From assembly GCA_026418535.1 (NCBI GenBank), contig JAOABC010000002.1, positions 62,001 through 126,000 on the forward strand: a DNA stretch of 64,000 nucleotides, given 5' to 3'. The notes beneath the pieces were generated by a model, which did not search any database, was not told the origin of the DNA, and saw nothing but the letters and a program-made list of their open reading frames with translations. Source of the stretch: Hydrogenothermaceae bacterium (GTDB lineage Bacteria > Aquificota > Aquificia > Aquificales > Hydrogenothermaceae). This document shows, in pieces, positions 1-64,000 of this stretch (the first letter of the stretch is position 1; each line of letters starts with the position of its first letter). The position numbers and the translations under genes are program-made.

Positions 1-530
1 TCACTAACCTTACCTTCTAACAGTCTAAAGACTGTCCAAACTTTTCTGTAGAACTTCTCTCTGTCGCAGATGGAAAGTTGGTCTTCCGGATTGTGTAGAA
101 AGAAAACATCCACATAGTCTGTCTTCAAGTTCTCCAAACTCTTCTCAAAGGACCAGTCTATGTATGCAGGGGTGAGTATGTTTCCGTAAAGGGTTATATC
201 TTCTTTAGAGAAGATATTTCTATCTAGAAAGTTTTCTCTTATGTAGTCTGCCACACTGCTGAATTTTAACCTTACATCCTGAGGGAAGTAACCTCCTTTG
301 GTAGATAGGACTATCTTTTCTCTACCAATCTCCTGAATTACCTCTCCTACTGCTTTTTCACTCTCCATACCCCGGTAGTTTATAGCTGTATCCACTACGT
401 TTATACCTAGACAAACAGCCTCCCTTAGAACATCTTTGTATCTGTTTGAGGTATCCTTATCAGGATCCCCTAAGTATGTTCCAATACCTATCTCAGATAG
501 CTTAAAGTCTAAAAACTCTTTGTAGTTCAT
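1..530 (-). CDS. Aldo/keto reductase, 3' end outside window
   Basis: The first 176 residues of an NAD(P)H-dependent aldo/keto reductase are encoded; the C-terminus lies beyond the left edge. The translation shows the family catalytic set in order: Asp and Tyr in DTAINYRG, Lys in LSTKGGYFP and His in DVFFLHNPED, on the start of a TIM barrel. The ATG is 3 nt past the stop of the upstream glycosyltransferase gene, and GGAG lies 7 nt before it, so the two are probably cotranscribed. The family reduces aldehydes and ketones and acts in the cytoplasm; the substrate cannot be told from this fragment. Confidence 0.9.
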   Translation of the reverse strand, partial: MNYKEFLDFKLSEIGIGTYLGDPDKDTSNRYKDVLREAVCLGINVVDTAINYRGMESEKAVGEVIQEIGREKIVLSTKGGYFPQDVRLKFSSVADYIRENFLDRNIFSKEDITLYGNILTPAYIDWSFEKSLENLKTDYVDVFFLHNPEDQLSICDREKFYRKVWTVFRLLEGKVS

Positions 531-533
531 CTT

Positions 534-2096
534 CTACTCCTTGTTTGTTAGTAAAACAGAGATTGGGTTTTCAAACAGGTCTTTTTTCTTCCCTAGAACC
601 TTTAACTCTAAACCCTCTAGCTCCTGTAAGTACTCTTCTCTGGTGAGTATGTATACATCCTTTCTTTCTATAAATCTCTTCACATCCTCCAGAGAGTTCA
701 AAGGCTCTATCTTTTTCCTTATGTAGAAAGAAAAAGCTGGGTTGTATCTTTTGTAGTACCCCACTGATCTGGATGAATCCATCTGTTGAAGAAGTGCCCT
801 CACTGAACTCTCCCTATCTATCATCGGTAGTACAGTAGTGTAGAGAATCACGCTCATCAATATACCAGATAGTCCAAGGCTTATTATGATCTTTAGCATC
901 TCTTTTTTAAACAGAAAGTAAAGAGAAAATACACCTCCAACTGTCAGAGTAAGGAAGTATAGAGAGAACTCTTTCAACAGGAAAAGGTGTTTATCTTCCC
1001 CCAAAAGGGTATAGAGCGCCCATACTAAAAGGATGGACAGTATCACATAAAATAGAAGGCTATATGCAGCCTTGGATCTTCCTAAGTTTAGTCTGTATAA
1101 GTATGTCCCTATGAGAATAGAGAGAGCTGGATACACAGGGACAGTATAGTTTGGAAGTTTTGTCTTTGAAATGGCAAAGAATGTAGTGTATATCATAACC
1201 ACTAAAGATAAGTAGAGTAGAAGAGGGTCTTTCCTTTCTGTCCATACGAACTTTATAACCTGTAATAAAAAGATGCTAAACGGTAGCATACCAACAAACA
1301 TAAAGAGGTAAGTTAGGATAAAACTACCTCTATGTCCTTCCATCGGGTCTGAGAATCTGTTTATGTTATGCTTAAATATGAACTCCTTTATCCATAGCCA
1401 GTCTGTTTCCAAACCAACAGCGATATACCAAGGTAGAGACACACCTAAAACTATAGGTATTCCTATATGTAGTTTCATATTTCTTAAAAAACCGACGTCT
1501 CTTCTGATGATCAAAAAAGTGATCACAATAAGGGAGGGCAAAACCAGACCTATTAGACCTTTGGTCAAGAATGCAAGGCCCATAGAGAGGAAGAATAGAT
1601 ATAGAAATATTTCCTTCCTATCCTGATAGAAACCGTAGAAACTGTAGAAGGCAGATGTTAGAAAAAATACTAGGTATGGGTCAGGAACAGCCATATGAAA
1701 CTGAAATGTAAAGTGAACAGAGGATAATAGAATGAAGGCAGAAATTAGACCTACCTTTCTGCTTAGGAAATTCTCTCCAAAGAGGAAGGTTATTAAAACC
1801 GTCATAGTACCAAAGAAGGCTGAGAAGAACCTAGCAGAAAACTCACTTACTCCAAAGATCTCATAGGCCAACATCATAAACCAGTAGTGAACTGGAGGCT
1901 TGTCCGTCCTTAGTTCATAGTTAAAGGTAGGGACGACTAAATCTTTTCTTTCTAACATCTCCCTTGCACAGGATGCATTTTTAGCCTCATCAAGACTGAA
2001 TATTGAAACTTCCCAAGAGTTTAAGCTGAATAGGAACATGGATATTAAAAACAGATAGAAGGGTGTAAACTTACTGTGGAAGAGTTTTATTTTCAC
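534..2096 (-). CDS. ArnT/PMT-like membrane glycosyltransferase
   Basis: This 520-residue, very hydrophobic protein has about a dozen predicted membrane segments. Near the N-terminus is the family signature: an acidic pair in SLDEAKNASCAREM followed by TDKPPVHYW around residues 30-70. That pattern is typical of GT83/GT39-type enzymes (ArnT, dolichyl-phosphate-mannose mannosyltransferase relatives), which move a sugar from a polyprenyl-phosphate donor onto lipid A or a protein on the outer face of the inner membrane. The length matches ArnT-like enzymes (about 500-550). The first hydrophobic helix starts near residue 10. Donor and acceptor are unknown; no arnB/C/D genes are nearby. The aldo/keto reductase gene follows in the same direction. 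Confidence 0.85.
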   Translation of the reverse strand: MKIKLFHSKFTPFYLFLISMFLFSLNSWEVSIFSLDEAKNASCAREMLERKDLVVPTFNYELRTDKPPVHYWFMMLAYEIFGVSEFSARFFSAFFGTMTVLITFLFGENFLSRKVGLISAFILLSSVHFTFQFHMAVPDPYLVFFLTSAFYSFYGFYQDRKEIFLYLFFLSMGLAFLTKGLIGLVLPSLIVITFLIIRRDVGFLRNMKLHIGIPIVLGVSLPWYIAVGLETDWLWIKEFIFKHNINRFSDPMEGHRGSFILTYLFMFVGMLPFSIFLLQVIKFVWTERKDPLLLYLSLVVMIYTTFFAISKTKLPNYTVPVYPALSILIGTYLYRLNLGRSKAAYSLLFYVILSILLVWALYTLLGEDKHLFLLKEFSLYFLTLTVGGVFSLYFLFKKEMLKIIISLGLSGILMSVILYTTVLPMIDRESSVRALLQQMDSSRSVGYYKRYNPAFSFYIRKKIEPLNSLEDVKRFIERKDVYILTREEYLQELEGLELKVLGKKKDLFENPISVLLTNKE

Positions 2097-2173
2097 TGAT
2101 GATACACCTTTATAGTCAAATTTTTGAATATTTTAACATATATATAATTCTTAACAGGTAGACCTAAATTTTG

Positions 2174-2182
2174 TGGTAAAAT
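2174..2182 (+). promoter_or_regulatory. Putative extended -10 promoter (TGGTAAAAT)
   Basis: TGG-TAAAAT lies 33 nt before the chosen aroB' start. The same nine bases occur ahead of secD and ahead of the sugar nucleotidyltransferase gene, which suggests a recurrent sigma70-type extended -10 element. No good -35 box sits at the usual distance; a TTAACA ends about 20 nt upstream. Confidence 0.45.
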
Positions 2183-2214
2183 TAGAGCTTAAACAAGTAA
2201 TTCAAGGAGAAGAT

Positions 2215-3210
2215 ATGAAGGAGTTCATACTAGATGGGAGAATGTACAATAAAGATCTTATAACTACAGCCATAGAGTCCGGGGCAGACTACATCTTGGT
2301 AAAGGAAGGTAACTTAGAAGATGTAAAGAAACTTGGCAGGATAAGAGTTATTGTTGAGGGAAAGGAAGGGGAACTGACAGAGAATTTTGTCATAGTTAGA
2401 ATTTCTAACAAACAGGATGAAGAGAAGGCAGCCACTTTGGCCAAATCTGGAATGAACGTCATAGTGGAGACTACAGACTGGACTATCATTCCATTAGAGA
2501 ATCTGATAGCTCAATCTCCAAACATATACTGTTTTGTAAAAAACTCCCAGCAGGCAAGGACCGCTGTAGGTATACTGGAAAGAGGAGTTAAGGGTGTTGT
2601 TCTTCAGACAGAGGATATAAATGAGATAAAGAGAGTGTCAAAAGTTCTCAAAGAGGATATAGAGAAGCTGAACTTAGTGAAGGCCAAAGTTGTAAACATA
2701 AAACCAGTTGGGATGGGAGATAGAGTAGCTGTAGACACTATTTCTCTCCTAAAAAAGGGTGAAGGGATGTTGGTTGGGAATTCCTCAGCAGGAATGATAC
2801 TTGTCCACGGGGAGACAGAGGAGTCTGAATATGTGGCCTCAAGACCGTTTAGAGTGAATGCTGGTGCAGTCCACATGTACACAAGGGTTCCTAACGGGAA
2901 GACTATATACCTCAGCGAGATCTCCGCAGGTAGAGAGGTCGTGGTCTACGATGTAAACGGGAATGGAAGAGTTGTCTACGTAGGGAGAGCTAAGGTAGAG
3001 AGAAGACCTATGCTCCTGATAGAGGCTGTCTACGAAGGGAAAAAGTTGTCTGCAGTTCTACAGAATGCCGAAACTATACGGATTGTTAAATCAGATAGTA
3101 CTCCTGTGTCTGTGGTAGACCTTCAGATAGGGGATGAGATCCTAGGCTACGTGGAAGAAGCCGGAAGACATTTTGGTATGAAAGTGGAAGAAACTATACT
3201 GGAGAAGTAG
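2215..3210 (+). CDS. aroB': 3-dehydroquinate synthase II (archaeal type)
   Basis: This enzyme oxidatively deaminates 2-amino-3,7-dideoxy-D-threo-hept-6-ulosonate to 3-dehydroquinate with NAD, feeding the shikimate pathway by the archaeal route instead of classical AroB. The second half carries the conserved family blocks ESEYVASRPFRVNAGAVH, TIYLSEISAG, VERRPMLLIEA, LQNAETIRIV and GRHFGMKVEE. A longer frame opens at a GTG at 2173, but AAGGAGA at 2205-2211 sits just before the ATG at 2215 and that GTG lies inside the likely -10 box, so I start at 2215 (331 residues, the usual size). The MCE gene follows after 5 nt. Confidence 0.92.
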   Translation: MKEFILDGRMYNKDLITTAIESGADYILVKEGNLEDVKKLGRIRVIVEGKEGELTENFVIVRISNKQDEEKAATLAKSGMNVIVETTDWTIIPLENLIAQSPNIYCFVKNSQQARTAVGILERGVKGVVLQTEDINEIKRVSKVLKEDIEKLNLVKAKVVNIKPVGMGDRVAVDTISLLKKGEGMLVGNSSAGMILVHGETEESEYVASRPFRVNAGAVHMYTRVPNGKTIYLSEISAGREVVVYDVNGNGRVVYVGRAKVERRPMLLIEAVYEGKKLSAVLQNAETIRIVKSDSTPVSVVDLQIGDEILGYVEEAGRHFGMKVEETILEK

Positions 3211-3215
3211 AAGTT

Positions 3216-4763
3216 ATGAAAACTTCTTATAAGGTTGGGATTTTTACGCTGATAGTTCTTTCTTTACTTAGTTATCTCATAGTAAAGCTAGGCGATAAGG
3301 AGTTCGGGGTTAACTACAACTATTACTATGTCTACTTTGAAGACGCCCAGGGACTTTCTATAGGTGCGGATATACAGGTTAGAGGAGTAAAATCTGGAAA
3401 AGTGGAAGATATATCTTTTGAGGAAGATAAGGTAAAAGCTAAGTTGAAGATAAGACGAGAGATAGAGATTTTTAAGGATGCTAAGATTATAATAAAAACT
3501 TATGGACTTATGGGAGATAAGTACATATATATAGACCCGGGAACTAAGGAAAGCGGTCTATTAGCCTCCGGCTCTGTGATAGAAACTACGTACAACTATG
3601 CTCAAACAGAAGACATGATAAATCAAGTTCAGAATGCGTCTAAAAAGTTTGCAGCACTTTTGGATAACTTAAACAGAGCTGTAGGAGAGGGGCAGCTTCA
3701 AAAACTTATCCAAGATTTTGACAGGTTTGCATACCAGGCTGGGGATTTTATCTCTGAGAACAGAGAGGATGTTAGAAGGTCTGTAGAGAACATAAGAGCC
3801 ATAACCGCCGAGCTCCGGAAGATTCTACCATCCATAGCTGAGAATTTAGATAAAACTCTACAGAACACAAAGGATATAACTACAGAGAACAGAGAAGACT
3901 TGAGAAAGCTTATTGCTAACCTGAGAGAACTCTCCTATTCCCTCAAAGAAAAAGCACCTCAGACACTCGATTCTGTAGACAAGGTAGCTAGTCAGATAGA
4001 ACAAGTAGTATCAGAAAACAGGGAAGACCTGAAGCTTAGTATAGAGAACATAAGAGAAACATCTAAAAACCTAAATCAACTTTTTGTAAAAATAAACGAA
4101 GGACAAGGTACACTTGGTAAGTTAATAAAGGAAGATGCTCTGTACGAGAATGTTAATGAAGGGGTTAAATCTTTCTCAAAGCCATTTAGAATATTAAACG
4201 ACTCTATCCTTGATATATACATGGGTGGAGAAAAACACACAGGGAATGAAGAGGTAAAAGCAGGTTTTGGTGCTGCTTTCATTCCTACAGATGACAGGTA
4301 CTACTATGTAGGTATACTCTCTAACTCCATGGGATACGTGGATAAAAAGGATGAGATAACATCCGGAGGAAGTACAACTACTTACGTTACTAGAAAGTAT
4401 GGAATTCTCTTTAACCTTCAGTATGCAAGGAGAGTCTTAACCTTCGGAGAAAGACAGTTATGGGTTAGATTTGGCATAAAAGATTCATCTGCAGATATTG
4501 GATCTGATATCAAGTTTTCTCAAAATTTGAAATTGGTGGTTGATGTATATAAATTTAACAGAAAAGATCTCTTAGGAGAGCCCAATAATCCCCAGTTGGA
4601 TGTTGGATTTGAGTATAGGTTCAGTGGGCTTCCCCTTTTCTTGAGGTTTGGAGGCTCTGACCTTGCAAACGACAGATACAGGGGTGGGTATATAGGTGGA
4701 GGGTTCGTATTTAACGATGACTACCTAAAGTATCTTTTTAGCTCTCTACCAAAAATAAAGTAG
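3216..4763 (+). CDS. MCE/MlaD-family lipid transport protein with C-terminal barrel-like domain
   Basis: The protein has 515 residues. An N-terminal membrane anchor (residues 7-24) is followed by one MCE domain (about 35-115, VYFEDAQGLSIGADIQVRGV...GDKYIYIDPGT). A long helical region follows, holding three copies of an ENRED(V/L) unit at about residues 180, 222 and 266. Next is the family motif GQGTLGKLIKEDALYEN near residue 295. From about 335 to the end the sequence turns into alternating, aromatic-rich beta-strand-like stretches (RYYYVGILSNSMGYV, LFNLQYARRVLTF, GGYIGGGFVF). MCE proteins carry lipids between inner and outer membrane, and the tail could seat in or under the outer membrane. 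No MlaE/MlaF partner is encoded here. It appears cotranscribed with the Crp/Fnr gene 10 nt downstream. Confidence 0.85.
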   Translation: MKTSYKVGIFTLIVLSLLSYLIVKLGDKEFGVNYNYYYVYFEDAQGLSIGADIQVRGVKSGKVEDISFEEDKVKAKLKIRREIEIFKDAKIIIKTYGLMGDKYIYIDPGTKESGLLASGSVIETTYNYAQTEDMINQVQNASKKFAALLDNLNRAVGEGQLQKLIQDFDRFAYQAGDFISENREDVRRSVENIRAITAELRKILPSIAENLDKTLQNTKDITTENREDLRKLIANLRELSYSLKEKAPQTLDSVDKVASQIEQVVSENREDLKLSIENIRETSKNLNQLFVKINEGQGTLGKLIKEDALYENVNEGVKSFSKPFRILNDSILDIYMGGEKHTGNEEVKAGFGAAFIPTDDRYYYVGILSNSMGYVDKKDEITSGGSTTTYVTRKYGILFNLQYARRVLTFGERQLWVRFGIKDSSADIGSDIKFSQNLKLVVDVYKFNRKDLLGEPNNPQLDVGFEYRFSGLPLFLRFGGSDLANDRYRGGYIGGGFVFNDDYLKYLFSSLPKIK

Positions 4764-4773
4764 GAGTAAGAAA

Positions 4774-5481
4774 ATGGTAAAAAGGGAGAAGTTGTCTATA
4801 GATAAAGAGCAGTCAATAAGAGATATAGATGTGTTTAAAACCTTGAAAGAAGATGAGATCAGAGGTATAGAAGGACTGTTTATCGTCAAACACTTCCGAA
4901 AAGGGGACTACATATTCTACGAAGGAGATAAGGAGCCAGGTATATACTTTGTTATAGATGGTATCGTTAAGCTTATAAAGGAAACTTCAGAAGGAAAGAC
5001 AGTTATACTACAGCTAACAACAAAGGGGGAAAGTTTCGGTTGGCTTGTTATGAAAGGTAGTAAGCCGACGAGTACCTACTCAGCCCAGGCTTTGGTGGAC
5101 ACAACAGTTCTCTACATATCAAACAACGACTTTTTAAAACTCCTTCTTATGCATCCTGCTTTGGCTGTTAGAATTACCTGTGAAGCGACAAAGAAGGTAC
5201 TGGAGGCTTATGATAGGTTAAAGAGTCTTGCTGTAGAGAAGATTGAGGGTAGGGTAGCAAGTTTACTCCTTGAACTTGCAGGCAAGATTGGAGACCCGGA
5301 TAAAGACAGAATAACTATAAATGCACCAATAACCCGTCAAGACATAGCCGAGATGGCCGGAACTACTGTTGAAACGGCTATAAGGATTATAAGTAAATGG
5401 AAGAAAGAGGGTGTATTAGACACGGAGAGGGGAAAGATAGAAATATACGATATAGACTTCCTCGAAGAAATAGTCTCTTAG
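4774..5481 (+). CDS. Crp/Fnr-family transcriptional regulator
   Basis: The 235-residue protein has a cyclic-nucleotide-binding-like beta-roll (about 20-140, with GDYIFYEGDKEPGIYFVIDG), a dimer helix and a C-terminal winged helix-turn-helix (ITRQDIAEMAGTTVETAIRIISKW, about 185-210). The recognition helix keeps the E..R spacing of FNR/CRP. There is only one cysteine, so no FNR-type iron-sulfur cluster is expected and the effector is unknown. AGGAG overlaps the preceding stop and serves the ATG. It lies 155 bp upstream of the RND efflux operon in the same orientation, making that operon a natural but unproven target. Confidence 0.9.
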   Translation: MVKREKLSIDKEQSIRDIDVFKTLKEDEIRGIEGLFIVKHFRKGDYIFYEGDKEPGIYFVIDGIVKLIKETSEGKTVILQLTTKGESFGWLVMKGSKPTSTYSAQALVDTTVLYISNNDFLKLLLMHPALAVRITCEATKKVLEAYDRLKSLAVEKIEGRVASLLLELAGKIGDPDKDRITINAPITRQDIAEMAGTTVETAIRIISKWKKEGVLDTERGKIEIYDIDFLEEIVS

Positions 5482-5581
5482 AGGAAGAGGTTTTGATTAT
5501 CATGATTTACATTTTTTAAAGCAGGATTCTTTCTTATAAAGTTTTATGCTCTAAATCATCTAACCTGGAATCTTGGTTTGT

Positions 5582-5589
5582 GCTATAAT
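5582..5589 (+). promoter_or_regulatory. Putative extended -10 promoter of RND efflux operon
   Basis: TGC-TATAAT is an ideal -10 hexamer; TG directly precedes the C, giving a near-extended -10. No convincing -35 box lies 17 bp upstream. A start of transcription near 5596 would place the 5601-5618 palindrome at the very start of the mRNA. Confidence 0.55.
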
Positions 5590-5600
5590 ATGTTAGTATT

Positions 5601-5618
5601 AGAATATTTGAATATTCT
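5601..5618. repeat. Inverted repeat in efflux operon leader (possible operator)
   Basis: AGAATATT-TG-AATATTCT is a perfect 8-bp inverted repeat with a 2-bp centre. It lies just downstream of the TATAAT box and 18 bp before the tolC start, the usual place for a repressor operator. The binding protein is not known from the sequence. Confidence 0.5.
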
Positions 5619-5636
5619 TATATTACGAGGTGAGTG

Positions 5637-7028
5637 ATGAGGAGATTTAGTCTTACTATACTTTCTGCCCTCTTTGCCCAAATATCACTGGGAAAGGAGC
5701 TAACTCTTGAAGAAGCTGTAAAGATCGGTCTAGAGAACAACTACGAGATGAAAGCCAGCCAGAGTTCTGTAAAATCAAAAGAGTATATGTTAGAAGCTGT
5801 AAAGGGCTACAGGTTGCCATCCTTAACCTTCTCGGAGATATTTACGAGGACAGACGAGCCTGGATATGCTATGTGGAACACGATGAGTCAGAAAAAACTC
5901 GACTTTATGAATGCGTCTAACTTTGTGGATATGACTGCTCTCAACCCTATGTTTAGTGGAATGGGTATTAGTTTTAACAAACCATCCTATCCAGCTGTCA
6001 GTAGCTGGAGGACTAAGTTAGAACTTCAGCTCCCTATATACACTGGAGGAAAGATCGAAACTGGTATATACATGCAGAGGAAGGATTACGAGTCATCCCA
6101 AAAAGAGTTCATAAGGGCAAAAGAGAAGGCGATCTATGATATATCCAAGGCTTACTACGGTGCACTACTGGCAAAGGAAGCAATAAAACTAGCAAATCAG
6201 GCCTACTTGGATGTGGAGAAACACTACACCACAGCCAAATCTATGGTGGCAAACGGTTTAGCCATACCTGCAGATGAGCTGAGAGCAAAAGTATACCTGG
6301 AAGAAGTTAAGAGCAAGATCAGAGAGGCTGAGAACAACTACATCGTTGCAAAGAGAGGTCTTCTTCTTGCCGTAGGTGATGATAAGACAGACCCAATGGA
6401 CATAGAGATAGTAGGGGAGTTGAAGTGTGAGCTGGTTAAGGACAGACTAGAACAGTTCCAGGAGTATGCTCTTTCAAACAGAGCTGACTTTTTGGCTATG
6501 AAGGATAAAATGCTTATCGCAAAGAAAATGATAGACCTAAACAGGTCAGATATGCTTCCAACAGTTGGGGCTTTTGCCTCTTATGAGTTAAACGATAGAA
6601 AACTCCTGCCTGGTAACGAAGGTAAATGGTGGATGGTGGGATTTGCATTGAACTGGAAGCTGTTTGATGGGTTTAACTCTCTGAACAGATACAGAAGCAG
6701 TAAAGAAGCTTATAACCAGTACAAACAGCAAGAGAAGGGGTTTGAAGAGTTTATAAAGTTCAGTGTTTACAAAGCTTTCAAAGATTACGAAATTCAGTTT
6801 GATAAATTAAACACAGCGGAACATAACCTAACGTATGCTCAAGAGATAGTAAAAATAACAGAGACAAGGTATAAGAACCAGCTTGCTTCAATGATTGACT
6901 TATTGGATACACAGACCCTTTACGATAAGATAAAGTTCGAGAAGGCTCAGGCCACATATCAGTGTCAGAACGCTGTTTTAGAGTTAAAGTACCAAAGTGG
7001 CTTACTTATAAACGAAAATAAAAATTAG
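5637..7028 (+). CDS. TolC-family outer membrane efflux protein
   Basis: This is the outer membrane channel of the tripartite RND system encoded by the next two genes. It starts with a signal peptide (MRRFSLTILSALFAQISLG) and then LTLEEAVKIGLENNYEMKAS, the classic opening of the outer membrane efflux protein repeat. A second repeat begins around residue 250 (EQFQEYALSNRADFLAMKDKM). Long helical stretches alternate with two barrel segments. The length (463) is typical of TolC/OprM relatives. A GTG lies 3 nt upstream, but GAGG at 5627-5630 is better spaced for the ATG at 5637. Substrates are unknown. Confidence 0.92.
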   Translation: MRRFSLTILSALFAQISLGKELTLEEAVKIGLENNYEMKASQSSVKSKEYMLEAVKGYRLPSLTFSEIFTRTDEPGYAMWNTMSQKKLDFMNASNFVDMTALNPMFSGMGISFNKPSYPAVSSWRTKLELQLPIYTGGKIETGIYMQRKDYESSQKEFIRAKEKAIYDISKAYYGALLAKEAIKLANQAYLDVEKHYTTAKSMVANGLAIPADELRAKVYLEEVKSKIREAENNYIVAKRGLLLAVGDDKTDPMDIEIVGELKCELVKDRLEQFQEYALSNRADFLAMKDKMLIAKKMIDLNRSDMLPTVGAFASYELNDRKLLPGNEGKWWMVGFALNWKLFDGFNSLNRYRSSKEAYNQYKQQEKGFEEFIKFSVYKAFKDYEIQFDKLNTAEHNLTYAQEIVKITETRYKNQLASMIDLLDTQTLYDKIKFEKAQATYQCQNAVLELKYQSGLLINENKN

Positions 7029-7042
7029 GTAGAGGTGATAAA

Positions 7043-8212
7043 ATGAAGATGAACAAGCAGGTTAAGTTTATTCTTTTCTTTGTTCTGCCTATCTTGGTGT
7101 TTATCCTCTGGCTTGGAGGTTTCATCGGTCATCGGGTTCCTCCAGGTGAAGGGAAGGTGGAAGGAAAGGTTATAACAGATTTACAGACGGTTGTAGTTGT
7201 GTCGGAAGAGGTCTGGAGCTACTACAAAGCTGATGGGAACATAGTAGGGGAGAACAACGCCAAGGTCTCTACTAAGTGGATGGGAAGGATTTTGAAAATA
7301 CACGTTAAAGAAGGTGACTATGTTAAAACTGGTCAGCTTCTTGCTACCATAGATAACCAAGAGGTAATCCAACAGAAAAACGAAGCTTTAGCTGGACTTG
7401 AAGAGCTCTCAAAAGCAAGGGAAGAGGCTCTTGCTGCTAAGAAGGCTGCGGTAGAGAACTATGAGTTTGCAAAGAGAACTTACGAGAGATTCAAGAATCT
7501 CTATCAAGAGAATGCTATATCCAGACAACAGTTGGAAGAGATAGAAACAAAGATGATAGGGGCAAAATCTATGGTAGAACAGGTTAATGCAAAACTTGCT
7601 CAGATAGATGCGAAGGAGAAACAGGTAAAAGCTAAGATAAACCAAGTTAATATTGCTGTAGGTTACGGAGAAGTTAGATCTCCATTCGATGGATACGTAA
7701 TTAAAAAGATGATGGATGAAGGAGATATGGCTACCCCTGGTATGCCGATTTTCATAGTTGGAAATAAGAAGTTACAGTTTGTGGCTTACTTGGATGAGTC
7801 TCTCCTTGACAAGATAAAAACTGGGGATGAGTATGACGTTGAGGTTGCAGATAAGAGATTTAAAGCTAAAGTTGTAGAGAAAAATAGTAACATAAACCCT
7901 ATGAACAGAACTTTCGCTGTTAAGTTTGATATTCCTTTTGATATTTCTTTAGCCTCTGGAATGTACGGGAAAGTTTACATACCTGCCCAAAAGTCCCAAA
8001 AGGTCGTCGTACCTAAAACAGCTCTATTTAAGTGGGGTCAGTTAACATCGGTTTATACTGTTGATGAAAGGGGAGTTATGAAGTTGACCTACATTAAAAC
8101 CGGTGAAGATTATGGGGATAAAGTTGAGGTTCTGTCCGGTCTACAGCCTGGTATGAAGATCGTACTCAAGGATGTTGAAAAAGCCTGTGATGGATGCAGG
8201 TTAGGAGGATAA
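7043..8212 (+). CDS. RND efflux periplasmic adaptor (membrane fusion protein)
   Basis: The adaptor links the inner membrane pump to the TolC channel. An N-terminal membrane anchor (VKFILFFVLPILVFILWLGG) is followed by a lipoyl half-motif (GRILKIHVKEGDYVKTGQLLATID), a coiled-coil hairpin at about residues 110-205, the second lipoyl half (VRSPFDGYVIKKMMDEGDMATPG) and beta-barrel and membrane-proximal domains. GAGGTGAT precedes the ATG, and the gene is 14 nt after tolC and 2 nt before the pump gene. The C-terminus ends in CDGCRLGG, a CxxC pair unusual for adaptors; it might bind metal or simply be incidental. Confidence 0.92.
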   Translation: MKMNKQVKFILFFVLPILVFILWLGGFIGHRVPPGEGKVEGKVITDLQTVVVVSEEVWSYYKADGNIVGENNAKVSTKWMGRILKIHVKEGDYVKTGQLLATIDNQEVIQQKNEALAGLEELSKAREEALAAKKAAVENYEFAKRTYERFKNLYQENAISRQQLEEIETKMIGAKSMVEQVNAKLAQIDAKEKQVKAKINQVNIAVGYGEVRSPFDGYVIKKMMDEGDMATPGMPIFIVGNKKLQFVAYLDESLLDKIKTGDEYDVEVADKRFKAKVVEKNSNINPMNRTFAVKFDIPFDISLASGMYGKVYIPAQKSQKVVVPKTALFKWGQLTSVYTVDERGVMKLTYIKTGEDYGDKVEVLSGLQPGMKIVLKDVEKACDGCRLGG

Positions 8213-8214
8213 GA

Positions 8215-11200
8215 ATGAACAACCTTGGGATTGCAGGTAAGATAGCTGAGTATTTCTTAAACTCTAAACTTACACCTCTAATGGTGATGGCTTCTTTACT
8301 CCTTGGTTTCTTTGCGGTCTTCACCACACCTAGGGACGAGGAGCCTCAGATAGTGGTCCCTATGATAGATATAATGGTACCTTATCCAGGGGTAAAGTCC
8401 CAGGAGATAAACAACCTTGCAGTAAAACCCCTTGAAAAGCTCATGTGGGAGATTCCAGATGTAGAGTACGTTTACTCTTATGCCTCTGATGGTTTTGGTA
8501 TAGTCACAGTTAGGTTCAAGGTAGGGGCAAACCCAGAGGACAGCCTTGTACAGCTGTACTCTAAAGTTATGTCAAACTATCACGTTATGCCAAAGGGGGC
8601 GATGAACCCTATAATAAAACCAAAATCTATAGATGACGTTCCTATTCTTGCAATAACCTTACACAGTGATAGGTACTCTTCTTATGACTTAAGGAGAATT
8701 GCGGAAGTAGTTGAAGATGAGATAAAAAAAGTGATAAATGTCTCTGAAACAACAATATTAGGTTCAAAACCTAGAGAGATAAACGTCATCTTTGACCCTG
8801 TGAAGTTAAACGCCTACAATCTGATGCTCCCTCAGGTAGTTCAAGCTCTTGAAAACGCAAACTTCTCCCTCCCATCCGGAGAGTTTGACAAAGATGGATA
8901 CAGATACAAAGTAAGGACAGGTTCATTTTTAAAGACAAAGTCTGATGTAGAGAATGTAGTTGTCACAGTTTATAACGGTTCTCCTATAAGACTTAAAGAT
9001 GTGGCAAGGATTGAAGATGGAGAAGGAGAGATCATTAACTATGTTCAGTTCGGCTACGGTCAAGCTGAAGGAGATAGAAAGCTCCAACCTATAGAGAACG
9101 CAGTGACCATAGCGGTAGCAAAGAGGACCGGAAGTAATGCTGTTGTAGTTGCAGAACAGATAATAGAGAAGTTAAACCAGATGAAGGGTAAGATAATCCC
9201 TTCTGACATAAACTTCACCATAACCAGGAACTATGGAGATACTGCCTCAGAAAAGGCAAACGAACTGATAGAACACCTCCTTATAGCCACATTTTCCATA
9301 GTCCTCCTTATAGCGGTTACATTAGGGTTCAGGGAGTCTATGATAGTGGCTGTTACCATACCGGTGACTCTTGCTATAGCTCTCTTTTTAAGTGAGATGT
9401 ATGGCTACTCTCTAAACAGGGTAACCCTCTTTGCTCTTATATTCTCAATAGGTATACTGGTAGATAACTCTATAGTAGTGTTGGAGAACATCCACAGATG
9501 GTTCTCCATGAGAAAGGTCTCCAATGAAGATGCTGCTGTTATAGCCACAGATGAAGTTGGAAATCCTACCATCCTTGCCACATTTGCGGTTATAGTTGCT
9601 CTATTGCCTATGGCTTTTGTTTCCGGATTGATGGGACCATATATGAGACCTATACCTATAAACTCTTCTGTGGCAATGTTCTTTTCTATGCTTCTTGCTT
9701 TCATCCTGACTCCGTACCTTGCCTTAAGATGGATGAAACACGATGAAGCCCACGAGTCTCCCGAAGCTCTCGGAAAGGAGGATGAGGCCAGGGCAGGATT
9801 TTTGGTCAGGTTCTTTAGCAAAGTCTACATGCCACTGTTTAACAATAGAAAAAACAGGTGGATCTTCCTTGGATTTGCTGGCAGCCTACTTGCCCTCTCA
9901 GTCCTGTTTCTGACCTCAAGGTTAGTCCTCGTTAAAATGTTACCTTACGATAACAAAAGTGAACTACAGATTGTATTAGATATGCCCGAAGGAACTCCCC
10001 TACAAGAGACTTACAAAGCTGCTCGGGAGATAGCAGAGTACATAAAGAATGTGAACGAGGTTAAAAACTACACAATCTACGTTGGTGAGCCGGCTCCCTT
10101 TGACTTTAACGGTTTAGTAAGACACTACTACTTAAGACAAGCTCCAAACCTTGCCCAGATACATATAAACCTCATCGGGAAACATGAGAGAAAAGCCCAG
10201 TCTCACGAGATAGCAGAGAGGATAAGGGATAAGGTATTCCAGATAGCTAAAAAGCACGGAGCTAAGTATGTGGCTGTGGTTGAACCACCACCAGGACCTC
10301 CAGTCTTATCTCCTATCGTAGCTGAGGTTTACGGTCCAAACCATCAGGGACAACTGTACGTTGCTAATGAGATCAAGAGAATATTTGAAAGCACGCCAGG
10401 TGTAATAGATGTGGGTATATACGACAATATCCCCCAGAGGGAGTTCCACCTTGAGATAGACAGGGAGAAAGTCAAGAGATACCAGCTATCAGAGGATGTG
10501 ATCGTAAAAACTATGAGGGTTGCCCTTGCAGGGTATCAAGTAGGTTTGATCCACTCTTCGGAAGATATAAATCAAGTTGCTCTAATAGTGAGGTTGGATG
10601 AGAAAGATAGGGAATCTGTAGAGAAGTTACTCTCCATGAAAGTTCCTACTCCGGAAGGAGGTATTCCTATAGGGACTTTTGTCACTGTTAAGCAGACCAA
10701 AACGGACAGGGATATATACAGGAAGAACCTCCAGTCTGTTGTATACGTAGTTGCGAATGTGAACGACACTCTTGGAAGCCCTGTTTACCCTATTATAGAC
10801 CTTTGGGATAAGGTAAAGAGTATAAAAACTCCGGATGGTAAGCCTGTTGAAGAACTTCTCACCCATCAGCCTGAGCTTGAGGACAAGTACTACGTTAAGT
10901 GGGATGGAGAATGGCAAGTTACTTATGAAACATTTAGAGATATGGGTATAGCTTTTGGAGTTGCTATTGTAGTTCTGTACATACTCCTTGTTGGATGGTT
11001 CAAGTCCTTTAAGATGCCTGCTGTAATTATGTCTCCTATACCTTTCACCCTTGTTGGTATAATACCAGGACACCTTATAATGGGTGCATTCTTTACAGCT
11101 ACATCTATGATAGGTTTCATAGCTCTTGCAGGTATTATACTGAGGAACTCCATACTTTTAGTTGAGTTTGCGGAACAGAAATTAAAAGAAGGATACTCTC

Positions 11201-11463
11201 TGGAAGAAGCTCTTCTTGAAGCTGGTATAGTCAGGACTAGACCTATATTACTCACTGCAGCAGCTATAGTTGTTGGTGCTTTTGTAATCATATTTGACCC
11301 TATATTCAACGGGCTTGCGATAGCTCTCATATTTGGAACTGTTGCTTCTACTCTCCTAACCCTTGTTGTGGTTCCTGTTCTCTACTACATGATAGTGGGA
11401 GAAGAGAGAAAGCTACATATCTGTCCCGCAGTTCCAGTGGACTCTCGCAAAGAAGAGTGTTAA
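8215..11463 (+). CDS. RND-family efflux pump, AcrB-like inner membrane subunit
   Basis: This is a 1082-residue proton-driven transporter with the usual 12-TM layout and two large periplasmic loops. The N-terminus keeps the family signature (FFAVFTTPRDEEPQIVVPMI, VPYPGVKSQEI), and the TM4 region has FSIGILVDNSIVVLENI with its conserved Asp. An internal frame opens at 8194, but AGGAGG at 8203-8208 sits 6 nt before the ATG at 8215. This 'TPRDEEPQI' branch is widespread in chemolithotrophs and is not the metal (CzcA) branch found elsewhere in this window. The substrate is unknown. The C-terminus carries two Cys residues (LHICPAV and a final C). A strong hairpin follows directly. Confidence 0.93.
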   Translation: MNNLGIAGKIAEYFLNSKLTPLMVMASLLLGFFAVFTTPRDEEPQIVVPMIDIMVPYPGVKSQEINNLAVKPLEKLMWEIPDVEYVYSYASDGFGIVTVRFKVGANPEDSLVQLYSKVMSNYHVMPKGAMNPIIKPKSIDDVPILAITLHSDRYSSYDLRRIAEVVEDEIKKVINVSETTILGSKPREINVIFDPVKLNAYNLMLPQVVQALENANFSLPSGEFDKDGYRYKVRTGSFLKTKSDVENVVVTVYNGSPIRLKDVARIEDGEGEIINYVQFGYGQAEGDRKLQPIENAVTIAVAKRTGSNAVVVAEQIIEKLNQMKGKIIPSDINFTITRNYGDTASEKANELIEHLLIATFSIVLLIAVTLGFRESMIVAVTIPVTLAIALFLSEMYGYSLNRVTLFALIFSIGILVDNSIVVLENIHRWFSMRKVSNEDAAVIATDEVGNPTILATFAVIVALLPMAFVSGLMGPYMRPIPINSSVAMFFSMLLAFILTPYLALRWMKHDEAHESPEALGKEDEARAGFLVRFFSKVYMPLFNNRKNRWIFLGFAGSLLALSVLFLTSRLVLVKMLPYDNKSELQIVLDMPEGTPLQETYKAAREIAEYIKNVNEVKNYTIYVGEPAPFDFNGLVRHYYLRQAPNLAQIHINLIGKHERKAQSHEIAERIRDKVFQIAKKHGAKYVAVVEPPPGPPVLSPIVAEVYGPNHQGQLYVANEIKRIFESTPGVIDVGIYDNIPQREFHLEIDREKVKRYQLSEDVIVKTMRVALAGYQVGLIHSSEDINQVALIVRLDEKDRESVEKLLSMKVPTPEGGIPIGTFVTVKQTKTDRDIYRKNLQSVVYVVANVNDTLGSPVYPIIDLWDKVKSIKTPDGKPVEELLTHQPELEDKYYVKWDGEWQVTYETFRDMGIAFGVAIVVLYILLVGWFKSFKMPAVIMSPIPFTLVGIIPGHLIMGAFFTATSMIGFIALAGIILRNSILLVEFAEQKLKEGYSLEEALLEAGIVRTRPILLTAAAIVVGAFVIIFDPIFNGLAIALIFGTVASTLLTLVVVPVLYYMIVGEERKLHICPAVPVDSRKEEC

Positions 11464-11475
11464 AATATCTTCAAC

Positions 11476-11498
11476 ATAGCCCCCTTAAAGGGGGCTAT
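11476..11498 (+). terminator. Hairpin after efflux operon (terminator or attenuator)
   Basis: ATAGCCCCCTT and AAGGGGGCTAT form a perfect 11-bp inverted repeat around one base, 12 nt past the pump stop codon. The trailing T-tract is short (CACTTTTA), so termination may be partial. It lies inside the longest possible rsmD frame. Confidence 0.6.
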
Positions 11499-11519
11499 CA
11501 CTTTTACAATGAGGTTCTT

Positions 11520-11999
11520 TTGAGAGATTTAAGACCTACTTCAAATAAGGTTCTCCAAGCTCTATTTAACATACTCTACTCAGTAAGAGGAAAAATCTTT
11601 CTTGACCTCTTTGCTGGGACTGGTCAGGTTGGGTTAACTGCCTTGAAGAAGGGTACAGACTTTGTGGTTTTCGTAGAGATAGAGAAATATAGATCCAAGA
11701 AAATAGAGATTGAGTGTGAAAAGTTTGGTTTCTCAGAGAGGTTTAAGGTTTACTCTGTGGATGTACTGTATTTTTTAAAGAAGGAAAAAGATCAGGTTTA
11801 TGATATTGTTTTCGCAGACCCTCCTTATAACTACAGAAGTTACGATAAACTTATAGAGGACTGTTTGAGAGTTTTAAAAAAAGATGGTATATTTATTCTA
11901 GAACACAGAAGTAGTGGGGGTTTTCATTCTTACAAAGAGTTGGTATACGACGAGAGAGTTTATGATGATACAAAACTCACTTTTTGGAGAAAGGTTTGA
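11520..11999 (+). CDS. rsmD: 16S rRNA (guanine966-N2)-methyltransferase
   Basis: This is a SAM-dependent Rossmann methyltransferase for G966 of 16S rRNA. It has LRPTSNKVLQALFNIL, the SAM loop FLDLFAGTGQVGLTAL and the catalytic motif IVFADPPYNYRSYD, all standard for RsmD. The frame is open from a GTG at 11457, but that start lies inside the pump gene and before a strong hairpin. The TTG at 11520 has GAGG 5 nt upstream, so I prefer it (159 residues). Either way the usual N-terminal 'RIIxGxxKGR' hairpin is missing. It overlaps coaD by 4 nt. Confidence 0.82.
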   Translation: MRDLRPTSNKVLQALFNILYSVRGKIFLDLFAGTGQVGLTALKKGTDFVVFVEIEKYRSKKIEIECEKFGFSERFKVYSVDVLYFLKKEKDQVYDIVFADPPYNYRSYDKLIEDCLRVLKKDGIFILEHRSSGGFHSYKELVYDERVYDDTKLTFWRKV

Positions 12000-12490
12000 C
12001 TGCCAAAATGTGTGTCTATCCTGGAACTTTTGACCCTGTCCACTTTGGGCACCTTGATATAGTTAGAAGGGCTCTGAACATATTTGAGACCGTTATAGTG
12101 GCTATAGCAAAGAACCCTAAGAAGAAACCTCTTTTCACTGTAGAGGAGAGAGTCCAGATATTCCAAGATGCTGTGAAGACTTACAGATCAAGGGTTATAG
12201 TGGAGTCTTTCTCTGGATTGCTAGTAGACTTCATGAAGAAGTATAATACAAAGATCATCGTCAGGGGCGTTAGGTTGTTTACAGACTTTGAGTATGAGCT
12301 CCAAATAGCTATGACAAACTATAAACTTGATGGAGTTGAGACCTTTTTCATGATGCCATCTCAGGAACTTATACATATAAGCTCAAGTATAGTTAAGGAT
12401 GTAGCTTTGAATGGTGGAGATGTCTCCTCTATGGTGACAGAGTTTACTAAGGATATGTTGTATCGTAAGTTAGTACAGGTTAAAAAATGA
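11996..12490 (+). CDS. coaD: Phosphopantetheine adenylyltransferase
   Basis: CoaD transfers AMP from ATP to 4'-phosphopantetheine, the penultimate step of coenzyme A synthesis. It shows the nucleotidyltransferase opening YPGTFDPVHFGHLD (HxGH class), the RGVRLFTDFEYELQIA block and the closing ISSSIVKDVA motif. Length is about 164 residues, normal for the family. The TTG at 11996 overlaps the rsmD stop as TTGA and has GGAG 6 nt before it; an in-frame TTG at 11984 and an ATG at 12008 are alternatives. The rsmD-coaD pairing is common in bacteria. Confidence 0.95.
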   Translation: MTAKMCVYPGTFDPVHFGHLDIVRRALNIFETVIVAIAKNPKKKPLFTVEERVQIFQDAVKTYRSRVIVESFSGLLVDFMKKYNTKIIVRGVRLFTDFEYELQIAMTNYKLDGVETFFMMPSQELIHISSSIVKDVALNGGDVSSMVTEFTKDMLYRKLVQVKK

Positions 12491-12978
12491 GATTAGGCCT
12501 TTTTCTTTTTATCCTCTCGTTAGTGATCTCTTCCTGCTCTCCTAAGGTGTACTCTCTGAATCCTAGTGGAGTAAAGGCTTTTTACTGTATAAAAGAGTTC
12601 TATTTTGAAAGTCCAGAACCTTTACTAAATGATCTGTTATATAAGGCTCTGGTTGATGGAGTGATCTCTGCCAATGGAAAGCTTGAATGTAGTGAGAGGA
12701 GTGATTACTACTTAGAGTACAGAATCGATGATGTCAGTTTTTACCCTATAGGCTACTCTCCATCTTTGAGAGCTTCGGTCTTTGTAGCCCAACTTAACTC
12801 AAATTTGAGAGTGGTGGACAGGGAAAGTAAAGTCAGAGTCTCCGGAGATATAGTGGAGAAGGTACAGTATGTAGGCTCCGGAATGAGGGCTGACTTTGAG
12901 AAAAGATATGCTTTTGTAGATCTGGCTGAAGTAGTAAAAGTAAGGATATATTCTCTGCTTACCAGTCATGGAGATTAA
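12487..12978 (+). CDS. lptE: LptE-like LPS-assembly lipoprotein
   Basis: The 163-residue protein begins with a lipoprotein signal peptide ending in a lipobox (LVISSC, Cys at about residue 17). The rest is low in conservation but has a C-terminal pattern (YAFVDLAEVVKVRIYSLL) that resembles LptE. The strongest support is position: it sits directly before holA, as lptE does in Proteobacteria. LptE plugs the LptD barrel at the outer membrane and helps insert LPS. It overlaps coaD by 4 nt and holA by 11 nt. Identification rests on lipobox plus synteny and could be another small envelope lipoprotein. Confidence 0.65.
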   Translation: MRLGLFLFILSLVISSCSPKVYSLNPSGVKAFYCIKEFYFESPEPLLNDLLYKALVDGVISANGKLECSERSDYYLEYRIDDVSFYPIGYSPSLRASVFVAQLNSNLRVVDRESKVRVSGDIVEKVQYVGSGMRADFEKRYAFVDLAEVVKVRIYSLLTSHGD

Positions 12979-13963
12979 AGTTCAGCAGTTTCTAAAAGAA
13001 CCTGATACTGGTAAACTAAAGAGTGTAGTTATAATATCTGGAGATGATGCCCTTTTAAAGGGCATGGTTGTGGATAAGTTGAGAGAAAAGTTAGCCCTAA
13101 AATCTTTCTGGGGAGACGAGGCAAAGTTTGACGAGGTTATAAACAGCCTAAAAGTTCAATCTCTCTTTGGTCAATCTCCCTCAATACTTATAAGAGATGC
13201 TAAAGAGTTCCTCTCCAGTCTATCTAAAGATCAGTTTTCTGTTCTACTTCAGACAGTTCAAGGTTTAAAGGGTCAGAGGCTTATCTTACTTTTTACAGAG
13301 GATGAGTTGCCAAAGACAGACACATACAAAAAGTTACTCCAGATATCAGACCTCATAATTTGTGGAGAGTTATCAAAACAGGCTTTCATAACTTCCCTTA
13401 GAAAAAAGTTAGACAGAGAGGGGCTGAAGATAGAGGAAGAGGATCTAGAGTATCTCTCAAAACTGCTGAACTACAACCTGCATATTGCAAAACAGGAAGT
13501 TGAAAAGCTTATGATCTACTGTAAAGAGTACGGGGTCATCAAGAGAGAAGATATAGATAACCTTGTAATAGCTGTTTCTGAGAGTAATGTTTTTGAGTTT
13601 ATAGAACTTTTTTTAAAGAAAGATGTACAAGCTTTAGAGGCTGCTATTAAGCTCGTAGAGAACCATCTCCATCCTTTTCAAATCCAAACAGTCCTCTTTA
13701 CTCAACTTGAGAGGCTCTATTATTATAAGGTGCTCCTTTCTCAGGGGCTTGAGTTAGAAGATATCTTCAACAGATTAAAAGTTGGTAGTAACATCCAAAA
13801 GTTGACTATCCAGAGATTAAGTAAGCTTATCTCCATAGATGAGTTAGAGAATTTAATAGAACATCTATACAAACTTGAGATAGACCAGAAAGTGTACTAT
13901 AAAGATATAGAGAAGGAGTTTTTGAAGTTTATAGTCAAGAGTGTAGTTGGGAAAAAGCGTTGA
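12968..13963 (+). CDS. holA: DNA polymerase III delta subunit
   Basis: The delta subunit opens the beta clamp within the clamp loader. The 331-residue length and organisation fit HolA: an N-terminal AAA+-like domain without a functional Walker A (VVIISGDDALLKGMVVDKLR), QSLFGQSPSILIRDAKEF and ILLFTEDELPKTDTYKKL, then a helical collar domain with FIELFLKKDVQALEAAIKLV and HPFQIQTVLFTQLERLY. It starts inside the end of lptE, and its stop overlaps the ruvB TTG start. A perfect 19-bp inverted repeat lies in its early coding region. Confidence 0.9.
   Translation: MEIKVQQFLKEPDTGKLKSVVIISGDDALLKGMVVDKLREKLALKSFWGDEAKFDEVINSLKVQSLFGQSPSILIRDAKEFLSSLSKDQFSVLLQTVQGLKGQRLILLFTEDELPKTDTYKKLLQISDLIICGELSKQAFITSLRKKLDREGLKIEEEDLEYLSKLLNYNLHIAKQEVEKLMIYCKEYGVIKREDIDNLVIAVSESNVFEFIELFLKKDVQALEAAIKLVENHLHPFQIQTVLFTQLERLYYYKVLLSQGLELEDIFNRLKVGSNIQKLTIQRLSKLISIDELENLIEHLYKLEIDQKVYYKDIEKEFLKFIVKSVVGKKR
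13047..13065. repeat. Intragenic perfect inverted repeat in holA
   Basis: ATGCCCTTT-T-AAAGGGCAT is a 9-bp perfect stem around one base, about 80 nt into holA. It has no T-tract, so it is not a normal terminator. It shares the CCCTTTAAAGGG-like core with the hairpins at 11476 and 14915. Confidence 0.5.
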
Positions 13964-14916
13964 GTATTAGACCACTAACATTAGTAGAGTACATAGGACA
14001 AGAAGAGGTTAAAAAGCAGGTTAGAGTGTTGATAGATTCAGCTAAAAAGAGAGTGGAGTCTTTAGATCACATAATACTTGCAGGTCCTCCAGGTTTAGGT
14101 AAGACAACCTTAGCAACTGTTATAGCCACAGAGATGGGAAGCCAGATAAAAGTAACATCCGCTCCGGTTATAGAGAAGAAAGGAGATATAGTTGGTCTTC
14201 TCACATCCCTGAAAGATGGGGATATACTTTTTATAGATGAGATTCACAGGCTATCTCCTGCCTTTGAGGAGATACTCTATCCAGCTATGGAAGACTTCAA
14301 GCTGGATATTATTATAGGTGGTGGGGTTGGTAAAAAGAGATACTCTAAGGCTATAACCTTAGATTTAAGCAGGTTCACACTCATAGGTGCCACCACCAGG
14401 ATAGGTATGCTCTCAGATCCTCTTCTAAGTAGGTTCGGAGTGATCCTTACTCTTGATTACTACACCGAGGGAGAACTGTCAGAGATAGTGAAAAGGGTAG
14501 CACAGATAATGGCAGTGGAGATAGAGGAAGAGGCTTGTATGGAGATAGCTAGACACTCAAGAGGTACTCCAAGAATTGCCAACAAAATACTGAAGAGAGT
14601 CTACGACTTTTCACTATCTCACAACAGAGAGAGAATAGACACGGATACAGTTAGGCAAGCACTGAGACTGTTTTCCATAAAAGACTACGGTATAGATAGT
14701 CTGATGCTTAAATACCTTAGAATCCTTGTAGAGAGCTTTCATGGTGGACCTATTGGGTTGACGACACTATGCTCTGCCCTCAATGAAGACAGGAAAACCA
14801 TAGAGGAGGTTATAGAACCCTTTCTATTAAGGATGGGGTTCATAAAGAAAACAAAAGTTGGTAGAGTAGCTCAAGGCAAAGCGTTCGAGTTCTTATCAAA
14901 CTTCAGAGATACATAA
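13960..14916 (+). CDS. ruvB: Holliday junction branch migration ATPase
   Basis: RuvB is the hexameric AAA+ motor that drives branch migration with RuvA. The sequence has Walker A (GPPGLGKTTLA, about residues 42-52), Walker B (ILFIDEIHR), sensor I (TLIGATTRIGMLSDPLLSRFG) with the arginine finger region, and the C-terminal winged helix (GGPIGLTTLCSALNEDRKTIEEVIEPFL). The TTG start overlaps the holA stop as TTGA. The usual N-terminal extension before LTLVEYIGQEEVK is nearly absent, giving 318 residues against about 330-350. It is the last gene of the run and is followed by a strong hairpin. Confidence 0.96.
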   Translation: MSIRPLTLVEYIGQEEVKKQVRVLIDSAKKRVESLDHIILAGPPGLGKTTLATVIATEMGSQIKVTSAPVIEKKGDIVGLLTSLKDGDILFIDEIHRLSPAFEEILYPAMEDFKLDIIIGGGVGKKRYSKAITLDLSRFTLIGATTRIGMLSDPLLSRFGVILTLDYYTEGELSEIVKRVAQIMAVEIEEEACMEIARHSRGTPRIANKILKRVYDFSLSHNRERIDTDTVRQALRLFSIKDYGIDSLMLKYLRILVESFHGGPIGLTTLCSALNEDRKTIEEVIEPFLLRMGFIKKTKVGRVAQGKAFEFLSNFRDT

Positions 14917-14955
14917 AAGGGGCTGCTTACTTTCCCCTTTTAAAGTAAACAGCCC
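14915..14955. terminator. Bidirectional terminator between ruvB and porin gene
   Basis: Two overlapping stems are possible. AAAAGGGG (14915-14922) can pair with CCCCTTTT (14934-14941), while GGGCTGCTTACTTT can pair with AAAGTAAACAGCCC with one imperfect pair. The genes on either side converge here, so the structure probably stops transcription from both directions. Confidence 0.75.
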
Positions 14956-14967
14956 ATGCTCAGGAGG

Positions 14968-16011
14968 TTAGAATAAGAATCCTAGCTCAACAGCAGCAGA
15001 AGTTTTACTATCTTTTGGGTTTGGGTTTTTATCACTGAAGATTAGGTTATCCGCTTTAAAGTAGGATAGCTCTCCTCTTATATAGGTATATTTTGTAGGT
15101 CTGTAGGTAGGAGTTATAGTGGTTGTGTAGGCTTTAGATACACTGCTGTATATTCCACTCTCTCTCCCTTTAGAACCGTCATTTATGTACTCCACTCTGA
15201 CAGGTAATGAGAAGTTATCAAACTGAGGTATGATGTATAAGGCTAAACCGTATCCCTTATCATCCTTACCGGAAACCTTAGCACTTTTATCTAACCATTG
15301 GTAATCAAAATTTAAACCGAGTCTTAGATTTGGGTTTAGTTCTTTTGATAAGACTATATCCACAAGATTTTTATAAGCTGTGTAGTCATAGTAAGATACT
15401 GCATAATCTAGACCCATGAAGCTACCTAAAGAACCGATAGCGTACGCTCCTGTAGTAGGTAATGAATGATTACCATCTACTATACCTTTATCTTTAGATA
15501 CCTCTCCATAAAACTTTACGTCACCTATTTGGTAAGTGAACCTTGCTCCTGGGTATATAAAAGGCTGTGCAGACCATACAGAACCGTAAGTTATATTTGG
15601 GTTAGTGAAGGATGTTGCAAGCTCGTATCCTATGTTTGTTGGAAGTAGACCCGTGTCTAAAGACATGTTAGAGATAGGTTTGTAAGTTAAGTATCCGTAT
15701 ATTACTCCAAAACTCTTAGAAAGGATGGCTTTGTTTGCTGTCAATCCTCCATCGTAAACAGTAGGTATCAACACTGTTCCAATAGCTGTACTAAAGCCTA
15801 TCCCCCCATCTTTAGCATCAGAACCAATACCTAATAGAAAGTTTGACACCTTAAAGTCATCCCTGTTAGAGGAACCGGTGTTGTTGGAGTAGAAATATCC
15901 GGTAGTGATAGCCCTATTGAGAGTGATCTCAGAGTTCTGTACAGTAATCTGTCCTGCAGTTGCTGCACCTGCAAAAGTTAGTAACCCTAAAGTGAAGAGT
16001 TTTGTTTTCAT
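14968..16011 (-). CDS. Outer membrane porin-like beta-barrel protein
   Basis: The 347-residue protein has a cleavable signal peptide (MKTKLFTLGLLTFAGAATAG). Many alternating strands with aromatic girdles follow (GYFYSNNTGSS, YGLALYIIPQFDNFSLPVRVEY, YIRGELSYFKADN), and it ends in a terminal aromatic (AAVELGFLF), a typical outer membrane sorting signal. AGGAGGT precedes the ATG. It lies 23 nt downstream of amt in the same direction, so it may be the outer membrane path for ammonium or another nitrogen source and share the sigma54 control suggested for amt. The exact family was not recognised. Confidence 0.8.
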   Translation of the reverse strand: MKTKLFTLGLLTFAGAATAGQITVQNSEITLNRAITTGYFYSNNTGSSNRDDFKVSNFLLGIGSDAKDGGIGFSTAIGTVLIPTVYDGGLTANKAILSKSFGVIYGYLTYKPISNMSLDTGLLPTNIGYELATSFTNPNITYGSVWSAQPFIYPGARFTYQIGDVKFYGEVSKDKGIVDGNHSLPTTGAYAIGSLGSFMGLDYAVSYYDYTAYKNLVDIVLSKELNPNLRLGLNFDYQWLDKSAKVSGKDDKGYGLALYIIPQFDNFSLPVRVEYINDGSKGRESGIYSSVSKAYTTTITPTYRPTKYTYIRGELSYFKADNLIFSDKNPNPKDSKTSAAVELGFLF

Positions 16012-16034
16012 AACGTACCTCCAGTTAAATTTTA

Positions 16035-17324
16035 TTAGAGTTCAAAACCTCTTTCTCCATGGATACTCTCATCAAGACCCTTTGTCTCTGATTCCTCATC
16101 TACCCTTGCACCCCCTGTAAGAATAGAGGCTACAAAGTAGATTACTGCTGTCATCACCGCTGTGAAGATTATGGTTACTGCAACCGCTTTTAGTTGTATG
16201 AGTAATTGCGTTGGGTTTCCGTAAAGGAGACCTTTCCCAAGCTCGTTAACCGCAGGGTTTGCGAATATACCTGTTGCAAGAGCTCCCCATATGCCATTCA
16301 AAGCATGGACTCCAAAGGCATCCAGAGAGTCGTCGTATTTAAACAACTTTTTAAGCCAAAAAACGCCCACAAAACCTATAACTCCGGACACTAGGCCTAT
16401 GATTAGAGCTCCAGATACATCCACGAATCCAGCTGCTGGGGTTATAGCAACCAGTCCGGAGACTATACCAGACGCCATTCCAAGTAAGGTTGGTCTTTTT
16501 GCAAAGACCCATTCCACTACCATCCAACTTAAAGCCCCCACAGAGGCTGCTGCATTTGTCACTAAAAAGGCATTTGCAGCTATACCATCAGCTGCCAGTT
16601 CACTCCCAGCGTTGAACCCAAACCATCCAAACCACAGTAAAACTGCCCCGAAAACAGTAAGAACCACAGAAGATGGTAGGATAACCTTTTTCCCGTAGTC
16701 TTTCCTTTTACCGAGGAGTAAAGCTAAAACTAAACCGGCTATACCAGCATTTATGTGTACTACAGTTCCACCAGCAAAATCTAAAGCACCATCAGAGGCT
16801 AAAAATCCTCCTCCCCAAACCCAATGAGCTATAGGTGCATAGACTAAACTGACCCAAAGGACAGATATAACTACCCAAGTTTGAAGCTTCATCCTCTCTA
16901 TGATAGATCCACTTGTTAAGGCAAGAGTTATTCCCGCAAAGGTCATCTGAAATGTGGCAAAGAGTAATGTTGGTATGTTTCCAACTGACCATACATCAGA
17001 TACAGAGATATTAGAGAAGAAAATATAATCAAGCCCCCCTATCACTCCCCCTATATCTCTACCAAAGGTAAGGGTAAAACCCCACATTATCCACACTAAA
17101 GATGCTATACAATAAGCAACTAAACTCATTCCCATCGTGTTCAAGATGTTCTTAGACCTTGTCATCCCTCCATAAAATAAGGCCAATCCTGCAGGTGTCA
17201 TGAGCATAACAAAAGCAGTAGCCACTATCATCCAAGCTGTGTTTCCAGGGTCGATACTCTTTGTCTCCTCAGCAAAACTGATAGCTGGCAATAAAAAGCC
17301 AAGGGTGATACCTAGCTTCTTCAT
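16035..17324 (-). CDS. amt: Ammonium transporter
   Basis: Amt conducts ammonium/ammonia across the inner membrane as a trimer. The 429-residue protein has a signal-like N-terminus, 11 TM segments, the pore twin-His pair in GTVVHINAGIAGL and FGVHALNGIWG, and the conserved regulatory tail GLDESIHGERGFEL that contacts PII proteins. GGAGGT precedes the ATG. A glnK gene normally sits next to amt, but none is visible here; the porin gene follows instead. Upstream is a sigma54-like promoter and an NtrC-like enhancer, which fits nitrogen-limitation control. Confidence 0.96.
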   Translation of the reverse strand: MKKLGITLGFLLPAISFAEETKSIDPGNTAWMIVATAFVMLMTPAGLALFYGGMTRSKNILNTMGMSLVAYCIASLVWIMWGFTLTFGRDIGGVIGGLDYIFFSNISVSDVWSVGNIPTLLFATFQMTFAGITLALTSGSIIERMKLQTWVVISVLWVSLVYAPIAHWVWGGGFLASDGALDFAGGTVVHINAGIAGLVLALLLGKRKDYGKKVILPSSVVLTVFGAVLLWFGWFGFNAGSELAADGIAANAFLVTNAAASVGALSWMVVEWVFAKRPTLLGMASGIVSGLVAITPAAGFVDVSGALIIGLVSGVIGFVGVFWLKKLFKYDDSLDAFGVHALNGIWGALATGIFANPAVNELGKGLLYGNPTQLLIQLKAVAVTIIFTAVMTAVIYFVASILTGGARVDEESETKGLDESIHGERGFEL

Positions 17325-17363
17325 AATCAGACCTCCTTTCTTTATTGTTTCAGACGATCTAGG

Positions 17364-17379
17364 TACAAAAACTATGCCA
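17364..17379 (-). promoter_or_regulatory. Putative sigma54 promoter of amt
   Basis: Read on the minus strand, TGGCATA-GTTT-TTGTA has the -24 GG and -12 G exactly 12 bp apart. The -24 box matches well; the -12 box has T where C is usual, so this is a weaker match than its divergent partner. The predicted transcription start is about 28 nt before the amt ATG. Confidence 0.5.
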
Positions 17380-17442
17380 ATAATCTAAAGTACTGATAAA
17401 TTTTGATTTAAGCAAAGGTAGGAAAATGAATTTCTAAATTTC

Positions 17443-17459
17443 TGCACTAATTATATGCA
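17443..17459. promoter_or_regulatory. NtrC-like enhancer site
   Basis: TGCACTAATTATATGCA has the 17-bp length and outer TGCAC...TGCA arms of the NtrC consensus (TGCACCAWWWTGGTGCA), with 13 of 17 positions agreeing. A further GGTGCA half-site is at 17472-17477. The site lies about 90-100 bp upstream of both predicted sigma54 starts, the usual enhancer distance. Confidence 0.5.
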
Positions 17460-17519
17460 CAACTTTTCTACGGTGCATTAACTTTATGTATCATCATCTA
17501 ATTTAACCTCTCTTTTTGG

Positions 17520-17535
17520 TGGCACGACTTTTGAT
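17520..17535 (+). promoter_or_regulatory. Putative sigma54 promoter of the PDC-like gene
   Basis: TGGCACG-ACTT-TTGAT matches the sigma54 consensus TGGCACG-N4-TTGCW at all positions but one, with exact GG-to-G spacing of 12 bp. It would start transcription near 17546, about 30 nt before the membrane protein gene. Confidence 0.7.
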
Positions 17536-17576
17536 AACAGTTTTAGGTGAAAATACAAGTTTGTTGAGAGGTGCGT

Positions 17577-18482
17577 ATGAAAAAGTTCAACGCTGTTTTG
17601 GAGAATGTTAAGGATGAACTGTGTTCTGAGTTTACAGCATTCTTTGAGAGTTTTAACTGCCAGGATTTAGAGAAGGAGGAATTTATAGAAGGGCTCTTTA
17701 TGAGCTATTCTTTCGTTGAGCTTCTGTATGTACTGGATAAGAATGGTGTCCAGATATCCGATAACTTCGTGAACCCTATCTTCCTAAAAAGGATAACTGT
17801 CAGTGGAAAAGGAGTAGATAGGTCCGGAAGAATTTACTACCAAGAGGTGGTTAAAAAGAGGAGATGTATAGTAACAGAGCCTTACAAGTCTATTTCAAGC
17901 CCAGAGATAACTGCCACTGTAGCTGTACCTATCATGAAAGATGGGGAGATAGAGTGTATAGTTTGCTTGGATCTAAATCTTAGAGCTGTAATCAGTAAAT
18001 TCGAAGGGGGAAAGTTAAGAACTAAGTTTGAAGCCTTTACTAAGTTCTCCTATACTACATTTGCAGTCTTTCTTATATTTATAGCAATAAAACTATTATC
18101 CTTTGGGGTTTTGCAGATATTCCAGTTTAAATTTGATGAGGAGCACATATTTGAGTCTGTTATCCTTGTTACCCTTTCTATTGCCATATTTGACCTTGCA
18201 AAAACTATCTTCGAAGAAGAGGTCTTACTCTATAAAGACCCGAGAAGGCATTCTGAGATTAGGAAGACTATAACTAGATTTTTAGCATCTATAATAATAG
18301 CTGTATCAATTGAAGCTCTTATGCTTGTTTTTAAGTTTACGATCTCAGACCCATCAAAACTTCTCTATGCTCTGGGACTTTTCTTTGGTATTGGATTCTT
18401 GATAATAAGTCTTGGTGTGTATGTATTCTTAGGGTCAAAAGCAGAGATATCTATAAAAAGGTTTGAGAAGGAGAATAACTGA
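17577..18482 (+). CDS. PDC/Cache-sensor-like membrane protein, function unknown
   Basis: The 301-residue protein has an N-terminal soluble part (about 1-155) that resembles a PDC/Cache sensor fold (VLDKNGVQISDNF, then GRIYYQEVVKKRRCIVTEPYKS and TATVAVPIMKDGEIECIVCLDLNL). Four membrane segments follow, between about residue 160 and 295 (FAVFLIFIAIKLLSFGVLQIF, SVILVTLSIAIFDLAKTIF, FLASIIIAVSIEALMLVF, LFFGIGFLIISLGVYVFLG). There is no kinase, GGDEF or methyl-accepting output domain. A GTG lies 6 nt upstream, but GAGAGGTG fits the ATG at 17577. The sigma54 promoter and the divergent amt suggest a role in nitrogen or ligand sensing; this is inference only. Confidence 0.65.
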   Translation: MKKFNAVLENVKDELCSEFTAFFESFNCQDLEKEEFIEGLFMSYSFVELLYVLDKNGVQISDNFVNPIFLKRITVSGKGVDRSGRIYYQEVVKKRRCIVTEPYKSISSPEITATVAVPIMKDGEIECIVCLDLNLRAVISKFEGGKLRTKFEAFTKFSYTTFAVFLIFIAIKLLSFGVLQIFQFKFDEEHIFESVILVTLSIAIFDLAKTIFEEEVLLYKDPRRHSEIRKTITRFLASIIIAVSIEALMLVFKFTISDPSKLLYALGLFFGIGFLIISLGVYVFLGSKAEISIKRFEKENN

Positions 18483-18491
18483 GGGTCTGTA

Positions 18492-18500
18492 TGGTAAAAT
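18492..18500 (+). promoter_or_regulatory. Putative extended -10 promoter (TGGTAAAAT) before secD
   Basis: TGG-TAAAAT is 33 nt before the secD GTG. It repeats exactly the element before aroB' and before the sugar nucleotidyltransferase gene. Confidence 0.5.
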
Positions 18501-18532
18501 AGATATTGTAAATATAAACTTAGAGGAAGAGA

Positions 18533-20068
18533 GTGAGAGTAGATATCAAGGTTAAACTTCTTGTTCTTTTTGTGGTTTTCTCTGTAATATCCTACTTGAT
18601 GATAACAAAATCCCCTAAGTTAGGTCTGGATATTCAAGGGGGTGTTAGTATAACCCTAAAGGTGGATATAGATAAGGTTATTAAAGACCAGTACATCGGT
18701 CTTGGGAAAGATGTAGAGAAGAAGTTAGAGGGTAAAGCAGAGATACTCTCTACAAAGCTAGAGGAGGAAGGTGTACTCATCTCTCTTCTAGACCCAACGA
18801 AGTTATATGTAGCAAGAGAGACTATACAGAAGGAGTTACCACAGGTTTTAGTAGAAAGCAGAGAGTCTAATCTTTTCGTTAAGTTTACAGAATGGGAAGT
18901 TCAGAGAATAAAGACTGCAACGATAAAACAGGCTGTAGAGACTCTCCGGAACAGGATAGACCAGTTTGGAACATTATCAGCAAACATAGCTCAGAAAGGT
19001 AAGGATAGGGTATTAGTAGAACTACCTGGAGTTGTAGACCCAGATAGGGCAAAGGCCATAATAGGAAAGACTGCCCAGCTTGAGTTAAAGGAGGTAGTAG
19101 ACTCCTCTTACTCTAAGGAAGAGCTTCTCTCAAAGTATAACAACTCTATTCCAGAGAATCTCCAGCTTCTTGAAGGAGTAGAAGAGACTGTAGAAGGTAA
19201 AAAGGTTAAGGAGTGGTTTATAGTAAGGAGAGTTCCAGTTATAACCGGAGCTATGCTTAAAGATGCAAGGGCCTCTATGGATCAAGGTGGTAACCCTGCT
19301 GTCAACTTTGAGCTTACATCAGAAGGTGCTACCATCTTTGGAGAAGCAACTCAGAACATGATAGGTAAAAGGCTTGCAATAATCTTGGATGACAAGGTAA
19401 TGTCTGCACCTGTAATAAGGTCAAGGATAACTTCATCTGGACAGATAACAGGTAAATTTACAACTGAAGAGGCGAATGATCTGGCTGTTGTCTTGAGAGC
19501 CGGAGCCCTTCCCGCTCCAGTGTCTATATTGGAAGAACAGGTTATAGGTCCTACTCTGGGTAAGGAGTCTTTAGACAAGACCCTCATTGCAGGCATAGTC
19601 TCCTTTATACTGGTTGGTATATTCATGATATTCAGGTATGCTGTGGCTGGATTTATCTCTGTAGTGGCTTTAGTGTTCAATTTATTAGCTCTGTGGGCCA
19701 CTATGCTAATGTTCGACATTACCCTAACACTGCCAGGTATAGCTGGTATAATTCTGAATATAGGTATGGGTGTTGATGGTAATGTGGTTATATTTGAGAG
19801 AATAAAGGAGGAACTTAAAGCTGGCAAGACTCTACGAGTCTCTATAGAAGAAGGTTTTAAGAGAGGATTTAACGCTATATTTGACTCTCACATCACAGTT
19901 ATAATAGCTGCTTTAGCTCTACTAGAGTTTGGAAACGCACCTCTTAAAGGTTTTGCAGCTACATTGTCTATAGGAACATTTATAAATCTCTTTACTGCTA
20001 TTTTCTTAACTAAGTTGTTCTTGGATTTGGTTCTTGGTGGAAGGAAACACTTTAAATATGCGGTTTAG
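18533..20068 (+). CDS. secD: Protein translocase subunit SecD
   Basis: SecD works with SecF to pull exported proteins through SecYEG using the proton motive force. The 511-residue protein has an N-terminal TM, the LGLDIQGGVSITLKVD motif, the P1 head domain (TLRNRIDQFGTLSANIAQKG, RVLVELPGV) and five C-terminal TM helices with NIGMGVDGNVVIFERIKEEL. The GTG start is preceded by GAGGAAGA. secF follows after 9 nt, the normal order. Confidence 0.96.
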   Translation: MRVDIKVKLLVLFVVFSVISYLMITKSPKLGLDIQGGVSITLKVDIDKVIKDQYIGLGKDVEKKLEGKAEILSTKLEEEGVLISLLDPTKLYVARETIQKELPQVLVESRESNLFVKFTEWEVQRIKTATIKQAVETLRNRIDQFGTLSANIAQKGKDRVLVELPGVVDPDRAKAIIGKTAQLELKEVVDSSYSKEELLSKYNNSIPENLQLLEGVEETVEGKKVKEWFIVRRVPVITGAMLKDARASMDQGGNPAVNFELTSEGATIFGEATQNMIGKRLAIILDDKVMSAPVIRSRITSSGQITGKFTTEEANDLAVVLRAGALPAPVSILEEQVIGPTLGKESLDKTLIAGIVSFILVGIFMIFRYAVAGFISVVALVFNLLALWATMLMFDITLTLPGIAGIILNIGMGVDGNVVIFERIKEELKAGKTLRVSIEEGFKRGFNAIFDSHITVIIAALALLEFGNAPLKGFAATLSIGTFINLFTAIFLTKLFLDLVLGGRKHFKYAV

Positions 20069-20077
20069 GAGAAAATA

Positions 20078-21013
20078 ATGAGAAACTTTCTAGTGGAGCC
20101 ACCTAATATAGATTTCTTGAGGATAAGGAAGGTTGGCTATCTACTTTCATTAGGTTTACTTACCTTAAGTTTGATTCTATTCTTTACAAAGGGGTTTAAC
20201 CTAGGTTTAGATTTTACCGGTGGAACTTCTATACATATTAAGATGAGTAGTCCATCTTCAACTTCAAGCATCCGGAGTGCCCTTAAAGAGGTAAAACTGG
20301 ATGATGCGTTGATACAGGAGATAGGAACCGGAAAAACAGAGTTTGAGATAAGGGTATCCATCAAGAAAGGTGGCTCATCCCAAGTAGTCCAAAAGGTAAA
20401 GTCAGCCTTAGACAGATCTTTTCACGGTAATTATGAGATAAGGAAAGTTGAGTTTATAGATGCTTTAGTTGGGGATGAGATGAGGAAAGCCAGTATATAC
20501 TCTCTTCTTTTTGTTATGGTAGGTATCCTACTGTATGTAGGGTACAGATATGAGCCTACATTTGCCTTGGCTGCTATCATTCCCATATTCCACGATGCAA
20601 TCATAACTCTTGGTGTTTTCTCTTTCCTTGGAAGGGAGATAGACCTTACAGTTGTTGCTGCTATCTTAACAGTCTTAGGGTACTCTCTGAACGATACGAT
20701 CATAGTCTTTGACAGAATAAGAGAGAACATAAAGATAAGGGGCAGGAAGAGCCTGGAGTCTATAATTAATAGAAGTATAAATGAAAACCTAGGAAGAACT
20801 GTGATAACATCCGGAACATCTCTCTTTGCTGTAATATCCATATTCCTGTTTGGAGGAGATTCTTTAAATAGTTTTGCCCTTGCTCTACTCATAGGTATAG
20901 TGTTCGGAACATACTCATCTATATACGTAGCAGCTCCTCTCATCCTTGAGATGGAAAGACTAATAAAATCAAGAGTGATAAAGGAAAAACCAATAAACCC
21001 AGAGGTCAAGTGA
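20078..21013 (+). CDS. secF: Protein translocase subunit SecF
   Basis: SecF is the partner of SecD in the SecDF export motor. It has the GFNLGLDFTGGTSIHIK motif after TM1, a short P4 domain, and the C-terminal TM bundle with ILTVLGYSLNDTIIVFDRIRENI. The 311 residues are the expected size. TAGGAG lies upstream of the ATG. It overlaps the hisC start at 21013, so the downstream amino acid gene may be translationally coupled. Confidence 0.96.
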   Translation: MRNFLVEPPNIDFLRIRKVGYLLSLGLLTLSLILFFTKGFNLGLDFTGGTSIHIKMSSPSSTSSIRSALKEVKLDDALIQEIGTGKTEFEIRVSIKKGGSSQVVQKVKSALDRSFHGNYEIRKVEFIDALVGDEMRKASIYSLLFVMVGILLYVGYRYEPTFALAAIIPIFHDAIITLGVFSFLGREIDLTVVAAILTVLGYSLNDTIIVFDRIRENIKIRGRKSLESIINRSINENLGRTVITSGTSLFAVISIFLFGGDSLNSFALALLIGIVFGTYSSIYVAAPLILEMERLIKSRVIKEKPINPEVK

Positions 21014-22083
21014 TGGATTTCTTAATTAGATTAAGAGAACTAAAGGCTTATAAAACGGAGACCACTCCTTGTAAAGTTAGGCTATCTTCTAACGAGAGTC
21101 CCTTTGACCTATCTGAGGAATTAAAAGATAAGATCTTAGAAGAGATAAGAAAGATAAACTTTCAGAAGTATCCAGATCCAACAGCAAGAGCCCTAAAAGA
21201 AGTCTTAGCAGATTTTATAGAAGAGATGGATGGTGTGGTTGTCTCTCCGGAAAACCTAGTGTTGGGTAATGGCTCAGATGAACTTATACATATGCTTATA
21301 TCTGTGGTTGGAGATCTAGATAAGCCTGTTCTTTATCCAGTTCCCACGTTTCCTATGTATCAGGTATCCTCAGATATCCTTAGAAGACCAAAAGTGGAGT
21401 TTTTCCTAAATGAGGACTTTGATATATATATCTCAGATTTAGATATGGCCCTGTATGAAAACCCTCAGATCGCTTTCTTTGCATCTCCAAACAATCCAAC
21501 TGGAAATAGTTTAAATCCGGAGGCTATAAGGTATACTATAGATAGGGGGATATTTACCGTAATAGATGAAGCTTATATACACTTTTCAGATAGAAAAAGC
21601 TTTCTAAAATTAGCGTTAGAGATGGATAATGTGGTAGTTCTACGGACTATGTCCAAGATAGGACTTGCCTCCATCAGACTTGGTTATCTTGTGGCAAAGA
21701 AGGAGATAGCTCAGCTTCTAGATAAAGCACGACTGCCATTTAACATAACTTACCCAACTCAAGCTGTAGCAAAAGTGGTTCTTACAGAAGGAATTGAAGA
21801 GATAAAAAAACAGATAGAGTTTGTGAAGTTTGAAAGAGAGAGAGTCTTAACTACTCTGAAAGAGATAGACAAAGTGAAAATCTATCCATCAGACGCTAAC
21901 TTTTACCTTATAAAGGTTCCAGATGCAGACTTTTTCCATAAAAACCTAATCCGGATGGATGTCTTAGTAAGGAACATGTCTCACTTACCAAAGATGGAAA
22001 ACTGCTTGAGAGTATCCGTTGGAAAAAGGGAAGATAACAATGCCTTTATACAGGCTTTAAAGGATGTTGTTTCTGAGTTATGA
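21013..22083 (+). CDS. hisC: Histidinol-phosphate aminotransferase
   Basis: HisC is a PLP-dependent aminotransferase of histidine synthesis (histidinol-phosphate with 2-oxoglutarate). It has NGSDELIHMLI, the PTFPMYQV segment, FFASPNNPTGN, FTVIDEAYIHF with the PLP-contacting Asp, and the Schiff-base lysine in VVLRTMSKIGLASIRLGYLV. The ATG at 21013 (AGAGGT 6 nt upstream) overlaps the secF stop; a GTG 3 nt earlier is less well placed. No other his genes are nearby. It converges with bcsQ and overlaps it by 6 bp. Confidence 0.94.
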   Translation: MDFLIRLRELKAYKTETTPCKVRLSSNESPFDLSEELKDKILEEIRKINFQKYPDPTARALKEVLADFIEEMDGVVVSPENLVLGNGSDELIHMLISVVGDLDKPVLYPVPTFPMYQVSSDILRRPKVEFFLNEDFDIYISDLDMALYENPQIAFFASPNNPTGNSLNPEAIRYTIDRGIFTVIDEAYIHFSDRKSFLKLALEMDNVVVLRTMSKIGLASIRLGYLVAKKEIAQLLDKARLPFNITYPTQAVAKVVLTEGIEEIKKQIEFVKFERERVLTTLKEIDKVKIYPSDANFYLIKVPDADFFHKNLIRMDVLVRNMSHLPKMENCLRVSVGKREDNNAFIQALKDVVSEL

Positions 22084-22818
22084 CCTCCGGATACCCTTTA
22101 CAAGGAGATATTTATCTAATGTTTTCTTCACATAGATACTAAATGGACAAGTAGGGTTGTAGAGGACTGTAGGTTTACAGTGCCCCTGAGAGTCAGACAC
22201 AGTTATGTCTTGTGGTATTAGACCTAAATTTTTATCACCGCACAAGTAAGATATCATTTTCGAGAAATCTTCACTGACTTTGGTAGGTTCCGTTCTATTT
22301 ACCAATATGTGAGTTTTGTTTGTAAGGTTTTTACTCTCTATAAACTGCTGAAATATAATAAAGGAAGAGAAAGTTGCCGGGTCTGGGTTTAGAACAACCA
22401 AAAAGTCATCAGCTATCTCTAACAATGTCTCTATGTGTTTAGAAATCCTGGGAGGAGTATCATATACGACAAAGTCATATGTGCTTATATCTCTTACAAA
22501 TTCTCTGATCTTTTCTAGGTTAAATTTGTCTTCATACAGCTCTGGAGCTTTTAGGGAGAGCAGTCCAGTAGGGATAAAATCGAGGTCTCCGCTGTCTAAC
22601 AAAACTTTTTGTACAACTCTATCAAAACTCGCTTCACTTATGAGGACTTCTGAAAAACCTTCTTTGAAGTCCTTGCAGAGAAAGTGAGCTATACTGTTTT
22701 GAGGGTCAGTGTCTACTAAGAGAGCTTTGAAATTTTTTGATAGCTCATAAGCGAAGTTTAATGCTATCGTAGATTTACCTACACCACCTTTAAAAGAACC
22801 TATAACTATATTTATCAT
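22078..22818 (-). CDS. bcsQ: BcsQ-like ParA/MinD ATPase of the cellulose operon
   Basis: The 246-residue P-loop ATPase has the deviant Walker A (SFKGGVGKST, about residues 8-17), ALLVDTDPQNS and DFVVYDTPPRIS, all typical of ParA/MinD proteins. It is the last gene of the cellulose cluster and overlaps bcsC by 4 nt, which identifies it as BcsQ (YhjQ), a factor that positions or assembles the secretion complex at the cell pole. Without that context it would be called a generic ParA. It is not a chromosome-partition gene here: no parB or parS-like site is seen. Confidence 0.85.
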   Translation of the reverse strand: MINIVIGSFKGGVGKSTIALNFAYELSKNFKALLVDTDPQNSIAHFLCKDFKEGFSEVLISEASFDRVVQKVLLDSGDLDFIPTGLLSLKAPELYEDKFNLEKIREFVRDISTYDFVVYDTPPRISKHIETLLEIADDFLVVLNPDPATFSSFIIFQQFIESKNLTNKTHILVNRTEPTKVSEDFSKMISYLCGDKNLGLIPQDITVSDSQGHCKPTVLYNPTCPFSIYVKKTLDKYLLVKGIRRS

Positions 22819-25800
22819 TTTTTATAGATCTCCTTCTCTTGGTTTATTAGGTCTTTTTCTGTAATGTTAAATCTGTTTCCAAAGAAGTACTGTAGACTTA
22901 GGGAGCCAAAGAGCTCTGAGTATTTCGATGTTTTTCTGTACTCTCCAGAGATATTGAGAAAAATATTCCGATGAAGTCTGTATATACTTCCTATATACCC
23001 ATCGAAAGATGTATCTAGACTATTTTCCCCTTTATTGTCCACATTCATAAGTCCCAAGAAAGCCTTATAGTGCATCCCTGCTACAGGGTTGAAAAACTTA
23101 AATCCTTCAAACATTGGAGCAGCGATCATAAGTCTTTTCGGAGAGAAGTATCCTCCGCATCCGTAATAGTAACAGTCTTGGTCTTTCGAAAAACTATCGT
23201 ACATAAAAAATAGACTAATGTAGTCTTTATCTCCGATTAAACTATTTAGTGACAGCTTAGGCATCAGTATGAGGTTGTAGTGGTTGTTCTCTTGTACGTT
23301 TTTACCTTTTATTTTTCCTACTTTAAGCTCTGCGTATACAGGGAATTTTTCATCTCCTTTCTCTCCGGAAAGTTTAACTCCCTCTTCTATAGCTCTCCCC
23401 CAACTGGTTTTTTCTGTATATGGGTCCAAAGTTCCAACATAGGATAGGAGAGAGTCTCGAACAGGTCTTCTGTATAAACCGATTCCTATCTTACTGTTTT
23501 CCATCAGAGCCTTTGCCTCTAAGTTGTAAATGAGAGAGTTAGATACACCGTTGTTCACAATAGGTGTAGAACCAATCAATCCTTCTAATACGGATTTATA
23601 TGTGTTTATCTTTATGCCTCCAAAGGGTTCTGCTCTCCTGTATCCGGATGGAACTGTTCTCATGATGTTCATATTTGAAGGTGAACCAAAATGTTCATAA
23701 TCTTTTAATATTCCGGAGTACAAGTTTGTTCCGTATACACCAGCATGTACACTAATATTTTCGTTTACAAAATGTCTTACCAATATATAAGGAGAAGTAT
23801 CTATTATTTTGCTTTTACCGTTTTCTCCGGATTTGTCTCTCAACTTAAGACCTATTTCAAGGTTGCTAAGATAGTTCTGCTTCCCTTCTTCTATCTTTTT
23901 CTTCAGTTCTTTTAAATTACTTTCTGAATCCGTTGACTCCTTTGACATGTATCTTTCTTTAGATGTAGTCTTATCTTTTTTTATATCTTCCTGTCTGTAG
24001 GGAACAAAGATCTCTAGAGGCTCTATCCCATCTTCCAAGATGTATGGTACTTCTCTCTGGATGTATAACATCTCTCTCTGAATGTTTTCTTGCTTAAGCT
24101 TCTTGTCTTCAGGGTAAGGAAGGGTAGTTTCTTTAGGAATTTCTCTTGTATTCTTTGCTAAAGACTCTATACTTTTAAGTATTCTTTCCCCATCAGTGTA
24201 AAACCCTATAGATTTGTATATAGTAGCTACACCTTCCAAGACATTTGCATCAGTAGAATTCTCTAGTTTCTTTAGTAGCATAAGGGTATTCTCTTTATCT
24301 TTTAAATTACTGTATACGTAAGCAAGTCCCAATATAGCCGTCTGATTGTTTTTATCTAACACAAGAACATTTTCAAAGGCTTTTTTACTACATTCCAAAT
24401 CTCTCAGGTTATAACAGCTCCATCCTAGGAGTTCAAACAGAGTAGGCTCTACTTTAAAAATACTCAAACCCTCTAAAGCCACATTCTTTGCTCTGTCATA
24501 ATCTTTACTTTTTAGGTAAAAGGAAGATAACTTAATGTATAGAACTTTGTAAAGTTCTCTAAGTTCTCTCTTCTGCTCCTCTGTTAATCTGTTTTTATCT
24601 ATACTTTTCAGTATTAGTTTAACTTGCTCGAAAAACTCAAAATCTATCAATCCATATAAGTATGATACTTTTATACCAAAATCCTCCGGTTCTAATTCAT
24701 AAGCCTTAGTTAAGTATTTGAAGTATAGCTCTTTTACTCCTCTTTCCTTGTATATGTTCGACAAAATTAAATAGACCGTAGGGTTAAGTGAGTTCAGTTT
24801 CAAAGCTTCTTCTGCGTATGTAAGAGCATTTGAAATCTCTTTTTTCTCTATAAACTCTTTAGCTTTCTTTATCAGGTATAGTTCTCTTATTTTTTTCTCA
24901 TCCTCATCTTTAACTCCCAGAGCTTTTAGCCTATCTATCATCCGGATAGAATCTTCGTAACTACCTAGCTTTACATACACAGCTTTTAGACCTTTGATAG
25001 CATCTTTATTCTCTTTATCAATTAGAAGGACATTTTTGTAGAAATTCTCTGACTTATGTAAATTACCCTTTAGCAGGTATAGATAGCCCAAGTTCAGTAA
25101 AACATAAATGTTGGATGGTTGTTTTAAGTATAAATTATGTAAAATAGATTCTGCTTCATCCAGTTCTCCGGATTCTATCCTCTGTTTTGCTTTGTCTATA
25201 TCAGCATAGAGATTTTTCTCTTCCAATAATCTTTTTTCTTCCTCCGTTAAGAACTGTTGGAACTTAGAAAGTTCCTGGATTTTTTCAGACGCTATAAGAT
25301 AGTCTATGTATGCTCTTATAACCTTTTTATTTTGAGGATAATTACTGTACAATCTTCCTATAATCTCTTGTGCTTTATTTAGTTCTTTACCTTTGAGGTA
25401 AGCATAGAAAATTCCCAATCGAGACTCTAAATTTTCCTTAAAAAAGAGACTTCTTTCAAAATGTTTGATGCTTTCCTTCACATTATTTCTTTCAAGGAGA
25501 TTGTATCCTTTCTCCATGTAGTAAACCCAGCAAGCCTCTGATTCCAATTTTTTTTCTTTTCTTTTTATGTTCTTTATAGAGGAAAATATCTCACAAGCTT
25601 CTTTAAAGTTCTCTCTTTTTAAGTTGACTAGACCTATAATAAATTTAGCATCTGTAGAGTACTTAGTGTTTATAAGCTCGTTTACTATACTTGAGGCTTC
25701 CGAAAGTTTTTCAGAGTGAAGACTGTTCGACTTTTTCTTATCTTCAGTTTTAGTCTTCACTTTCTCCTCTTTTTTTACCTCGGTAGTAGTTCTGAGAGTA

Positions 25801-26063
25801 GATGGTTTAGAGATCTTTGCGTCTAACCCGTTAGACTTTAGGAAGTCTTTAAGTTGTAGAATGTAGTCTAAATTTTTATTCTCTAAACACTTTAAAGTGT
25901 TGGTATCAATTCTCTTACATTGTCTAAATCCGAGGTTTTTAAGTTTTTCTTCCTCGGATTTTGTCTTTATGTTCACCAACAGCTCATAAGACTCTTCTCC
26001 GGCTGAAGTCTGGACTAAAGCCCAGCACAGAGAAAGACCTATGGTAAACCTTTTAAAATCCAT
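22815..26063 (-). CDS. bcsC: Cellulose secretion protein BcsC (TPR scaffold and outer membrane barrel)
   Basis: BcsC spans the periplasm with TPR repeats and exports the glucan through a C-terminal 16-strand barrel. The 1082-residue protein has a signal peptide (residues 1-22), a short domain at about 25-85 that looks like a degenerate SPOR fold (YELLVNIKTKSEEEKLKNLGF), then many TPR units from about 100 to 620. A charged linker follows, then a BCSC_C-like barrel from about 740 to the end with strands such as NISVHAGVYGTNLYSGI and SLSLQYFFGNRFNI. It starts inside the end of bcsZ and overlaps bcsQ by 4 nt. The barrel is divergent in sequence; the order of domains and the operon make the call. 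Confidence 0.85.
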   Translation of the reverse strand: MDFKRFTIGLSLCWALVQTSAGEESYELLVNIKTKSEEEKLKNLGFRQCKRIDTNTLKCLENKNLDYILQLKDFLKSNGLDAKISKPSTLRTTTEVKKEEKVKTKTEDKKKSNSLHSEKLSEASSIVNELINTKYSTDAKFIIGLVNLKRENFKEACEIFSSIKNIKRKEKKLESEACWVYYMEKGYNLLERNNVKESIKHFERSLFFKENLESRLGIFYAYLKGKELNKAQEIIGRLYSNYPQNKKVIRAYIDYLIASEKIQELSKFQQFLTEEEKRLLEEKNLYADIDKAKQRIESGELDEAESILHNLYLKQPSNIYVLLNLGYLYLLKGNLHKSENFYKNVLLIDKENKDAIKGLKAVYVKLGSYEDSIRMIDRLKALGVKDEDEKKIRELYLIKKAKEFIEKKEISNALTYAEEALKLNSLNPTVYLILSNIYKERGVKELYFKYLTKAYELEPEDFGIKVSYLYGLIDFEFFEQVKLILKSIDKNRLTEEQKRELRELYKVLYIKLSSFYLKSKDYDRAKNVALEGLSIFKVEPTLFELLGWSCYNLRDLECSKKAFENVLVLDKNNQTAILGLAYVYSNLKDKENTLMLLKKLENSTDANVLEGVATIYKSIGFYTDGERILKSIESLAKNTREIPKETTLPYPEDKKLKQENIQREMLYIQREVPYILEDGIEPLEIFVPYRQEDIKKDKTTSKERYMSKESTDSESNLKELKKKIEEGKQNYLSNLEIGLKLRDKSGENGKSKIIDTSPYILVRHFVNENISVHAGVYGTNLYSGILKDYEHFGSPSNMNIMRTVPSGYRRAEPFGGIKINTYKSVLEGLIGSTPIVNNGVSNSLIYNLEAKALMENSKIGIGLYRRPVRDSLLSYVGTLDPYTEKTSWGRAIEEGVKLSGEKGDEKFPVYAELKVGKIKGKNVQENNHYNLILMPKLSLNSLIGDKDYISLFFMYDSFSKDQDCYYYGCGGYFSPKRLMIAAPMFEGFKFFNPVAGMHYKAFLGLMNVDNKGENSLDTSFDGYIGSIYRLHRNIFLNISGEYRKTSKYSELFGSLSLQYFFGNRFNITEKDLINQEKEIYKK

Positions 26064-27045
26064 TCTTTAAACCCTCTAAGATGAGCATAAGACTATCACA
26101 GAAATAGTTATTACTGTCTACTTCTAAAAGTTTTCTGTACTTCTCTAAATACATTTCGTCCTTATAGAGAGTGTAAAAAGAGAAGTATACGCAGAAAGGA
26201 GCTTCTCTCTTTTCTTGTTCTTTAGTATCGTATCTGTACGAAAACGGAATATAACCATTTTGCTTAAAGAAAAGGTCTACTTCTTTAAAAACATCCTTAA
26301 AAATCTCTAAAACATCCGAGTCTTTGAAGCTGTATATAATTACCCTATAAAGGTCTATGTCTGCAAAACTATTACTTATAAATGCTTTGTCTAAAAGAGA
26401 GAACTTTACAGTTGTTGATAGACCTTTTTTACTGTATATAGTTATCATACTTTTATATACATCTTCCCAATCCCTATCTACTTTAGACATCTCTTTTATA
26501 ATGAAGTTTATGTAATACGAAGGATACAGAGTTATTTCGTATCTTTCGTTGGAAAAACCGTACACAGCAGGTAAAAAGAGGGCAAAAGTATCCTTACTTT
26601 TGACTATTTTAACTATAAGCCTCTTAAGGGAGCTGTTTACACTCTCAAACTCTTTAAGGTAGTACTTATCTCCCCATTTCCAATAAGCTCTCAAAAGAGC
26701 GTATGCTATCAGTAGATCTCCATCAGATGCATTGTTCTTGTCTACAACAACATTGTTCCAATGCCAGGAGAAAAGATTATCCTCCCTTTGGAGATTTTTT
26801 TTACTCCAGTTGTATAAGCTGTCAAATACACTCTTGTCATTATTTATAAGAGCTATTATTAGCCCGTATCCTTGTGCTTCAGATGTAACTCTGTTATTAT
26901 TATAAGGATCTACTATATAGCTCTTCTCCTTCAGATACTTAGCTTTGTATAGCTCCCAAGATAATTTTATTTTTCCTTCCCCCATAGCAAAGATTTCACT
27001 TTTACTTAAAAGTACTAGCACAAGTAGAGTCACGATTAATCTCAT
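26053..27045 (-). CDS. bcsZ: GH8 endo-1,4-beta-glucanase of the cellulose operon
   Basis: BcsZ is a periplasmic family 8 cellulase needed for normal cellulose export. The 330-residue protein has a signal peptide (RLIVTLLVLVLLSKSEIFA). Both catalytic acids are present: the general acid Glu in TSEAQGYGL at about residue 55, and the Asp in NNASDGDLLIAYALL at about 106. LFSWHW upstream of the second motif is also typical. It overlaps bcsB by 4 nt and bcsC by 11 nt. Confidence 0.92.
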   Translation of the reverse strand: MRLIVTLLVLVLLSKSEIFAMGEGKIKLSWELYKAKYLKEKSYIVDPYNNNRVTSEAQGYGLIIALINNDKSVFDSLYNWSKKNLQREDNLFSWHWNNVVVDKNNASDGDLLIAYALLRAYWKWGDKYYLKEFESVNSSLKRLIVKIVKSKDTFALFLPAVYGFSNERYEITLYPSYYINFIIKEMSKVDRDWEDVYKSMITIYSKKGLSTTVKFSLLDKAFISNSFADIDLYRVIIYSFKDSDVLEIFKDVFKEVDLFFKQNGYIPFSYRYDTKEQEKREAPFCVYFSFYTLYKDEMYLEKYRKLLEVDSNNYFCDSLMLILEGLKNGF

Positions 27046-29192
27046 AGCTCACCCTCTAGTCTTCTCTTTTCTCTGGTGTCAAGTATTTTTTTCAACATTA
27101 AAGACAAGATTACTACTATGGCTACAGCAGAAAGTGCAAATAACGTTGGGTCAAAACCTATTGTGTAGATTATCTTCTGGATAAGGGGAAGATTACCTAT
27201 GTAGTATTTCTCATTTATATTGTCGGTGTAATACTGATTCTCATAGAAGTCCCAGATAGCTACATCCCCTTTTATCTGTCCTGCGAACTTTGGTTCAAAG
27301 AGATTTTTTGTAGAGTTGTAAAGCTGGTCTTCATTTTTGGAATATAGGATAAGGATAGTCCTTTGGCTGTCGAAAGGAGATTGTCCCATGCTGAAGAATA
27401 CCTGATCTGTTATCCTATTTAAGTAGTTTATGTTTGCTCGGACAGATACATTCTGTTGTCTGTTTAATAACCTATCTAAGAGGTTTCCGTTGAATATATG
27501 TTTCAGAAGGGGTATATCTATTTTGATATCTTCATCACTGATCTTTAGATAGAATCTATCTTGAACAGATTTTGGTATACTATCTCCTATGATAATTATA
27601 TTCTTGTCTTTTTTTTCTTCTAGATTACTGGATAATTCTATGTTATAAGGGGGAAAGAATATTCTTGTACCCATGTAAGCTGAGAGTGTTAGAGCAGAGG
27701 AGATAAATTTCTCATTCTCGTTTGTTATTACTATAGCTGTGTGTGCCATTCCTCCTTCTAACGAGAATGGAAATGCACTGTCTATAAAATACTCTAGGTA
27801 AGGCATCTCAAACCAAAATGGCATACTAGGAACATAGATGAAAGACTTATCTGTAAATAGAGTTCCTCTAAGGGCTTCTATGTTTGGAGATATACAATAT
27901 CCACCACCCGGGGCCATCATTGCATACTCTATCTTTAGTCTGTTTAAACCACCTTGTAGTAAATATGCTGGAATCTTTATATCTTCTTCTTTCAAAACTA
28001 CTCCGTACTTTTTCTCTATTTTGAGGGAGGTTACGTACCTGTCATTTAGATATATATTTATTACAGAGTCCTCTCTTGTCCCGGCCCCGTAGTTGTAAGC
28101 AAAGTGAAAGAGTATCTTCTCGTTTTTCTTTATGAATAGTCCCTGTGGAATTCTAAACTCTACTATAGCTGGGGGAGGATATATGCCACTAAACTTAAAA
28201 TCTTCATAACCAAGTTGTTTCAGATAGATTCTCTTTCCCAGTGGTATACTTATAAGGGTTGAATACTCTTTTATATCTGGCTTATGAAACTCTCTCAAGT
28301 AGTAGTCCATCCCTGTGTACATCTCATTCTTCACCGACATGAATGAGAAGAGAGATCTTCTTATACTTTCCGGAGAGTTTCCAGTTATATATACTACTCC
28401 CTTAGTTATATTCTTAGGATTTGGCAGTATGCCTATATCAGCTATGTATTTGGCATCTATTCCCAGGAGCTTTCTGACGAAGTCTTTAGACCCTATAACA
28501 ATAATATCCTTGTTAACCGGGAGTTCTTGAGAGAAATATTCTATATTTATCTTTCTGTACTTAATGTAGTTACCTATATATCCAGCTAACTTTGTAGCTA
28601 AGGATAAATAGTAATCACTCTTATCTTCTGTTATTATCCCAAGTTTAACTGGATTATACAATTTTGGGTCTAGAATGTAGTCTCTTATCAGAATACTATC
28701 TGGAAGTATCGGTTTTTCTTCGTAGTTTATTAGAATGTAGCTACTATCCAGATCTATCTTTGACCAGAGCTCTGGACTTGCTTCAAACTCACAACAGTTT
28801 ATACAGTAGTGATGGACAGCTTTTATTGTTATATCGTTGTATGGTTCCAAGTTATCTAATGGCAAGTTTAAATCAGCAGAAACTATGTCTATGAGAGGGT
28901 CATACGGTTTTTGGTATACTAATTTTCTGTTAAAAAAAACTGATATGCTACTTCTCTCTTTTACAAGAGCAACAGATTTTTCTACTTCCAGATGTAAGCG
29001 TAGACCCTTTACTATATACCTTGAAGGAATAGGGACCTTTATATTGTACTCTCCTTGTATGCTTCTTAAAGTTGGGTCCTTGAAAGTCAGTTCTTTGAGA
29101 GGGATCTTTATCTCTTCTCCATAGCTTGATGATAAGAAGACAAAAAAGAGGTTAACTAATACGGAATATACAGAAATTCCTTTTCTTTTCAT
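27042..29192 (-). CDS. bcsB: Cellulose synthase regulatory/periplasmic subunit BcsB
   Basis: BcsB is the periplasmic partner of BcsA that guides the nascent glucan. It has a signal peptide (MKRKGISVYSVLVNLFFVFLSS), carbohydrate-binding-like and flavodoxin-like repeats, and a C-terminal membrane anchor (FALSAVAIVVILSLMLKKIL) that packs on BcsA. The HHYCINCCEFEASPELWSKID segment near residue 130 is the family hallmark around the conserved Cys and Trp. An upstream in-frame ATG at 29216 exists, but GGAG is 7 nt before the ATG at 29192, giving 716 residues. It overlaps the BcsD-like gene by 41 nt. Confidence 0.93.
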   Translation of the reverse strand: MKRKGISVYSVLVNLFFVFLSSSYGEEIKIPLKELTFKDPTLRSIQGEYNIKVPIPSRYIVKGLRLHLEVEKSVALVKERSSISVFFNRKLVYQKPYDPLIDIVSADLNLPLDNLEPYNDITIKAVHHYCINCCEFEASPELWSKIDLDSSYILINYEEKPILPDSILIRDYILDPKLYNPVKLGIITEDKSDYYLSLATKLAGYIGNYIKYRKINIEYFSQELPVNKDIIVIGSKDFVRKLLGIDAKYIADIGILPNPKNITKGVVYITGNSPESIRRSLFSFMSVKNEMYTGMDYYLREFHKPDIKEYSTLISIPLGKRIYLKQLGYEDFKFSGIYPPPAIVEFRIPQGLFIKKNEKILFHFAYNYGAGTREDSVINIYLNDRYVTSLKIEKKYGVVLKEEDIKIPAYLLQGGLNRLKIEYAMMAPGGGYCISPNIEALRGTLFTDKSFIYVPSMPFWFEMPYLEYFIDSAFPFSLEGGMAHTAIVITNENEKFISSALTLSAYMGTRIFFPPYNIELSSNLEEKKDKNIIIIGDSIPKSVQDRFYLKISDEDIKIDIPLLKHIFNGNLLDRLLNRQQNVSVRANINYLNRITDQVFFSMGQSPFDSQRTILILYSKNEDQLYNSTKNLFEPKFAGQIKGDVAIWDFYENQYYTDNINEKYYIGNLPLIQKIIYTIGFDPTLFALSAVAIVVILSLMLKKILDTREKRRLEGEL

Positions 29193-29679
29193 TTTTACAC
29201 TCCATCTCAGACACATTTAAGTTTTCCTCAAATACATTTGACAAGATTGAAGAGTATAAGACAGATAGAAAATTACACACTTTTTGATTGGATATGTTAG
29301 ACAGATATCTAACGAATGGAGAATCATAATGGTATATGAATAGCTCTCTACTTTTTATGTTTATTTCTATCTGGCTCGTTCCAAGGTTATTTAGAGCTAA
29401 TAATTGGTTTACTGTATCCCAAGCTGTCTCTATGTCATCATTTGAGATGTTCTTTATATTTTTTATCAGTATGTAGTTGTGTTCTATATAGTTTTTTGCG
29501 ACAGTTTCCATAAACTGGTTGTATTCATGATACTCAATCAGTTTATACAGTGTATAGGTTATAAAGTATTCTAAACTGGCACTTTTGTATGTAGTTAGAC
29601 TTTTTGGTACTATTATTTTGGAGTTGTCTTTACTCTCTAGATTTAGTTTCTCTTCACCTTTTTCTTTAAAAATTTTCAT
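29152..29679 (-). CDS. BcsD-like cellulose synthase accessory protein
   Basis: The 175-residue protein lies between bcsA and bcsB. It has no signal peptide or membrane segment. A central block (DIETAWDTVNQLLALNNLGTS, then IYHYDSP) resembles the BcsD pattern of an amphipathic helix followed by 'LN..WG' and 'I.H...P', and the end (RNFCIFRIS) could match the BcsD C-terminal strand. BcsD forms periplasmic octamers that align glucan chains in Acetobacter. This match is by eye and weak. AGGAG is 8 nt before the ATG at 29679; a TTG at 29685 overlaps the bcsA stop. Base composition is noticeably AT-rich. Confidence 0.55.
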   Translation of the reverse strand: MKIFKEKGEEKLNLESKDNSKIIVPKSLTTYKSASLEYFITYTLYKLIEYHEYNQFMETVAKNYIEHNYILIKNIKNISNDDIETAWDTVNQLLALNNLGTSQIEINIKSRELFIYHYDSPFVRYLSNISNQKVCNFLSVLYSSILSNVFEENLNVSEMECKNEKKRNFCIFRIS

Positions 29680-29681
29680 GG

Positions 29682-31934
29682 TCAAAGCTCCTGCTGCTTC
29701 TTTTTGATGCTGTTAAACAGCATTTTAGCATAGTTGTACCCATTCCGTATCAAAAGTAAATAGTCTATAGATTTAATCTCTCTAAAGAATTCTTTTGAGG
29801 CTACTGTGTAAGATCTTGAAAAAGTCTTAATAAAGACCTTTAAAAGGAACAGGAATGTCCTTATTGGCCCTAATGTTATCTCCTCTCTGAAGATCTCCCA
29901 TCTTGAGCTGCTAGCATAAACTACTTTTATGAGTTTCTTTATACTTTCTACATCGTTAGTGTTTAGAAATTTTGCTCTAACGTTCTTGGCATTTGCATTT
30001 ACTACCTGTGCTTGAAGATAGAAGGCTATGTTGTTTATATCTTTTATTATGAACCTTGCGTAGGCATCTCTGACCTCTGAGAGATACTCTGTTATATCCT
30101 GGTCTATTTCAACCCATATACCTGTTAAAGATATATCTTTTATCCTTCCTGATATAACTCTCCTTGTACTATCTATATAAACAAAAGATTCGTCATGAGT
30201 GGGTATTCTAAAAGCGTTTCTTCTCTGAGGTTTCTCAAGAAGTATACTGATTCCAAGACCGAGTATTAGAAAGTTAAAGACCTGCCAGAAAAGAACCACT
30301 ATGATTACACCTCTCTCCTCCGGAAAATTTATCCATCTATAGAGGCTAAAGAAAAAGGAGATTACGATGATATGAAAGAGTATGTAGACAGGTTTATAGA
30401 AAGGTGTTAAGAACTCTTCCTCTAGATTCTCTCCTTTTGGGGTAACTTTGAATGTTGGTTTTCTCGGGCTTAGTATAACACTGATAATGGCAGGTAGTAT
30501 GAATAAAGACTGGATAGCTTCATAGATCTCTGAGAAAAAGTTCCAGCGAGTTTTTACATAGAGATAGTAAGATACTAAGATAGAGAAGATAAAATGTGGA
30601 ACAGCGTACGTAAGGGAGTCTTCCAGGGATGCATTATACATCCTCACTCCTAAAATTGGGTAGAGAACCGGAGCTATCAAGAACACAAACCTTGCAAACC
30701 CAAAAAACCAGAACACATTAGCATTTAAATAGGATAGCTTCTGATACCATCTCAACCCTTTCTTAAAGAGAGGGTTCTTAAGAAGGAATATCTGTATCAT
30801 TCCTTGTGCCCAACGGGTTCTCTGTACAACAAAGGCAGAAAACGTTTCTGGCTGCAACCCATATATCATTGGTCTGGCATAGTAGCCGCTGTCATATCCT
30901 CTAGAATGAAGTTCTAATGCAGTTTCTGCGTCCTCAGTTATAGTATTCCCCTGTATTCCTCCTACCTCCATTAAGTATTCTCTTCTCAGAATGGCTGCAG
31001 AACCACAGAAGAAGGAAGCACTCCAGAAATCTAATCCTTTTTGTATATGTTTGTAAAACATATCCGCTTCACTGGGAACTATCCTGAATATGCCGAGGTT
31101 CTTTTCCAATGGGTCTGGGTTGTAGAAAGAGTGGGGAGTTTGGACTAAGAACATCTTTGGATACTTTTTGAAAAAGCCAACGGTCCTCTTTAGGAAGTCT
31201 TCAGCTGGAACGTGGTCACAGTCTAGTATAAGTATAAGCTCTCCATCTGTCTTCTTTAAAGCTTCGTTTATATTTCCAGCTTTCGCATGCAGATTTTTCT
31301 CCCTGGTAAGGTAGTATAGGTTTTTACCAACACTCTCTACAAATTTTTTAAGTTCCATTGCCCTCTCGGTATTTTCTTTTCTTTTATCTGGGTCTGGGTC
31401 GTTTAACTTTTGAGCTGTTCCGCCATCATCCAGTATGTACACCTTAAACTTCTCCTGAGGATAATCCATACTTAGGGCAGCTAAAGCCGTTGCTTTCACT
31501 ATCTCTGGAGGTTCATTGTAAGTAGGTATAAACACATCTACCGTAGGATAATCCTCTCTCTTCTCTATTATTATAGATTTCCTTTCCAATAGTCTTAGGG
31601 ATACAAAACTTCCAAGGAGCAGAATCACTATAGAGTAAACTTCAGCAAGATATAAAGTTATAGACAGTAGAGCGTTTATGAAACCCTCATCTAAGTTTAA
31701 TGTGTTGAAAGTTCTCCAGTAGAAGTACCTTAGAGATATTATCATTCCAAAGAATATGATGATAAGTTTTATATACTCATTCTGCCTTTTTATTAAAAAT
31801 AGGGTTAAAATAAAAAAAGTTGCGAACAGAGTTAGCTGGGAGTTGTAGCTAGTTGGAGTGGTTATTATAATGGCAAGTAAGAGGAAGAGGATGGTTAGAG
31901 ACAGACTGGGTATTTGCTCTTTCTTTGATATCAT
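29682..31934 (-). CDS. bcsA: Cellulose synthase catalytic subunit BcsA
   Basis: BcsA polymerises UDP-glucose to beta-1,4-glucan and passes it through the inner membrane. The 750-residue protein has N-terminal TM helices, a GT2 domain with VFIPTYNEP, LDDGGT (about 170), LILDCDHVP (about 236), TEDAETALELHSRGY (about 336) and the product-binding VQRTRWAQGM (about 370), more TM helices, and a C-terminal PilZ domain. The PilZ domain keeps both c-di-GMP motifs, RNAFR (RxxxR) near 570 and DISLTG (DxSxxG), so activation by c-di-GMP is expected. No good Shine-Dalgarno precedes the ATG; it overlaps the stop of an upstream small frame (ATGA), so it may depend on translational coupling. Confidence 0.97.
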   Translation of the reverse strand: MISKKEQIPSLSLTILFLLLAIIITTPTSYNSQLTLFATFFILTLFLIKRQNEYIKLIIIFFGMIISLRYFYWRTFNTLNLDEGFINALLSITLYLAEVYSIVILLLGSFVSLRLLERKSIIIEKREDYPTVDVFIPTYNEPPEIVKATALAALSMDYPQEKFKVYILDDGGTAQKLNDPDPDKRKENTERAMELKKFVESVGKNLYYLTREKNLHAKAGNINEALKKTDGELILILDCDHVPAEDFLKRTVGFFKKYPKMFLVQTPHSFYNPDPLEKNLGIFRIVPSEADMFYKHIQKGLDFWSASFFCGSAAILRREYLMEVGGIQGNTITEDAETALELHSRGYDSGYYARPMIYGLQPETFSAFVVQRTRWAQGMIQIFLLKNPLFKKGLRWYQKLSYLNANVFWFFGFARFVFLIAPVLYPILGVRMYNASLEDSLTYAVPHFIFSILVSYYLYVKTRWNFFSEIYEAIQSLFILPAIISVILSPRKPTFKVTPKGENLEEEFLTPFYKPVYILFHIIVISFFFSLYRWINFPEERGVIIVVLFWQVFNFLILGLGISILLEKPQRRNAFRIPTHDESFVYIDSTRRVISGRIKDISLTGIWVEIDQDITEYLSEVRDAYARFIIKDINNIAFYLQAQVVNANAKNVRAKFLNTNDVESIKKLIKVVYASSSRWEIFREEITLGPIRTFLFLLKVFIKTFSRSYTVASKEFFREIKSIDYLLLIRNGYNYAKMLFNSIKKKQQEL

Positions 31935-32032
31935 CTTCTAGTAAAGAGTAACTCTTTCAATTTGGTTACACTCTTTGAACTTTCTAAACCTGTCCTGTAA
32001 GTTTCGGATTTTAGTTCAACAGGGGCCCTCAT
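31931..32032 (-). CDS. Second part of a split small ORF, coupled to bcsA
   Basis: This frame encodes 33 residues from an ATG (MRAPVELKSETYRTGLESSK..., ending FTRR) and is open without a stop well upstream of that ATG, through the A8 tract. Its TGA overlaps the bcsA ATG. The ATG has no real Shine-Dalgarno (GAAAGTGA only). The upstream extension (KKKWEVLSYIESEM) continues the coiled-coil heptads of the preceding small ORF, so the two frames probably encode one 85-residue protein. No known family recognised. Confidence 0.5.
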   Translation of the reverse strand: MRAPVELKSETYRTGLESSKSVTKLKELLFTRR

Positions 32033-32049
32033 TTCACTTTCTATATAAC

Positions 32050-32187
32050 TTAGAACTTCCCACTTTTTTTTAGCTCTTCTATTTCTCTCTCCAGGAAGAA
32101 ATTATTCTGTTTTAAATCCGATTCTTCTTTTTCTTCAGGTTCTAAATCTTTATTACCAAGCAAAGGCTTTAAAATCTGGACTTTCAT
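32050..32187 (-). CDS. Small leader ORF of the cellulose operon (45 residues, ends after A8 tract)
   Basis: A 45-residue acidic, coiled-coil-like peptide starts with MKVQILKPLLGN and ends ELKKSGKF. AGGAG lies 8 nt before the ATG, the best ribosome-binding site at the head of the cellulose operon. It goes out of frame after the A8 tract at 32064-32071. One extra A, or a -1 shift on A-AAA-AAA, joins it to the frame ending at 31931. The start is 24 nt after the MTA/SAH deaminase stop, so it may be read from that transcript. Not recognised as BcsR or another named Bcs protein. Confidence 0.6.
   Translation of the reverse strand: MKVQILKPLLGNKDLEPEEKEESDLKQNNFFLEREIEELKKSGKF
32064..32071 (-). other. 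A8 homopolymer: slippery site or phase-variable tract
   Basis: Eight A residues on the coding strand are phased CTA-AAA-AAA-AGT, so A-AAA-AAA forms a -1 slippery heptamer. A ninth A in the DNA or mRNA has the same effect on the reading frame. A sequencing error cannot be excluded. Confidence 0.6.
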
Positions 32188-32211
32188 CTAACACTCCTGA
32201 TTAAATCGTTT

Positions 32212-33519
32212 TCATAGCATTTCTTTGTAGGTTTTATACCAATTCTTTGCTATACTTATCGACTTTTCTTTGTTTACACTTAATACCACTTTATTCTTCA
32301 TTAAGACCTTTCCGGACACTATGACAGTATCCACGTCTAATCCTTTTCCGGAGTAAACTATCTGTGTATAAGGGTCAAAAAGAGGTTGTAGATGGGGCTG
32401 GTTTACATCTACTAGTATTATATCCGCAAACTTTCCTTTTTCTATAGTCCCTATCTTATCGTGGAGACGGATAGCTTTAGCACCTTCCCTTGTGGCCATA
32501 GCTATTGCTTGTTTCGCGTTTAAAACTGTGGGGTTTAGGTTTACTCCTTTATGAAGCTTTGCTGCTGTTGATATCTCTCCTATCACGTCAAGGTCGTCGT
32601 TTGAGGCCGTTCCATCCGTTCCTATTCCAACTGTTATACCTCTATTAAGCATCTTAGGAACTGGAGCTACTCCGGATGCAAGCTTTAGATTACTCTCCGG
32701 GCAGTGGGCTACCTTCACCCCGTACTCAGATAGTATATCTATCTCTTCCTCTGTAGGATGGACCATGTGAGCAGCTAAAACCCTATCGTTTAAAACTCCT
32801 ATCTCCTTTAAGTATTTTACTGGTGTGTTTCCGTACCTGGATTTTATCTCTTCCACTTCGTTCTGTGTTTCTGATACATGGATATGAAAGAGTGTATCGT
32901 AATCTATAGCTACTCTCATAGCCATCTCTAATGTCTTTGGGGAGCAAGTGTAAGGTGCATGAGGCCCTACACAAGGATAGATGTATGGATTATCTCTATA
33001 CTCTCTTATAAAATCTTTTGTCTTTTCTATTCCCTCCTCCGGACTCTTTGTTCCTGGGGTTGGGAAGTCAAGTATGCCAGTACACAAGACAGCCCTCATT
33101 CCACTCTCTAAAACCGAGTCAGCAACCGCATTTTCATAAAAGTACATATCTACAAATGTGGTAACACCGTTCCTTACCATCTCATAACAGGCTATGTAAC
33201 TGCCGTCTCTAACAAAGTCATAGCTTACAAATTTACCTTCAACTGGCCAGATATACTTTTCAAGCCAAACTTTCAGAGGGTTGTCGCTTCCGTACCCTCT
33301 CAATAATGTCATAGCTGCATGGGTGTGTGTGTTTATAAGTCCTGGTAAGACTATCTTGCCGCTAGCGTCTATAAATTCCTTAGCCTCTGTATTTTCCCTG
33401 AGCTCTTCTCCAACCTCTTGAATAACTCCGTCTTTTATGGCGATATAGCCATTCCTATACTCAGTATAGTTATCGTCTACCGTAAGTATCCATCCACCTT
33501 TTATAATCAGGTCAAACAA
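32212..33519 (-). CDS. mtaD: 5-methylthioadenosine/S-adenosylhomocysteine deaminase
   Basis: This is an amidohydrolase of the TRZ/ATZ-MtaD family that deaminates MTA or SAH. The 435-residue protein has the metal ligands of the family: HTHAAMTLLRG (about 65-75), the His in LFHIHVSETQNE, AAHMVHPTEEE with its His, and the Asp in GIGTDGTASNDDLD. It begins at a TTG with GGAGG 9 nt upstream. The deaminase returns purine and methionine skeletons; metK is also in the window but far away. The cellulose operon follows in the same direction. Confidence 0.9.
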   Translation of the reverse strand: MFDLIIKGGWILTVDDNYTEYRNGYIAIKDGVIQEVGEELRENTEAKEFIDASGKIVLPGLINTHTHAAMTLLRGYGSDNPLKVWLEKYIWPVEGKFVSYDFVRDGSYIACYEMVRNGVTTFVDMYFYENAVADSVLESGMRAVLCTGILDFPTPGTKSPEEGIEKTKDFIREYRDNPYIYPCVGPHAPYTCSPKTLEMAMRVAIDYDTLFHIHVSETQNEVEEIKSRYGNTPVKYLKEIGVLNDRVLAAHMVHPTEEEIDILSEYGVKVAHCPESNLKLASGVAPVPKMLNRGITVGIGTDGTASNDDLDVIGEISTAAKLHKGVNLNPTVLNAKQAIAMATREGAKAIRLHDKIGTIEKGKFADIILVDVNQPHLQPLFDPYTQIVYSGKGLDVDTVIVSGKVLMKNKVVLSVNKEKSISIAKNWYKTYKEML

Positions 33520-33551
33520 GATTTTAGTCCTCCCAACTTAATTCTGTTAAA

Positions 33552-33560
33552 ATTTTATCA
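33552..33560 (-). promoter_or_regulatory. Putative extended -10 promoter of mtaD
   Basis: On the minus strand TGA-TAAAAT lies about 33 nt before the mtaD start. It would be divergent from the plus-strand element at 33580. Confidence 0.4.
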
Positions 33561-33579
33561 CAATAAAACCCTTATATTA

Positions 33580-33588
33580 TGGTAAAAT
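33580..33588 (+). promoter_or_regulatory. Putative extended -10 promoter (TGGTAAAAT) of alpha-glucan operon
   Basis: TGG-TAAAAT lies 29 nt before the start of the sugar nucleotidyltransferase gene and is followed by a second TTAAAAT at 33593-33599. It is the third exact copy of this nonamer at an operon start in the window. Confidence 0.5.
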
Positions 33589-33617
33589 TTGGTTAAAATC
33601 GTAGGGGGTATACATAC

Positions 33618-36107
33618 ATGAAAGCTGTTGTTATGGCGGGAGGCTTCGGAACCAGGATACAGCCTCTTACTAACTCAATACCAAAACCTATGCTTCCGAT
33701 TATCAACGCACCTATGATGGAGCATATAATCAGGAAACTAAAATCTGCAAATATAACAGATATAATAGTTCTTCTTTACTTTAAACCTGATGTTATTCAG
33801 AACTACTTTAAAGATGGTAAGGACTTCGGAGTGAATATAACGTACATACTTCCTGACGATGACTACGGTACGGCAGGAGCAGTAAAAAAAGCCCAGAAGC
33901 ATATAGATGAGAGATTTATAGTAGTCAGCGGAGACCTCGTAACTGACTTTGACTTTAATGAGATCATAGGTTTTCATAACGCTATGTCCTCTAAGCTTAC
34001 CATTACCCTTACCTCTGTGGAGGATCCTCTCCAGTTTGGTGTGGTTATCACAGATAAGGAAGGTAAGATACTCAGGTTTTTGGAAAAGCCAGGATGGGGT
34101 GAGGTTTTCAGTGATACGATAAACACAGGTATATACGTTATAGAACCGGAGATTTTAGATTACATCCCAGCAAATATACCATTTGACTTCAGTAAGGAGC
34201 TATTCCCAAAGCTTATGAAGGAAGGGATAACCTTATACGGTTACAACGCTAAAGGTTACTGGAGAGATGTGGGTAATCCGGAGAGTTACAGAGAGGTAAA
34301 CAAGGAGATATTGGAGGGGAAGATAAAACTTGGATTCGAAGGAGATAAGGTTGAATTTCCAAAAGGTGTTGTCTACACAAAGAGTCAGATACCCTCGGAC
34401 ATAACTGCGGAGGGGGTGGTGGTAGTAGACAAGAATGTGGAGATACAGCCTAGTGTGAACCTGAAAAACTGTGTAATAGGGGAAGGTTGTAAGATAGAGA
34501 GTGGAACAAGGATATCAAACTCAGTTCTCTGGTGGGATTGCCAGATAGGCAGAGACTGTCTGTTTGAGAACAGTGTTATATGCAACAGGGTGTATATAAA
34601 AGATAAAGTAAGAGCGGAAAAAGGGGTGATCATAGCCGAAGGAACTGAGATAGAGAGTAACGTTATAATAGAGAAGGATGTGGTGATTTATCCAAACAAA
34701 CATATCGAGGAAAACGCTATAGTCAGTAGCAACCTTATATGGGGAGATAAGTTCAAGTCCTCCATCTTTGAAGGAGGAAAAGTGGTTGGAAGGACGAATA
34801 TAGAGTTATCTAATGAGATGGCAGCAAAGCTTGCTGCAGCCTTTAGTAGTATAATCCCAAAAGGTAAAAAAGTTCTGATGTCAAGGGACTATCACAGGGC
34901 ATCAAGGATGTTAAAGAGGTCTTTTTTGGGTGGACTACTGTCTACCGGCTTAGATGTAGTAGACCTGAAGCTGGTCCCACTTCCGATGATGAGATACTTG
35001 CTATCTAAAGGTGATTATGCTGCCGGTGTTCACTTCAGACAGTCTCCAGAGAATCCATCAAATACAGAGATACTCTTTTTTGATAATGACGGACTACCGA
35101 TAGATACTAACACTGAGAAGAGTATTGAGAGGCTATTTTTCAGAGAAAACTTCCGGAGAGTTAACTATAACGAAATAGGAGAGATAAAGGAGGACACAGA
35201 ACTAACAAAACTCTACAAAGAGAGGTTTCTCTCCCTTATAGACACTCAAGCAATAAAGTCTGCCAAGTTAAGTGTGATAGTAGACCTACTGAACGGCTCA
35301 ACAGCTACAGTTTACCCAGATATAATCAACACCATCGGTATAGATAACATAATACTGGGTTCTTACTTTGATGAAAAGAAGCTCTCTCAGGTTCACCAGA
35401 CTCATAAAAAGTCTGCTGTGGAGATAGCAGGAATAATACAGGTTCTGAAAAAGGATATGGGGTTTGTTATATATCCAAATGGTCAGAGGATTATCCTGGT
35501 GTCAGATAAAGGAGATATTCTAAGTAATTTACACACCCTACTGGTGATACTGTTCCTTATGAACAAGACTACAAACAGACAGAAGAAAGTATACCTGCCC
35601 GTGTATGTCCCGGATTATATGGATGACCTTTTTGAGAACCTTATTATAGAGAGGGGAAAAACCATAGGCTTAAAATCAAATTTTCTGAAAGATTGCTACT
35701 TCTATGGAAATTTAGATGGAAACTACTGCTTTACTGATATGTCCCTGAGTTTTGATGGTATGTTTAGTTCTGTAAAAATCTTAGAGATGTTGTCAAAATC
35801 ATCTTTAAAAGTGTCGGAGATCTTGAGCTTCATTCCAGACTTTTACTTTAACCACAGTGTGATCGCCTGTCCTGTTAACCTAAAGGGAAGAATAATGAGG
35901 AAGGCAACAGAAGAGGCTATAGGAAAGAAGGCCTCTTTTGTAGATGGTGTTAAGATATTTGAGGATGATAGATCTTGGGTGCTTGTTATCCCTGACCAGT
36001 ATGGAGACAGTGTTCACTTGTACGTATCCTCAGATAGAGTAGAAAAGGGTCAGGAGATACTCTCAGATTACAACGATAAGATAAAACAGTGGATAGAAAA
36101 TGGCTAA
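33618..36107 (+). CDS. Sugar-1-phosphate nucleotidyltransferase fused to a degenerate phosphomannomutase-like domain
   Basis: Residues 1-230 form a nucleotidyltransferase (MAGGFGTRIQPLTNSIPKPMLPI, DLVTDFD), probably for mannose- or glucose-1-phosphate. Hexapeptide left-handed helix repeats follow at about 250-370. From about 400 to 829 comes a phosphomannomutase/phosphoglucomutase-like region. In it the phosphoserine loop (normally TASHNP) reads RQSPENPSN and the metal loop (DGDxDR) reads YPNGQRIILVSD, so mutase activity is doubtful. Similar fusions are annotated as mannose-1-phosphate guanylyltransferases in several phyla. It heads the alpha-glucan operon, overlaps the first GH57 gene by 8 nt, and has GGGGGT upstream of the ATG. 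Confidence 0.85.
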   Translation: MKAVVMAGGFGTRIQPLTNSIPKPMLPIINAPMMEHIIRKLKSANITDIIVLLYFKPDVIQNYFKDGKDFGVNITYILPDDDYGTAGAVKKAQKHIDERFIVVSGDLVTDFDFNEIIGFHNAMSSKLTITLTSVEDPLQFGVVITDKEGKILRFLEKPGWGEVFSDTINTGIYVIEPEILDYIPANIPFDFSKELFPKLMKEGITLYGYNAKGYWRDVGNPESYREVNKEILEGKIKLGFEGDKVEFPKGVVYTKSQIPSDITAEGVVVVDKNVEIQPSVNLKNCVIGEGCKIESGTRISNSVLWWDCQIGRDCLFENSVICNRVYIKDKVRAEKGVIIAEGTEIESNVIIEKDVVIYPNKHIEENAIVSSNLIWGDKFKSSIFEGGKVVGRTNIELSNEMAAKLAAAFSSIIPKGKKVLMSRDYHRASRMLKRSFLGGLLSTGLDVVDLKLVPLPMMRYLLSKGDYAAGVHFRQSPENPSNTEILFFDNDGLPIDTNTEKSIERLFFRENFRRVNYNEIGEIKEDTELTKLYKERFLSLIDTQAIKSAKLSVIVDLLNGSTATVYPDIINTIGIDNIILGSYFDEKKLSQVHQTHKKSAVEIAGIIQVLKKDMGFVIYPNGQRIILVSDKGDILSNLHTLLVILFLMNKTTNRQKKVYLPVYVPDYMDDLFENLIIERGKTIGLKSNFLKDCYFYGNLDGNYCFTDMSLSFDGMFSSVKILEMLSKSSLKVSEILSFIPDFYFNHSVIACPVNLKGRIMRKATEEAIGKKASFVDGVKIFEDDRSWVLVIPDQYGDSVHLYVSSDRVEKGQEILSDYNDKIKQWIENG

Positions 36108-38142
36108 GAAATTATACCTCTGTTTCTTGTGGCATATGCACCAGCCATACTACAAAAATCCTCAGACAGGTAGGTTCCAGATGCCTTGGACCTTCCTTCA
36201 CCTTATAAAAGACTACTATGACATGCCATGGATAGCGTCAAAGTATGACATAAAACTTACCTTTAACTTAGTACCATCGCTACTCCAGCAGATAGAAGAA
36301 TACAAGAACCCAAATAACTGTGAGTTTTTATACTTATGGAAAAAGGATCCCACTCTACTAACTCCCCAGGAAAAGGCCTTGATCCTTAGATACCTGTTTT
36401 CTTCCCATGTTGACAATATGATTAAACTTCTCGATAGATACTACCAACTTTTTTTGAAAAAACACAGAGTTAGAGAGGAGGAGTTAGCTAAGATATTTGA
36501 TGAACAGGAACTTTTAGACTTAGAGGTTTTATTCCTTCTCTCATGGTCCGGGAACTATCTAAGACAGAACAGCCATGTTGTTAAGAGTCTGATTGAAAAA
36601 AAGAAAAACTATACCCAAGAAGATAAACTATATCTCTTGGAAGAACTTGTTCAACTCACTGATAAAGTGATAGAGATCTATCGCTCTCTACAGGATGAGG
36701 GAAAGGTAGAACTTACAACCTCTCCTTTCTACCATCCTATACTTCCTCTACTGCTGGACATAAACAGTGCTAGAGAGAGTAAATCTGATGTAGTATTACC
36801 ATCTATAAAGAATAGGTATGCGGAGTTTGCAGAAGATCATTTGTCAAAAGCTGTAGGTTACCATCAGTCTACTTTCAGAAAGGACCCAAAGGGAGTTTGG
36901 TCTTCTGAGGGCAGCCTAAGTAGAGACACTATTCAACTCTTTAGAGAAAACGGTTTTACATGGACTGCAACAGATGAAGAAGTTCTCTACAACAGTCTTT
37001 CTATGAAGAATCTGAGTTTTATATACAGGGTGTGGGATTTTGACGGGGTAAAGATTTTCTTTCGGGATAGATACCTAAGTGATGCTGTAGGCTTTAGATA
37101 CTTCTTAGAGGAAGAAGATAAGGCTGTAGAGGATTTTTTGATTAGACTCCGGAGTATCTACGATAGGTCAGATGTGAGTCCGGTTGTTAGCGTTATCCTA
37201 GATGGTGAGAATGCTTGGGAACACTACAGAAACAACGGCTACAACTTCCTGAACTTACTCTACCGGAAGGTTCAGGATACTCCATGGATAGAGACGTTGA
37301 CATTTTCCCAGGTTTTAGAAAGGGATATAGAGATATCCCACTTAGCAGACTTAAAGGCCGGAAGCTGGATAATGGGAAACTTTACCACATGGGTAGGTCA
37401 TCAGGAGAAGAACACAGCGTGGGAGTATCTTGACAGAGCCACGTCCTTATATAGGGAAAGCCCAAATGAAAAAGCATACCACTACCTTATGGTGTCTCAA
37501 GGGAGTGATTGGTTCTGGTGGTATGGAGATGATCACTATACTCCTTTCGTAGATGTATTTGACAACCTCTTTAGGCTAAACCTAAAACAGGTTTATATCT
37601 CCCTAAATAGAGAACCTCCCTCTTACTTAGATAGACCTATAAAGAAGAGATCAAAATCTCAACATATACATAAGCCAACCTCTTACATCACACCTACTAT
37701 AGATGGGAGGATAACTAACTACTACGAATGGCTTCATGGAGGGGAGTTTGACGTCTGGTTTGACCTTAGCTCTATGTCTGTTTCCAGTAGTATCTTCCGG
37801 AGAGTTATGTATGGCTATAGCATAGAGAACCTCTACCTCTATATAGAAGGTAAGTTTAAATTAGGGGATAGTGTTAGAATAGACTTGATCTCAAAGATAG
37901 AAATTACCTTAGAGCTTCCACTTGTATACGGTTTAAGCAAGATTAAGGTTAATGGAGGAGAAGTACTCTCGTCCTTCGATAAGGGTTTAGAGGTCTGTGT
38001 CCCATTGAATTTGGTAGATGGTAAAGATATGGTAGAGTTTTCCCTCGTTTATCTTTCTGGGGAAAAGATTGTAGAGAGAGTCCCGGTGTACACTAATTTT
38101 GAGATAACTGTAGAGAATCTAGATTACAACTGGTACGTCTGA
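36100..38142 (+). CDS. GH57 alpha-amylase/glucanotransferase-type enzyme
   Basis: The 680-residue family 57 enzyme acts on alpha-glucans. The five-motif pattern is visible: WHMHQPYY near residue 12, the nucleophile Glu in GVWSSEGSLSRD (about 268), and the acid Asp in VSVILDGENAWEH (about 366). C-terminal beta-rich domains follow the (beta/alpha)7 barrel. It belongs to the COG1449 type rather than the branching-enzyme type, but the exact specificity (amylase, transferase, debranching) cannot be read from sequence. It overlaps its neighbour upstream and the next gene's frame starts at its stop. Confidence 0.9.
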   Translation: MAKKLYLCFLWHMHQPYYKNPQTGRFQMPWTFLHLIKDYYDMPWIASKYDIKLTFNLVPSLLQQIEEYKNPNNCEFLYLWKKDPTLLTPQEKALILRYLFSSHVDNMIKLLDRYYQLFLKKHRVREEELAKIFDEQELLDLEVLFLLSWSGNYLRQNSHVVKSLIEKKKNYTQEDKLYLLEELVQLTDKVIEIYRSLQDEGKVELTTSPFYHPILPLLLDINSARESKSDVVLPSIKNRYAEFAEDHLSKAVGYHQSTFRKDPKGVWSSEGSLSRDTIQLFRENGFTWTATDEEVLYNSLSMKNLSFIYRVWDFDGVKIFFRDRYLSDAVGFRYFLEEEDKAVEDFLIRLRSIYDRSDVSPVVSVILDGENAWEHYRNNGYNFLNLLYRKVQDTPWIETLTFSQVLERDIEISHLADLKAGSWIMGNFTTWVGHQEKNTAWEYLDRATSLYRESPNEKAYHYLMVSQGSDWFWWYGDDHYTPFVDVFDNLFRLNLKQVYISLNREPPSYLDRPIKKRSKSQHIHKPTSYITPTIDGRITNYYEWLHGGEFDVWFDLSSMSVSSSIFRRVMYGYSIENLYLYIEGKFKLGDSVRIDLISKIEITLELPLVYGLSKIKVNGGEVLSSFDKGLEVCVPLNLVDGKDMVEFSLVYLSGEKIVERVPVYTNFEITVENLDYNWYV

Positions 38143-38153
38143 TGGAGGAGGAG

Positions 38154-40154
38154 ATGGTAAATCTACTTTTTGGCGTACACTGCCATCAACCTGTAGACAA
38201 CTTCTACGAAGTGGTAGATGAGGCTGTAGACAGAGCCTATAGACCTTTTTTAGAGGTTTCAGAGAGATTTCCGAATTTTAAGTTTTCGGTTCACTACTCA
38301 GGATGGTTACTTGAGTATATTAAAAAGAATCACGGAAAAACCTTCAACTTACTTAAGAAGTTAACAGAGAGGAGCCAAGTAGAGTTCTTTACATCAGGTT
38401 ACTATGAACCTATACTATCAGCTATTCCCTCAGATGACCGTAGATACCAGATAGAGAAGATGAATCTGTTTATAAAGGAGAACTTTGGACGCAGGCCCCA
38501 TGGTCTGTGGTTAACCGAGAGAGTATGGGACCCTTCTATAGTCAAGGATTTAGTAGAGGTTGGAATTGAGTATGTGGTCGTGGACGACTACCACTTTGTA
38601 TCTTCTGGATTTAATAAGGAGCAGCTTTATGGATACTACCTAACAGAGAACGACGGATACGTTTTAAAAGTATTCCCAATAGATAAGAGACTCAGGTATA
38701 TGATTCCCTTTAAGCCCATAGAGAAGTTAGAGGATTATCTCCTCGGTATAAAATGTGTATCCGGAAAACCAGGAGCTGTGATATTTGACGATGGGGAGAA
38801 GTTCGGAGTGTGGCCTAACACCTATGACTGGGTGTACAACAGAAGGTGGCTCGAGGAGTTCTTAGGGAGGTTTACAACCCATAGACAGGTTGAGTTTTCC
38901 CACTATGGTGATTACGTAAAGAATAACTCACCTCTTGGATTAGCTTACCTACCTATAACCTCATACCAAGAGATGGGAGAGTGGAGCTTGCCCCCTGAAA
39001 ACTTTTTACTCCTGGAAGAGTTAAGGGGAGAGTTGGAAAGGATGAATAAAGACCATCTTTTTGAAAAGTTCGTAAAAGGGGGAATATGGAAAAACTTTTT
39101 AGTCAGATATCCGGAGGCAAATAGGATACACAAGAGGATACTGGAGCTTTCATTATCCCATAGGGATAAAAAGAAGTACAGAGATTTTTTGGAAAGTTTA
39201 CTGAAAGCTCAGTGTAATGATGTTCTCTGGCATGGAATATTCGGTGGTTTATACCTACCAAACCTCCGGGATAATGCCTATAGGTATATAATAAAAGCTG
39301 AGAAAGAAGTAGAAAAACACCAACCTGTAAAACAGGTAGAAATAAAGGATATATACTTAGACGGCTCAGAACAGGTTAAACTTACTAATCAGAATCTCAT
39401 AGCTGTTCTCTCCCAAAGAGGAGCAAACCTTACTGAACTTTCTATTAAAGATGGGGAGTTTAACTTCCAGAACACTCTATCAAGGTACAGAGAAGGTTAT
39501 CACTACAAAATCTTAAATCCCCAAGATACTACATCCACATCTGAAGGTATATCCACTATCCATGAGTCTGTACCAACACTGAACCAGGATTTAAAGTCTT
39601 TGATAGTCTATGATTGGCATACTAAGAACTCTTTCGTGGACCACTTCCCAAAAGACCTAAGTCTAGACTCTTTTATACAGGAAGACTTCACTGAGCTCTC
39701 TAACTTCACCACAGCTCTCTTTGAACTCCAAAAAGTTGGTAAGGATATATCCTTTACAAAAAAAGGTTCTATTAAAGATGTGTACACATCTAATATCGTT
39801 AAAAACTTCAGACTTTTAGAGAAGGGAATTGAGTGTAGTATCAAGTTTAACACAGAGTATCCGGAGGAGCTAACATACCTTTTAGAGTTCAACTTTCATT
39901 TTGCTGATCTGGATGAGTATTTCCGGATTCCAAGAGAGTTTGAAAGTTTAAGGGATTTTGTTATAAAGGATAGCTATACTCATAAGAATTTAGTGATCAA
40001 TTTTAGCAGAGAGGTTAAATGTCTAAGTTATCCTTTAAACACAGTCAGTCAGTCTGAAAAAGGGGTGGATATGATCAACCAAGGATTGACAGTTGGATTT
40101 TTCTTAAACTTTAACTTAGCTTTTAATCTAAAGGTAAAACTTACTGTAGAGTAG
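38154..40154 (+). CDS. GH57 4-alpha-glucanotransferase-like enzyme
   Basis: The 666-residue protein resembles the Thermococcus litoralis 4-alpha-glucanotransferase. It opens with LLFGVHCHQPVDNF, carries the nucleophile Glu in HGLWLTERVWDPS (about 125), the acid Asp in VIFDDGEKFGVWP (about 216) and C-terminal beta domains (about 390-660) typical of that subfamily. Its role would be to rearrange malto-oligosaccharides around glycogen. An ATG at 38142 overlaps the previous stop, but GGAGGAGG fits the ATG at 38154, where homologues also start. Confidence 0.9.
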   Translation: MVNLLFGVHCHQPVDNFYEVVDEAVDRAYRPFLEVSERFPNFKFSVHYSGWLLEYIKKNHGKTFNLLKKLTERSQVEFFTSGYYEPILSAIPSDDRRYQIEKMNLFIKENFGRRPHGLWLTERVWDPSIVKDLVEVGIEYVVVDDYHFVSSGFNKEQLYGYYLTENDGYVLKVFPIDKRLRYMIPFKPIEKLEDYLLGIKCVSGKPGAVIFDDGEKFGVWPNTYDWVYNRRWLEEFLGRFTTHRQVEFSHYGDYVKNNSPLGLAYLPITSYQEMGEWSLPPENFLLLEELRGELERMNKDHLFEKFVKGGIWKNFLVRYPEANRIHKRILELSLSHRDKKKYRDFLESLLKAQCNDVLWHGIFGGLYLPNLRDNAYRYIIKAEKEVEKHQPVKQVEIKDIYLDGSEQVKLTNQNLIAVLSQRGANLTELSIKDGEFNFQNTLSRYREGYHYKILNPQDTTSTSEGISTIHESVPTLNQDLKSLIVYDWHTKNSFVDHFPKDLSLDSFIQEDFTELSNFTTALFELQKVGKDISFTKKGSIKDVYTSNIVKNFRLLEKGIECSIKFNTEYPEELTYLLEFNFHFADLDEYFRIPREFESLRDFVIKDSYTHKNLVINFSREVKCLSYPLNTVSQSEKGVDMINQGLTVGFFLNFNLAFNLKVKLTVE

Positions 40155-40165
40155 GAGAAGAGTGT

Positions 40166-41203
40166 ATGAGCTCGGAGATAAGGTTTGACTATCTAAACAA
40201 CAGATGGAGTGTGATCTCCATAGAGAGAAGTAGAAGGCCAAGGGGCTACGCGGTGTCTATCTACGAAGAACCTACCACAGATCTGTCTAAATGTCCTTTT
40301 GAGTACGGTAACGAAGACAAGACGCCTCCGGAGGTGTTTTCCATCAGACCAGATGGTAGTCCCCCGAACACACCTGGTTGGAAAGTAAGAGTCTTCCCAA
40401 ACAAGTATCCAGCTCTCCGGCTAGAGAACCCGAACAACAGAGAAAGTGATGGCTTCTTTGAGAAGATGGGAGGTTTTGGTGCTCACGAGGTCGTAGTGGA
40501 GACCCCTGACCACTTTAAGCACACCCAAGATTTTGACTCCCAAGAGCACTACCAGATGTTTTACACATTCAGGGAGAGAATGAGAGCCCTTTACCTTGAT
40601 TTACGGATAAAGTATGTCCACATATTCAAAAACCACGGAAGAGAAGCAGGTAAGAGTCTAGTTCACTCTCACTCTCAACTTCTAGCCCTACCTATGATAC
40701 CCCCAAGAGTAGACATCCAGATATCCCAGTCAAGAAGCTATTTCAGACATAAGGAGAGATGTTATCTATGTGATGAGATAAAGTTTGAGCTGAAAGAGAT
40801 TAAGAGGGTGGTTTACGAAAACAGCGACTACATCGCTTACTGCCCCTATGGAAGTCTTTACCCGTTCCAGATAAGGATAGCTCCAAAACACCACTATCAT
40901 GACTTTTCCACTATAGAAGAGGTCAAACTAAGGACATTAGGTGAGATCATGGAGCAAGTAGTGAAGAGACTTCACAAGGCACTTATAAACCCCCCTTTCA
41001 ACATGGTTGTGTATACAAGCCCTCCAGTTAGAGATATACCAGTTTATCCAGATTACTTTGTGGGTATACAGTATTTCTACCACTGGCACATAGAGATCAT
41101 GCCAAGAATAACAACTCTTGCAGGATTTGAATTGGGAACAGATATTTATATAAACCCAACACCTCCGGAAGAAGCAGCAAAATTTTTGATAGAGGTAGTT
41201 TAG
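40166..41203 (+). CDS. galT: Galactose-1-phosphate uridylyltransferase family protein
   Basis: The HIT-superfamily nucleotidylyltransferase has the active-site motif SLVHSHSQLLALP (H-x-H-x-Q) near residue 170 and a likely zinc pair CYLCDE near 198; a conserved HWHIEIMPR block is close to the C-terminus. GalT swaps UMP between glucose-1-P and galactose-1-P. In this operon it may supply or recycle NDP-glucose rather than serve galactose catabolism, since no galK or galE is present. The 345 residues are the usual length. GGAG precedes the ATG, and glgA follows at once. Confidence 0.9.
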   Translation: MSSEIRFDYLNNRWSVISIERSRRPRGYAVSIYEEPTTDLSKCPFEYGNEDKTPPEVFSIRPDGSPPNTPGWKVRVFPNKYPALRLENPNNRESDGFFEKMGGFGAHEVVVETPDHFKHTQDFDSQEHYQMFYTFRERMRALYLDLRIKYVHIFKNHGREAGKSLVHSHSQLLALPMIPPRVDIQISQSRSYFRHKERCYLCDEIKFELKEIKRVVYENSDYIAYCPYGSLYPFQIRIAPKHHYHDFSTIEEVKLRTLGEIMEQVVKRLHKALINPPFNMVVYTSPPVRDIPVYPDYFVGIQYFYHWHIEIMPRITTLAGFELGTDIYINPTPPEEAAKFLIEVV

Positions 41204-42634
41204 ATGATGGTAGTTTTTGCTTCCAGTGAGATATACCCGTTTGCAAAGACAGGTGGGCTTGCAGATGTGGCCGGAGCTCTATCTAAGAAGCTGGCTGATT
41301 ACGGAATAAAGGTTTTTGCCTTTATGCCTATGTACAAAAGAGTTGACTCTGAAAAGTACGAACTGAGAAAGATAGAGAAGAGTATAACCGTCAGCTTAGG
41401 AGGGAAATCTTACATATTTGAGATATACAAGAAGATGGATGGGGTGAGTTACTTCTTCCTTAAAAATGATGAGCTCTTTGGTAGAGACTACCTGTACGGA
41501 ACTCCCGAGGGTGATTATCCGGATAATGATATAAGGTTTGGGGCGTTCTGTTATGGAGTCATGGAGTTTATAAAAAGTGAAAACTTAAGACCAGACATCA
41601 TCCACTCTAACGATTGGCAGACATCACTCCTGCCAGTATTAACATACCATAAGTATGGTATGCACGATGTTAAGACCGTTTTGACTATTCACAACCTTGC
41701 ATATCAGGGAGTGTTTGATAAGTTTGCTGTAGAGAGGCTTGGGCTTGACTGGGAAATATTTCATATGGAAGCCCTGGAGTTTTACGATAGGGTAAACCTC
41801 CTTAAAGGAGGTATAGTCTTTAGCAGTGCTGTAACAACGGTCAGTCCCACTTATGCAAAAGAGATAACTACTCCGGAGTATGGACACGGTCTTGAAGGAG
41901 TTCTGAGGAAGTATAAAGGTAAACTGTACGGAATAATAAACGGTATAGATTATAGAGTATGGGACCCGGAAACTGATAAGTGTATATATACAAACTACTG
42001 TGTTTTCAACTTTGAGAGAAAGTCCGATAACAAGAGGAGCTTTCTAAGGGAGATCGGTCTAAGTGGAGACAATAGACCTCTGTTTATTTTTATAGGTAGA
42101 TTTGCCAAACAAAAGGGGATAGACCTTATAATGGATTCTGTCTCAGAGCTCTCCAAAAAGGACGCAAACTTCATTATACTAGGTAGTGGTGATAGGCAGT
42201 ATAATGACTTCTTCAGCTCTCTGATAGGTAACTATAGAAATATATACGTAAAGGTTGGATACGATGAACCTCTCAGTAGGAAGATGTACGCATCCGGAGA
42301 CTTTTTGCTTATGCCGTCTGTTTTTGAACCTTGTGGCTTGAACCAGATGATAGCCATGAGGTATGGAACCCTGGTTGTAGCTAGAGCAACAGGAGGTTTG
42401 AAGGATACGGTTAAAGATATCATGGAACCGGAAGGGTACGGTATCCTATTTGAACAATTCAGTAAAGACCGTTTCCTTAATGCTGTAGATAGAGCAGTAA
42501 GGCTATACTATGACCAACTGGAAAGGTTTAAAGACCTTCAGAAAACAGTTATGACATTAGACTTTTCACTTGATAGTCAGACTTCTAAGTATATAAAACT
42601 ATATGAAGCCTTAAAATACAGTAAGGAGTACTAA
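41204..42634 (+). CDS. glgA: Glycogen synthase
   Basis: GlgA (GT5) extends alpha-1,4-glucan from an NDP-glucose donor. The 476-residue protein has the N-terminal donor loop [58 protein letters not shown] and the C-terminal [19 protein letters not shown]. The ATG follows the galT stop directly, with AGAGGT 7 nt before. No glgC or glgB is in the operon; the donor may come from the nucleotidyltransferase fusion at its head. Confidence 0.96.
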
Positions 42635-42636
42635 GG

Positions 42637-43203
42637 ATGGCAAACCCGATAGTTGAGATGAGTTTTTTAGAGGATGATCTATCAAGCCATATAAATAAGG
42701 CTCCAGAAGAGCTAAAGATGGGATTTCTAAGAGAGTTCTCTATTCCGGAAAGGTACGATGTAGATAGGTTTACGATCCTACCTGTAAATCCTCACCTTAT
42801 ATACAGTTATTGGTTTACAAAAGACTCTCTGAAAGAAGATATCAAGAGTAGGTTCGGAGACTTCTCTGTCTGTCTAAGACTGCTAATAAACAACGAGATT
42901 ATAAAAGAAGTGGAAGTTAAAAGTTTAGAGGGGGAATACTATCTACACTACCATGCCCCTTTCCAGAAAGTAAAAGCTGTACTAGGAATAGTGAAGAATG
43001 GAGAATTTATTCCTATCCTGTATTCAAACGAGGTTGTCATGCCCTCTGATACAATATTTATAGAAGAAGACCAGCATTGGTACGACAGAAAAAGTGGTCT
43101 TGTGAGAGTGATGAAGTCTGATACTGAGTATATCGATGAGTTTAACAAGATACTAAAGGAGAACTCAGGAGTTTCTCTAAAGGGCTACCACTGGAGGAGG
43201 TAG
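42637..43203 (+). CDS. DUF4912-type protein
   Basis: The 188-residue soluble protein has the DUF4912 look: an aromatic-rich start to the domain (IPERYDVDRFTILPVNPHLIYSYW, about 36-60) and a later YYLHYHAPFQKVKAVLGIV segment. The domain is often found next to glycogen and GH57 genes and may have a carbohydrate-related beta-sandwich, but its function is not established. GGAG is 8 nt before the ATG, and it is 2 nt after glgA, so it is the last gene of this operon. It converges on bioB. Confidence 0.8.
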   Translation: MANPIVEMSFLEDDLSSHINKAPEELKMGFLREFSIPERYDVDRFTILPVNPHLIYSYWFTKDSLKEDIKSRFGDFSVCLRLLINNEIIKEVEVKSLEGEYYLHYHAPFQKVKAVLGIVKNGEFIPILYSNEVVMPSDTIFIEEDQHWYDRKSGLVRVMKSDTEYIDEFNKILKENSGVSLKGYHWRR

Positions 43204-43214
43204 CTCTCCTTTCA

Positions 43215-44234
43215 TTATGTTCTAAGCCCTATCCTGTCGTGGTAGGAAAAGTTCTTTCCTCTTTTTACCAGTATCCTCTCCAACTTCTCAACCATCTGTT
43301 TATCCTTTCCGGGTTCTCTTCCTGCTCTTGTTAGGTATCCTCCTGCCATCAGACAGTTTGCAGCTTCAAACGCTAAGTCGTGAAGTTCCCCTAAGTTAGA
43401 TTCTCTACCACCACACAGTCTTATCTCAGCTTTAGGATTGAATAACCTAAACAGAGCAACTATCTTCAGGCATCTGGTGGGTGTTAGATTATGGGCATCT
43501 CCTAAAGGTGTTCCAGGTATAGGCATCAGAAAGTTTAGAGGTATAGAGTGGACACCAAGATCTCTGTATGTTATAGCTAAGTCCACTATATCAATATCAG
43601 ATTCACCCATTCCAAATATACCACCACTACAGGTAGACAAGCCTACTTCTTGTATGTTCTTTATGGTATTAAACCTCTCTTTCCATGTGTGGGTGGTTAC
43701 TATCTTTCCAAAGAAGTTTTTAGATGCTTCAAGGTTATGGTTTATCCGGTTTACTCCAGCCTCTTTTAGTATCTGTAAACTTTCTCTGTCTACACTACCC
43801 AGAGAACAACATACCTTAACCGGATACTTCTCCTTTATCTCCTTTACAGCCTCCGCTATTCTTTCAATCTCCTCCTTGGTTGCTCTTCTACCACTTACCA
43901 CTATACAGTATCTGTTTGCCTCTATCAGAACTGCCTTTTCAGCCCCTTCCAGCATCTCCTCCTTACTCACCAAAGAGTAAGCGTTTATCGGGGTCTTAAA
44001 GTGAGAAGACTGGGCACAGAAGGAGCAGTCTTCTGTACAGGCACCATTCTTTGCGTTTATCAGAGAGCAGAACTCCATCTCGTTACTGAAGAACTCCTCC
44101 CTAACCCTGGATGCCTGCTTCACTAGCTCTAAGACGTACTCATCCGGAGTAGAGAGTATCTTTAGACCATCTTCCGTGGATAGATATTTCCCACTTAAAA
44201 CCCTATCTGATAGACTGTTTATAAAATCCAACAT
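43215..44234 (-). CDS. bioB: Biotin synthase
   Basis: BioB is a radical-SAM enzyme that inserts sulfur into dethiobiotin. The CxxxCxxC motif is in NGACTEDCSFCAQSSHF (about 58-70). Other family blocks are CCSLGSVDRESLQILKEAGV, NRINHNLEAS (YNHNLDTS-like), CSGGIFGMGE and EIRLCGGRESN with the Arg ligand of the 2Fe-2S cluster. The length (339) is typical. GAGGTAAG precedes the ATG. It follows the ABC exporter genes in the same direction with a 46-nt gap; other bio genes are absent. Confidence 0.96.
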   Translation of the reverse strand: MLDFINSLSDRVLSGKYLSTEDGLKILSTPDEYVLELVKQASRVREEFFSNEMEFCSLINAKNGACTEDCSFCAQSSHFKTPINAYSLVSKEEMLEGAEKAVLIEANRYCIVVSGRRATKEEIERIAEAVKEIKEKYPVKVCCSLGSVDRESLQILKEAGVNRINHNLEASKNFFGKIVTTHTWKERFNTIKNIQEVGLSTCSGGIFGMGESDIDIVDLAITYRDLGVHSIPLNFLMPIPGTPLGDAHNLTPTRCLKIVALFRLFNPKAEIRLCGGRESNLGELHDLAFEAANCLMAGGYLTRAGREPGKDKQMVEKLERILVKRGKNFSYHDRIGLRT

Positions 44235-44280
44235 TCTCTTACCTCGTTAACTTATCTTTGAAGATAGTTTACCATTTTTT

Positions 44281-44943
44281 CTATACAGATACAACCCTTC
44301 CATCCCTCATAGAGATTATCCTGTTAGTCTGGTTTGCCAGATCCATCTCGTGTGTTACCATAACTATAGTTTTTCCTTCTTTGTTTAGCTCCTTAAACAT
44401 ATCCATTACAATCTGGGTGTTTTTTGAGTCTAAGTTTCCTGTAGGTTCGTCTGCTATTATCAGGTCTGGGTTGTTTGATAGGGCTCTGGCGATAGATACT
44501 CTCTGCTGTTCACCTCCGGATATCTGGTAAGGCTTTCTACTCTCTTTTCCTTTTAAACCTACCATCTCCAGAAGAGAAAGGGCCCTCTCTCTAGCCTTAC
44601 GGATGGGTATACCTGCCTTTAGGAGGGGCACCATCACATTTTCAGTCAATGTAAGCTCGTTTATCAAGTAATGAAACTGAAAGACGAACCCAAACTTCTT
44701 GTTTCTAACTTCAGAGAGTCTCTTCTGGTCAGAGAAGTCTATAGTTTTTTCTTCTATTAGAATCTCTCCGGAGGACGGCCTATCAAGTAGACCTACTATA
44801 TACAGTAGAGAGCTCTTTCCGGAGCCTGAAGGACCTATTATACTAAGAAACTCACCTTTATAGACACTTAGGTTAACATCCTTTAGTATATGCTCTTGAC
44901 CTATAATCTTGTTCACCATTCTTAGGTCTATCAATACTAACAA
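44281..44943 (-). CDS. ABC exporter ATP-binding protein (LolD/MacB type)
   Basis: The 220-residue ATPase has Walker A (GPSGSGKSSLL, about 37-47), Q-loop FQFHYL, signature SGGEQQRVSIARAL, Walker B (LIIADEPTGNLDS) and the switch His (MVTHEMDLAN). It belongs to the LolD/MacB/FtsE class. With the FtsX-type permease directly upstream and the adaptor gene above it, it forms a three-part exporter in which the ATPase is a separate polypeptide, unlike E. coli MacB. Lipoprotein release (Lol) is the alternative reading. Confidence 0.88.
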   Translation of the reverse strand: MLVLIDLRMVNKIIGQEHILKDVNLSVYKGEFLSIIGPSGSGKSSLLYIVGLLDRPSSGEILIEEKTIDFSDQKRLSEVRNKKFGFVFQFHYLINELTLTENVMVPLLKAGIPIRKARERALSLLEMVGLKGKESRKPYQISGGEQQRVSIARALSNNPDLIIADEPTGNLDSKNTQIVMDMFKELNKEGKTIVMVTHEMDLANQTNRIISMRDGRVVSV

Positions 44944-46194
44944 CTATCCACTCCTGAATATATCCACTGGGTTGAGTTTAGAAGCTCTGTAAGATGGGTA
45001 GAAGGATGCTAAAAGTGAAAACAGGAAGGCAAAGAGGACACCATAGATGTAGTATACAAGACTTCTATCCAGTATGAAGCCTTTAGCCCTTACAAGACCC
45101 TCCACATCCAGATTCAACGACACAAGCCACTCCTGTATACTGTATCCAACTAAACTCCCTAAAAAAGCACCCACTAATCCGTTGATCAATCCCTGTAGAG
45201 TGAATATCTTCACTATGTCACCCCTCTCATATCCCATAGCCATCAGGATGGCTATATCTTTTTTCTTCTCCATAACTATCATCATTATGATGTTGAATAT
45301 CCCAAAGGCAGAAACAACAAGTACAGCAAAGACTATCATGTAGGTTATGTAGTTCTGTATTTTAAAGAGTTGTAGGAAGTTCTTATAGGCTTTCTGCCAA
45401 CTTTCTGCGTAATATCCTGTCTCTCTCTCTATAGCTATAGATAGCTTCTGGGCTTGATTTACATCCTTCAACTTTACGATTATCTCGTTCACCTCGTTTG
45501 GTCTTCCAAGGATTGCTTGGTATGTCCGGATGTTCATATACACCCTTGTCTGGTCTAAAGTGGTTATCCCTGAGTTGAAGAAGTCCACAACCTTAAAAAC
45601 CTCTACCACTCCGTTTGGAAAGACTATCAGGACTTTCTTGTTATGTTCTTCTATCCCTAGATCCTTTGCAAGGAGTTTGCCTATAATTATGCTGTTTCTG
45701 TCTGTTACCAGACTGTTTAGTCTCTTGTTCACTATGAACTTATCTATTACTGACGCTTTTCTCTCTAAGTTAGGGTCGATCCCAATTATTGTTGCAGACC
45801 TCTCTATAGTGGAGAATCTTATAATCCCCTGACCTACAAGATGGGGAGCAAGTCCTAAAAACTGTGGATCTTTTGAATAGTTTGAAATGATAAACCTGTA
45901 GTTTGATATCTTATCTCTCTTATCCGGAGGTTTAAGACCATAAACATTTAACAGGACATCATCTCCAAAGTACTTCTTCCCTATCTTGGAAGGGTTAGCC
46001 TCTGGTTTAACTTTTATGGTTATATGAGCGTTTAGGTCTATAGCTTGCTCTATAAAGTATTTCTGAAAGCCGTTCATTAGTGATGCCATAACGATGAAGG
46101 CAGCCACTCCTATAGATACTCCAAGTATAGATACTACAGTCTGCCTCTTCCTTTCAAGTATGAACTTTAAGGTTATGAATACAGTGTGGGTCAT
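44944..46194 (-). CDS. FtsX-like ABC permease (MacB/LolC-E type)
   Basis: The 416-residue permease has an N-terminal TM (RQTVVSILGVSIGVAAFIVMASLMNGFQ), a large periplasmic MacB_PCD-like domain, and three C-terminal TM helices typical of FtsX (VFAVLVVSAFGIFNIIMMIVMEKKKDIAILMAMGYERGDI). The LMNGFQKYF stretch is closest to LolC/LolE. It overlaps the adaptor gene by 4 nt and abuts the ATPase gene. The presence of an adaptor argues for export of a lipid, peptide or drug across the envelope rather than classical Lol, but both are possible. Confidence 0.85.
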   Translation of the reverse strand: MTHTVFITLKFILERKRQTVVSILGVSIGVAAFIVMASLMNGFQKYFIEQAIDLNAHITIKVKPEANPSKIGKKYFGDDVLLNVYGLKPPDKRDKISNYRFIISNYSKDPQFLGLAPHLVGQGIIRFSTIERSATIIGIDPNLERKASVIDKFIVNKRLNSLVTDRNSIIIGKLLAKDLGIEEHNKKVLIVFPNGVVEVFKVVDFFNSGITTLDQTRVYMNIRTYQAILGRPNEVNEIIVKLKDVNQAQKLSIAIERETGYYAESWQKAYKNFLQLFKIQNYITYMIVFAVLVVSAFGIFNIIMMIVMEKKKDIAILMAMGYERGDIVKIFTLQGLINGLVGAFLGSLVGYSIQEWLVSLNLDVEGLVRAKGFILDRSLVYYIYGVLFAFLFSLLASFYPSYRASKLNPVDIFRSG

Positions 46195-47309
46195 CTCACT
46201 ACTACCTTCTGACCCTTAGATAGTCCTTCCTTCACTTCCAGTAGACCATCGTAACTCTTCTGACCAACCTTTACAGGCTGTCTCTCTATTCTTCCATTCT
46301 GGAAAATCTCTACATAGCCATCTTTATAGCTGTTTGAAGGGATGAACAGAGCTCTCCTGCTTCCTATGATGATATTAGCCTCCACTACCATACCTAAACT
46401 AACTGGTTTGTGGTAGTTTATTTCTGCCTTTACTCTGACTGTTCTGTTGTTTCTATCTACAATTGACTCGATCAGTTTTATCTTACCCTCAAACACATCA
46501 TCCGGATACGAGTCAAGTATCACAAGAACCTTTTGACCTTCCTTTACAAAGGGGATGTACTCCTCGTCTATATTTAAAACAGTTTCTAATTTCTGAGTAT
46601 TTCCAATTAGAAAAAGCTGGTTTGATGCTGTCATACTGTTTATGTAGTCCCCTTCGTTCACAAACTTTCTAAGTACTAATCCATCCACAGGAGACTTTAT
46701 AGTGTGCTTTTCTATTTCAGACTGGATGCTGTCTTTCCGAGCCTTTAGGGAGTTTAACTGACTCTTGAGACTCTCTACTGTATCTTCAAAGATTTTAACT
46801 TGCTTATCGTAATCCCTCTTGGCTATCTCTAGGTTCTTCTCAACTTCCTCAAAGGACTCTCTTGATATAAGTCCTTTCTCAAAGAGACTCTTCCTTCTCT
46901 CATAAACATTTTTTAGGTTTTCTAAGTTAATCCTCTTTATCTCTACTGAATCTCTCAACTCCTTCAGGAAAGGAGAGTCCTCTTTCAATCTTTTCATGAT
47001 AAACTCTTTCTGAGCTGCAATCTCAAGTAGGTTGTTTGTTAAAGTAGGGTTTGATATTATTGCTAATGTCTGTCCTTTTTTAATATCTTGGTTTTCTCTA
47101 ACTAAAATCTTTTCTACGTATCCCGAAACTTGAGACTTCACTACAACACTGTGAACAGAGTCTATGTATCCGGAGCTGTAGATAGAGTCTACAACTTCTT
47201 TCTCCTGGACTTTATGCAACTTATAGTTGTTCTTAGCTGATATGTAGAGATAGGTTACTAGTAGACCTACTACTAGTCCTATAAAACTGAATCCTATAAT
47301 TTTCTTCAT
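46191..47309 (-). CDS. MacA/HlyD-like periplasmic adaptor of the ABC exporter
   Basis: The adaptor has an N-terminal membrane anchor (MKKIIGFSFIGLVVGLLVTYLYI), lipoyl halves (SGYVEKILVRENQDIKKGQTLAII and HTIKSPVDGLVLRKFVNEGD), a long coiled coil between them (about 85-185) and C-terminal beta domains. The frame is open from an ATG at 47339, but a likely -10 box overlaps that codon, and AAGG sits before the ATG at 47309, so I start there (372 residues). No TolC gene is in this operon. Confidence 0.88.
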   Translation of the reverse strand: MKKIIGFSFIGLVVGLLVTYLYISAKNNYKLHKVQEKEVVDSIYSSGYIDSVHSVVVKSQVSGYVEKILVRENQDIKKGQTLAIISNPTLTNNLLEIAAQKEFIMKRLKEDSPFLKELRDSVEIKRINLENLKNVYERRKSLFEKGLISRESFEEVEKNLEIAKRDYDKQVKIFEDTVESLKSQLNSLKARKDSIQSEIEKHTIKSPVDGLVLRKFVNEGDYINSMTASNQLFLIGNTQKLETVLNIDEEYIPFVKEGQKVLVILDSYPDDVFEGKIKLIESIVDRNNRTVRVKAEINYHKPVSLGMVVEANIIIGSRRALFIPSNSYKDGYVEIFQNGRIERQPVKVGQKSYDGLLEVKEGLSKGQKVVVR

Positions 47310-47329
47310 TTTTTCAACCTTTTTATTTA

Positions 47330-47338
47330 ATTTTAACA
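47330..47338 (-). promoter_or_regulatory. Putative extended -10 promoter of ABC exporter operon
   Basis: On the minus strand TGT-TAAAAT lies about 21 nt before the chosen ATG at 47309. It overlaps the alternative ATG at 47339, which supports the shorter protein. Confidence 0.4.
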
Positions 47339-47395
47339 TATGCTAGCTTTACATAATGTTTGCTTTTTTATGTTTTATACGGTATTTTTATTAAT

Positions 47396-48475
47396 ATGTT
47401 CTACATTATAGATGTTAAAGGTTTAGAGAGTATTTACGGCAGCCTAAAAGAAACCTTTCATGTAATCTCTCCAACTTTAAAAGACGGTATTTTGTTATAC
47501 TCAGAGGATGTAGATTTTAATAGCCTGCCATTTGGATACACTCAGATGGAAGGTCCATCTTTCTATCAACTCTTGCAAAGCTCAGGTAGATACTTTACTT
47601 ATCTCAGACCTTCAAATACTCTCAAATACTTTTTAAGATCACCTAACATGAAGTTGCTCACTGTAAAGAGGTCAAATGGGGAGCTAAGCTTTGAGTATCA
47701 CATAAACCACAGAAAGTTAGCTTTCTTTGATGTTAGAAGGTGTGATCTAAAAGCTCTACAAACCTTGGACAACGTTTATCTAAACGACAGATTTCCAGAC
47801 CCTTACTATAGATCTCTAAGGGAAAACATGTTCTTGGTGGGCGTTGACTGTCAGACTGCCTCTGATGTCTGTTTTTGCCACTGTATGGGTGTCTATCTGG
47901 AAGATAGCTATGGAGCTGATATCTTTATTACAGAGTTAGATGGGAGGTTTTTAGTAACTGCGCTCTCAAAAAAGGGTGTAGAACTTGTTGAAAAGCTTCA
48001 TATAAAGAAAGCTTCAGTGGAAGATATCCAGAAAGCCAAAGAGAAAAGGGAAGGACTTTTATCTACTTTCAAAAAATATCTTGATACCAAAGATCTAAAG
48101 GAAAACCTCTACAGAAACATAGAACATCCATACTGGGAGGAGATAGGTAAGAGGTGTCTTAGTTGTACAAACTGTACTCAGGTATGTCCAACTTGTTTCT
48201 GTTTTGATATAAAAGAGGTTAACTCTATAGAGTTAGACCTCTCTGAGAGGGTTGTAAGCTGGGACAGTTGTTTTAATCAAACCTTTGCCACAGTCCATAA
48301 GTTCAACATTCGGGATACGATAACCAGCAGATACAGGCAGTGGCTTATGCATAAAATGGCTTACTGGCAAGACCAGTTTGGAGAGTTTGGTTGTGTTGGG
48401 TGTGGTAGATGTATCACATGGTGTCCTGCGAAGATAGATATACAGGTAGAAACTGCAAAGCTGAGGGAGTTATGA
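47396..48475 (+). CDS. hydB: Group 3b-type NiFe hydrogenase/sulfhydrogenase beta subunit
   Basis: HydB passes electrons between the hydrogenase module and the FAD/NAD(P) subunit. The sequence has a Cys-rich SDVCFCHCMG loop near residue 155 and two C-terminal 4Fe-4S sites, CLSCTNCTQVCPTCFC (about 247-262) and CVGCGRCITWCPAKID (about 332-347). It is homologous to anaerobic sulfite reductase subunit A. The frame extends to a TTG at 47360, but homologues begin near MFYIIDVKG, so I use the ATG at 47396; no clear Shine-Dalgarno precedes either. The order B-G-D-A is the standard group 3b operon. Confidence 0.9.
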   Translation: MFYIIDVKGLESIYGSLKETFHVISPTLKDGILLYSEDVDFNSLPFGYTQMEGPSFYQLLQSSGRYFTYLRPSNTLKYFLRSPNMKLLTVKRSNGELSFEYHINHRKLAFFDVRRCDLKALQTLDNVYLNDRFPDPYYRSLRENMFLVGVDCQTASDVCFCHCMGVYLEDSYGADIFITELDGRFLVTALSKKGVELVEKLHIKKASVEDIQKAKEKREGLLSTFKKYLDTKDLKENLYRNIEHPYWEEIGKRCLSCTNCTQVCPTCFCFDIKEVNSIELDLSERVVSWDSCFNQTFATVHKFNIRDTITSRYRQWLMHKMAYWQDQFGEFGCVGCGRCITWCPAKIDIQVETAKLREL

Positions 48476-49272
48476 ATGTTCAGAACCCTTATAGTTTAGT
48501 TAAGGGAAAAGTTGTTAAGGTTCACAGAGAGAACTATAATACTGTTTCTGTACTGGTGGAGAGTGATATTAAGCCAGAGGTTGGCCAGTATGTTATGTTC
48601 TACACCTTTGGAAGAGGAGAAGCCCCAATAACGGTAGCAAGTTATCAGGATGGGATGTCTCTCCACACTGTCCGGATAGTTGGAGATGTAACTGGATACT
48701 TTCAGCACATCCAGGAAGAGGGGACTGTGTACCTTAGAGGTCCGTACGGTAATACCTGGGGTTTTGAGGAGGCTTACGGTAGGGACGTTATCATCATCTC
48801 CGGAGGGCTTGGACTTGCTGCTACAAGATGGTTAATGGAAAAGATCATACAAAACAGGGATAACTTCAAAGTAGTCTACTCCCTATATGGGTCAAAGAGC
48901 TTTCAAGACCTGCTCTACAAAGAGAAGTACAATATTTGGGCCAGAGAGATTGACTTTAGGGTCACAGTTGGAACTCCAGACCCTGCTTGGACAGGAAGGG
49001 TAGGGATGATTACACAGCTCCTGGAAGACATCAAGATAGAGAACCCATCTATCTTTATCTGTGGACCTGACCCGATGGTAAAAGCTGTTGTGGATATTCT
49101 AAGCTCAAAAGGAGTGAATAAGAGAGAGATAAAGGTATCCCTTGAAAGACATATGAAATGTTCTGTCGGAACCTGTGGCCACTGTATGTTTGGACCCTTT
49201 TTCGTGTGTAAAGATGGTCCTGTATTTAGATACTCTGATATAGAGTACTTCTATACTAAAAAAAGTGTCTGA
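48472..49272 (+). CDS. hydG: Hydrogenase gamma subunit, FAD/NAD(P)-binding
   Basis: This is a ferredoxin-NADP reductase-like subunit: an FAD-binding beta-barrel (about 1-90, with APITVASYQDG), an NAD(P)-binding domain (VIIISGGLGLAATRWLMEKI, about 105-125; FICGPDPMVKAV) and a C-terminal 2Fe-2S site, CSVGTCGHCMFGPFFVC (about 238-254). The ATG overlaps the hydB stop as ATGA and has GAGGGAG upstream; the frame itself is open further up but that part is within hydB. It is the site of NAD(P) reduction or oxidation. The next gene starts on the last base of its stop codon. Confidence 0.92.
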   Translation: MNVQNPYSLVKGKVVKVHRENYNTVSVLVESDIKPEVGQYVMFYTFGRGEAPITVASYQDGMSLHTVRIVGDVTGYFQHIQEEGTVYLRGPYGNTWGFEEAYGRDVIIISGGLGLAATRWLMEKIIQNRDNFKVVYSLYGSKSFQDLLYKEKYNIWAREIDFRVTVGTPDPAWTGRVGMITQLLEDIKIENPSIFICGPDPMVKAVVDILSSKGVNKREIKVSLERHMKCSVGTCGHCMFGPFFVCKDGPVFRYSDIEYFYTKKSV

Positions 49273-50021
49273 TGAGAGTGGGAGTTTTCAAATTCTCATC
49301 CTGTGATGGCTGTCAGTTAGCCTTCTTTGATGTCCTTGAGGAACTTCTGAAAAGTAGAGAGATCCAGATAGAGTTCTTTTTAGAAGCTCAGTCTATAAAC
49401 AGGTTTGACACTTTTGATGTATCCTTCGTGGAGGGTTCTGTATCTACAGAGGAAGAAGAGGAGAGAATAAGACAGATAAGAGAGTCGTCCCGCTACCTTG
49501 TGTCGATAGGTGCCTGTGCTGTCTCTGGAGGTATCCAATCTATAAGGAACTTCTTAGACTTTGAGACGCTAAAAAACGAGGTTTATAACTATGTAGATCT
49601 CCATAACTCTCTACCGACCTCAAGACCCATCTCTGACTATGTAAAGGTGAACTACGAAGTTAGAGGATGCCCAATAAACGCCTTTGAACTGGTAGAGATA
49701 GTAACATCTATAATCTTGAACAAGAGCTTAACTGTTAACTTAAACCCTGTCTGTGTAGAGTGTAAGGCAAAGGGAAACATATGTATCTTAGTTCTCGGAA
49801 GTCCGTGCCTTGGTCCCATAACAGCTTCAGGTTGTGGTGCTCTCTGTCCTTCCTTCAAAAGAGGTTGTTATGGCTGTTTTGGACCTTTACGAGGCTCTAA
49901 CTTTGAGGGTTTGAAACAGATTTTTAAAGAGAGGGGATGGGACTTTCAGGAGTCCATACTTTCGAGTTTTAACAGTTACAATAAAAACTTTAGGGATGAG
50001 GTATGGAAATTAGGGAGTTAA
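49272..50021 (+). CDS. hydD: NiFe hydrogenase small (delta) subunit
   Basis: The small subunit carries the electron-relay clusters. It begins VGVFKFSSCDGCQLAFFDVLE (proximal cluster CxxC at about 12-15), then GACAVSGGIQ, and ends with a Cys-rich block, VECKAKGNICILVLGSPCLG to GCGALCPSFKRGCYGCFGP. It has no twin-arginine signal, so the enzyme is cytoplasmic, as expected for group 3. It overlaps hydA by 19 nt. Confidence 0.93.
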   Translation: MRVGVFKFSSCDGCQLAFFDVLEELLKSREIQIEFFLEAQSINRFDTFDVSFVEGSVSTEEEEERIRQIRESSRYLVSIGACAVSGGIQSIRNFLDFETLKNEVYNYVDLHNSLPTSRPISDYVKVNYEVRGCPINAFELVEIVTSIILNKSLTVNLNPVCVECKAKGNICILVLGSPCLGPITASGCGALCPSFKRGCYGCFGPLRGSNFEGLKQIFKERGWDFQESILSSFNSYNKNFRDEVWKLGS

Positions 50022-51289
50022 AACCTCTAACACGGGTAGAGGGAGAAGGTAGAGTTATTCTGAAATTTAAGGACGGTTTGGTTGAGGATGTGTACATCAA
50101 TATCTTTGAACCACCAAGGTTCTTCGAAGGGATACTAAAGGGTAGGAAGTTCAGCTCTGTTATGGATATAACCGCCAGGATATGTGGTATCTGTCCCATA
50201 GCTTATCAGATGAGCTCAGTTCAGGCAATAGAGTCTATCTTTGGTGTAGAGGTCTTCTCTGAGATTGAGAACTTGAGAAGACTGTTCTACTACAGTGAAT
50301 GGATAAGTAGCCATGTACTCCATATCTTCTTTTTACATCTACCAGACTTCCTCGGAGTTTCCTCCATCTTTGATATTCACCGGGTTCAACCTGAGGTAGT
50401 GAAGAGGGTCCTTCGGCTGAAAGAGTATGGGGCGAAGTTGACAGAGCTTATAGGTGGAAGAAGTTCTCACCCAGTAAGTGTGGTGGTAGGAGGGTTCTCA
50501 AAGGTTCCAAGGAAGGAAAACTTTACCAAGCTTTTAAGTGATTTTGACAAGGTTTACGAAGATGCGATCTTCCTTTTTGAGTACTTGGCTAGTCTAAACT
50601 ATCCGGAATACAGTCTTGGCGAAGAGGTACTGTTCGTCTCACTTATAGATGGAGATAACTACCCTATCCTAAAAGGTGAGATATACTCCAGTGATGGGTT
50701 TGTTGTGTCAAAGAATGAATTCTCAGACTACTTCGTTGAGTACGAACTACCTTACTCTAATGCGAAGTTCTGTAAGAGGAAGGATGGAAGACATTACATA
50801 GTAGGACCACTGGCCAGGTTTAACAACTCCTTTGAGAAGTTATTAGACAGTGTAAAACAGTTAGCTTTAAAATACCGTATAACTCCTCCAGTTATGAACC
50901 CTTATAAGTCTATACTCGTCAGAATGCTTGAAGTTATCGACTGTTTAGAGAGAGGAAGGTCTGTTATGGAGAAATACAGAGATATAACTAAACCAGTTGT
51001 AGACTACAGAGTAGTGGCTGGAGTTGGAACTGGCATATCTGAAGCTCCAAGGGGGGTTCTATGGCACAGGTACAGGCTAAACTCTGATGGTCTTGTGGAG
51101 GAGGCAGATATAGTTCCTCCAACATCCCAGAACCAGTACGTAATGGAGCTTGATGTAAGAAGATGTTTGGCAGGAAAGACAGAAAAAGAATCCTTAGAAA
51201 AGGTAGAAGAGGCAGAGAAACTCATAAGAAACTATGACCCATGTATATCTTGTGCTACCCACTTCCTACGTGTTGAGGTCATATCTTAA
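50003..51289 (+). CDS. hydA: NiFe hydrogenase large (alpha) subunit
   Basis: The large subunit holds the NiFe site. The L1 motif ITARICGICPIAYQMSSVQA (first CxxC at about 56-59) and the L2 motif YDPCISCATHFLRVEV near the C-terminus give the four Cys ligands. The tail after the His (FLRVEVIS) is short and is the likely peptide removed on maturation. DMDVRR-like and GGRSSHPVSVVVGG blocks agree with group 3b. The enzyme likely couples H2 oxidation to NAD(P) reduction or the reverse. No maturation (hyp) genes are in the window. Its end overlaps the convergent GGDEF-like gene by 11 bp. Confidence 0.94.
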   Translation: MEIRELKPLTRVEGEGRVILKFKDGLVEDVYINIFEPPRFFEGILKGRKFSSVMDITARICGICPIAYQMSSVQAIESIFGVEVFSEIENLRRLFYYSEWISSHVLHIFFLHLPDFLGVSSIFDIHRVQPEVVKRVLRLKEYGAKLTELIGGRSSHPVSVVVGGFSKVPRKENFTKLLSDFDKVYEDAIFLFEYLASLNYPEYSLGEEVLFVSLIDGDNYPILKGEIYSSDGFVVSKNEFSDYFVEYELPYSNAKFCKRKDGRHYIVGPLARFNNSFEKLLDSVKQLALKYRITPPVMNPYKSILVRMLEVIDCLERGRSVMEKYRDITKPVVDYRVVAGVGTGISEAPRGVLWHRYRLNSDGLVEEADIVPPTSQNQYVMELDVRRCLAGKTEKESLEKVEEAEKLIRNYDPCISCATHFLRVEVIS

Positions 51290-51710
51290 TAACAGGTAGT
51301 AGCTTATCGTTCATAACCTTAACTAAGGTGTCAAACAAAGCTCTAGAGTCTTTCCCATCCTCTGGAAAAGAGGCTATTCCTTCTATTATATTCAGTTCTA
51401 CTTTTGACTGAATCCTTTTTATTATCTTCTCTACACTCTTTTTGTCTGTCTCAGGGAAGAAGAGAAACACAAAGTCATCATCCACTGGAGATATAACATC
51501 CACAGACCTTATATTTTCCCTCAACCTGAACATATGGTTTACTTCCTTTATACTTTTATTAATGATGATGTTAACTATGGATGGAAAGTATATAAAGGCT
51601 ACAGAGAATTTGTCCGATTTCTTGTACCTTTTGATCCTCTCTACCTCTATCTCCACAAGAGCTTTAAAAACATCAAAATCATAAACCTTTAGCTCTTCGG
51701 TACTTTTCAT
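51279..51710 (-). CDS. Short degenerate GGDEF-like protein
   Basis: The 143-residue soluble protein reads like a nucleotide cyclase (GGDEF) fold: FKALVEIEVERIKRYKKSDKF at the start, then DVISPVDDDFVFLFFPET in place of the GGDEF loop, and GIASFPEDGKDSRALFDTL near the end, as in diguanylate cyclases. The signature reads VDDDF, so cyclase activity is unlikely; it may bind c-di-GMP or be a structural remnant. It follows metK by 2 nt in the same operon. Confidence 0.65.
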   Translation of the reverse strand: MKSTEELKVYDFDVFKALVEIEVERIKRYKKSDKFSVAFIYFPSIVNIIINKSIKEVNHMFRLRENIRSVDVISPVDDDFVFLFFPETDKKSVEKIIKRIQSKVELNIIEGIASFPEDGKDSRALFDTLVKVMNDKLLPVIKI

Positions 51711-51712
51711 CT

Positions 51713-52813
51713 CTATTCCCCCACGGTTTTATAAAAATCTAGAACTTCCCACAGAAAATCTTCATCCTCTACACCAAACTGACCTAATATAGAAGTTTTT
51801 TTGTATATTGCTCTCCTTAACTTAAATAGCTCTATTATATCATTTACAGATAAATTGTAAAGTCTTTTCACTAATTTTTCATCATCTAAAGATAGGTTAA
51901 CTGCTATAGGTTTTTCCATACCTATCACGTAGACCATCTCAACTTTACATCTGTCTACTATACCCTTTGCTACTACGTTCTTGGCTATGAACCTTGCAAG
52001 GTAAGAAGCAGATCTGTCTATCTTTGATGGGTCTTTTCCGGGGAAAGCACTGCCACCACTTGGTACAGCGGTCCCATAAGCGTCAGAGACGATCTTTCTA
52101 CCTGTTAGACCGCTGTCAGCCATAGGTCCACCTATTAAAAATCTACCTAAGGGATTTATGATGATCTTTGTCTTCTCATCTATGAACTCTCTGTATCTAA
52201 TCTTCTTTATAACCTCTTCATGTATGACCTCTCGTAGTGTTTTATCGGATACGTAAGGTTCGTGCTGGACCATGATAACTAAGCTTTGTACCCTAACAGG
52301 TCTATGGTTCTCATACTCCACTACCACTATCACTTTTCCGTCCGGTCTGAGAAACTCTATAGTCCCATCCTTCCGGAGAGTGTCTATTCTTCTGGTCAGT
52401 TGGTTTGCCATGTTCGATGCTAAGGGCATGTAGTTATCTGTCTCGTTAGTGGCGTAACCTACCACGATACAACTGTCCCCTGCACCGTTGGACGGAATCC
52501 CGAGAGCTAACTCAGGACTTTGGTCGTTTATAGTCGTGATCACACCTGCAGTGTAACCATCAAAGCCATACTCAGGCTTAGTGTATCCGATCTCTATCAA
52601 TGTATTTCTTACTATACTCGGGATGTCAGCGTAAGCATCGGTGGATATCTCTCCTGCTATATGGACAAGACCCATAGTTATAAGGACCTCTATAGATGCT
52701 CTTGTGTATGGGTCCTTTGATATAAGGTCATCTAAGATAGCATCAGATATGATATCTGCAATCTTATCTGGATGTCCCAAACAGACACTTTCTGCAGACT
52801 GTATATACCTCAT
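51713..52813 (-). CDS. metK: S-adenosylmethionine synthase
   Basis: MetK makes SAM from methionine and ATP. The 366-residue protein has SAESVCLGHPDKIADIISDAIL (ATP and metal binding), AGVITTINDQSPELALG, FLIGGPMADSGLTGRKIVSDAYG and GGSAFPGKDPSKIDRSASYLARF, all diagnostic. It is slightly shorter than E. coli MetK (384). It lies 10 nt downstream of ilvD in the same direction. Confidence 0.97.
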   Translation of the reverse strand: MRYIQSAESVCLGHPDKIADIISDAILDDLISKDPYTRASIEVLITMGLVHIAGEISTDAYADIPSIVRNTLIEIGYTKPEYGFDGYTAGVITTINDQSPELALGIPSNGAGDSCIVVGYATNETDNYMPLASNMANQLTRRIDTLRKDGTIEFLRPDGKVIVVVEYENHRPVRVQSLVIMVQHEPYVSDKTLREVIHEEVIKKIRYREFIDEKTKIIINPLGRFLIGGPMADSGLTGRKIVSDAYGTAVPSGGSAFPGKDPSKIDRSASYLARFIAKNVVAKGIVDRCKVEMVYVIGMEKPIAVNLSLDDEKLVKRLYNLSVNDIIELFKLRRAIYKKTSILGQFGVEDEDFLWEVLDFYKTVGE

Positions 52814-52823
52814 CTCTCATACC

Positions 52824-54497
52824 TCAACTACACTCATCAGAAAGTAAAGCTCCTCTGTTTGCGGATGTTACAAGCTTAGAGTACCTTCTGAGCCATGGAC
52901 TGTTTATCTCCTTCTTCTTAGGTTTGAACTTTCTCATTCTACTTTCAAACTCTTCCTGTGGAATTAGTAGTTCTATTCTTCTGTTTGGTATATCTATAAG
53001 TATCTCGTCCCCATCCTGAACTATACCTATCGGTCCACCTGCAGCAGCTTCTGGGGATATATGTCCTATACAAGCCCCTCTTGTGGCTCCTGAGAACCTT
53101 CCATCAGTTATAAGAGACACTTTGTCCCCTAAACCCATTCCCATAATAGTAGATGTTGGGGCTAACATCTCTCTCATCCCAGGACCACCTTTAGGTCCTT
53201 CATATCTTATGACAACCACATTCCCCTCTTTCACTCTACCGTTGGTAATACCTTCTATCGCCTCCTCTTCACTGTCAAACACCACAGCCTTTCCTCTGTG
53301 GACCATTATCTTAGGGTCTACGGCTGCAGCTTTAACCACACCTCCAAAAGGTGCAAGGTTACCAAAGAGAACAGCAAGTCCACCAGTCTGACTGTAAGGG
53401 TTTTCAAGAGGTCTTATGACTTTACTGTCCTTTATTTCTGCATTCTGTATAACTTCTCCCAGAGTTTTCATCATCACAGTAGGTCTGTCAAGGTGAAGAA
53501 GTTCTTTCTTAGAAAGCTCTTTAAGTATGGCATATATACCTCCGGCCCTGTCTAGATCTTCCATATGGTAGTGGGATGCTGGAGCTAACTTACACAGGGT
53601 TGGGGTTCTAGCAGATATTTCGTCTATCTTTTCTATAGGGAAGTCTATCCCTGCTTCGTGGGCTATAGCAAGTAGATGTAGAACTGTGTTTGATGAGCCA
53701 CCCATAGCAATGTCTAGGGTGAAGGCATTCTCTATGGTCTGATAGTTAACTATATCCCTGAACTTTACACCCTCCTTTACAAGTTTGACGACTTGCCTTC
53801 CTGCTTCCTTTGCTAGCTCTTTTCTCCTTGGGTCTATAGCAAGTATGGAACCGTTACCAGGCAGTGCAATACCTAAAGCTTCTGCTAAACAGTTCATGGA
53901 GTTGGCCGTAAACATTCCAGAACAGGAACCACAACTTGGACATGCATGGGTCTCTATATCCTTTAATTCCTGTTCATCTATAATTCCTTTCTTTATAGAG
54001 CCTACTGCCTCAAACACAGTTGCCAGGTCTATAGGCTTACCTGTGGATGTGTGCCCTGCTGCCATAGGCCCCCCGCTTACGAGGATCGTTGGTATGTTTA
54101 CTCTGGCAGCAGCCATTATCATACCTGGAACTATCTTATCACAGTTTGGTATAAGGACTACTCCATCGAGTTTGTGGGCTTGAATGACTGTCTCTACAGA
54201 GTCCGCAATCAGTTCCCTACTTGGTAGAGAGTAGAACATTCCAGAGTGCCCCATAGCTATTCCGTCATCTACACCTATGACGTTAAACTCAAAAGGTATG
54301 CCTCCTGCTTCCCTTATACCTTCTTTTACATACTTTGCAAACTCCTGAAGATGGACATGCCCTGGTATTATATCTATATAAGAGTTAGCTACCCCAATAA
54401 AAGGTTTTTCAAAATCTTCCTCTGATAGACCACAGGCTCTCAGTAAGCTCCTGTGAGGTGCTCTTTCTATTCCCTTTTTGATTTCATCACTTCTCAT
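52824..54497 (-). CDS. ilvD: Dihydroxy-acid dehydratase
   Basis: IlvD dehydrates dihydroxy acids in valine and isoleucine synthesis using an iron-sulfur cluster. The 557-residue protein has [59 protein letters not shown] and the C-terminal [24 protein letters not shown]. Cluster Cys residues are present. Two in-frame ATGs compete; GGAG is 6 nt from the ATG at 54497 and would touch the one at 54503, so I use 54497. It heads a three-gene operon with metK and the GGDEF-like gene. Confidence 0.97.
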
Positions 54498-54572
54498 TTT
54501 CATCTCCTACTTTTTTAGTCACGTTGTAATAAATATATTAAAACATTTTTTATAGACAAAAGATGAAGAGTA

Positions 54573-57500
54573 TCATTTCCTCTTGAACCTCTCTAGAATC
54601 TGTCTCTTTTTCTTCCTGAGCTGTCTTATTTTCTCATCTATGAACCTCTGGAGTTTGTTTGGTCTACTGCGACTAGGGTAAGGGGAGGGTTCTCTGTAGA
54701 ACAGCTTGTATACAGCTGGAAGTATAAGAAGTGTAAGTAGTGTAGATGTGAATATACCACCTATCACAACTGTTGCTATAGGTTTTTGGGTTTCAGAACC
54801 AACATCACTGGTGAGAAGTATAGGGACTAAACCTAAGGATGCAGCTGTAGCTGTTATGAGTATTGGTCTTAATCTTAGTCTTGTGGCTACTTCTATAGCT
54901 TTGTCTATCGGTTTGCCCTCTTCAAGCATCTGTCTTATGTATGATATGAGGACTACACCGTTCAGTGTTGCTATACCAAACACAGCTATGAACCCTATGG
55001 CAGCAGGGACTGATAGGTTAAACCCAGATAAGTAGAGAGCCAGTATACCTCCTATAGTTGCAAACGGAACGTTCATTAACACTATCAGACTGTCTTTTAC
55101 TGAATGGTAGTTTATGTATAAAATTATGAATATTAGTAATATAACCATAGGTATTATGATGGAGAGCTTTTTCATGGCTCTCTCTTGGTTTTCAAACTGA
55201 CCTGCAAACTTAATGTAGTACCCTTCAGGAAGTTTGATCTTACTATCTATTCCCAACCGAAGGTCGTTTATAAAACCTCCTAGATCTCTGCCTTTTAAGT
55301 TAGACTGGACTAGAGCATACCTCTGACCGTTCTCGTGTCTTATCTTAAAGAACCCTTCTGATATCTCTATGTCCGCAACTTGGGAGAGAGTTATCAGTAT
55401 ATTCTCAGAGTTAAAGACAGGGATGTTTAAGAATCTCTCTAGATCATTAAGTTCTCTGTCCGGTATCTTCAGGATGATAGGGTATGTGATCAAACCTTCT
55501 TTCAGTGTGTTTACTTCTACACCAGCTATTGCTTCCTCTATTATCTTCAGTAGGTCGTTTATAGTGAGTCCATACCTTGCAAGGAGTTCCTTCTTAGGGA
55601 GTATCTTCATCTGTAACTTACCTTTCTGGACTTCCATCTCTACGTCTACAGAGCCAGGTGTCTGACGGACTATCTCTTCTATCTTCTCTCCTATCTCGTT
55701 CAGTTTGTTAAGGTCATCTCCAAACACTTTTATAGCTACAGTGGACTTTACTCCAGATAGAAGCTCGTCTATCCTCATCTGGATAGGCTGGGTAAAACTG
55801 AACTTAGCCCCTGGAAGTTCTTCCAACTTTTTCCTTAGAGCATCCTCAAACTCAGTCTTCGTCTTAAAACTCTTCCACTCACTGTAAGGTTTTAGTATGA
55901 TAAAGGTCTCCATATAGTTCAGATCTTCTGGGTCTGCTTTCTCTGACCTACCTGCCATCGTAAAGGCGTCTTTTACCTCCGGAAAGCTTTTTGCAGTCCT
56001 TTCAACAAAGGATGCAACCTGTTTAGACTCTTCCTTCGTAACATTCGGGCTTAGGTAGGTCTTGACAAGAGATGCTCCCTCATCAAGTGTTGGAGCAAAC
56101 TCAGTCCCTATCCTTGTTAGTAGGAATACTGAGGATATGAAAGCAATAACCACCCCTGTTAGCACAACCTTTGGGTACCTTAAAGTCTTTGACAGAACTT
56201 TCTGGTAGAACTTTGCAACTATCTGCATAACTCTAGGCTCTTCCTCTTTTTCAGCCTTTAGGAAGTAGAAAGCCAAAATCGGCATGAAGATGAAAGCAAC
56301 AAGTAGGGAAGAGAACAGAGCAAAGATGATCGTAGTAGCCAGAGGTTTGTAGTATTTACCTTCTACAGACTCAAAGCTGTAGATAGGAATAAAGACTATA
56401 GCTATCACAAAAACAGCAAACAGAACAGGTCTAAAAACCTCCCTAACAGACAGAGACAGTATCTCCAACTTTCCAGATTTGGATTTGGTAAACTCCGGAG
56501 TATGATGAAAATGTCTGTATATGTTCTCTATTACCACTACAGATGCGTCTGCAAACAGACCCATTCCTATGGCAAGCCCTGCAAAAGACATCAGGTTCCC
56601 AGAGATGTCTGCATTCTTCATAAAGATGAAAGCCATCAGGAGTGTTATAGGTATAGATAAGACTGTTATCAGTGCTGCTCTAAAGTTTCCAAGGTAGAAT
56701 ATCATGGCTAATGTAACTAGAACTATACCTTCGATCAGAGCCTTCTCTACAGTATGGATAGCCTTCTCTATCAAGTAAGCTTGGTCGTAAAGGACCCGGA
56801 GGTTTACCCCTTCAGAAAGGACTTTCTTAACATCCTCAAGTTTTAAGTACACATTCTTTATAACCTCTTTGGTGTTTGTGAAGACCCTCTTTACTACGAT
56901 GTTCCCTTGGGCCTCTTCTCCATTTAGAGAGAATATTCCTCTCCTTCCTGGTACTTCATCTACGACTATTTCAGCTAATTCAGATGTTCTGAGGTAGAAA
57001 CCCTCCTTAGTCTTTATAGGTATATTCCTTATATCCTCTATACTGCTTATTACCCCTATACCCCTTAAAACTATATCTTTGCCGTTTATTATTGCGTATC
57101 CACCACCAACTAACCCTCCTCCTGCCTTTAACTGTTCTATCAACTCAGATAGGGAGATGTTATAGGCTATCATCTTCTCGTAATCAGGCTTTATCAGGAA
57201 TGCTCTATCAGGACCCCACTCGTTTATATCTTCAACTCCTTCAACGGACCTAAGCAGAGGTCTTACCTTCCATCTCTCTATACTCTTTAGCTCTGATAGT
57301 GTGTGGTTTTTTCCTTCTAAAACGTAGAACATAACAAAACTCAGTCCAGATGCGTTTGGGCCCATAACAGGCTTATAGGTTGGGTCTAATACAGACTGAG
57401 CTTCTGAGAGCTTCTCCATTACCAGTTTCCGAGCAAAGTAGACATCTGTCCCATCTTTAAAGAAGACAGTAACCTGTGATAAACCGGCTATAGAGACACT

Positions 57501-57737
57501 TCTAACACCAGTTACATTCTTCATCCCGGAAACAATTGACTCTATCTTCTTTGTTATTAGAGCCTCTACCTCTTCAGCAGATAGGCCAGGAGCCTCTGTA
57601 TAGATGTTTACTTGTATCGGAGTAGGGTCTGGAAATGTATCTACCGGAAGGGTTTTATAAGAGTAAAAACCTAGACCAACGGTGAATATAAGGATGAATA
57701 GGACTATAACTCTATTATTCAGAATAAAATCTATCAT
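54573..57737 (-). CDS. czcA: Heavy-metal RND efflux pump, CzcA-like
   Basis: This 1054-residue HME-type RND transporter has 12 TM segments and two periplasmic loops. The opening VDTFPDPTPIQVNIYTEAPGLSAEEVE and GMKNVTGVRSVS are typical of CzcA/CusA. TM4 reads GLAIGMGLFADASVVVIENIYRHFH with the proton-relay Asp. The TM10 region AAIGFIAVFGIATLNGVVLISYI follows the CzcA pattern (divalent Co/Zn/Cd/Ni) rather than the CusA pattern with a Glu. It overlaps the adaptor gene by 4 nt. Metal specificity remains an inference. Confidence 0.93.
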   Translation of the reverse strand: MIDFILNNRVIVLFILIFTVGLGFYSYKTLPVDTFPDPTPIQVNIYTEAPGLSAEEVEALITKKIESIVSGMKNVTGVRSVSIAGLSQVTVFFKDGTDVYFARKLVMEKLSEAQSVLDPTYKPVMGPNASGLSFVMFYVLEGKNHTLSELKSIERWKVRPLLRSVEGVEDINEWGPDRAFLIKPDYEKMIAYNISLSELIEQLKAGGGLVGGGYAIINGKDIVLRGIGVISSIEDIRNIPIKTKEGFYLRTSELAEIVVDEVPGRRGIFSLNGEEAQGNIVVKRVFTNTKEVIKNVYLKLEDVKKVLSEGVNLRVLYDQAYLIEKAIHTVEKALIEGIVLVTLAMIFYLGNFRAALITVLSIPITLLMAFIFMKNADISGNLMSFAGLAIGMGLFADASVVVIENIYRHFHHTPEFTKSKSGKLEILSLSVREVFRPVLFAVFVIAIVFIPIYSFESVEGKYYKPLATTIIFALFSSLLVAFIFMPILAFYFLKAEKEEEPRVMQIVAKFYQKVLSKTLRYPKVVLTGVVIAFISSVFLLTRIGTEFAPTLDEGASLVKTYLSPNVTKEESKQVASFVERTAKSFPEVKDAFTMAGRSEKADPEDLNYMETFIILKPYSEWKSFKTKTEFEDALRKKLEELPGAKFSFTQPIQMRIDELLSGVKSTVAIKVFGDDLNKLNEIGEKIEEIVRQTPGSVDVEMEVQKGKLQMKILPKKELLARYGLTINDLLKIIEEAIAGVEVNTLKEGLITYPIILKIPDRELNDLERFLNIPVFNSENILITLSQVADIEISEGFFKIRHENGQRYALVQSNLKGRDLGGFINDLRLGIDSKIKLPEGYYIKFAGQFENQERAMKKLSIIIPMVILLIFIILYINYHSVKDSLIVLMNVPFATIGGILALYLSGFNLSVPAAIGFIAVFGIATLNGVVLISYIRQMLEEGKPIDKAIEVATRLRLRPILITATAASLGLVPILLTSDVGSETQKPIATVVIGGIFTSTLLTLLILPAVYKLFYREPSPYPSRSRPNKLQRFIDEKIRQLRKKKRQILERFKRK

Positions 57738-58786
57738 CTACTACCTCCAAAAAACTCCCTCTCTAAGAGATTTAGACCAGATACAACTACTTGATCTCCA
57801 TCTGACAGTCCTTCAGAGATTACAAATCTATCATCCAACTTTTTGCCTATGATAACCGGTGTAAGTACATACTTATCTCCTTTCTTTACAACAACGTAGT
57901 TACCACTCTTTGACATGATTACAACGCTTTTGGAGATTACTATCCCATGTTCCCTGTCCTTTGAAAACCGAACTGAGACGAACATGTTTGGTTTCAAGCT
58001 GTAATCACTGTTCTTAACAGATATAAAAACTTTGTTTCTTCTCGTTTGAGGGTCTAACTGGTAGTCTATTAAGTAGACCTTTCCTGGAATTTCTCTATCT
58101 GTTGGTGTTTTGACCGTCACATCCATTCCGATCTTTGCTATCTCAATCTTCTCAGGAGGTATCTGAGTTACAACTAAGATGTTGGATATATCTGATATCT
58201 TCGCGATCTCTTTACCTATACCTACAGGGGAGCCCGCTAAGACGTAGACATCGAGGACTACTCCACTCTCTTTAGCAGTTATGAGGAGTTTGTTCTCCTT
58301 TATCTCTCCGTAAGAAGCAAGTGTTTTCTCCAGTGCCCTCAGGTTTGCTATAGCATTTTCGTACTCCACTTTAGATGAGTAGTATCTTGAGAAAGGGATA
58401 ACCTCTTCATGGTAGAGCATCTGGTCTCTCTCCAGTATGTTCTTCGCAGTCTCTACCTTTACTTTTGCTATCTCTATTTGAGACTTTATCTGGTTTATCT
58501 CCGGAGAGATCACCGTGGCTATAACCTGTCCCTTTTTTACGAAGCTACCCTTCTTCACAAGTAACTTATCTAAAACTCCATCCACCACGGAGGATACCAT
58601 GTAGCTGTTTTTTGGGTCTTCAGAGACCACTCCAGGGAACTCATCTTTATCTGAGACAACCTCTTTCTTCACCACCATAGTCTTTATATTGAAGTTCTTC
58701 TCAACTTCCTGACTTAACTTGATCTCTTTTGAAAAACCGGCTTTAATTAAGAGTATGGTCAACGTGAAAGCTACAAGTTTTTTCAT
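57734..58786 (-). CDS. czcB: CzcB/CusB-like efflux adaptor
   Basis: The periplasmic adaptor has 350 residues: a signal peptide (MKKLVAFTLTILLIKAGFSK), lipoyl halves (VVDGVLDKLLVKKGSFVKKGQVIA and ITAKESGVVLDVYVLAGSPVG), a short helical hairpin between them (about 95-155) and beta domains ending GLSDGDQVVVSGLNLLERE. No His-rich or Met-rich N-terminal metal domain is seen. It overlaps both neighbours by 4 nt. Confidence 0.9.
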   Translation of the reverse strand: MKKLVAFTLTILLIKAGFSKEIKLSQEVEKNFNIKTMVVKKEVVSDKDEFPGVVSEDPKNSYMVSSVVDGVLDKLLVKKGSFVKKGQVIATVISPEINQIKSQIEIAKVKVETAKNILERDQMLYHEEVIPFSRYYSSKVEYENAIANLRALEKTLASYGEIKENKLLITAKESGVVLDVYVLAGSPVGIGKEIAKISDISNILVVTQIPPEKIEIAKIGMDVTVKTPTDREIPGKVYLIDYQLDPQTRRNKVFISVKNSDYSLKPNMFVSVRFSKDREHGIVISKSVVIMSKSGNYVVVKKGDKYVLTPVIIGKKLDDRFVISEGLSDGDQVVVSGLNLLEREFFGGSR

Positions 58787-59958
58787 AGTAAACTGCCTCC
58801 TATCTTTATGTAATCTCCATAGTTCTTATGCGCATTGTTTAAAAGTTCATACTTAAATCTAAGGGTCTGATAGTAATCATTCTTTATACTTGTTAGTTCA
58901 AAGAGAGTTATCACTTTCAGTCTGTAGCTTTTGTTCGCAAGTTGTAACTGTTGGTTGAGAGTTGGTATAACTTTTTCTTGGAGCTCTTGAATCTGTCCTT
59001 TTAAAAGCTTGTCCGTTCTCTTTATAGATTCAAACTTTATGGAGTAGTTCTTTAGGTTGTAGTCTAACAAGTTCTCAAAGTAGGCTTTTTTGTTCCTTAT
59101 GGTGAGTAACTCTCCAAGGTATCTGTTAAACACAGGAAGTGTTGCAGACAAAAAAACTCCTCCTTCGTAGTTATTCCGGAATACCTCTCTACCTATGAAC
59201 CCTACTGATACTTGTGGCTTAGCTAAAGCTCTGTAGTACTCTTCTTGATTAGACAATGCCTTAAGGTTTGACTGAATAAACCTATAATCCGGAAGTTGTA
59301 GGAGATCTATATCCTTTATCTCTTTCAACTGGGATATGTCTCCATCAACTGTAGAAACATTAAAACCCACCTTTGCAGAGAGCCTCTCGATAGACTGTCT
59401 ATAACTTAGCTTCTGTTTTTCGTAGTTTATCTTGGTAAGTTCGTAATCCTTCTCTGACCTTAGCATGTCTATCTTTGATATCTCTCCAAGTTCATACGTC
59501 TTTCTGACAAAGCTCAGTATATCCTCAGAGAAAGCAAGCTCTTGTTTTGATATCTCTAAAAGTTCTCTGTTATAGAGAGCTTCAAAAAAGAGTGTGTATA
59601 CATCAGATATAAATTCTCTTTTAAAGGTTTCAAAGCTGTACTTTATAGCATCATACAAGTTTAAAGCCTCTTCGATCTTAAACCTTCTACTACCGTAGAG
59701 GTACAAAGGTTGAGATACTGACAACTCTGTGACTGTTCCGGAAAAATCTTTCCTTGAGATAAGTTTCCCAAACTCAGTGTATACCTCAGGATTTGCAAAC
59801 ACTCTTGCTTTCAGGATCTCTCCTTCAAAGGATTTAACCTCATACCCCTTGCTCTTTATTAACTTACTATCGTATGCTCTGTTTAGTATTTCCTCTAACG
59901 TCTCTCCTTTTACTGTAAAGAAAGAGGCTAAAACTAATCCTAGTACAACTCTTACCAT
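58783..59958 (-). CDS. czcC: CzcC-like TolC-family outer membrane protein
   Basis: The outer membrane channel of the metal efflux system has a signal peptide (MVRVVLGLVLASFFTVKG), then TLEEILNRAYDSKLIKS as the start of the repeat, long helices and a second half with DFSG-like strands and ELTSIKNDYYQTLRFKYELLN near the end. The 391 residues are near the CzcC size. GGAGGG precedes the ATG. Genes run C-B-A in the usual order, about 50 nt after the small exported protein. Confidence 0.88.
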   Translation of the reverse strand: MVRVVLGLVLASFFTVKGETLEEILNRAYDSKLIKSKGYEVKSFEGEILKARVFANPEVYTEFGKLISRKDFSGTVTELSVSQPLYLYGSRRFKIEEALNLYDAIKYSFETFKREFISDVYTLFFEALYNRELLEISKQELAFSEDILSFVRKTYELGEISKIDMLRSEKDYELTKINYEKQKLSYRQSIERLSAKVGFNVSTVDGDISQLKEIKDIDLLQLPDYRFIQSNLKALSNQEEYYRALAKPQVSVGFIGREVFRNNYEGGVFLSATLPVFNRYLGELLTIRNKKAYFENLLDYNLKNYSIKFESIKRTDKLLKGQIQELQEKVIPTLNQQLQLANKSYRLKVITLFELTSIKNDYYQTLRFKYELLNNAHKNYGDYIKIGGSLL

Positions 59959-60008
59959 AAAGTTATCCCTCCGGTTTTGGATTACTAACTACAGATATTA
60001 TAGGATCT

Positions 60009-60278
60009 TTAGATTGTTCGGGGTGGTTTAAATATCATAGATATCATAAAGTAGACCTTAAAGTTAGGTCCTTTTGACATAGACCTCATGGATTGCCATC
60101 TGAAAAAGGAGTTGTTTTCAACTGTTATATCTACATCCACCTCTTCTTTATCTTCGAACATAACTGGTCTTTCGTATGATTTTTCTTCAAGAATAACACC
60201 TTCTGAGGATGTATACTGCGTATTTATAAACATCAAAAATATAAAGGTAAAAAGCCTAAGAAACAAATTTTTTTTCAT
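60009..60278 (-). CDS. Small exported protein at head of metal efflux operon, unknown
   Basis: The 89-residue protein has a convincing signal peptide (MKKNLFLRLFTFIFLMFINTQYTSS), an acidic stretch (FEDKEEVDVDITVEN) and a C-terminal part with FRWQSMRSMSKG. The W-x-x-M-x-x-M spacing is reminiscent of the Trp/Met copper site of CusF, but the rest does not match CusF and the resemblance may be chance. It starts only about 4 nt from the predicted transcription start, without a Shine-Dalgarno, so it may be leaderless. It is the first gene of the efflux operon. Confidence 0.45.
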   Translation of the reverse strand: MKKNLFLRLFTFIFLMFINTQYTSSEGVILEEKSYERPVMFEDKEEVDVDITVENNSFFRWQSMRSMSKGPNFKVYFMISMIFKPPRTI

Positions 60279-60288
60279 TTCATTTTTA

Positions 60289-60297
60289 ATTATACCA
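60289..60297 (-). promoter_or_regulatory. Putative extended -10 promoter of metal efflux operon
   Basis: On the minus strand TGG-TATAAT is a perfect -10 hexamer with TG extension. Transcription would start near 60282, leaving almost no leader before the small exported protein gene. Confidence 0.55.
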
Positions 60298-60344
60298 AAA
60301 TCTAGTTTATAGATATAACCTTTTATTATCCGTAAAAATTGTTG

Positions 60345-60373
60345 TTGATTTAATCATTAAAGTAGTGTAAAAT
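60345..60373 (+). promoter_or_regulatory. Promoter of TonB receptor gene with overlapping palindrome
   Basis: A TTGATT -35 and a TAAAAT -10 are 17 bp apart. The palindrome TGATT-T-AATCA (60346-60356) overlaps the -35 box and could be an operator, perhaps for a metal-responsive repressor; it does not fit a full Fur box. AGGAGGT precedes the receptor ATG. Confidence 0.5.
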
Positions 60374-60406
60374 TTAACAAAAATATTAACAAAAGGAGGT
60401 TATACT

Positions 60407-62503
60407 ATGAGAAAGCTGGCTATAGCCGCTATCCTTTCAACTACTGCTATATATACGTTTGCAAACGCTCAGACAACCATAAAGGTAGAGAAGATCACCA
60501 TCAAGGAAAAACAGAAAAAAGAAGAGTTCTCCAAGAAAGAGATAACCCAAGAGGATGTGAAGATAACGAGACAGGTCGACCTTGGAGAGATTCTATCCGG
60601 AATATATCCGGAAGTGAACTTTATGAGAAAAGCTGGAACAGCCAATGACCTGAACGTCAGAGGTTTTAGTAGGGACAACATAAACGTATTTATAGACGGC
60701 TCTGAAGTCCACGGTGCATGTCCAAACAGGATGGACCCTCCGTCTTTCCACGTATCTTCTCCACAGATAGAGAAGATAGAGATAAAGGAAGGTCCATTTG
60801 ATGTAGAGAATCCAGGAACTCTTGCAGCTATTGTGAACGTGAAAACAAAGGATCCTAAAGAGGGAGTGGGAGGAGAGACGGGGGTTACTGTAGGAAGTTT
60901 CAGTTACAGAACCGGCTACTTCTGGGGTAACGTTGGAAGTAAGTTTATAAAAGTGTTAGTAGGTGCGTCTAACCAGTACTCAAAACCCTATGAAAGTGGA
61001 GAAGGTAAGAAGGTTACAGAGTATGCTGTCTACACAACACCAGCAGGTCAAACTGCAGGTAGGTACAAACCTCAGTATATAAATGAAAAAGTATTCAACA
61101 TAGATAGAGTTTGGTCTAAAGTCATTCTGACACCAACTGACAAAGTAGAGTTTAAACTGTCCTATGCCTTTGAAAACGCACGGAACATTCTATACCCAGC
61201 CTTGAGGATGGATGCTCTGTATGATAGAACCAACAGGTTAAACGCAGACTTTGATATAAAGGATCTAGGTCTAAAGATATCTGCATACCAAAACAAAATA
61301 AAACACGACATGAGAGACACATTTAGAACTACCTCTGGCACAGCTGCCTACAGTATGATGACATACGCTGAGTCAAGTATGACAGGTTTTAAGGTTGTAA
61401 AGAGCTTCGGCTTGGGCTGGATGGATGTAGATGTAGGAGCTGACTACTACCTCAGAAATTGGAAAGCTAACAACATCCAAGCAGCTAATACTCCTAACCC
61501 GAATAGAAACCCTGGTATGATTCCGGATGTGGATATAAAGAACGTAGGTCTCTTTGTCAAAGGGGTTAGAGATATACAAAACTGGACCATCTCCACCGGT
61601 TTGAGGTTTGATAGTACAAAGTCAGAGGCTGATAAAAACGCAATCTCCGGAAACAACAATATACTTATAACTAAAGGTCTCCTAAACAGCTTCTCAAAGA
61701 CAGACAGCTACCCTTCCGGATACATCCTTGCAAAATACAAAATAGATAAAAGAAATAACCTGTACATAGGATTTGGACATTCAGTTAGAGTCCCAGACCC
61801 TATAGAGAGATATATAGCCCTTTCTGGACAGGCACCTTGGTATGGTAACCCTAGTCTAAAACCTACAAAGAACAACGAGATAGATGTTGGGGCAGAGTCG
61901 TACCCTATAGACAACCTTGGATTGAGGGCTAACCTGTTCTACAGCGATCTAACAGACTTTATCTATCTAAGACAGTATCAAGGTATATGTCTATCCGGAA
62001 CAGGAAACTGTACTTACACAACTTACCAAAATATAGATGCTAAAATATATGGGGGAGATCTTTCTCTTTTCTACGGATTTAACGAAAAGCTATCAGCAGA
62101 GGCAAGTTTAGCATACCAAAGGGGTAAGAAAGACAGTGGTGTGTACAAAGATAGTGATTTGACAGAGATACCTCCCCTAAAGTCCAGAGTAGCTCTGAAG
62201 TATGATGACGGTGCATTCTACGGTCTGATAGAGGGTATATACCAAGCTAGGCAATCAAAGGTGGACTCTGATTTAAAAGAGATTGAAACCTCACCTTACT
62301 TCATAATGAACCTGAAGGTTGGGTATACATATGCTAACAGACTCTTCTTTGGGCTTGGTGTGGATAACGTCTTTGATAGACTGTACTACAACTACCTATC
62401 TTATGTAAGAGACCCATTTAGAGGTATATCTGTATCCGGAAACCCTGTAAAAATTCCTGAGCCAGGAAGGTTTATCTATGCAAACCTATCGTACAAGTTC
62501 TAA
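60407..62503 (+). CDS. TonB-dependent receptor, OprC/NosA-like (copper uptake)
   Basis: The 698-residue outer membrane receptor has a signal peptide (MRKLAIAAILSTTAIYTFANA), a plug domain and a 22-strand barrel ending RFIYANLSYKF. The plug has GSEVHGACPNRMDPPSFHV, which contains the CxxxM pair (Cys about 105, Met about 109) found in OprC, and the barrel has KHDMRD, an HxM pair at about residues 300 and 302. Those four ligands form the copper site described for Pseudomonas OprC, so copper uptake is the best call; NosA is the related name. Strong AGGAGGT, own promoter, and a terminator behind it. Divergent from the metal efflux operon. Confidence 0.88.
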   Translation: MRKLAIAAILSTTAIYTFANAQTTIKVEKITIKEKQKKEEFSKKEITQEDVKITRQVDLGEILSGIYPEVNFMRKAGTANDLNVRGFSRDNINVFIDGSEVHGACPNRMDPPSFHVSSPQIEKIEIKEGPFDVENPGTLAAIVNVKTKDPKEGVGGETGVTVGSFSYRTGYFWGNVGSKFIKVLVGASNQYSKPYESGEGKKVTEYAVYTTPAGQTAGRYKPQYINEKVFNIDRVWSKVILTPTDKVEFKLSYAFENARNILYPALRMDALYDRTNRLNADFDIKDLGLKISAYQNKIKHDMRDTFRTTSGTAAYSMMTYAESSMTGFKVVKSFGLGWMDVDVGADYYLRNWKANNIQAANTPNPNRNPGMIPDVDIKNVGLFVKGVRDIQNWTISTGLRFDSTKSEADKNAISGNNNILITKGLLNSFSKTDSYPSGYILAKYKIDKRNNLYIGFGHSVRVPDPIERYIALSGQAPWYGNPSLKPTKNNEIDVGAESYPIDNLGLRANLFYSDLTDFIYLRQYQGICLSGTGNCTYTTYQNIDAKIYGGDLSLFYGFNEKLSAEASLAYQRGKKDSGVYKDSDLTEIPPLKSRVALKYDDGAFYGLIEGIYQARQSKVDSDLKEIETSPYFIMNLKVGYTYANRLFFGLGVDNVFDRLYYNYLSYVRDPFRGISVSGNPVKIPEPGRFIYANLSYKF

Positions 62504-62516
62504 ACCCTGCTGCAGC

Positions 62517-62580
62517 TAAAGACCTCCTGTCTTTAAAAGGGCAACTGCCGGGTATCAAACCCGGCTTTTTCCTTTTTTAA
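62517..62580 (+). terminator. Rho-independent terminator after TonB receptor
   Basis: GCCGGGT-ATCAA-ACCCGGC (62547-62565) is a perfect 7-bp G+C-rich stem followed by a T-rich tract (TTTTTCCTTTTTT). A second hairpin, TAAAGAC-CTCCT-GTCTTTA (62517-62535), lies just upstream. Confidence 0.92.
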
Positions 62581-62605
62581 TATCTAAAAATCAAACACTG
62601 TTTTA

Positions 62606-62634
62606 TTGACAAAACTTTAATATTGTTTTATCCT
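62606..62634 (+). promoter_or_regulatory. Sigma70-type promoter of mdh
   Basis: A perfect TTGACA -35 is 17 bp from TATCCT. It lies between the terminator and mdh, about 36 nt before the ATG, and is the best consensus -35/-10 pair in the window. Confidence 0.65.
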
Positions 62635-62669
62635 AATGTTCACATTTTTCAAGTAGGAGGCTTCATAAT

Positions 62670-63668
62670 ATGGCAGACTATAAGAGACCTACTGTATCAA
62701 TTGTTGGAGCGGGAAACGTAGGGGAGCACGTAGCAAACCTAATAGCAATCAAAGAGCTTGCAAATATCAAACTGCTTGATCTACCAAAGAAGGCAGAGGA
62801 TAGAGTTTTTGAAGTTGTGAAGGGCAAAGCCCTTGATATGAAGCAGATGGCTTCAGCTATTGGTGTTGATGTAGAGATAGAGGGGTACACAGTGACTGCA
62901 GATGGACAAGGATACGAACCCCTAAAGGACTCAGATATCGTTATAATAACCGCAGGTTTTCCAAGGAAACCTGGTATGAGTAGAGATGACCTCCTTTCAG
63001 CAAACGTAAACATAATAAGGACTGTCTCTGAAAGGATAGCCCTCTATGCTCCCAACGCTGTGGTTATTGTTGTTTCCAACCCTGTAGATGTTCTAACGTA
63101 CGCTACTCTAAAAATAACCAAATTCCCAAAGAACAAAGTTATGGGTATGGCTGGGGTGTTAGATACAGCAAGGTTTAAAACTTTTATATCAAAAGAATTA
63201 AAAGTGTCTGTTTCAAACATAAACTGTTTTGTGGTTGGTGGTCATGGAGATGAGATGGTTCCCTTAATCTCAGCCTCTAACGTTGGGGGTATACCTCTTA
63301 CTAAACTGTTCTCTAAAGAAAAACTTGAGGAGATAATCAAGAGAACCAAGTTTGGAGGAGGAGAGATAGTTAACCTCATGGGAACATCTGCCTACCATGC
63401 TCCAGGTGCTTCTGTAGCTGAGATGGTTGAGACTGTCTTAAAAGACAAAAAACAGATAATGCCATGCTCAGTATACGTAGATGGTGAAGATGCAAGGTTC
63501 TATGAAGCTTACGATGTCTGTGTTGGTCTGCCTGTTAAGGTGGGAGCTCACGGTTGGGAAGAGATACTAAAAGTTGAACTATCTGAAGAGGAGAGGGCTA
63601 TGTGGCATTCTTCTGTTAAGTCTGTAAAAGAGGGAATAGAGAGAATAAAAGAGCTTAAACTGATATAA
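62670..63668 (+). CDS. mdh: Malate dehydrogenase
   Basis: MDH interconverts oxaloacetate and malate, here probably in the reductive TCA cycle. The 332-residue LDH/MDH-family protein has the NAD fold VSIVGAGNVGEHVA, active-loop PRKPGMSRDDLLSANV (Arg pair typical of malate specificity), VVSNPVDVLTY and the catalytic His in VVGGHGDEMVPL. It closely follows the pattern of Aquifex MDH. TAGGAGG precedes the ATG. A fumarase gene follows after 19 nt. Confidence 0.95.
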   Translation: MADYKRPTVSIVGAGNVGEHVANLIAIKELANIKLLDLPKKAEDRVFEVVKGKALDMKQMASAIGVDVEIEGYTVTADGQGYEPLKDSDIVIITAGFPRKPGMSRDDLLSANVNIIRTVSERIALYAPNAVVIVVSNPVDVLTYATLKITKFPKNKVMGMAGVLDTARFKTFISKELKVSVSNINCFVVGGHGDEMVPLISASNVGGIPLTKLFSKEKLEEIIKRTKFGGGEIVNLMGTSAYHAPGASVAEMVETVLKDKKQIMPCSVYVDGEDARFYEAYDVCVGLPVKVGAHGWEEILKVELSEEERAMWHSSVKSVKEGIERIKELKLI

Positions 63669-63687
63669 AAAGATCGGAGTGAGAACT

Positions 63688-64000
63688 TTGAGAGAGATAG
63701 ATTACACAGAGATAGTTAAAGCTGTTAAAGAGATGGTGATGGATACCGAGTACAGGCTTCCAGAGGACTTTATACAGGCAGTTAGGTCTTCCATAGACGA
63801 GGAAGCTTCCTCTTTAGGAAAGGAGATACTCCAGGAAATCCTCCTAAACGCAGAGGTTGCACAGAGAGAGCAAGTAGCTTACTGTCAAGATACAGGCTAT
63901 CCAGTCTTCTTCGTAGAGATAGGCCAAGATGTTAGGATAGTGGGTGGTAGTATAAAAGAGGCTATAAACCATGCTGTCAGACAGGCAACAAAGGAAGGAT
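63688..64000 (+). CDS. Fumarate hydratase class I, alpha subunit (3' end outside window)
   Basis: The first 104 residues are visible. VAYCQDTGYPVFFVEIG is the signature of the class I (iron-sulfur) fumarase alpha subunit, with the cluster Cys. The TTG start has GGAG 8 nt upstream and lies 19 nt after mdh, so the two work together in the malate-fumarate step. The class I enzyme in two subunits is normal for Aquificota. Confidence 0.9.
   Translation, partial: MREIDYTEIVKAVKEMVMDTEYRLPEDFIQAVRSSIDEEASSLGKEILQEILLNAEVAQREQVAYCQDTGYPVFFVEIGQDVRIVGGSIKEAINHAVRQATKEG

Follow-up and report, generated by a model that had tools for sequence, protein, structure and literature searches.

In Proteobacteria, BcsD together with BcsH or BcsP and with BcsQ forms a scaffold (PMC11470070). 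The BcsD protein AxCesD structurally resembles TRAPPC3, V4R and H-NOX, and in PoxR-type V4R and Thor-TRAPPC3 zinc is bound via cysteines (PMC10933270). Within the Aquificales, the available passages of PMC10086821 state a cellulose synthase for Aquifex aeolicus and cellulose for Hydrogenothermus. Our literature searches found no paper treating BcsD together with V4R and no discussion of BcsD ancestry.

Here we describe a cellulose synthase operon from a thermophilic member of the Hydrogenothermaceae (Aquificota; genome of 1.47 Mb in 29 contigs), contained in the 64,000-nucleotide stretch of DNA that we analysed (the window). Like the Caballeronia bcsD-P-Q-A cluster (locus L124; PMC11470070), it combines a PilZ-bearing BcsA, a BcsD-fold protein (hereafter D) and a probable BcsQ ATPase, a synthase with a putative cytosolic scaffold, and a small gene that we call X may take the part of BcsP. 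It differs from such proteobacterial bcsD-P-Q-A operons in its order, X-A-D-B-Z-C-Q, and in that D keeps V4R metal-site residues; unlike BcsP, X is short and not proline-rich. The Aquificales of PMC10086821 share with it the phylum and BcsA or cellulose production, while operon anatomy, BcsD type and transfer are absent from the available part of that account. The operon is of a known kind, and its additions are a V4R-type BcsD and movement of the operon within a family. We consider it likely that these elements hold jointly, namely a functional-looking, c-di-GMP-controlled cellulose operon with a BcsD-Q accessory set, an apparently ancestral V4R-type BcsD with a probable scaffold role, and block movement within the Hydrogenothermaceae.

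All six bcs genes lie on the minus strand in the order bcsA-D-B-Z-C-Q, running from 31934 to 22078, with every frame open and the ends of neighbouring genes overlapping or abutting (Table 1). A preliminary description of this DNA had proposed that a probable Aquificota holds a complete cellulose operon with c-di-GMP motifs, tightly packed with short overlaps. Indeed, family models agree, bcsA, bcsB, bcsZ and bcsC are adjacent and intact, and the coordinates confirm the packing. The block had been drawn at 22078-32187; the six genes do lie there, but 32187 is the ATG of the small upstream ORF and bcsA starts at 31934. Beside mtaD, at 33618-38142, the window also holds a gene for a fused sugar nucleotidyltransferase/phosphomutase and, after it, a glucan-branching-like gene of GH57 type, an arrangement also found in the sister species (G078).

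Table 1. Genes of the cellulose operon and its borders, in window coordinates
Feature	Coordinates	Strand	Evidence
bcsA, cellulose synthase catalytic subunit with PilZ	29682..31934	-	TIGR03030, PilZ, motifs
bcsD, V4R type	29152..29685	-	V4R/Cellsynth_D matches, hhalign and shuffles, AF2 model and Foldseek
bcsB, periplasmic cellulose synthase subunit	27042..29216	-	PF03170 280 bits; NF008329 910 bits
bcsZ, GH8 endoglucanase	26053..27045	-	PF01270 114 bits; PDB GH8 matches; family alignment
bcsC, TPR and outer-membrane export barrel	22815..26063	-	BCSC_C 97 bits, TPR_19 60 bits
bcsQ, MinD/ParA-type ATPase	22078..22818	-	CBP_BcsQ 44.7 bits, AAA_31 69 bits, KGGVGKST; same position in relatives
gene X, small, 5' of bcsA	31931..32187	-	sequence; intact counterparts in relatives; frame broken
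hisC, left border of insertion site	21010..22083	+	TIGR01141 above cut-off; 6 bp overlap with bcsQ end
amidohydrolase (mtaD-like), right border of insertion site	32212..33519	-	82% identity to G078 copy adjoining hisC

The order A-D-B-Z-C-Q is present as first described but is a family-wide arrangement and no peculiarity of one genome. It recurs in full in G097, G101, G104 and G066, and two contig fragments (G068 and G100) read A-D-B(-Z), consistent as far as present. A small gene is usually found 5' of bcsA in bcs-positive relatives. In the Aquificaceae G001 and G004 the order is D-B-Z-C-Q, the bcsA of G001 being convergent next door; G001 also has its bcsC divided between two ORFs of 670 and 330 aa that overlap (L034 12504-14516 and 14504-15496), with bcsA downstream on the opposite strand. 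BcsA occurs in 7 of the 41 family genomes and in four of the ten genera, and a BcsA scan of genome contigs returned three relatives only, all Aquificota. Many Aquificota without a full BcsB (L012, L013, L014, L017, L021 and others) carry partial BcsB (PF03170) ORFs of 550-710 or ~330 aa, some of them two-module, possibly the BcsB-like part of another polysaccharide system.

BcsA scores 885.5 bits with TIGR03030 (UDP-forming cellulose synthase; equivalog cut-off 699.1), far over its scores with the PgaC, MdoH and NodC models, and its best alignment, over residues 14-606, is with the BcsA of R. sphaeroides. These results give no support to a curdlan or other GT2 synthase, an identity that the preliminary description had named as a counter-reading. 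The GT2 motifs DDG, DCDH, TED and QRTRW (pattern Q(Q/R)xRW) are all kept, as is FFCGS, and the PilZ domain (26.1 bits) has the intact c-di-GMP motifs RNAFR (572; RxxxR) and DISLTG (600; (D/N)xSxxG) claimed for it earlier. In BcsZ, the glutamate of TSE(A/S)QGYG (here TSEAQGYG) and the aspartate of D-x-x-R are invariant across eight family members. BcsQ, with KGGVGKST as its Walker A motif, lies above the Pfam cut-off for CBP_BcsQ and, at 80 bits, below the equivalog cut-off of 158 for NCBIfam TIGR03371. For c-di-GMP supply the genome has eight GGDEF domains above 85 bits, six of them without an in-frame stop; in-frame stops interrupt GGDEF domains at G000:C24:43974-44435, G000:C11:190439-190672 and G000:C11:120037-120471, which may be cyclases in decay or reflect errors of assembly. 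Judged by these motifs and by what is established for the protein families, BcsA would polymerise UDP-glucose upon c-di-GMP binding to PilZ, BcsB would guide the chain across the periplasm, BcsC would export it and BcsZ would trim it, so that the predicted product is cellulose.

Gene X has an ATG at 32187 and its ORF stops after 45 codons, a one-base shift at an A8 run (32071-32064) having interrupted the frame; the alternative frame runs on to an ATGA overlap with bcsA. Since the downstream frame keeps this overlap, a sequencing error, slippage and real or recent decay are all possible. Intact X proteins of 63-105 aa are encoded 5' of bcsA in five relatives (L036, L037, L038, L039 and L041), and most share a W-containing helix motif and a hydrophobic-basic C-terminal tail. 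Searches with X of PDB and NCBIfam gave no family match, and four intact X proteins matched neither the BcsP nor the BcsR models of NCBIfam, with Caballeronia BcsP as control scoring 86.8 bits. An assignment to BcsP through a C-terminal L-x2-LF likeness to the Caballeronia protein (SLNVLFERLR) was rejected as too short to count. Because X is frame-broken in the assembly and matches no BcsP/BcsR model, we only propose it as a candidate scaffold or adaptor partner.

The D protein, for which the ATG at 29679 is a likelier start than position 29685, is related to two families. The window protein scores 20.8 bits (E 4.5e-4) with Cellsynth_D/BcsD (PF03500) and 17.3 bits with V4R (PF02830), below the respective Pfam gathering cut-offs of 23 and 31. 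In the D family of ten, V4R was matched in nine members (best E 8.6e-8) and Cellsynth_D weakly in six (best E 2.9e-4). Profile comparison by hhalign, using small profiles of 10, 8 and 6 sequences, linked D to free-standing Aquificota V4R proteins (probability 96.6%, E 5.5e-10) and to six proteobacterial BcsD proteins (93.6%, E 2e-7), whereas canonical BcsD compared directly with the V4R profile gave 0.3% (E 0.2). Column shuffles reached the observed score in none of 100 cases for D-V4R, none of 100 for D-BcsD and 2 of 100 for BcsD-V4R. As D matches both families and the canonical profiles miss each other, D bridges them at the sequence level. The C-terminal residues 131-175 match V4R (97%) and hardly BcsD (1%). 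Sequence searches of PDB, by phmmer with D alone and by hmmsearch with the D profile, returned no relevant chain, so the relation is visible only by fold and profile-profile comparison.

With canonical BcsD/AxCesD (PDB 3a8e, 7zzq, 8pkd and 8pog) D shares the predicted fold and a core region, LN-x2-L...G...I-x-H-x2-P; in the alignment seen, canonical BcsD differs by having no C/E/C/C set. With V4R proteins (MopR, PoxR, MJ1460 and the free-standing Aquificota V4R) it shares the fold and a C-terminal C-x22-E-x2-C-x7/8-C-x-F, and it differs from them in its place in a bcs operon and its BcsD-like middle region. Residues C135, E158, C161 and C170 (numbered from ATG 29679) are invariant in all ten D proteins, and their spacing of 23/3/9 is close to the 23/3/8 of the MopR counterparts C155, E178, C181 and C189, which we take to be zinc-binding residues. 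By this pattern D is predicted to bind zinc. A search of this genome for further V4R domains gave none above threshold; elsewhere in the Aquificota free-standing V4R proteins are common, and in the Aquificaceae L113, L114, L115, L117 and L120 such a protein (~160 aa) is followed by a YjbQ/UPF0047-like gene (~132 aa) as a conserved pair.

An AlphaFold2 model of D (pLDDT 79.8, pTM 0.78) was compared with known structures by Foldseek. BcsD filaments were the top matches (probability 1.00 to 7zzq and 3a8e), BcsD filaments or octamers and V4R sensors alternated at probability 1.00, and no viral structure matched at E <0.001. TM-scores of 0.4-0.6 with rmsd of 5-9 A, for BcsD and V4R alike, are moderate and typical of remote relations. 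The early label "BcsD-like" is thus justified by predicted fold and core region, but it missed the V4R type, the most unusual feature of the protein. No signal peptide is discernible by eye and the N-terminus is lysine-rich; the former agrees with a location in the cytosol, where the BcsHD belt also lies (PMC11470070). D is apparently a cytosolic BcsD of ancestral type, with the V4R fold and zinc-site residues kept. By analogy with BcsH/BcsP, BcsD and BcsQ in Proteobacteria, D, BcsQ and X would most likely form a cytosolic scaffold that arrays the synthases.

D might instead be no orthologue of BcsD but a separate, recruited V4R regulator that senses a small molecule or lipid and modulates the synthase, the BcsD likeness being a matter of general fold. 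Of the two family matches, that to V4R is stronger and more consistent (nine of ten members; MsvR E 5.5e-8), the metal-site residues are retained, V4R/TRAPP relatives bind hydrophobic ligands (PMC10933270), and the frequency of free-standing V4R proteins in the phylum also fits. We nevertheless regard such recruitment as unlikely, given that residues 81-130 in the middle of D match BcsD (92%, E 8e-7) and not V4R (1%, E 0.04), that BcsD filaments are its best structural matches, and that its gene keeps a constant position, between bcsA and bcsB or directly 5' of bcsB. With D read as a BcsD, its sensor-domain features suggest what BcsD evolved from. That BcsD, the scaffold protein underlying crystalline cellulose ribbons, descends from a zinc-binding V4R sensor, with Aquificota retaining an intermediate that still has the metal site and may have a pocket for a ligand, is a tentative proposal to which we give slightly less than an even chance. 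As to the product, the broken frame of X could be taken to mean an inactive synthase, or the enzyme might make a different beta-glucan; with BcsA over the cellulose synthase equivalog cut-off, a GH8 BcsZ that keeps its catalytic residues and every other frame open, either seems very improbable, and cellulose is the product we would expect.

The history of the operon was approached through trees and neighbourhoods. In the concatenated BcsA+BcsB tree this operon nests within Sulfurihydrogenibium, grouping with G097 and G100, with G101 outside and G104 beside G066/G068, and separate A, B and C trees agree; in a core tree of two genes only, SecD and MtaD, the Sulfurihydrogenibium genomes (G097, G100 and G101) form one clade beside this genus. 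In AU tests, for which the clades were picked after both trees had been seen, the Bcs data rejected the core arrangement (p 4e-4 and 2e-6) and the core data rejected the Bcs arrangement (p 3e-8 and 3e-5). Given this two-way rejection, movement of the operon as a block among the Hydrogenothermaceae is the best reading. The competing account is vertical descent with repeated loss, the tree conflict arising from rate differences or from transfer into G101. It can point to a BcsA divergence like that of core genes (to G097, 78% against 77% for SecD) and to the mtaD of G097, ~4.5 kb from bcsQ. It is doubtful, though, in view of the mutual rejection of the trees, of flanking genes that change from one to the next of the four relatives examined, and of the empty site in the sister species, where the operon is absent and hisC adjoins mtaD to within a few bases, flush and without remnants. 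The patchy occurrence of BcsA among the family genomes and the tree conflict likewise speak against a block uniformly present and vertically inherited, which the preliminary description had raised against its own suggestion of transfer. With block movement as the preferred reading, a Sulfurihydrogenibium-like lineage was the probable donor of the copy that sits flush between hisC and mtaD; that the operon moved into this genome is concluded from the empty site and the lower G+C of the donors. As to an integration signature, the window has no tRNA and no convincing border repeat.

If D is the intermediate proposed above, a small molecule could modulate assembly of the synthase array. The resemblance of AxCesD to TRAPP, V4R and H-NOX, known from structure only (PMC10933270), becomes a homology chain supported by sequence, with D as a tangible intermediate in how BcsD arose and as a heat-stable scaffold protein that should purify easily. 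The flush movement of a whole operon also offers a clean comparison of species with and without it for the role of cellulose in hot-spring and vent biofilms.

Base composition was scored against a 260-kb part of the same contig. The AT-richness noted earlier for the block is real but modest: its G+C is 35.0%, the 2.8th percentile of 10-kb windows, and the five genes scored for GC3 (A, B, Z, C and Q) show ordinary values (z from -0.7 to +0.5). We rejected AT-richness as proof of transfer, because the AT-richer bcs genes in the operons of AT-rich relatives include D, Z and C as well. The suggested transfer is upheld by the empty site and the trees, but as movement within the family, with composition alone being weak. 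The scarcity of TCCGGA between 25.2 and 30.3 kb is also as described, with one site counted, and ~2% of 5.1-kb windows have one site or fewer.

Follow-up and report, generated by a model that had tools for sequence, protein, structure and literature searches.

The DNA examined here, referred to as the window, is a stretch of 64,000 nucleotides from a Hydrogenothermaceae bacterium (contig JAOABC010000002.1). It contains an intact open reading frame for a TonB-dependent outer-membrane receptor (hereafter oprC; Table 1), whose ATG start codon stands a little 3' of the sequence AGGAGG. Its product comprises a likely signal peptide (residues ~1-21, judged by eye), a plug domain (~40-150), and a 22-strand barrel that extends to residue 698. 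A terminator-like hairpin follows oprC and suggests that the gene is transcribed on its own, and an RND operon runs divergently on the other side. The earlier note had taken czcC for the divergent gene next to oprC, but an 89-codon gene that it had missed lies between them, and the interval 60279-60406 is the gap between oprC and this small gene. We consider the small gene to be real because a similar gene with an invariant KPP motif heads the same RND operon in four further genomes, namely G078 (L032), G102 (L188), G097 (L189), and G100 (L190). Its product, which has no match in Pfam or NCBIfam, might serve the RND pump as a metal chaperone or sensor. No copper genes are located directly next to oprC in the window.

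Table 1. Features at the oprC locus (positions are those of the window)
Feature	Positions	Strand	Length	Basis
RND heavy-metal permease (CusA/CzcA family)	54573..57737	-		Pfam, NCBIfam, CusA alignment
RND periplasmic adaptor (CzcB/CusB-like)	57734..58786	-		Pfam, NCBIfam, orthologs
RND outer-membrane factor (OEP/TolC family)	58783..59958	-		Pfam, NCBIfam
Small putative exported protein, KPP near C-terminus, RND operon gene 1	60009..60278	-	89 aa	Similar gene in relatives; export signal by eye
Sigma-70-like promoter match, TTGATT-17-TAAAAT	60345..60373	+		Similar-looking stretch upstream of oprC in relatives (by eye)
oprC-like gene, TonB-dependent outer-membrane receptor	60407..62503	+	698 aa	Pfam, NCBIfam, PDB searches, model
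C105-PNR-M109 codons, plug half of predicted copper site (OprC C143/M147)	60719..60733	+		Alignment, conservation
M268 codon, OprC Met286 equivalent (methionine track, silver site 2)	61208..61210	+		Profile alignment, conservation
H300-D-M302 codons, barrel half of predicted copper site (OprC H323/M325)	61304..61312	+		Alignment, conservation
M317 codon, OprC Met343 equivalent (methionine track, common to silver sites 2 and 3)	61355..61357	+		Profile alignment, conservation
Terminator-like hairpin and T tail 3' of oprC	62547..62565	+		Sequence
Downstream neighbor, malate/lactate-dehydrogenase-like gene (mdh-like, named by eye)	62670..63668	+		

The receptor matched both PF07715 (plug) and PF00593 (barrel) above the Pfam cut-offs, and the best of nine NCBIfam models was TIGR01778 (TonB-copper). 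Its score of 229 bits lies below the curated equivalog cut-off of 472 bits, so that the receptor is not filed as an equivalog member and is regarded here as an OprC-type receptor of a divergent branch. When the single sequence was searched against the PDB, six OprC sequences were retrieved (E values of 1.9e-30 or lower), the next match being PirA at 2.6e-4. An AlphaFold2 model based on a 54-row alignment (pLDDT 86.8) has 22 barrel strands, and the first 28 Foldseek hits of this model in the PDB were all OprC chains (3.3e-42 to 3.1e-37), with PhuR coming after them at 1.1e-34. Superposition of the model on the best OprC chain by VIA-align gave a Z score of 40.2 (2.4 Å over 592 residues); identity between this protein of a Hydrogenothermaceae-type genome and the Pseudomonas OprC is 19-23% by structure. 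Considering that the remaining OprC chains scored as low as 38.2 and that BtuB and ChuA reached 39.1 and 38.5, VIA-align separates OprC poorly from these two receptors, and the substrate is therefore not given by fold alone. The case for an OprC-type receptor is built on the profile and on the conserved ligands, without leaning on VIA-align.

Both halves of the OprC copper site pointed out in the earlier note (C105-x3-M109 and H300-x-M302) are indeed present, and residues 105, 109, 300, and 302 are Cys, Met, His, and Met. A profile built from 27 Aquificota relatives matched OprC with an E value of 5.4e-70 in an alignment that begins at the plug and extends to the C-terminal residue, in which C105, M109, H300, and M302 stand opposite C143, M147, H323, and M325 of OprC; the runners-up with the same profile were far weaker (PhuR, 8.8e-26; ZnuD, 8e-21). 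There is a single CxxxM and a single HxM in the whole protein, neither of which occurs in the three further plug-domain proteins detected in this genome, and both motifs were found anywhere in the sequence in 49 of 20,000 composition shuffles. Conservation was assessed in an alignment of 106 rows, half of which (53) came from whole-genome loci, including two rows of the window's own protein, and half (53) from named contigs. All 104 rows that cover position 105 have the cysteine, and M109, H300, and M302 are present in all 106. The contig scan with the alignment, of which the best 80 of 405 matches were kept, used patterns including ACPNRM and LYPxLxMD, and conservation of C105, M109, and M268 in the named-contig half is therefore partly selected; no such selection bears on H300, M302, and M317 in either half, nor on any residue in the whole-genome half. 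A scan of the named contigs with the single receptor protein as query found no relative. The position of the four residues in the profile, together with their invariance in relatives, is the main argument, and a strong one, for a predicted site of the OprC type.

In principle, the OprC residues could have been retained in a structural role by a receptor for another substrate (such as zinc, iron, or heme), considering that the fold is common to other TonB-dependent receptors and that PhuR and ZnuD come next after OprC in the profile search. However, Cys-Met-His-Met and M268 are kept in relatives down to ~33% identity, which is hard to account for structurally, and copper genes adjoin oprC in some relatives; we consider such a receptor very improbable. 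Taken together, sequence, profile, fold, and conservation uphold the earlier identification, and a divergent OprC-type copper receptor is well supported.

OprC of Pseudomonas aeruginosa (6fok, 6z8q, and further PDB entries), as described in passages of PMC8610252, shares with the receptor the 22 strands, the four ligands, and the equivalents of Met286 and Met343, which in OprC are ligands of silver sites in a track of 11-12 methionines. According to passages of the same source and of PMC7558416, NosA of Pseudomonas stutzeri is an OprC ortholog, and PMC8610252 describes it as keeping just part of the track residues. Because NosA itself conserves only some of them, the full track was not treated as defining. 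The receptor has 11 methionines in total, and an OprC-like track is mostly absent from it: by profile alignment, its counterparts are M268 and M317 alone, with M318 and M325 nearby in sequence. These two are the only strongly conserved track equivalents, M268 being kept in 106 of 106 rows and M317 in 99 of 106 (53/53 in the whole-genome half). It is possible that M268 and M317 form a minimal two-methionine relay.

Most characterized TonB-dependent receptors carry chelates, and it could be supposed that this one imports copper bound to a metallophore or to a protein and not the ion. The loading of OprC by azurin, as reported by others, points in the same direction, but PMC8610252, in the passages discussing it, saw no complex itself and describes OprC crystal structures that hold ionic copper at the equivalent site. 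As this site is also invariant in the relatives, import of a copper chelate or copper protein appears unlikely.

The earlier note had further proposed that import and export share control in the gap between oprC and the pump operon, i.e., that the two form one copper-homeostasis unit. In both genomes of the window's genus, the two do lie side by side in divergent orientation, and the pump is a heavy-metal RND system: the permease scored 954.6 bits against TIGR00914 (cut-off, 701.45) and is therefore a member of the CusA/CzcA family, to which the CusCBA, CzcCBA, and ZneCBA exporters also belong. The czcCBA label given previously is right about the family but only approximate, the nearest solved pump in the PDB being ZneA. 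The CusA three-methionine site, which we take to be M573, M623, and M672, is not found in the permease, where K559, Y608, and E658 occupy the aligned positions; this and the small KPP leader gene distinguish the operon from CusCBA. Gene order also argues against a shared unit. Among 40 relatives' loci (L032-L071, 9 to 18 kb each), an orthologous RND operon adjoins oprC only in G078, which is of the same genus; four others (L033, L046, L057, and L061) have no more than distant matches of the RND type within 8 kb of oprC (23-31% identity), which were not counted as the orthologous operon. In three genomes of another genus (Sulfurihydrogenibium-type), RND operons of the window's type, with adaptor orthologs of 56-60% identity, sit away from oprC, either on different contigs (G100 and G102) or on one contig at ~31 kb versus 568 kb, more than 500 kb apart (G097).

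The flanks of oprC in relatives may explain how the pump came to its place. A fumarate-reductase-like iron-sulfur gene lies upstream of oprC, with or without one gene between, in G097, G098, G099, and G100, and in G078 such a gene (69% identical to the G104 copy) is found just past the RND operon, an order that looks like an insertion of this operon between the iron-sulfur gene and oprC. Upstream of oprC there is the RND operon in the window's genus and a nos cluster in G102; the mdh-like gene is retained 3' of oprC in G078 and in four of seven Sulfurihydrogenibium-type genomes. A distant TonB-dependent-receptor-like match (19% identity) directly precedes oprC in L068 (G023), ~2.1 kb before its start. 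The minus strand of 60279-60406 has no promoter-like site. Based on synteny and pump residues, a shared import-export regulon was rejected as very improbable, which removes an attractive but weak idea of a copper switch at this locus; the pump beside oprC is probably a chance neighbor and not a partner.

With respect to regulation of oprC itself, six promoter-like matches were found in the region against 6.6 expected, i.e., at chance level, and the match listed in Table 1 should be read in this light. No known RNA elements reached the gathering score within 59500-62800. In L034, an FNR-like palindrome (TTGATTTAAATCAA, noticed by eye) is located upstream of oprC, which follows nos genes there; a comparable box is not clear upstream of oprC in the window.

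Copper-related neighbors of oprC were found in part of the 40 loci, the Pfam names of neighboring genes being taken from one representative per cluster. Genes for nosL, nosD, or nosY lie beside oprC in nine loci, eight of which also have PCuAC, SCO, and cytochrome c genes between nos and oprC, and one more locus has an SCO-family gene immediately upstream, so that nos genes, PCuAC, or SCO are near oprC in 10 of 40. TonB and/or ExbB/ExbD genes are near oprC in six loci, and neither copper nor TonB neighbors were observed in 25. The Persephonella-type loci L038-L043, L045, and L050 have the order nos genes, cytochrome c, PCuAC-SCO (divergent), and oprC, the last gene forming the end of a nitrous-oxide-reductase/PCuAC/SCO cluster. 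A tonB-like gene (blastp E ≤ 1e-6) also stands next to oprC in relatives beyond the Aquificota, namely in 13 of 39 loci, all belonging to Thermodesulfobacteriota or Myxococcota records.

Every one of the 32 genomes in which nosZ scored above the cut-off also contains oprC; in G020, a sub-cut-off nosZ fragment (255 bits) occurs with no oprC match. The proximity of oprC to nos genes is not a general rule, an assumption that was rejected on the nosZ-bearing loci of both families. Within the 40 loci, the window's family contributes 11 that bear nosZ: oprC is beside nos in nine but not in G099, and in G071 nosZ is on a contig other than that of oprC, so that adjacency cannot be judged. In G086, one of the genomes with nos beside oprC, nosZ is split into two sub-cut-off pieces, one at the end of the same contig. 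In the second family, none of six nosZ-positive loci has nosZ near oprC.

The receptor resembles NosA in being of the same kind and in that its gene adjoins the nos cluster in Persephonella-type genomes and one Sulfurihydrogenibium-type relative. Unlike in P. stutzeri, however, nitrous oxide reductase is not the client here: NosZ (TIGR04246) had no match in the window's genome (G000) or in G078, the NosZ search of the window's genome returned no weak CuA-type match either, and a NosA role in this organism was rejected. The genome encodes one PF00115 protein, which scored 191 bits against cbb3 CcoN (below the equivalog cut-off) and matched solved cbb3 subunits (3mk7, 1.1e-42). It has histidines at the positions aligned with the cbb3 CuB ligands, for which we assumed the residue roles in the solved subunit, and its gene is flanked by CcoO-like and cytochrome c genes. 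One SCO protein and three heavy-metal P-type ATPases above the cut-off are also encoded, and PCuAC had no match in this genome. As there is one cbb3-type oxidase with CuB histidines and no nosZ match, we infer that this oxidase is the likeliest copper client. The genome has two exbB-exbD-tonB sets, one of which resembles the set located beside oprC in some Aquificaceae. In L086 (4455-10423), the second set, partly named by eye, precedes genes for a repeat-like protein and for a 1028-residue receptor with a plug match, the latter adjoining phosphate-transporter-like genes.

Considering these results, the receptor is likely a TonB-dependent outer-membrane copper importer of the OprC/NosA type with a predicted four-ligand site, whose main client is probably the cbb3 oxidase. 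We infer copper as the substrate and inward transport as its direction. Copper would reach the Cys-Met-His-Met site, to which the plug contributes C105/M109 and the barrel H300/M302, and would probably pass a short relay of two methionines (M268-M317). The plug would then be opened by TonB-ExbB-ExbD, whose genes lie elsewhere in the genome, and the ion would be let into the periplasm, where loading of the single CuB-containing oxidase might be helped by the SCO protein and the P-type ATPases.

The occurrence of oprC was also compared with that of oxidases. A PF00115 protein was found in 87 of 90 genomes with oprC and in 13 of 46 without an oprC match, three genomes having oprC and no PF00115; genomes absent from the listed output were assigned by subtraction, and CuB ligands were checked in the copy of the window's genome alone. 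PF00115 also includes nitric oxide reductases without copper. This co-occurrence tracks family lines and is confounded by ancestry, and it is thus not an independent test. In G104, which is listed as 99% complete and has neither PF00115 nor an SCO match, oprC is reduced to a stump of the last ~100 codons at the 3' end of the gene (L088, 6552-6848). The stump lies inside the contig at the syntenic place and adjoins an ortholog (67-70%) of the iron-sulfur gene of G097-G099. We read this single case as an importer that has decayed where its client was lost.

Of 136 genomes of the phylum, 90 have a relative of the receptor (E ≤ 1e-20), and these 90 fall into two families (105 genomes); at the same threshold, no relative was found among the listed genomes of the third Aquificota family. 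The receptor gene is an ordinary, widely kept gene of its two families. The earlier remark that few thermophilic examples are described applies to the literature, in which the abstract of the OprC paper (PMC8610252) speaks of Proteobacteria, but not to the genomes. Searches linking OprC or "TonB-dependent copper receptor" with Aquific-, or joining Persephonella with nosZ and TonB-dependent, found no paper in a literature mostly without subscription journals. A passage of PMC6013743 assigns a Geobacter soli protein and its G. sulfurreducens homolog to TonB-dependent copper receptors, and published work thus already extends the family, at least in part, beyond the classical Proteobacteria. In a quick midpoint-rooted tree of 85 of the 106 rows (near-duplicates of kept Aquificota rows were left out), the Hydrogenothermaceae receptors are placed near Campylobacterota and those of Aquificaceae near Acidobacteriota and Thermodesulfobacteriota, and this tree does not establish a single origin within Aquificota.

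It is tempting to go one step further and view OprC-type uptake as an old core trait of the O2- and N2O-respiring Aquificota families that serves copper enzymes and not resistance. Such a trait would be joined with nos, PCuAC, and SCO genes into clusters in some genera, kept for a lone cbb3 oxidase where nosZ is missing, as in the window's genome, and lost by decay as in G104, and the minimal copper path would consist of the four ligands and two methionines, the longer Pseudomonas track being an elaboration. As a whole, we offer this only tentatively and regard it as possible but rather doubtful. Copper uptake by OprC has so far been discussed mainly for Proteobacteria. The presence of its site in 90 of 105 genomes of two Aquificota families, as well as in Campylobacterota, Geobacteraceae, and Acidobacteria records, suggests that import of copper through a dedicated outer-membrane receptor is far more widespread, its likely clients being N2O reductase and the cbb3 oxidase; homologs from thermophiles are thereby at hand for structural work.
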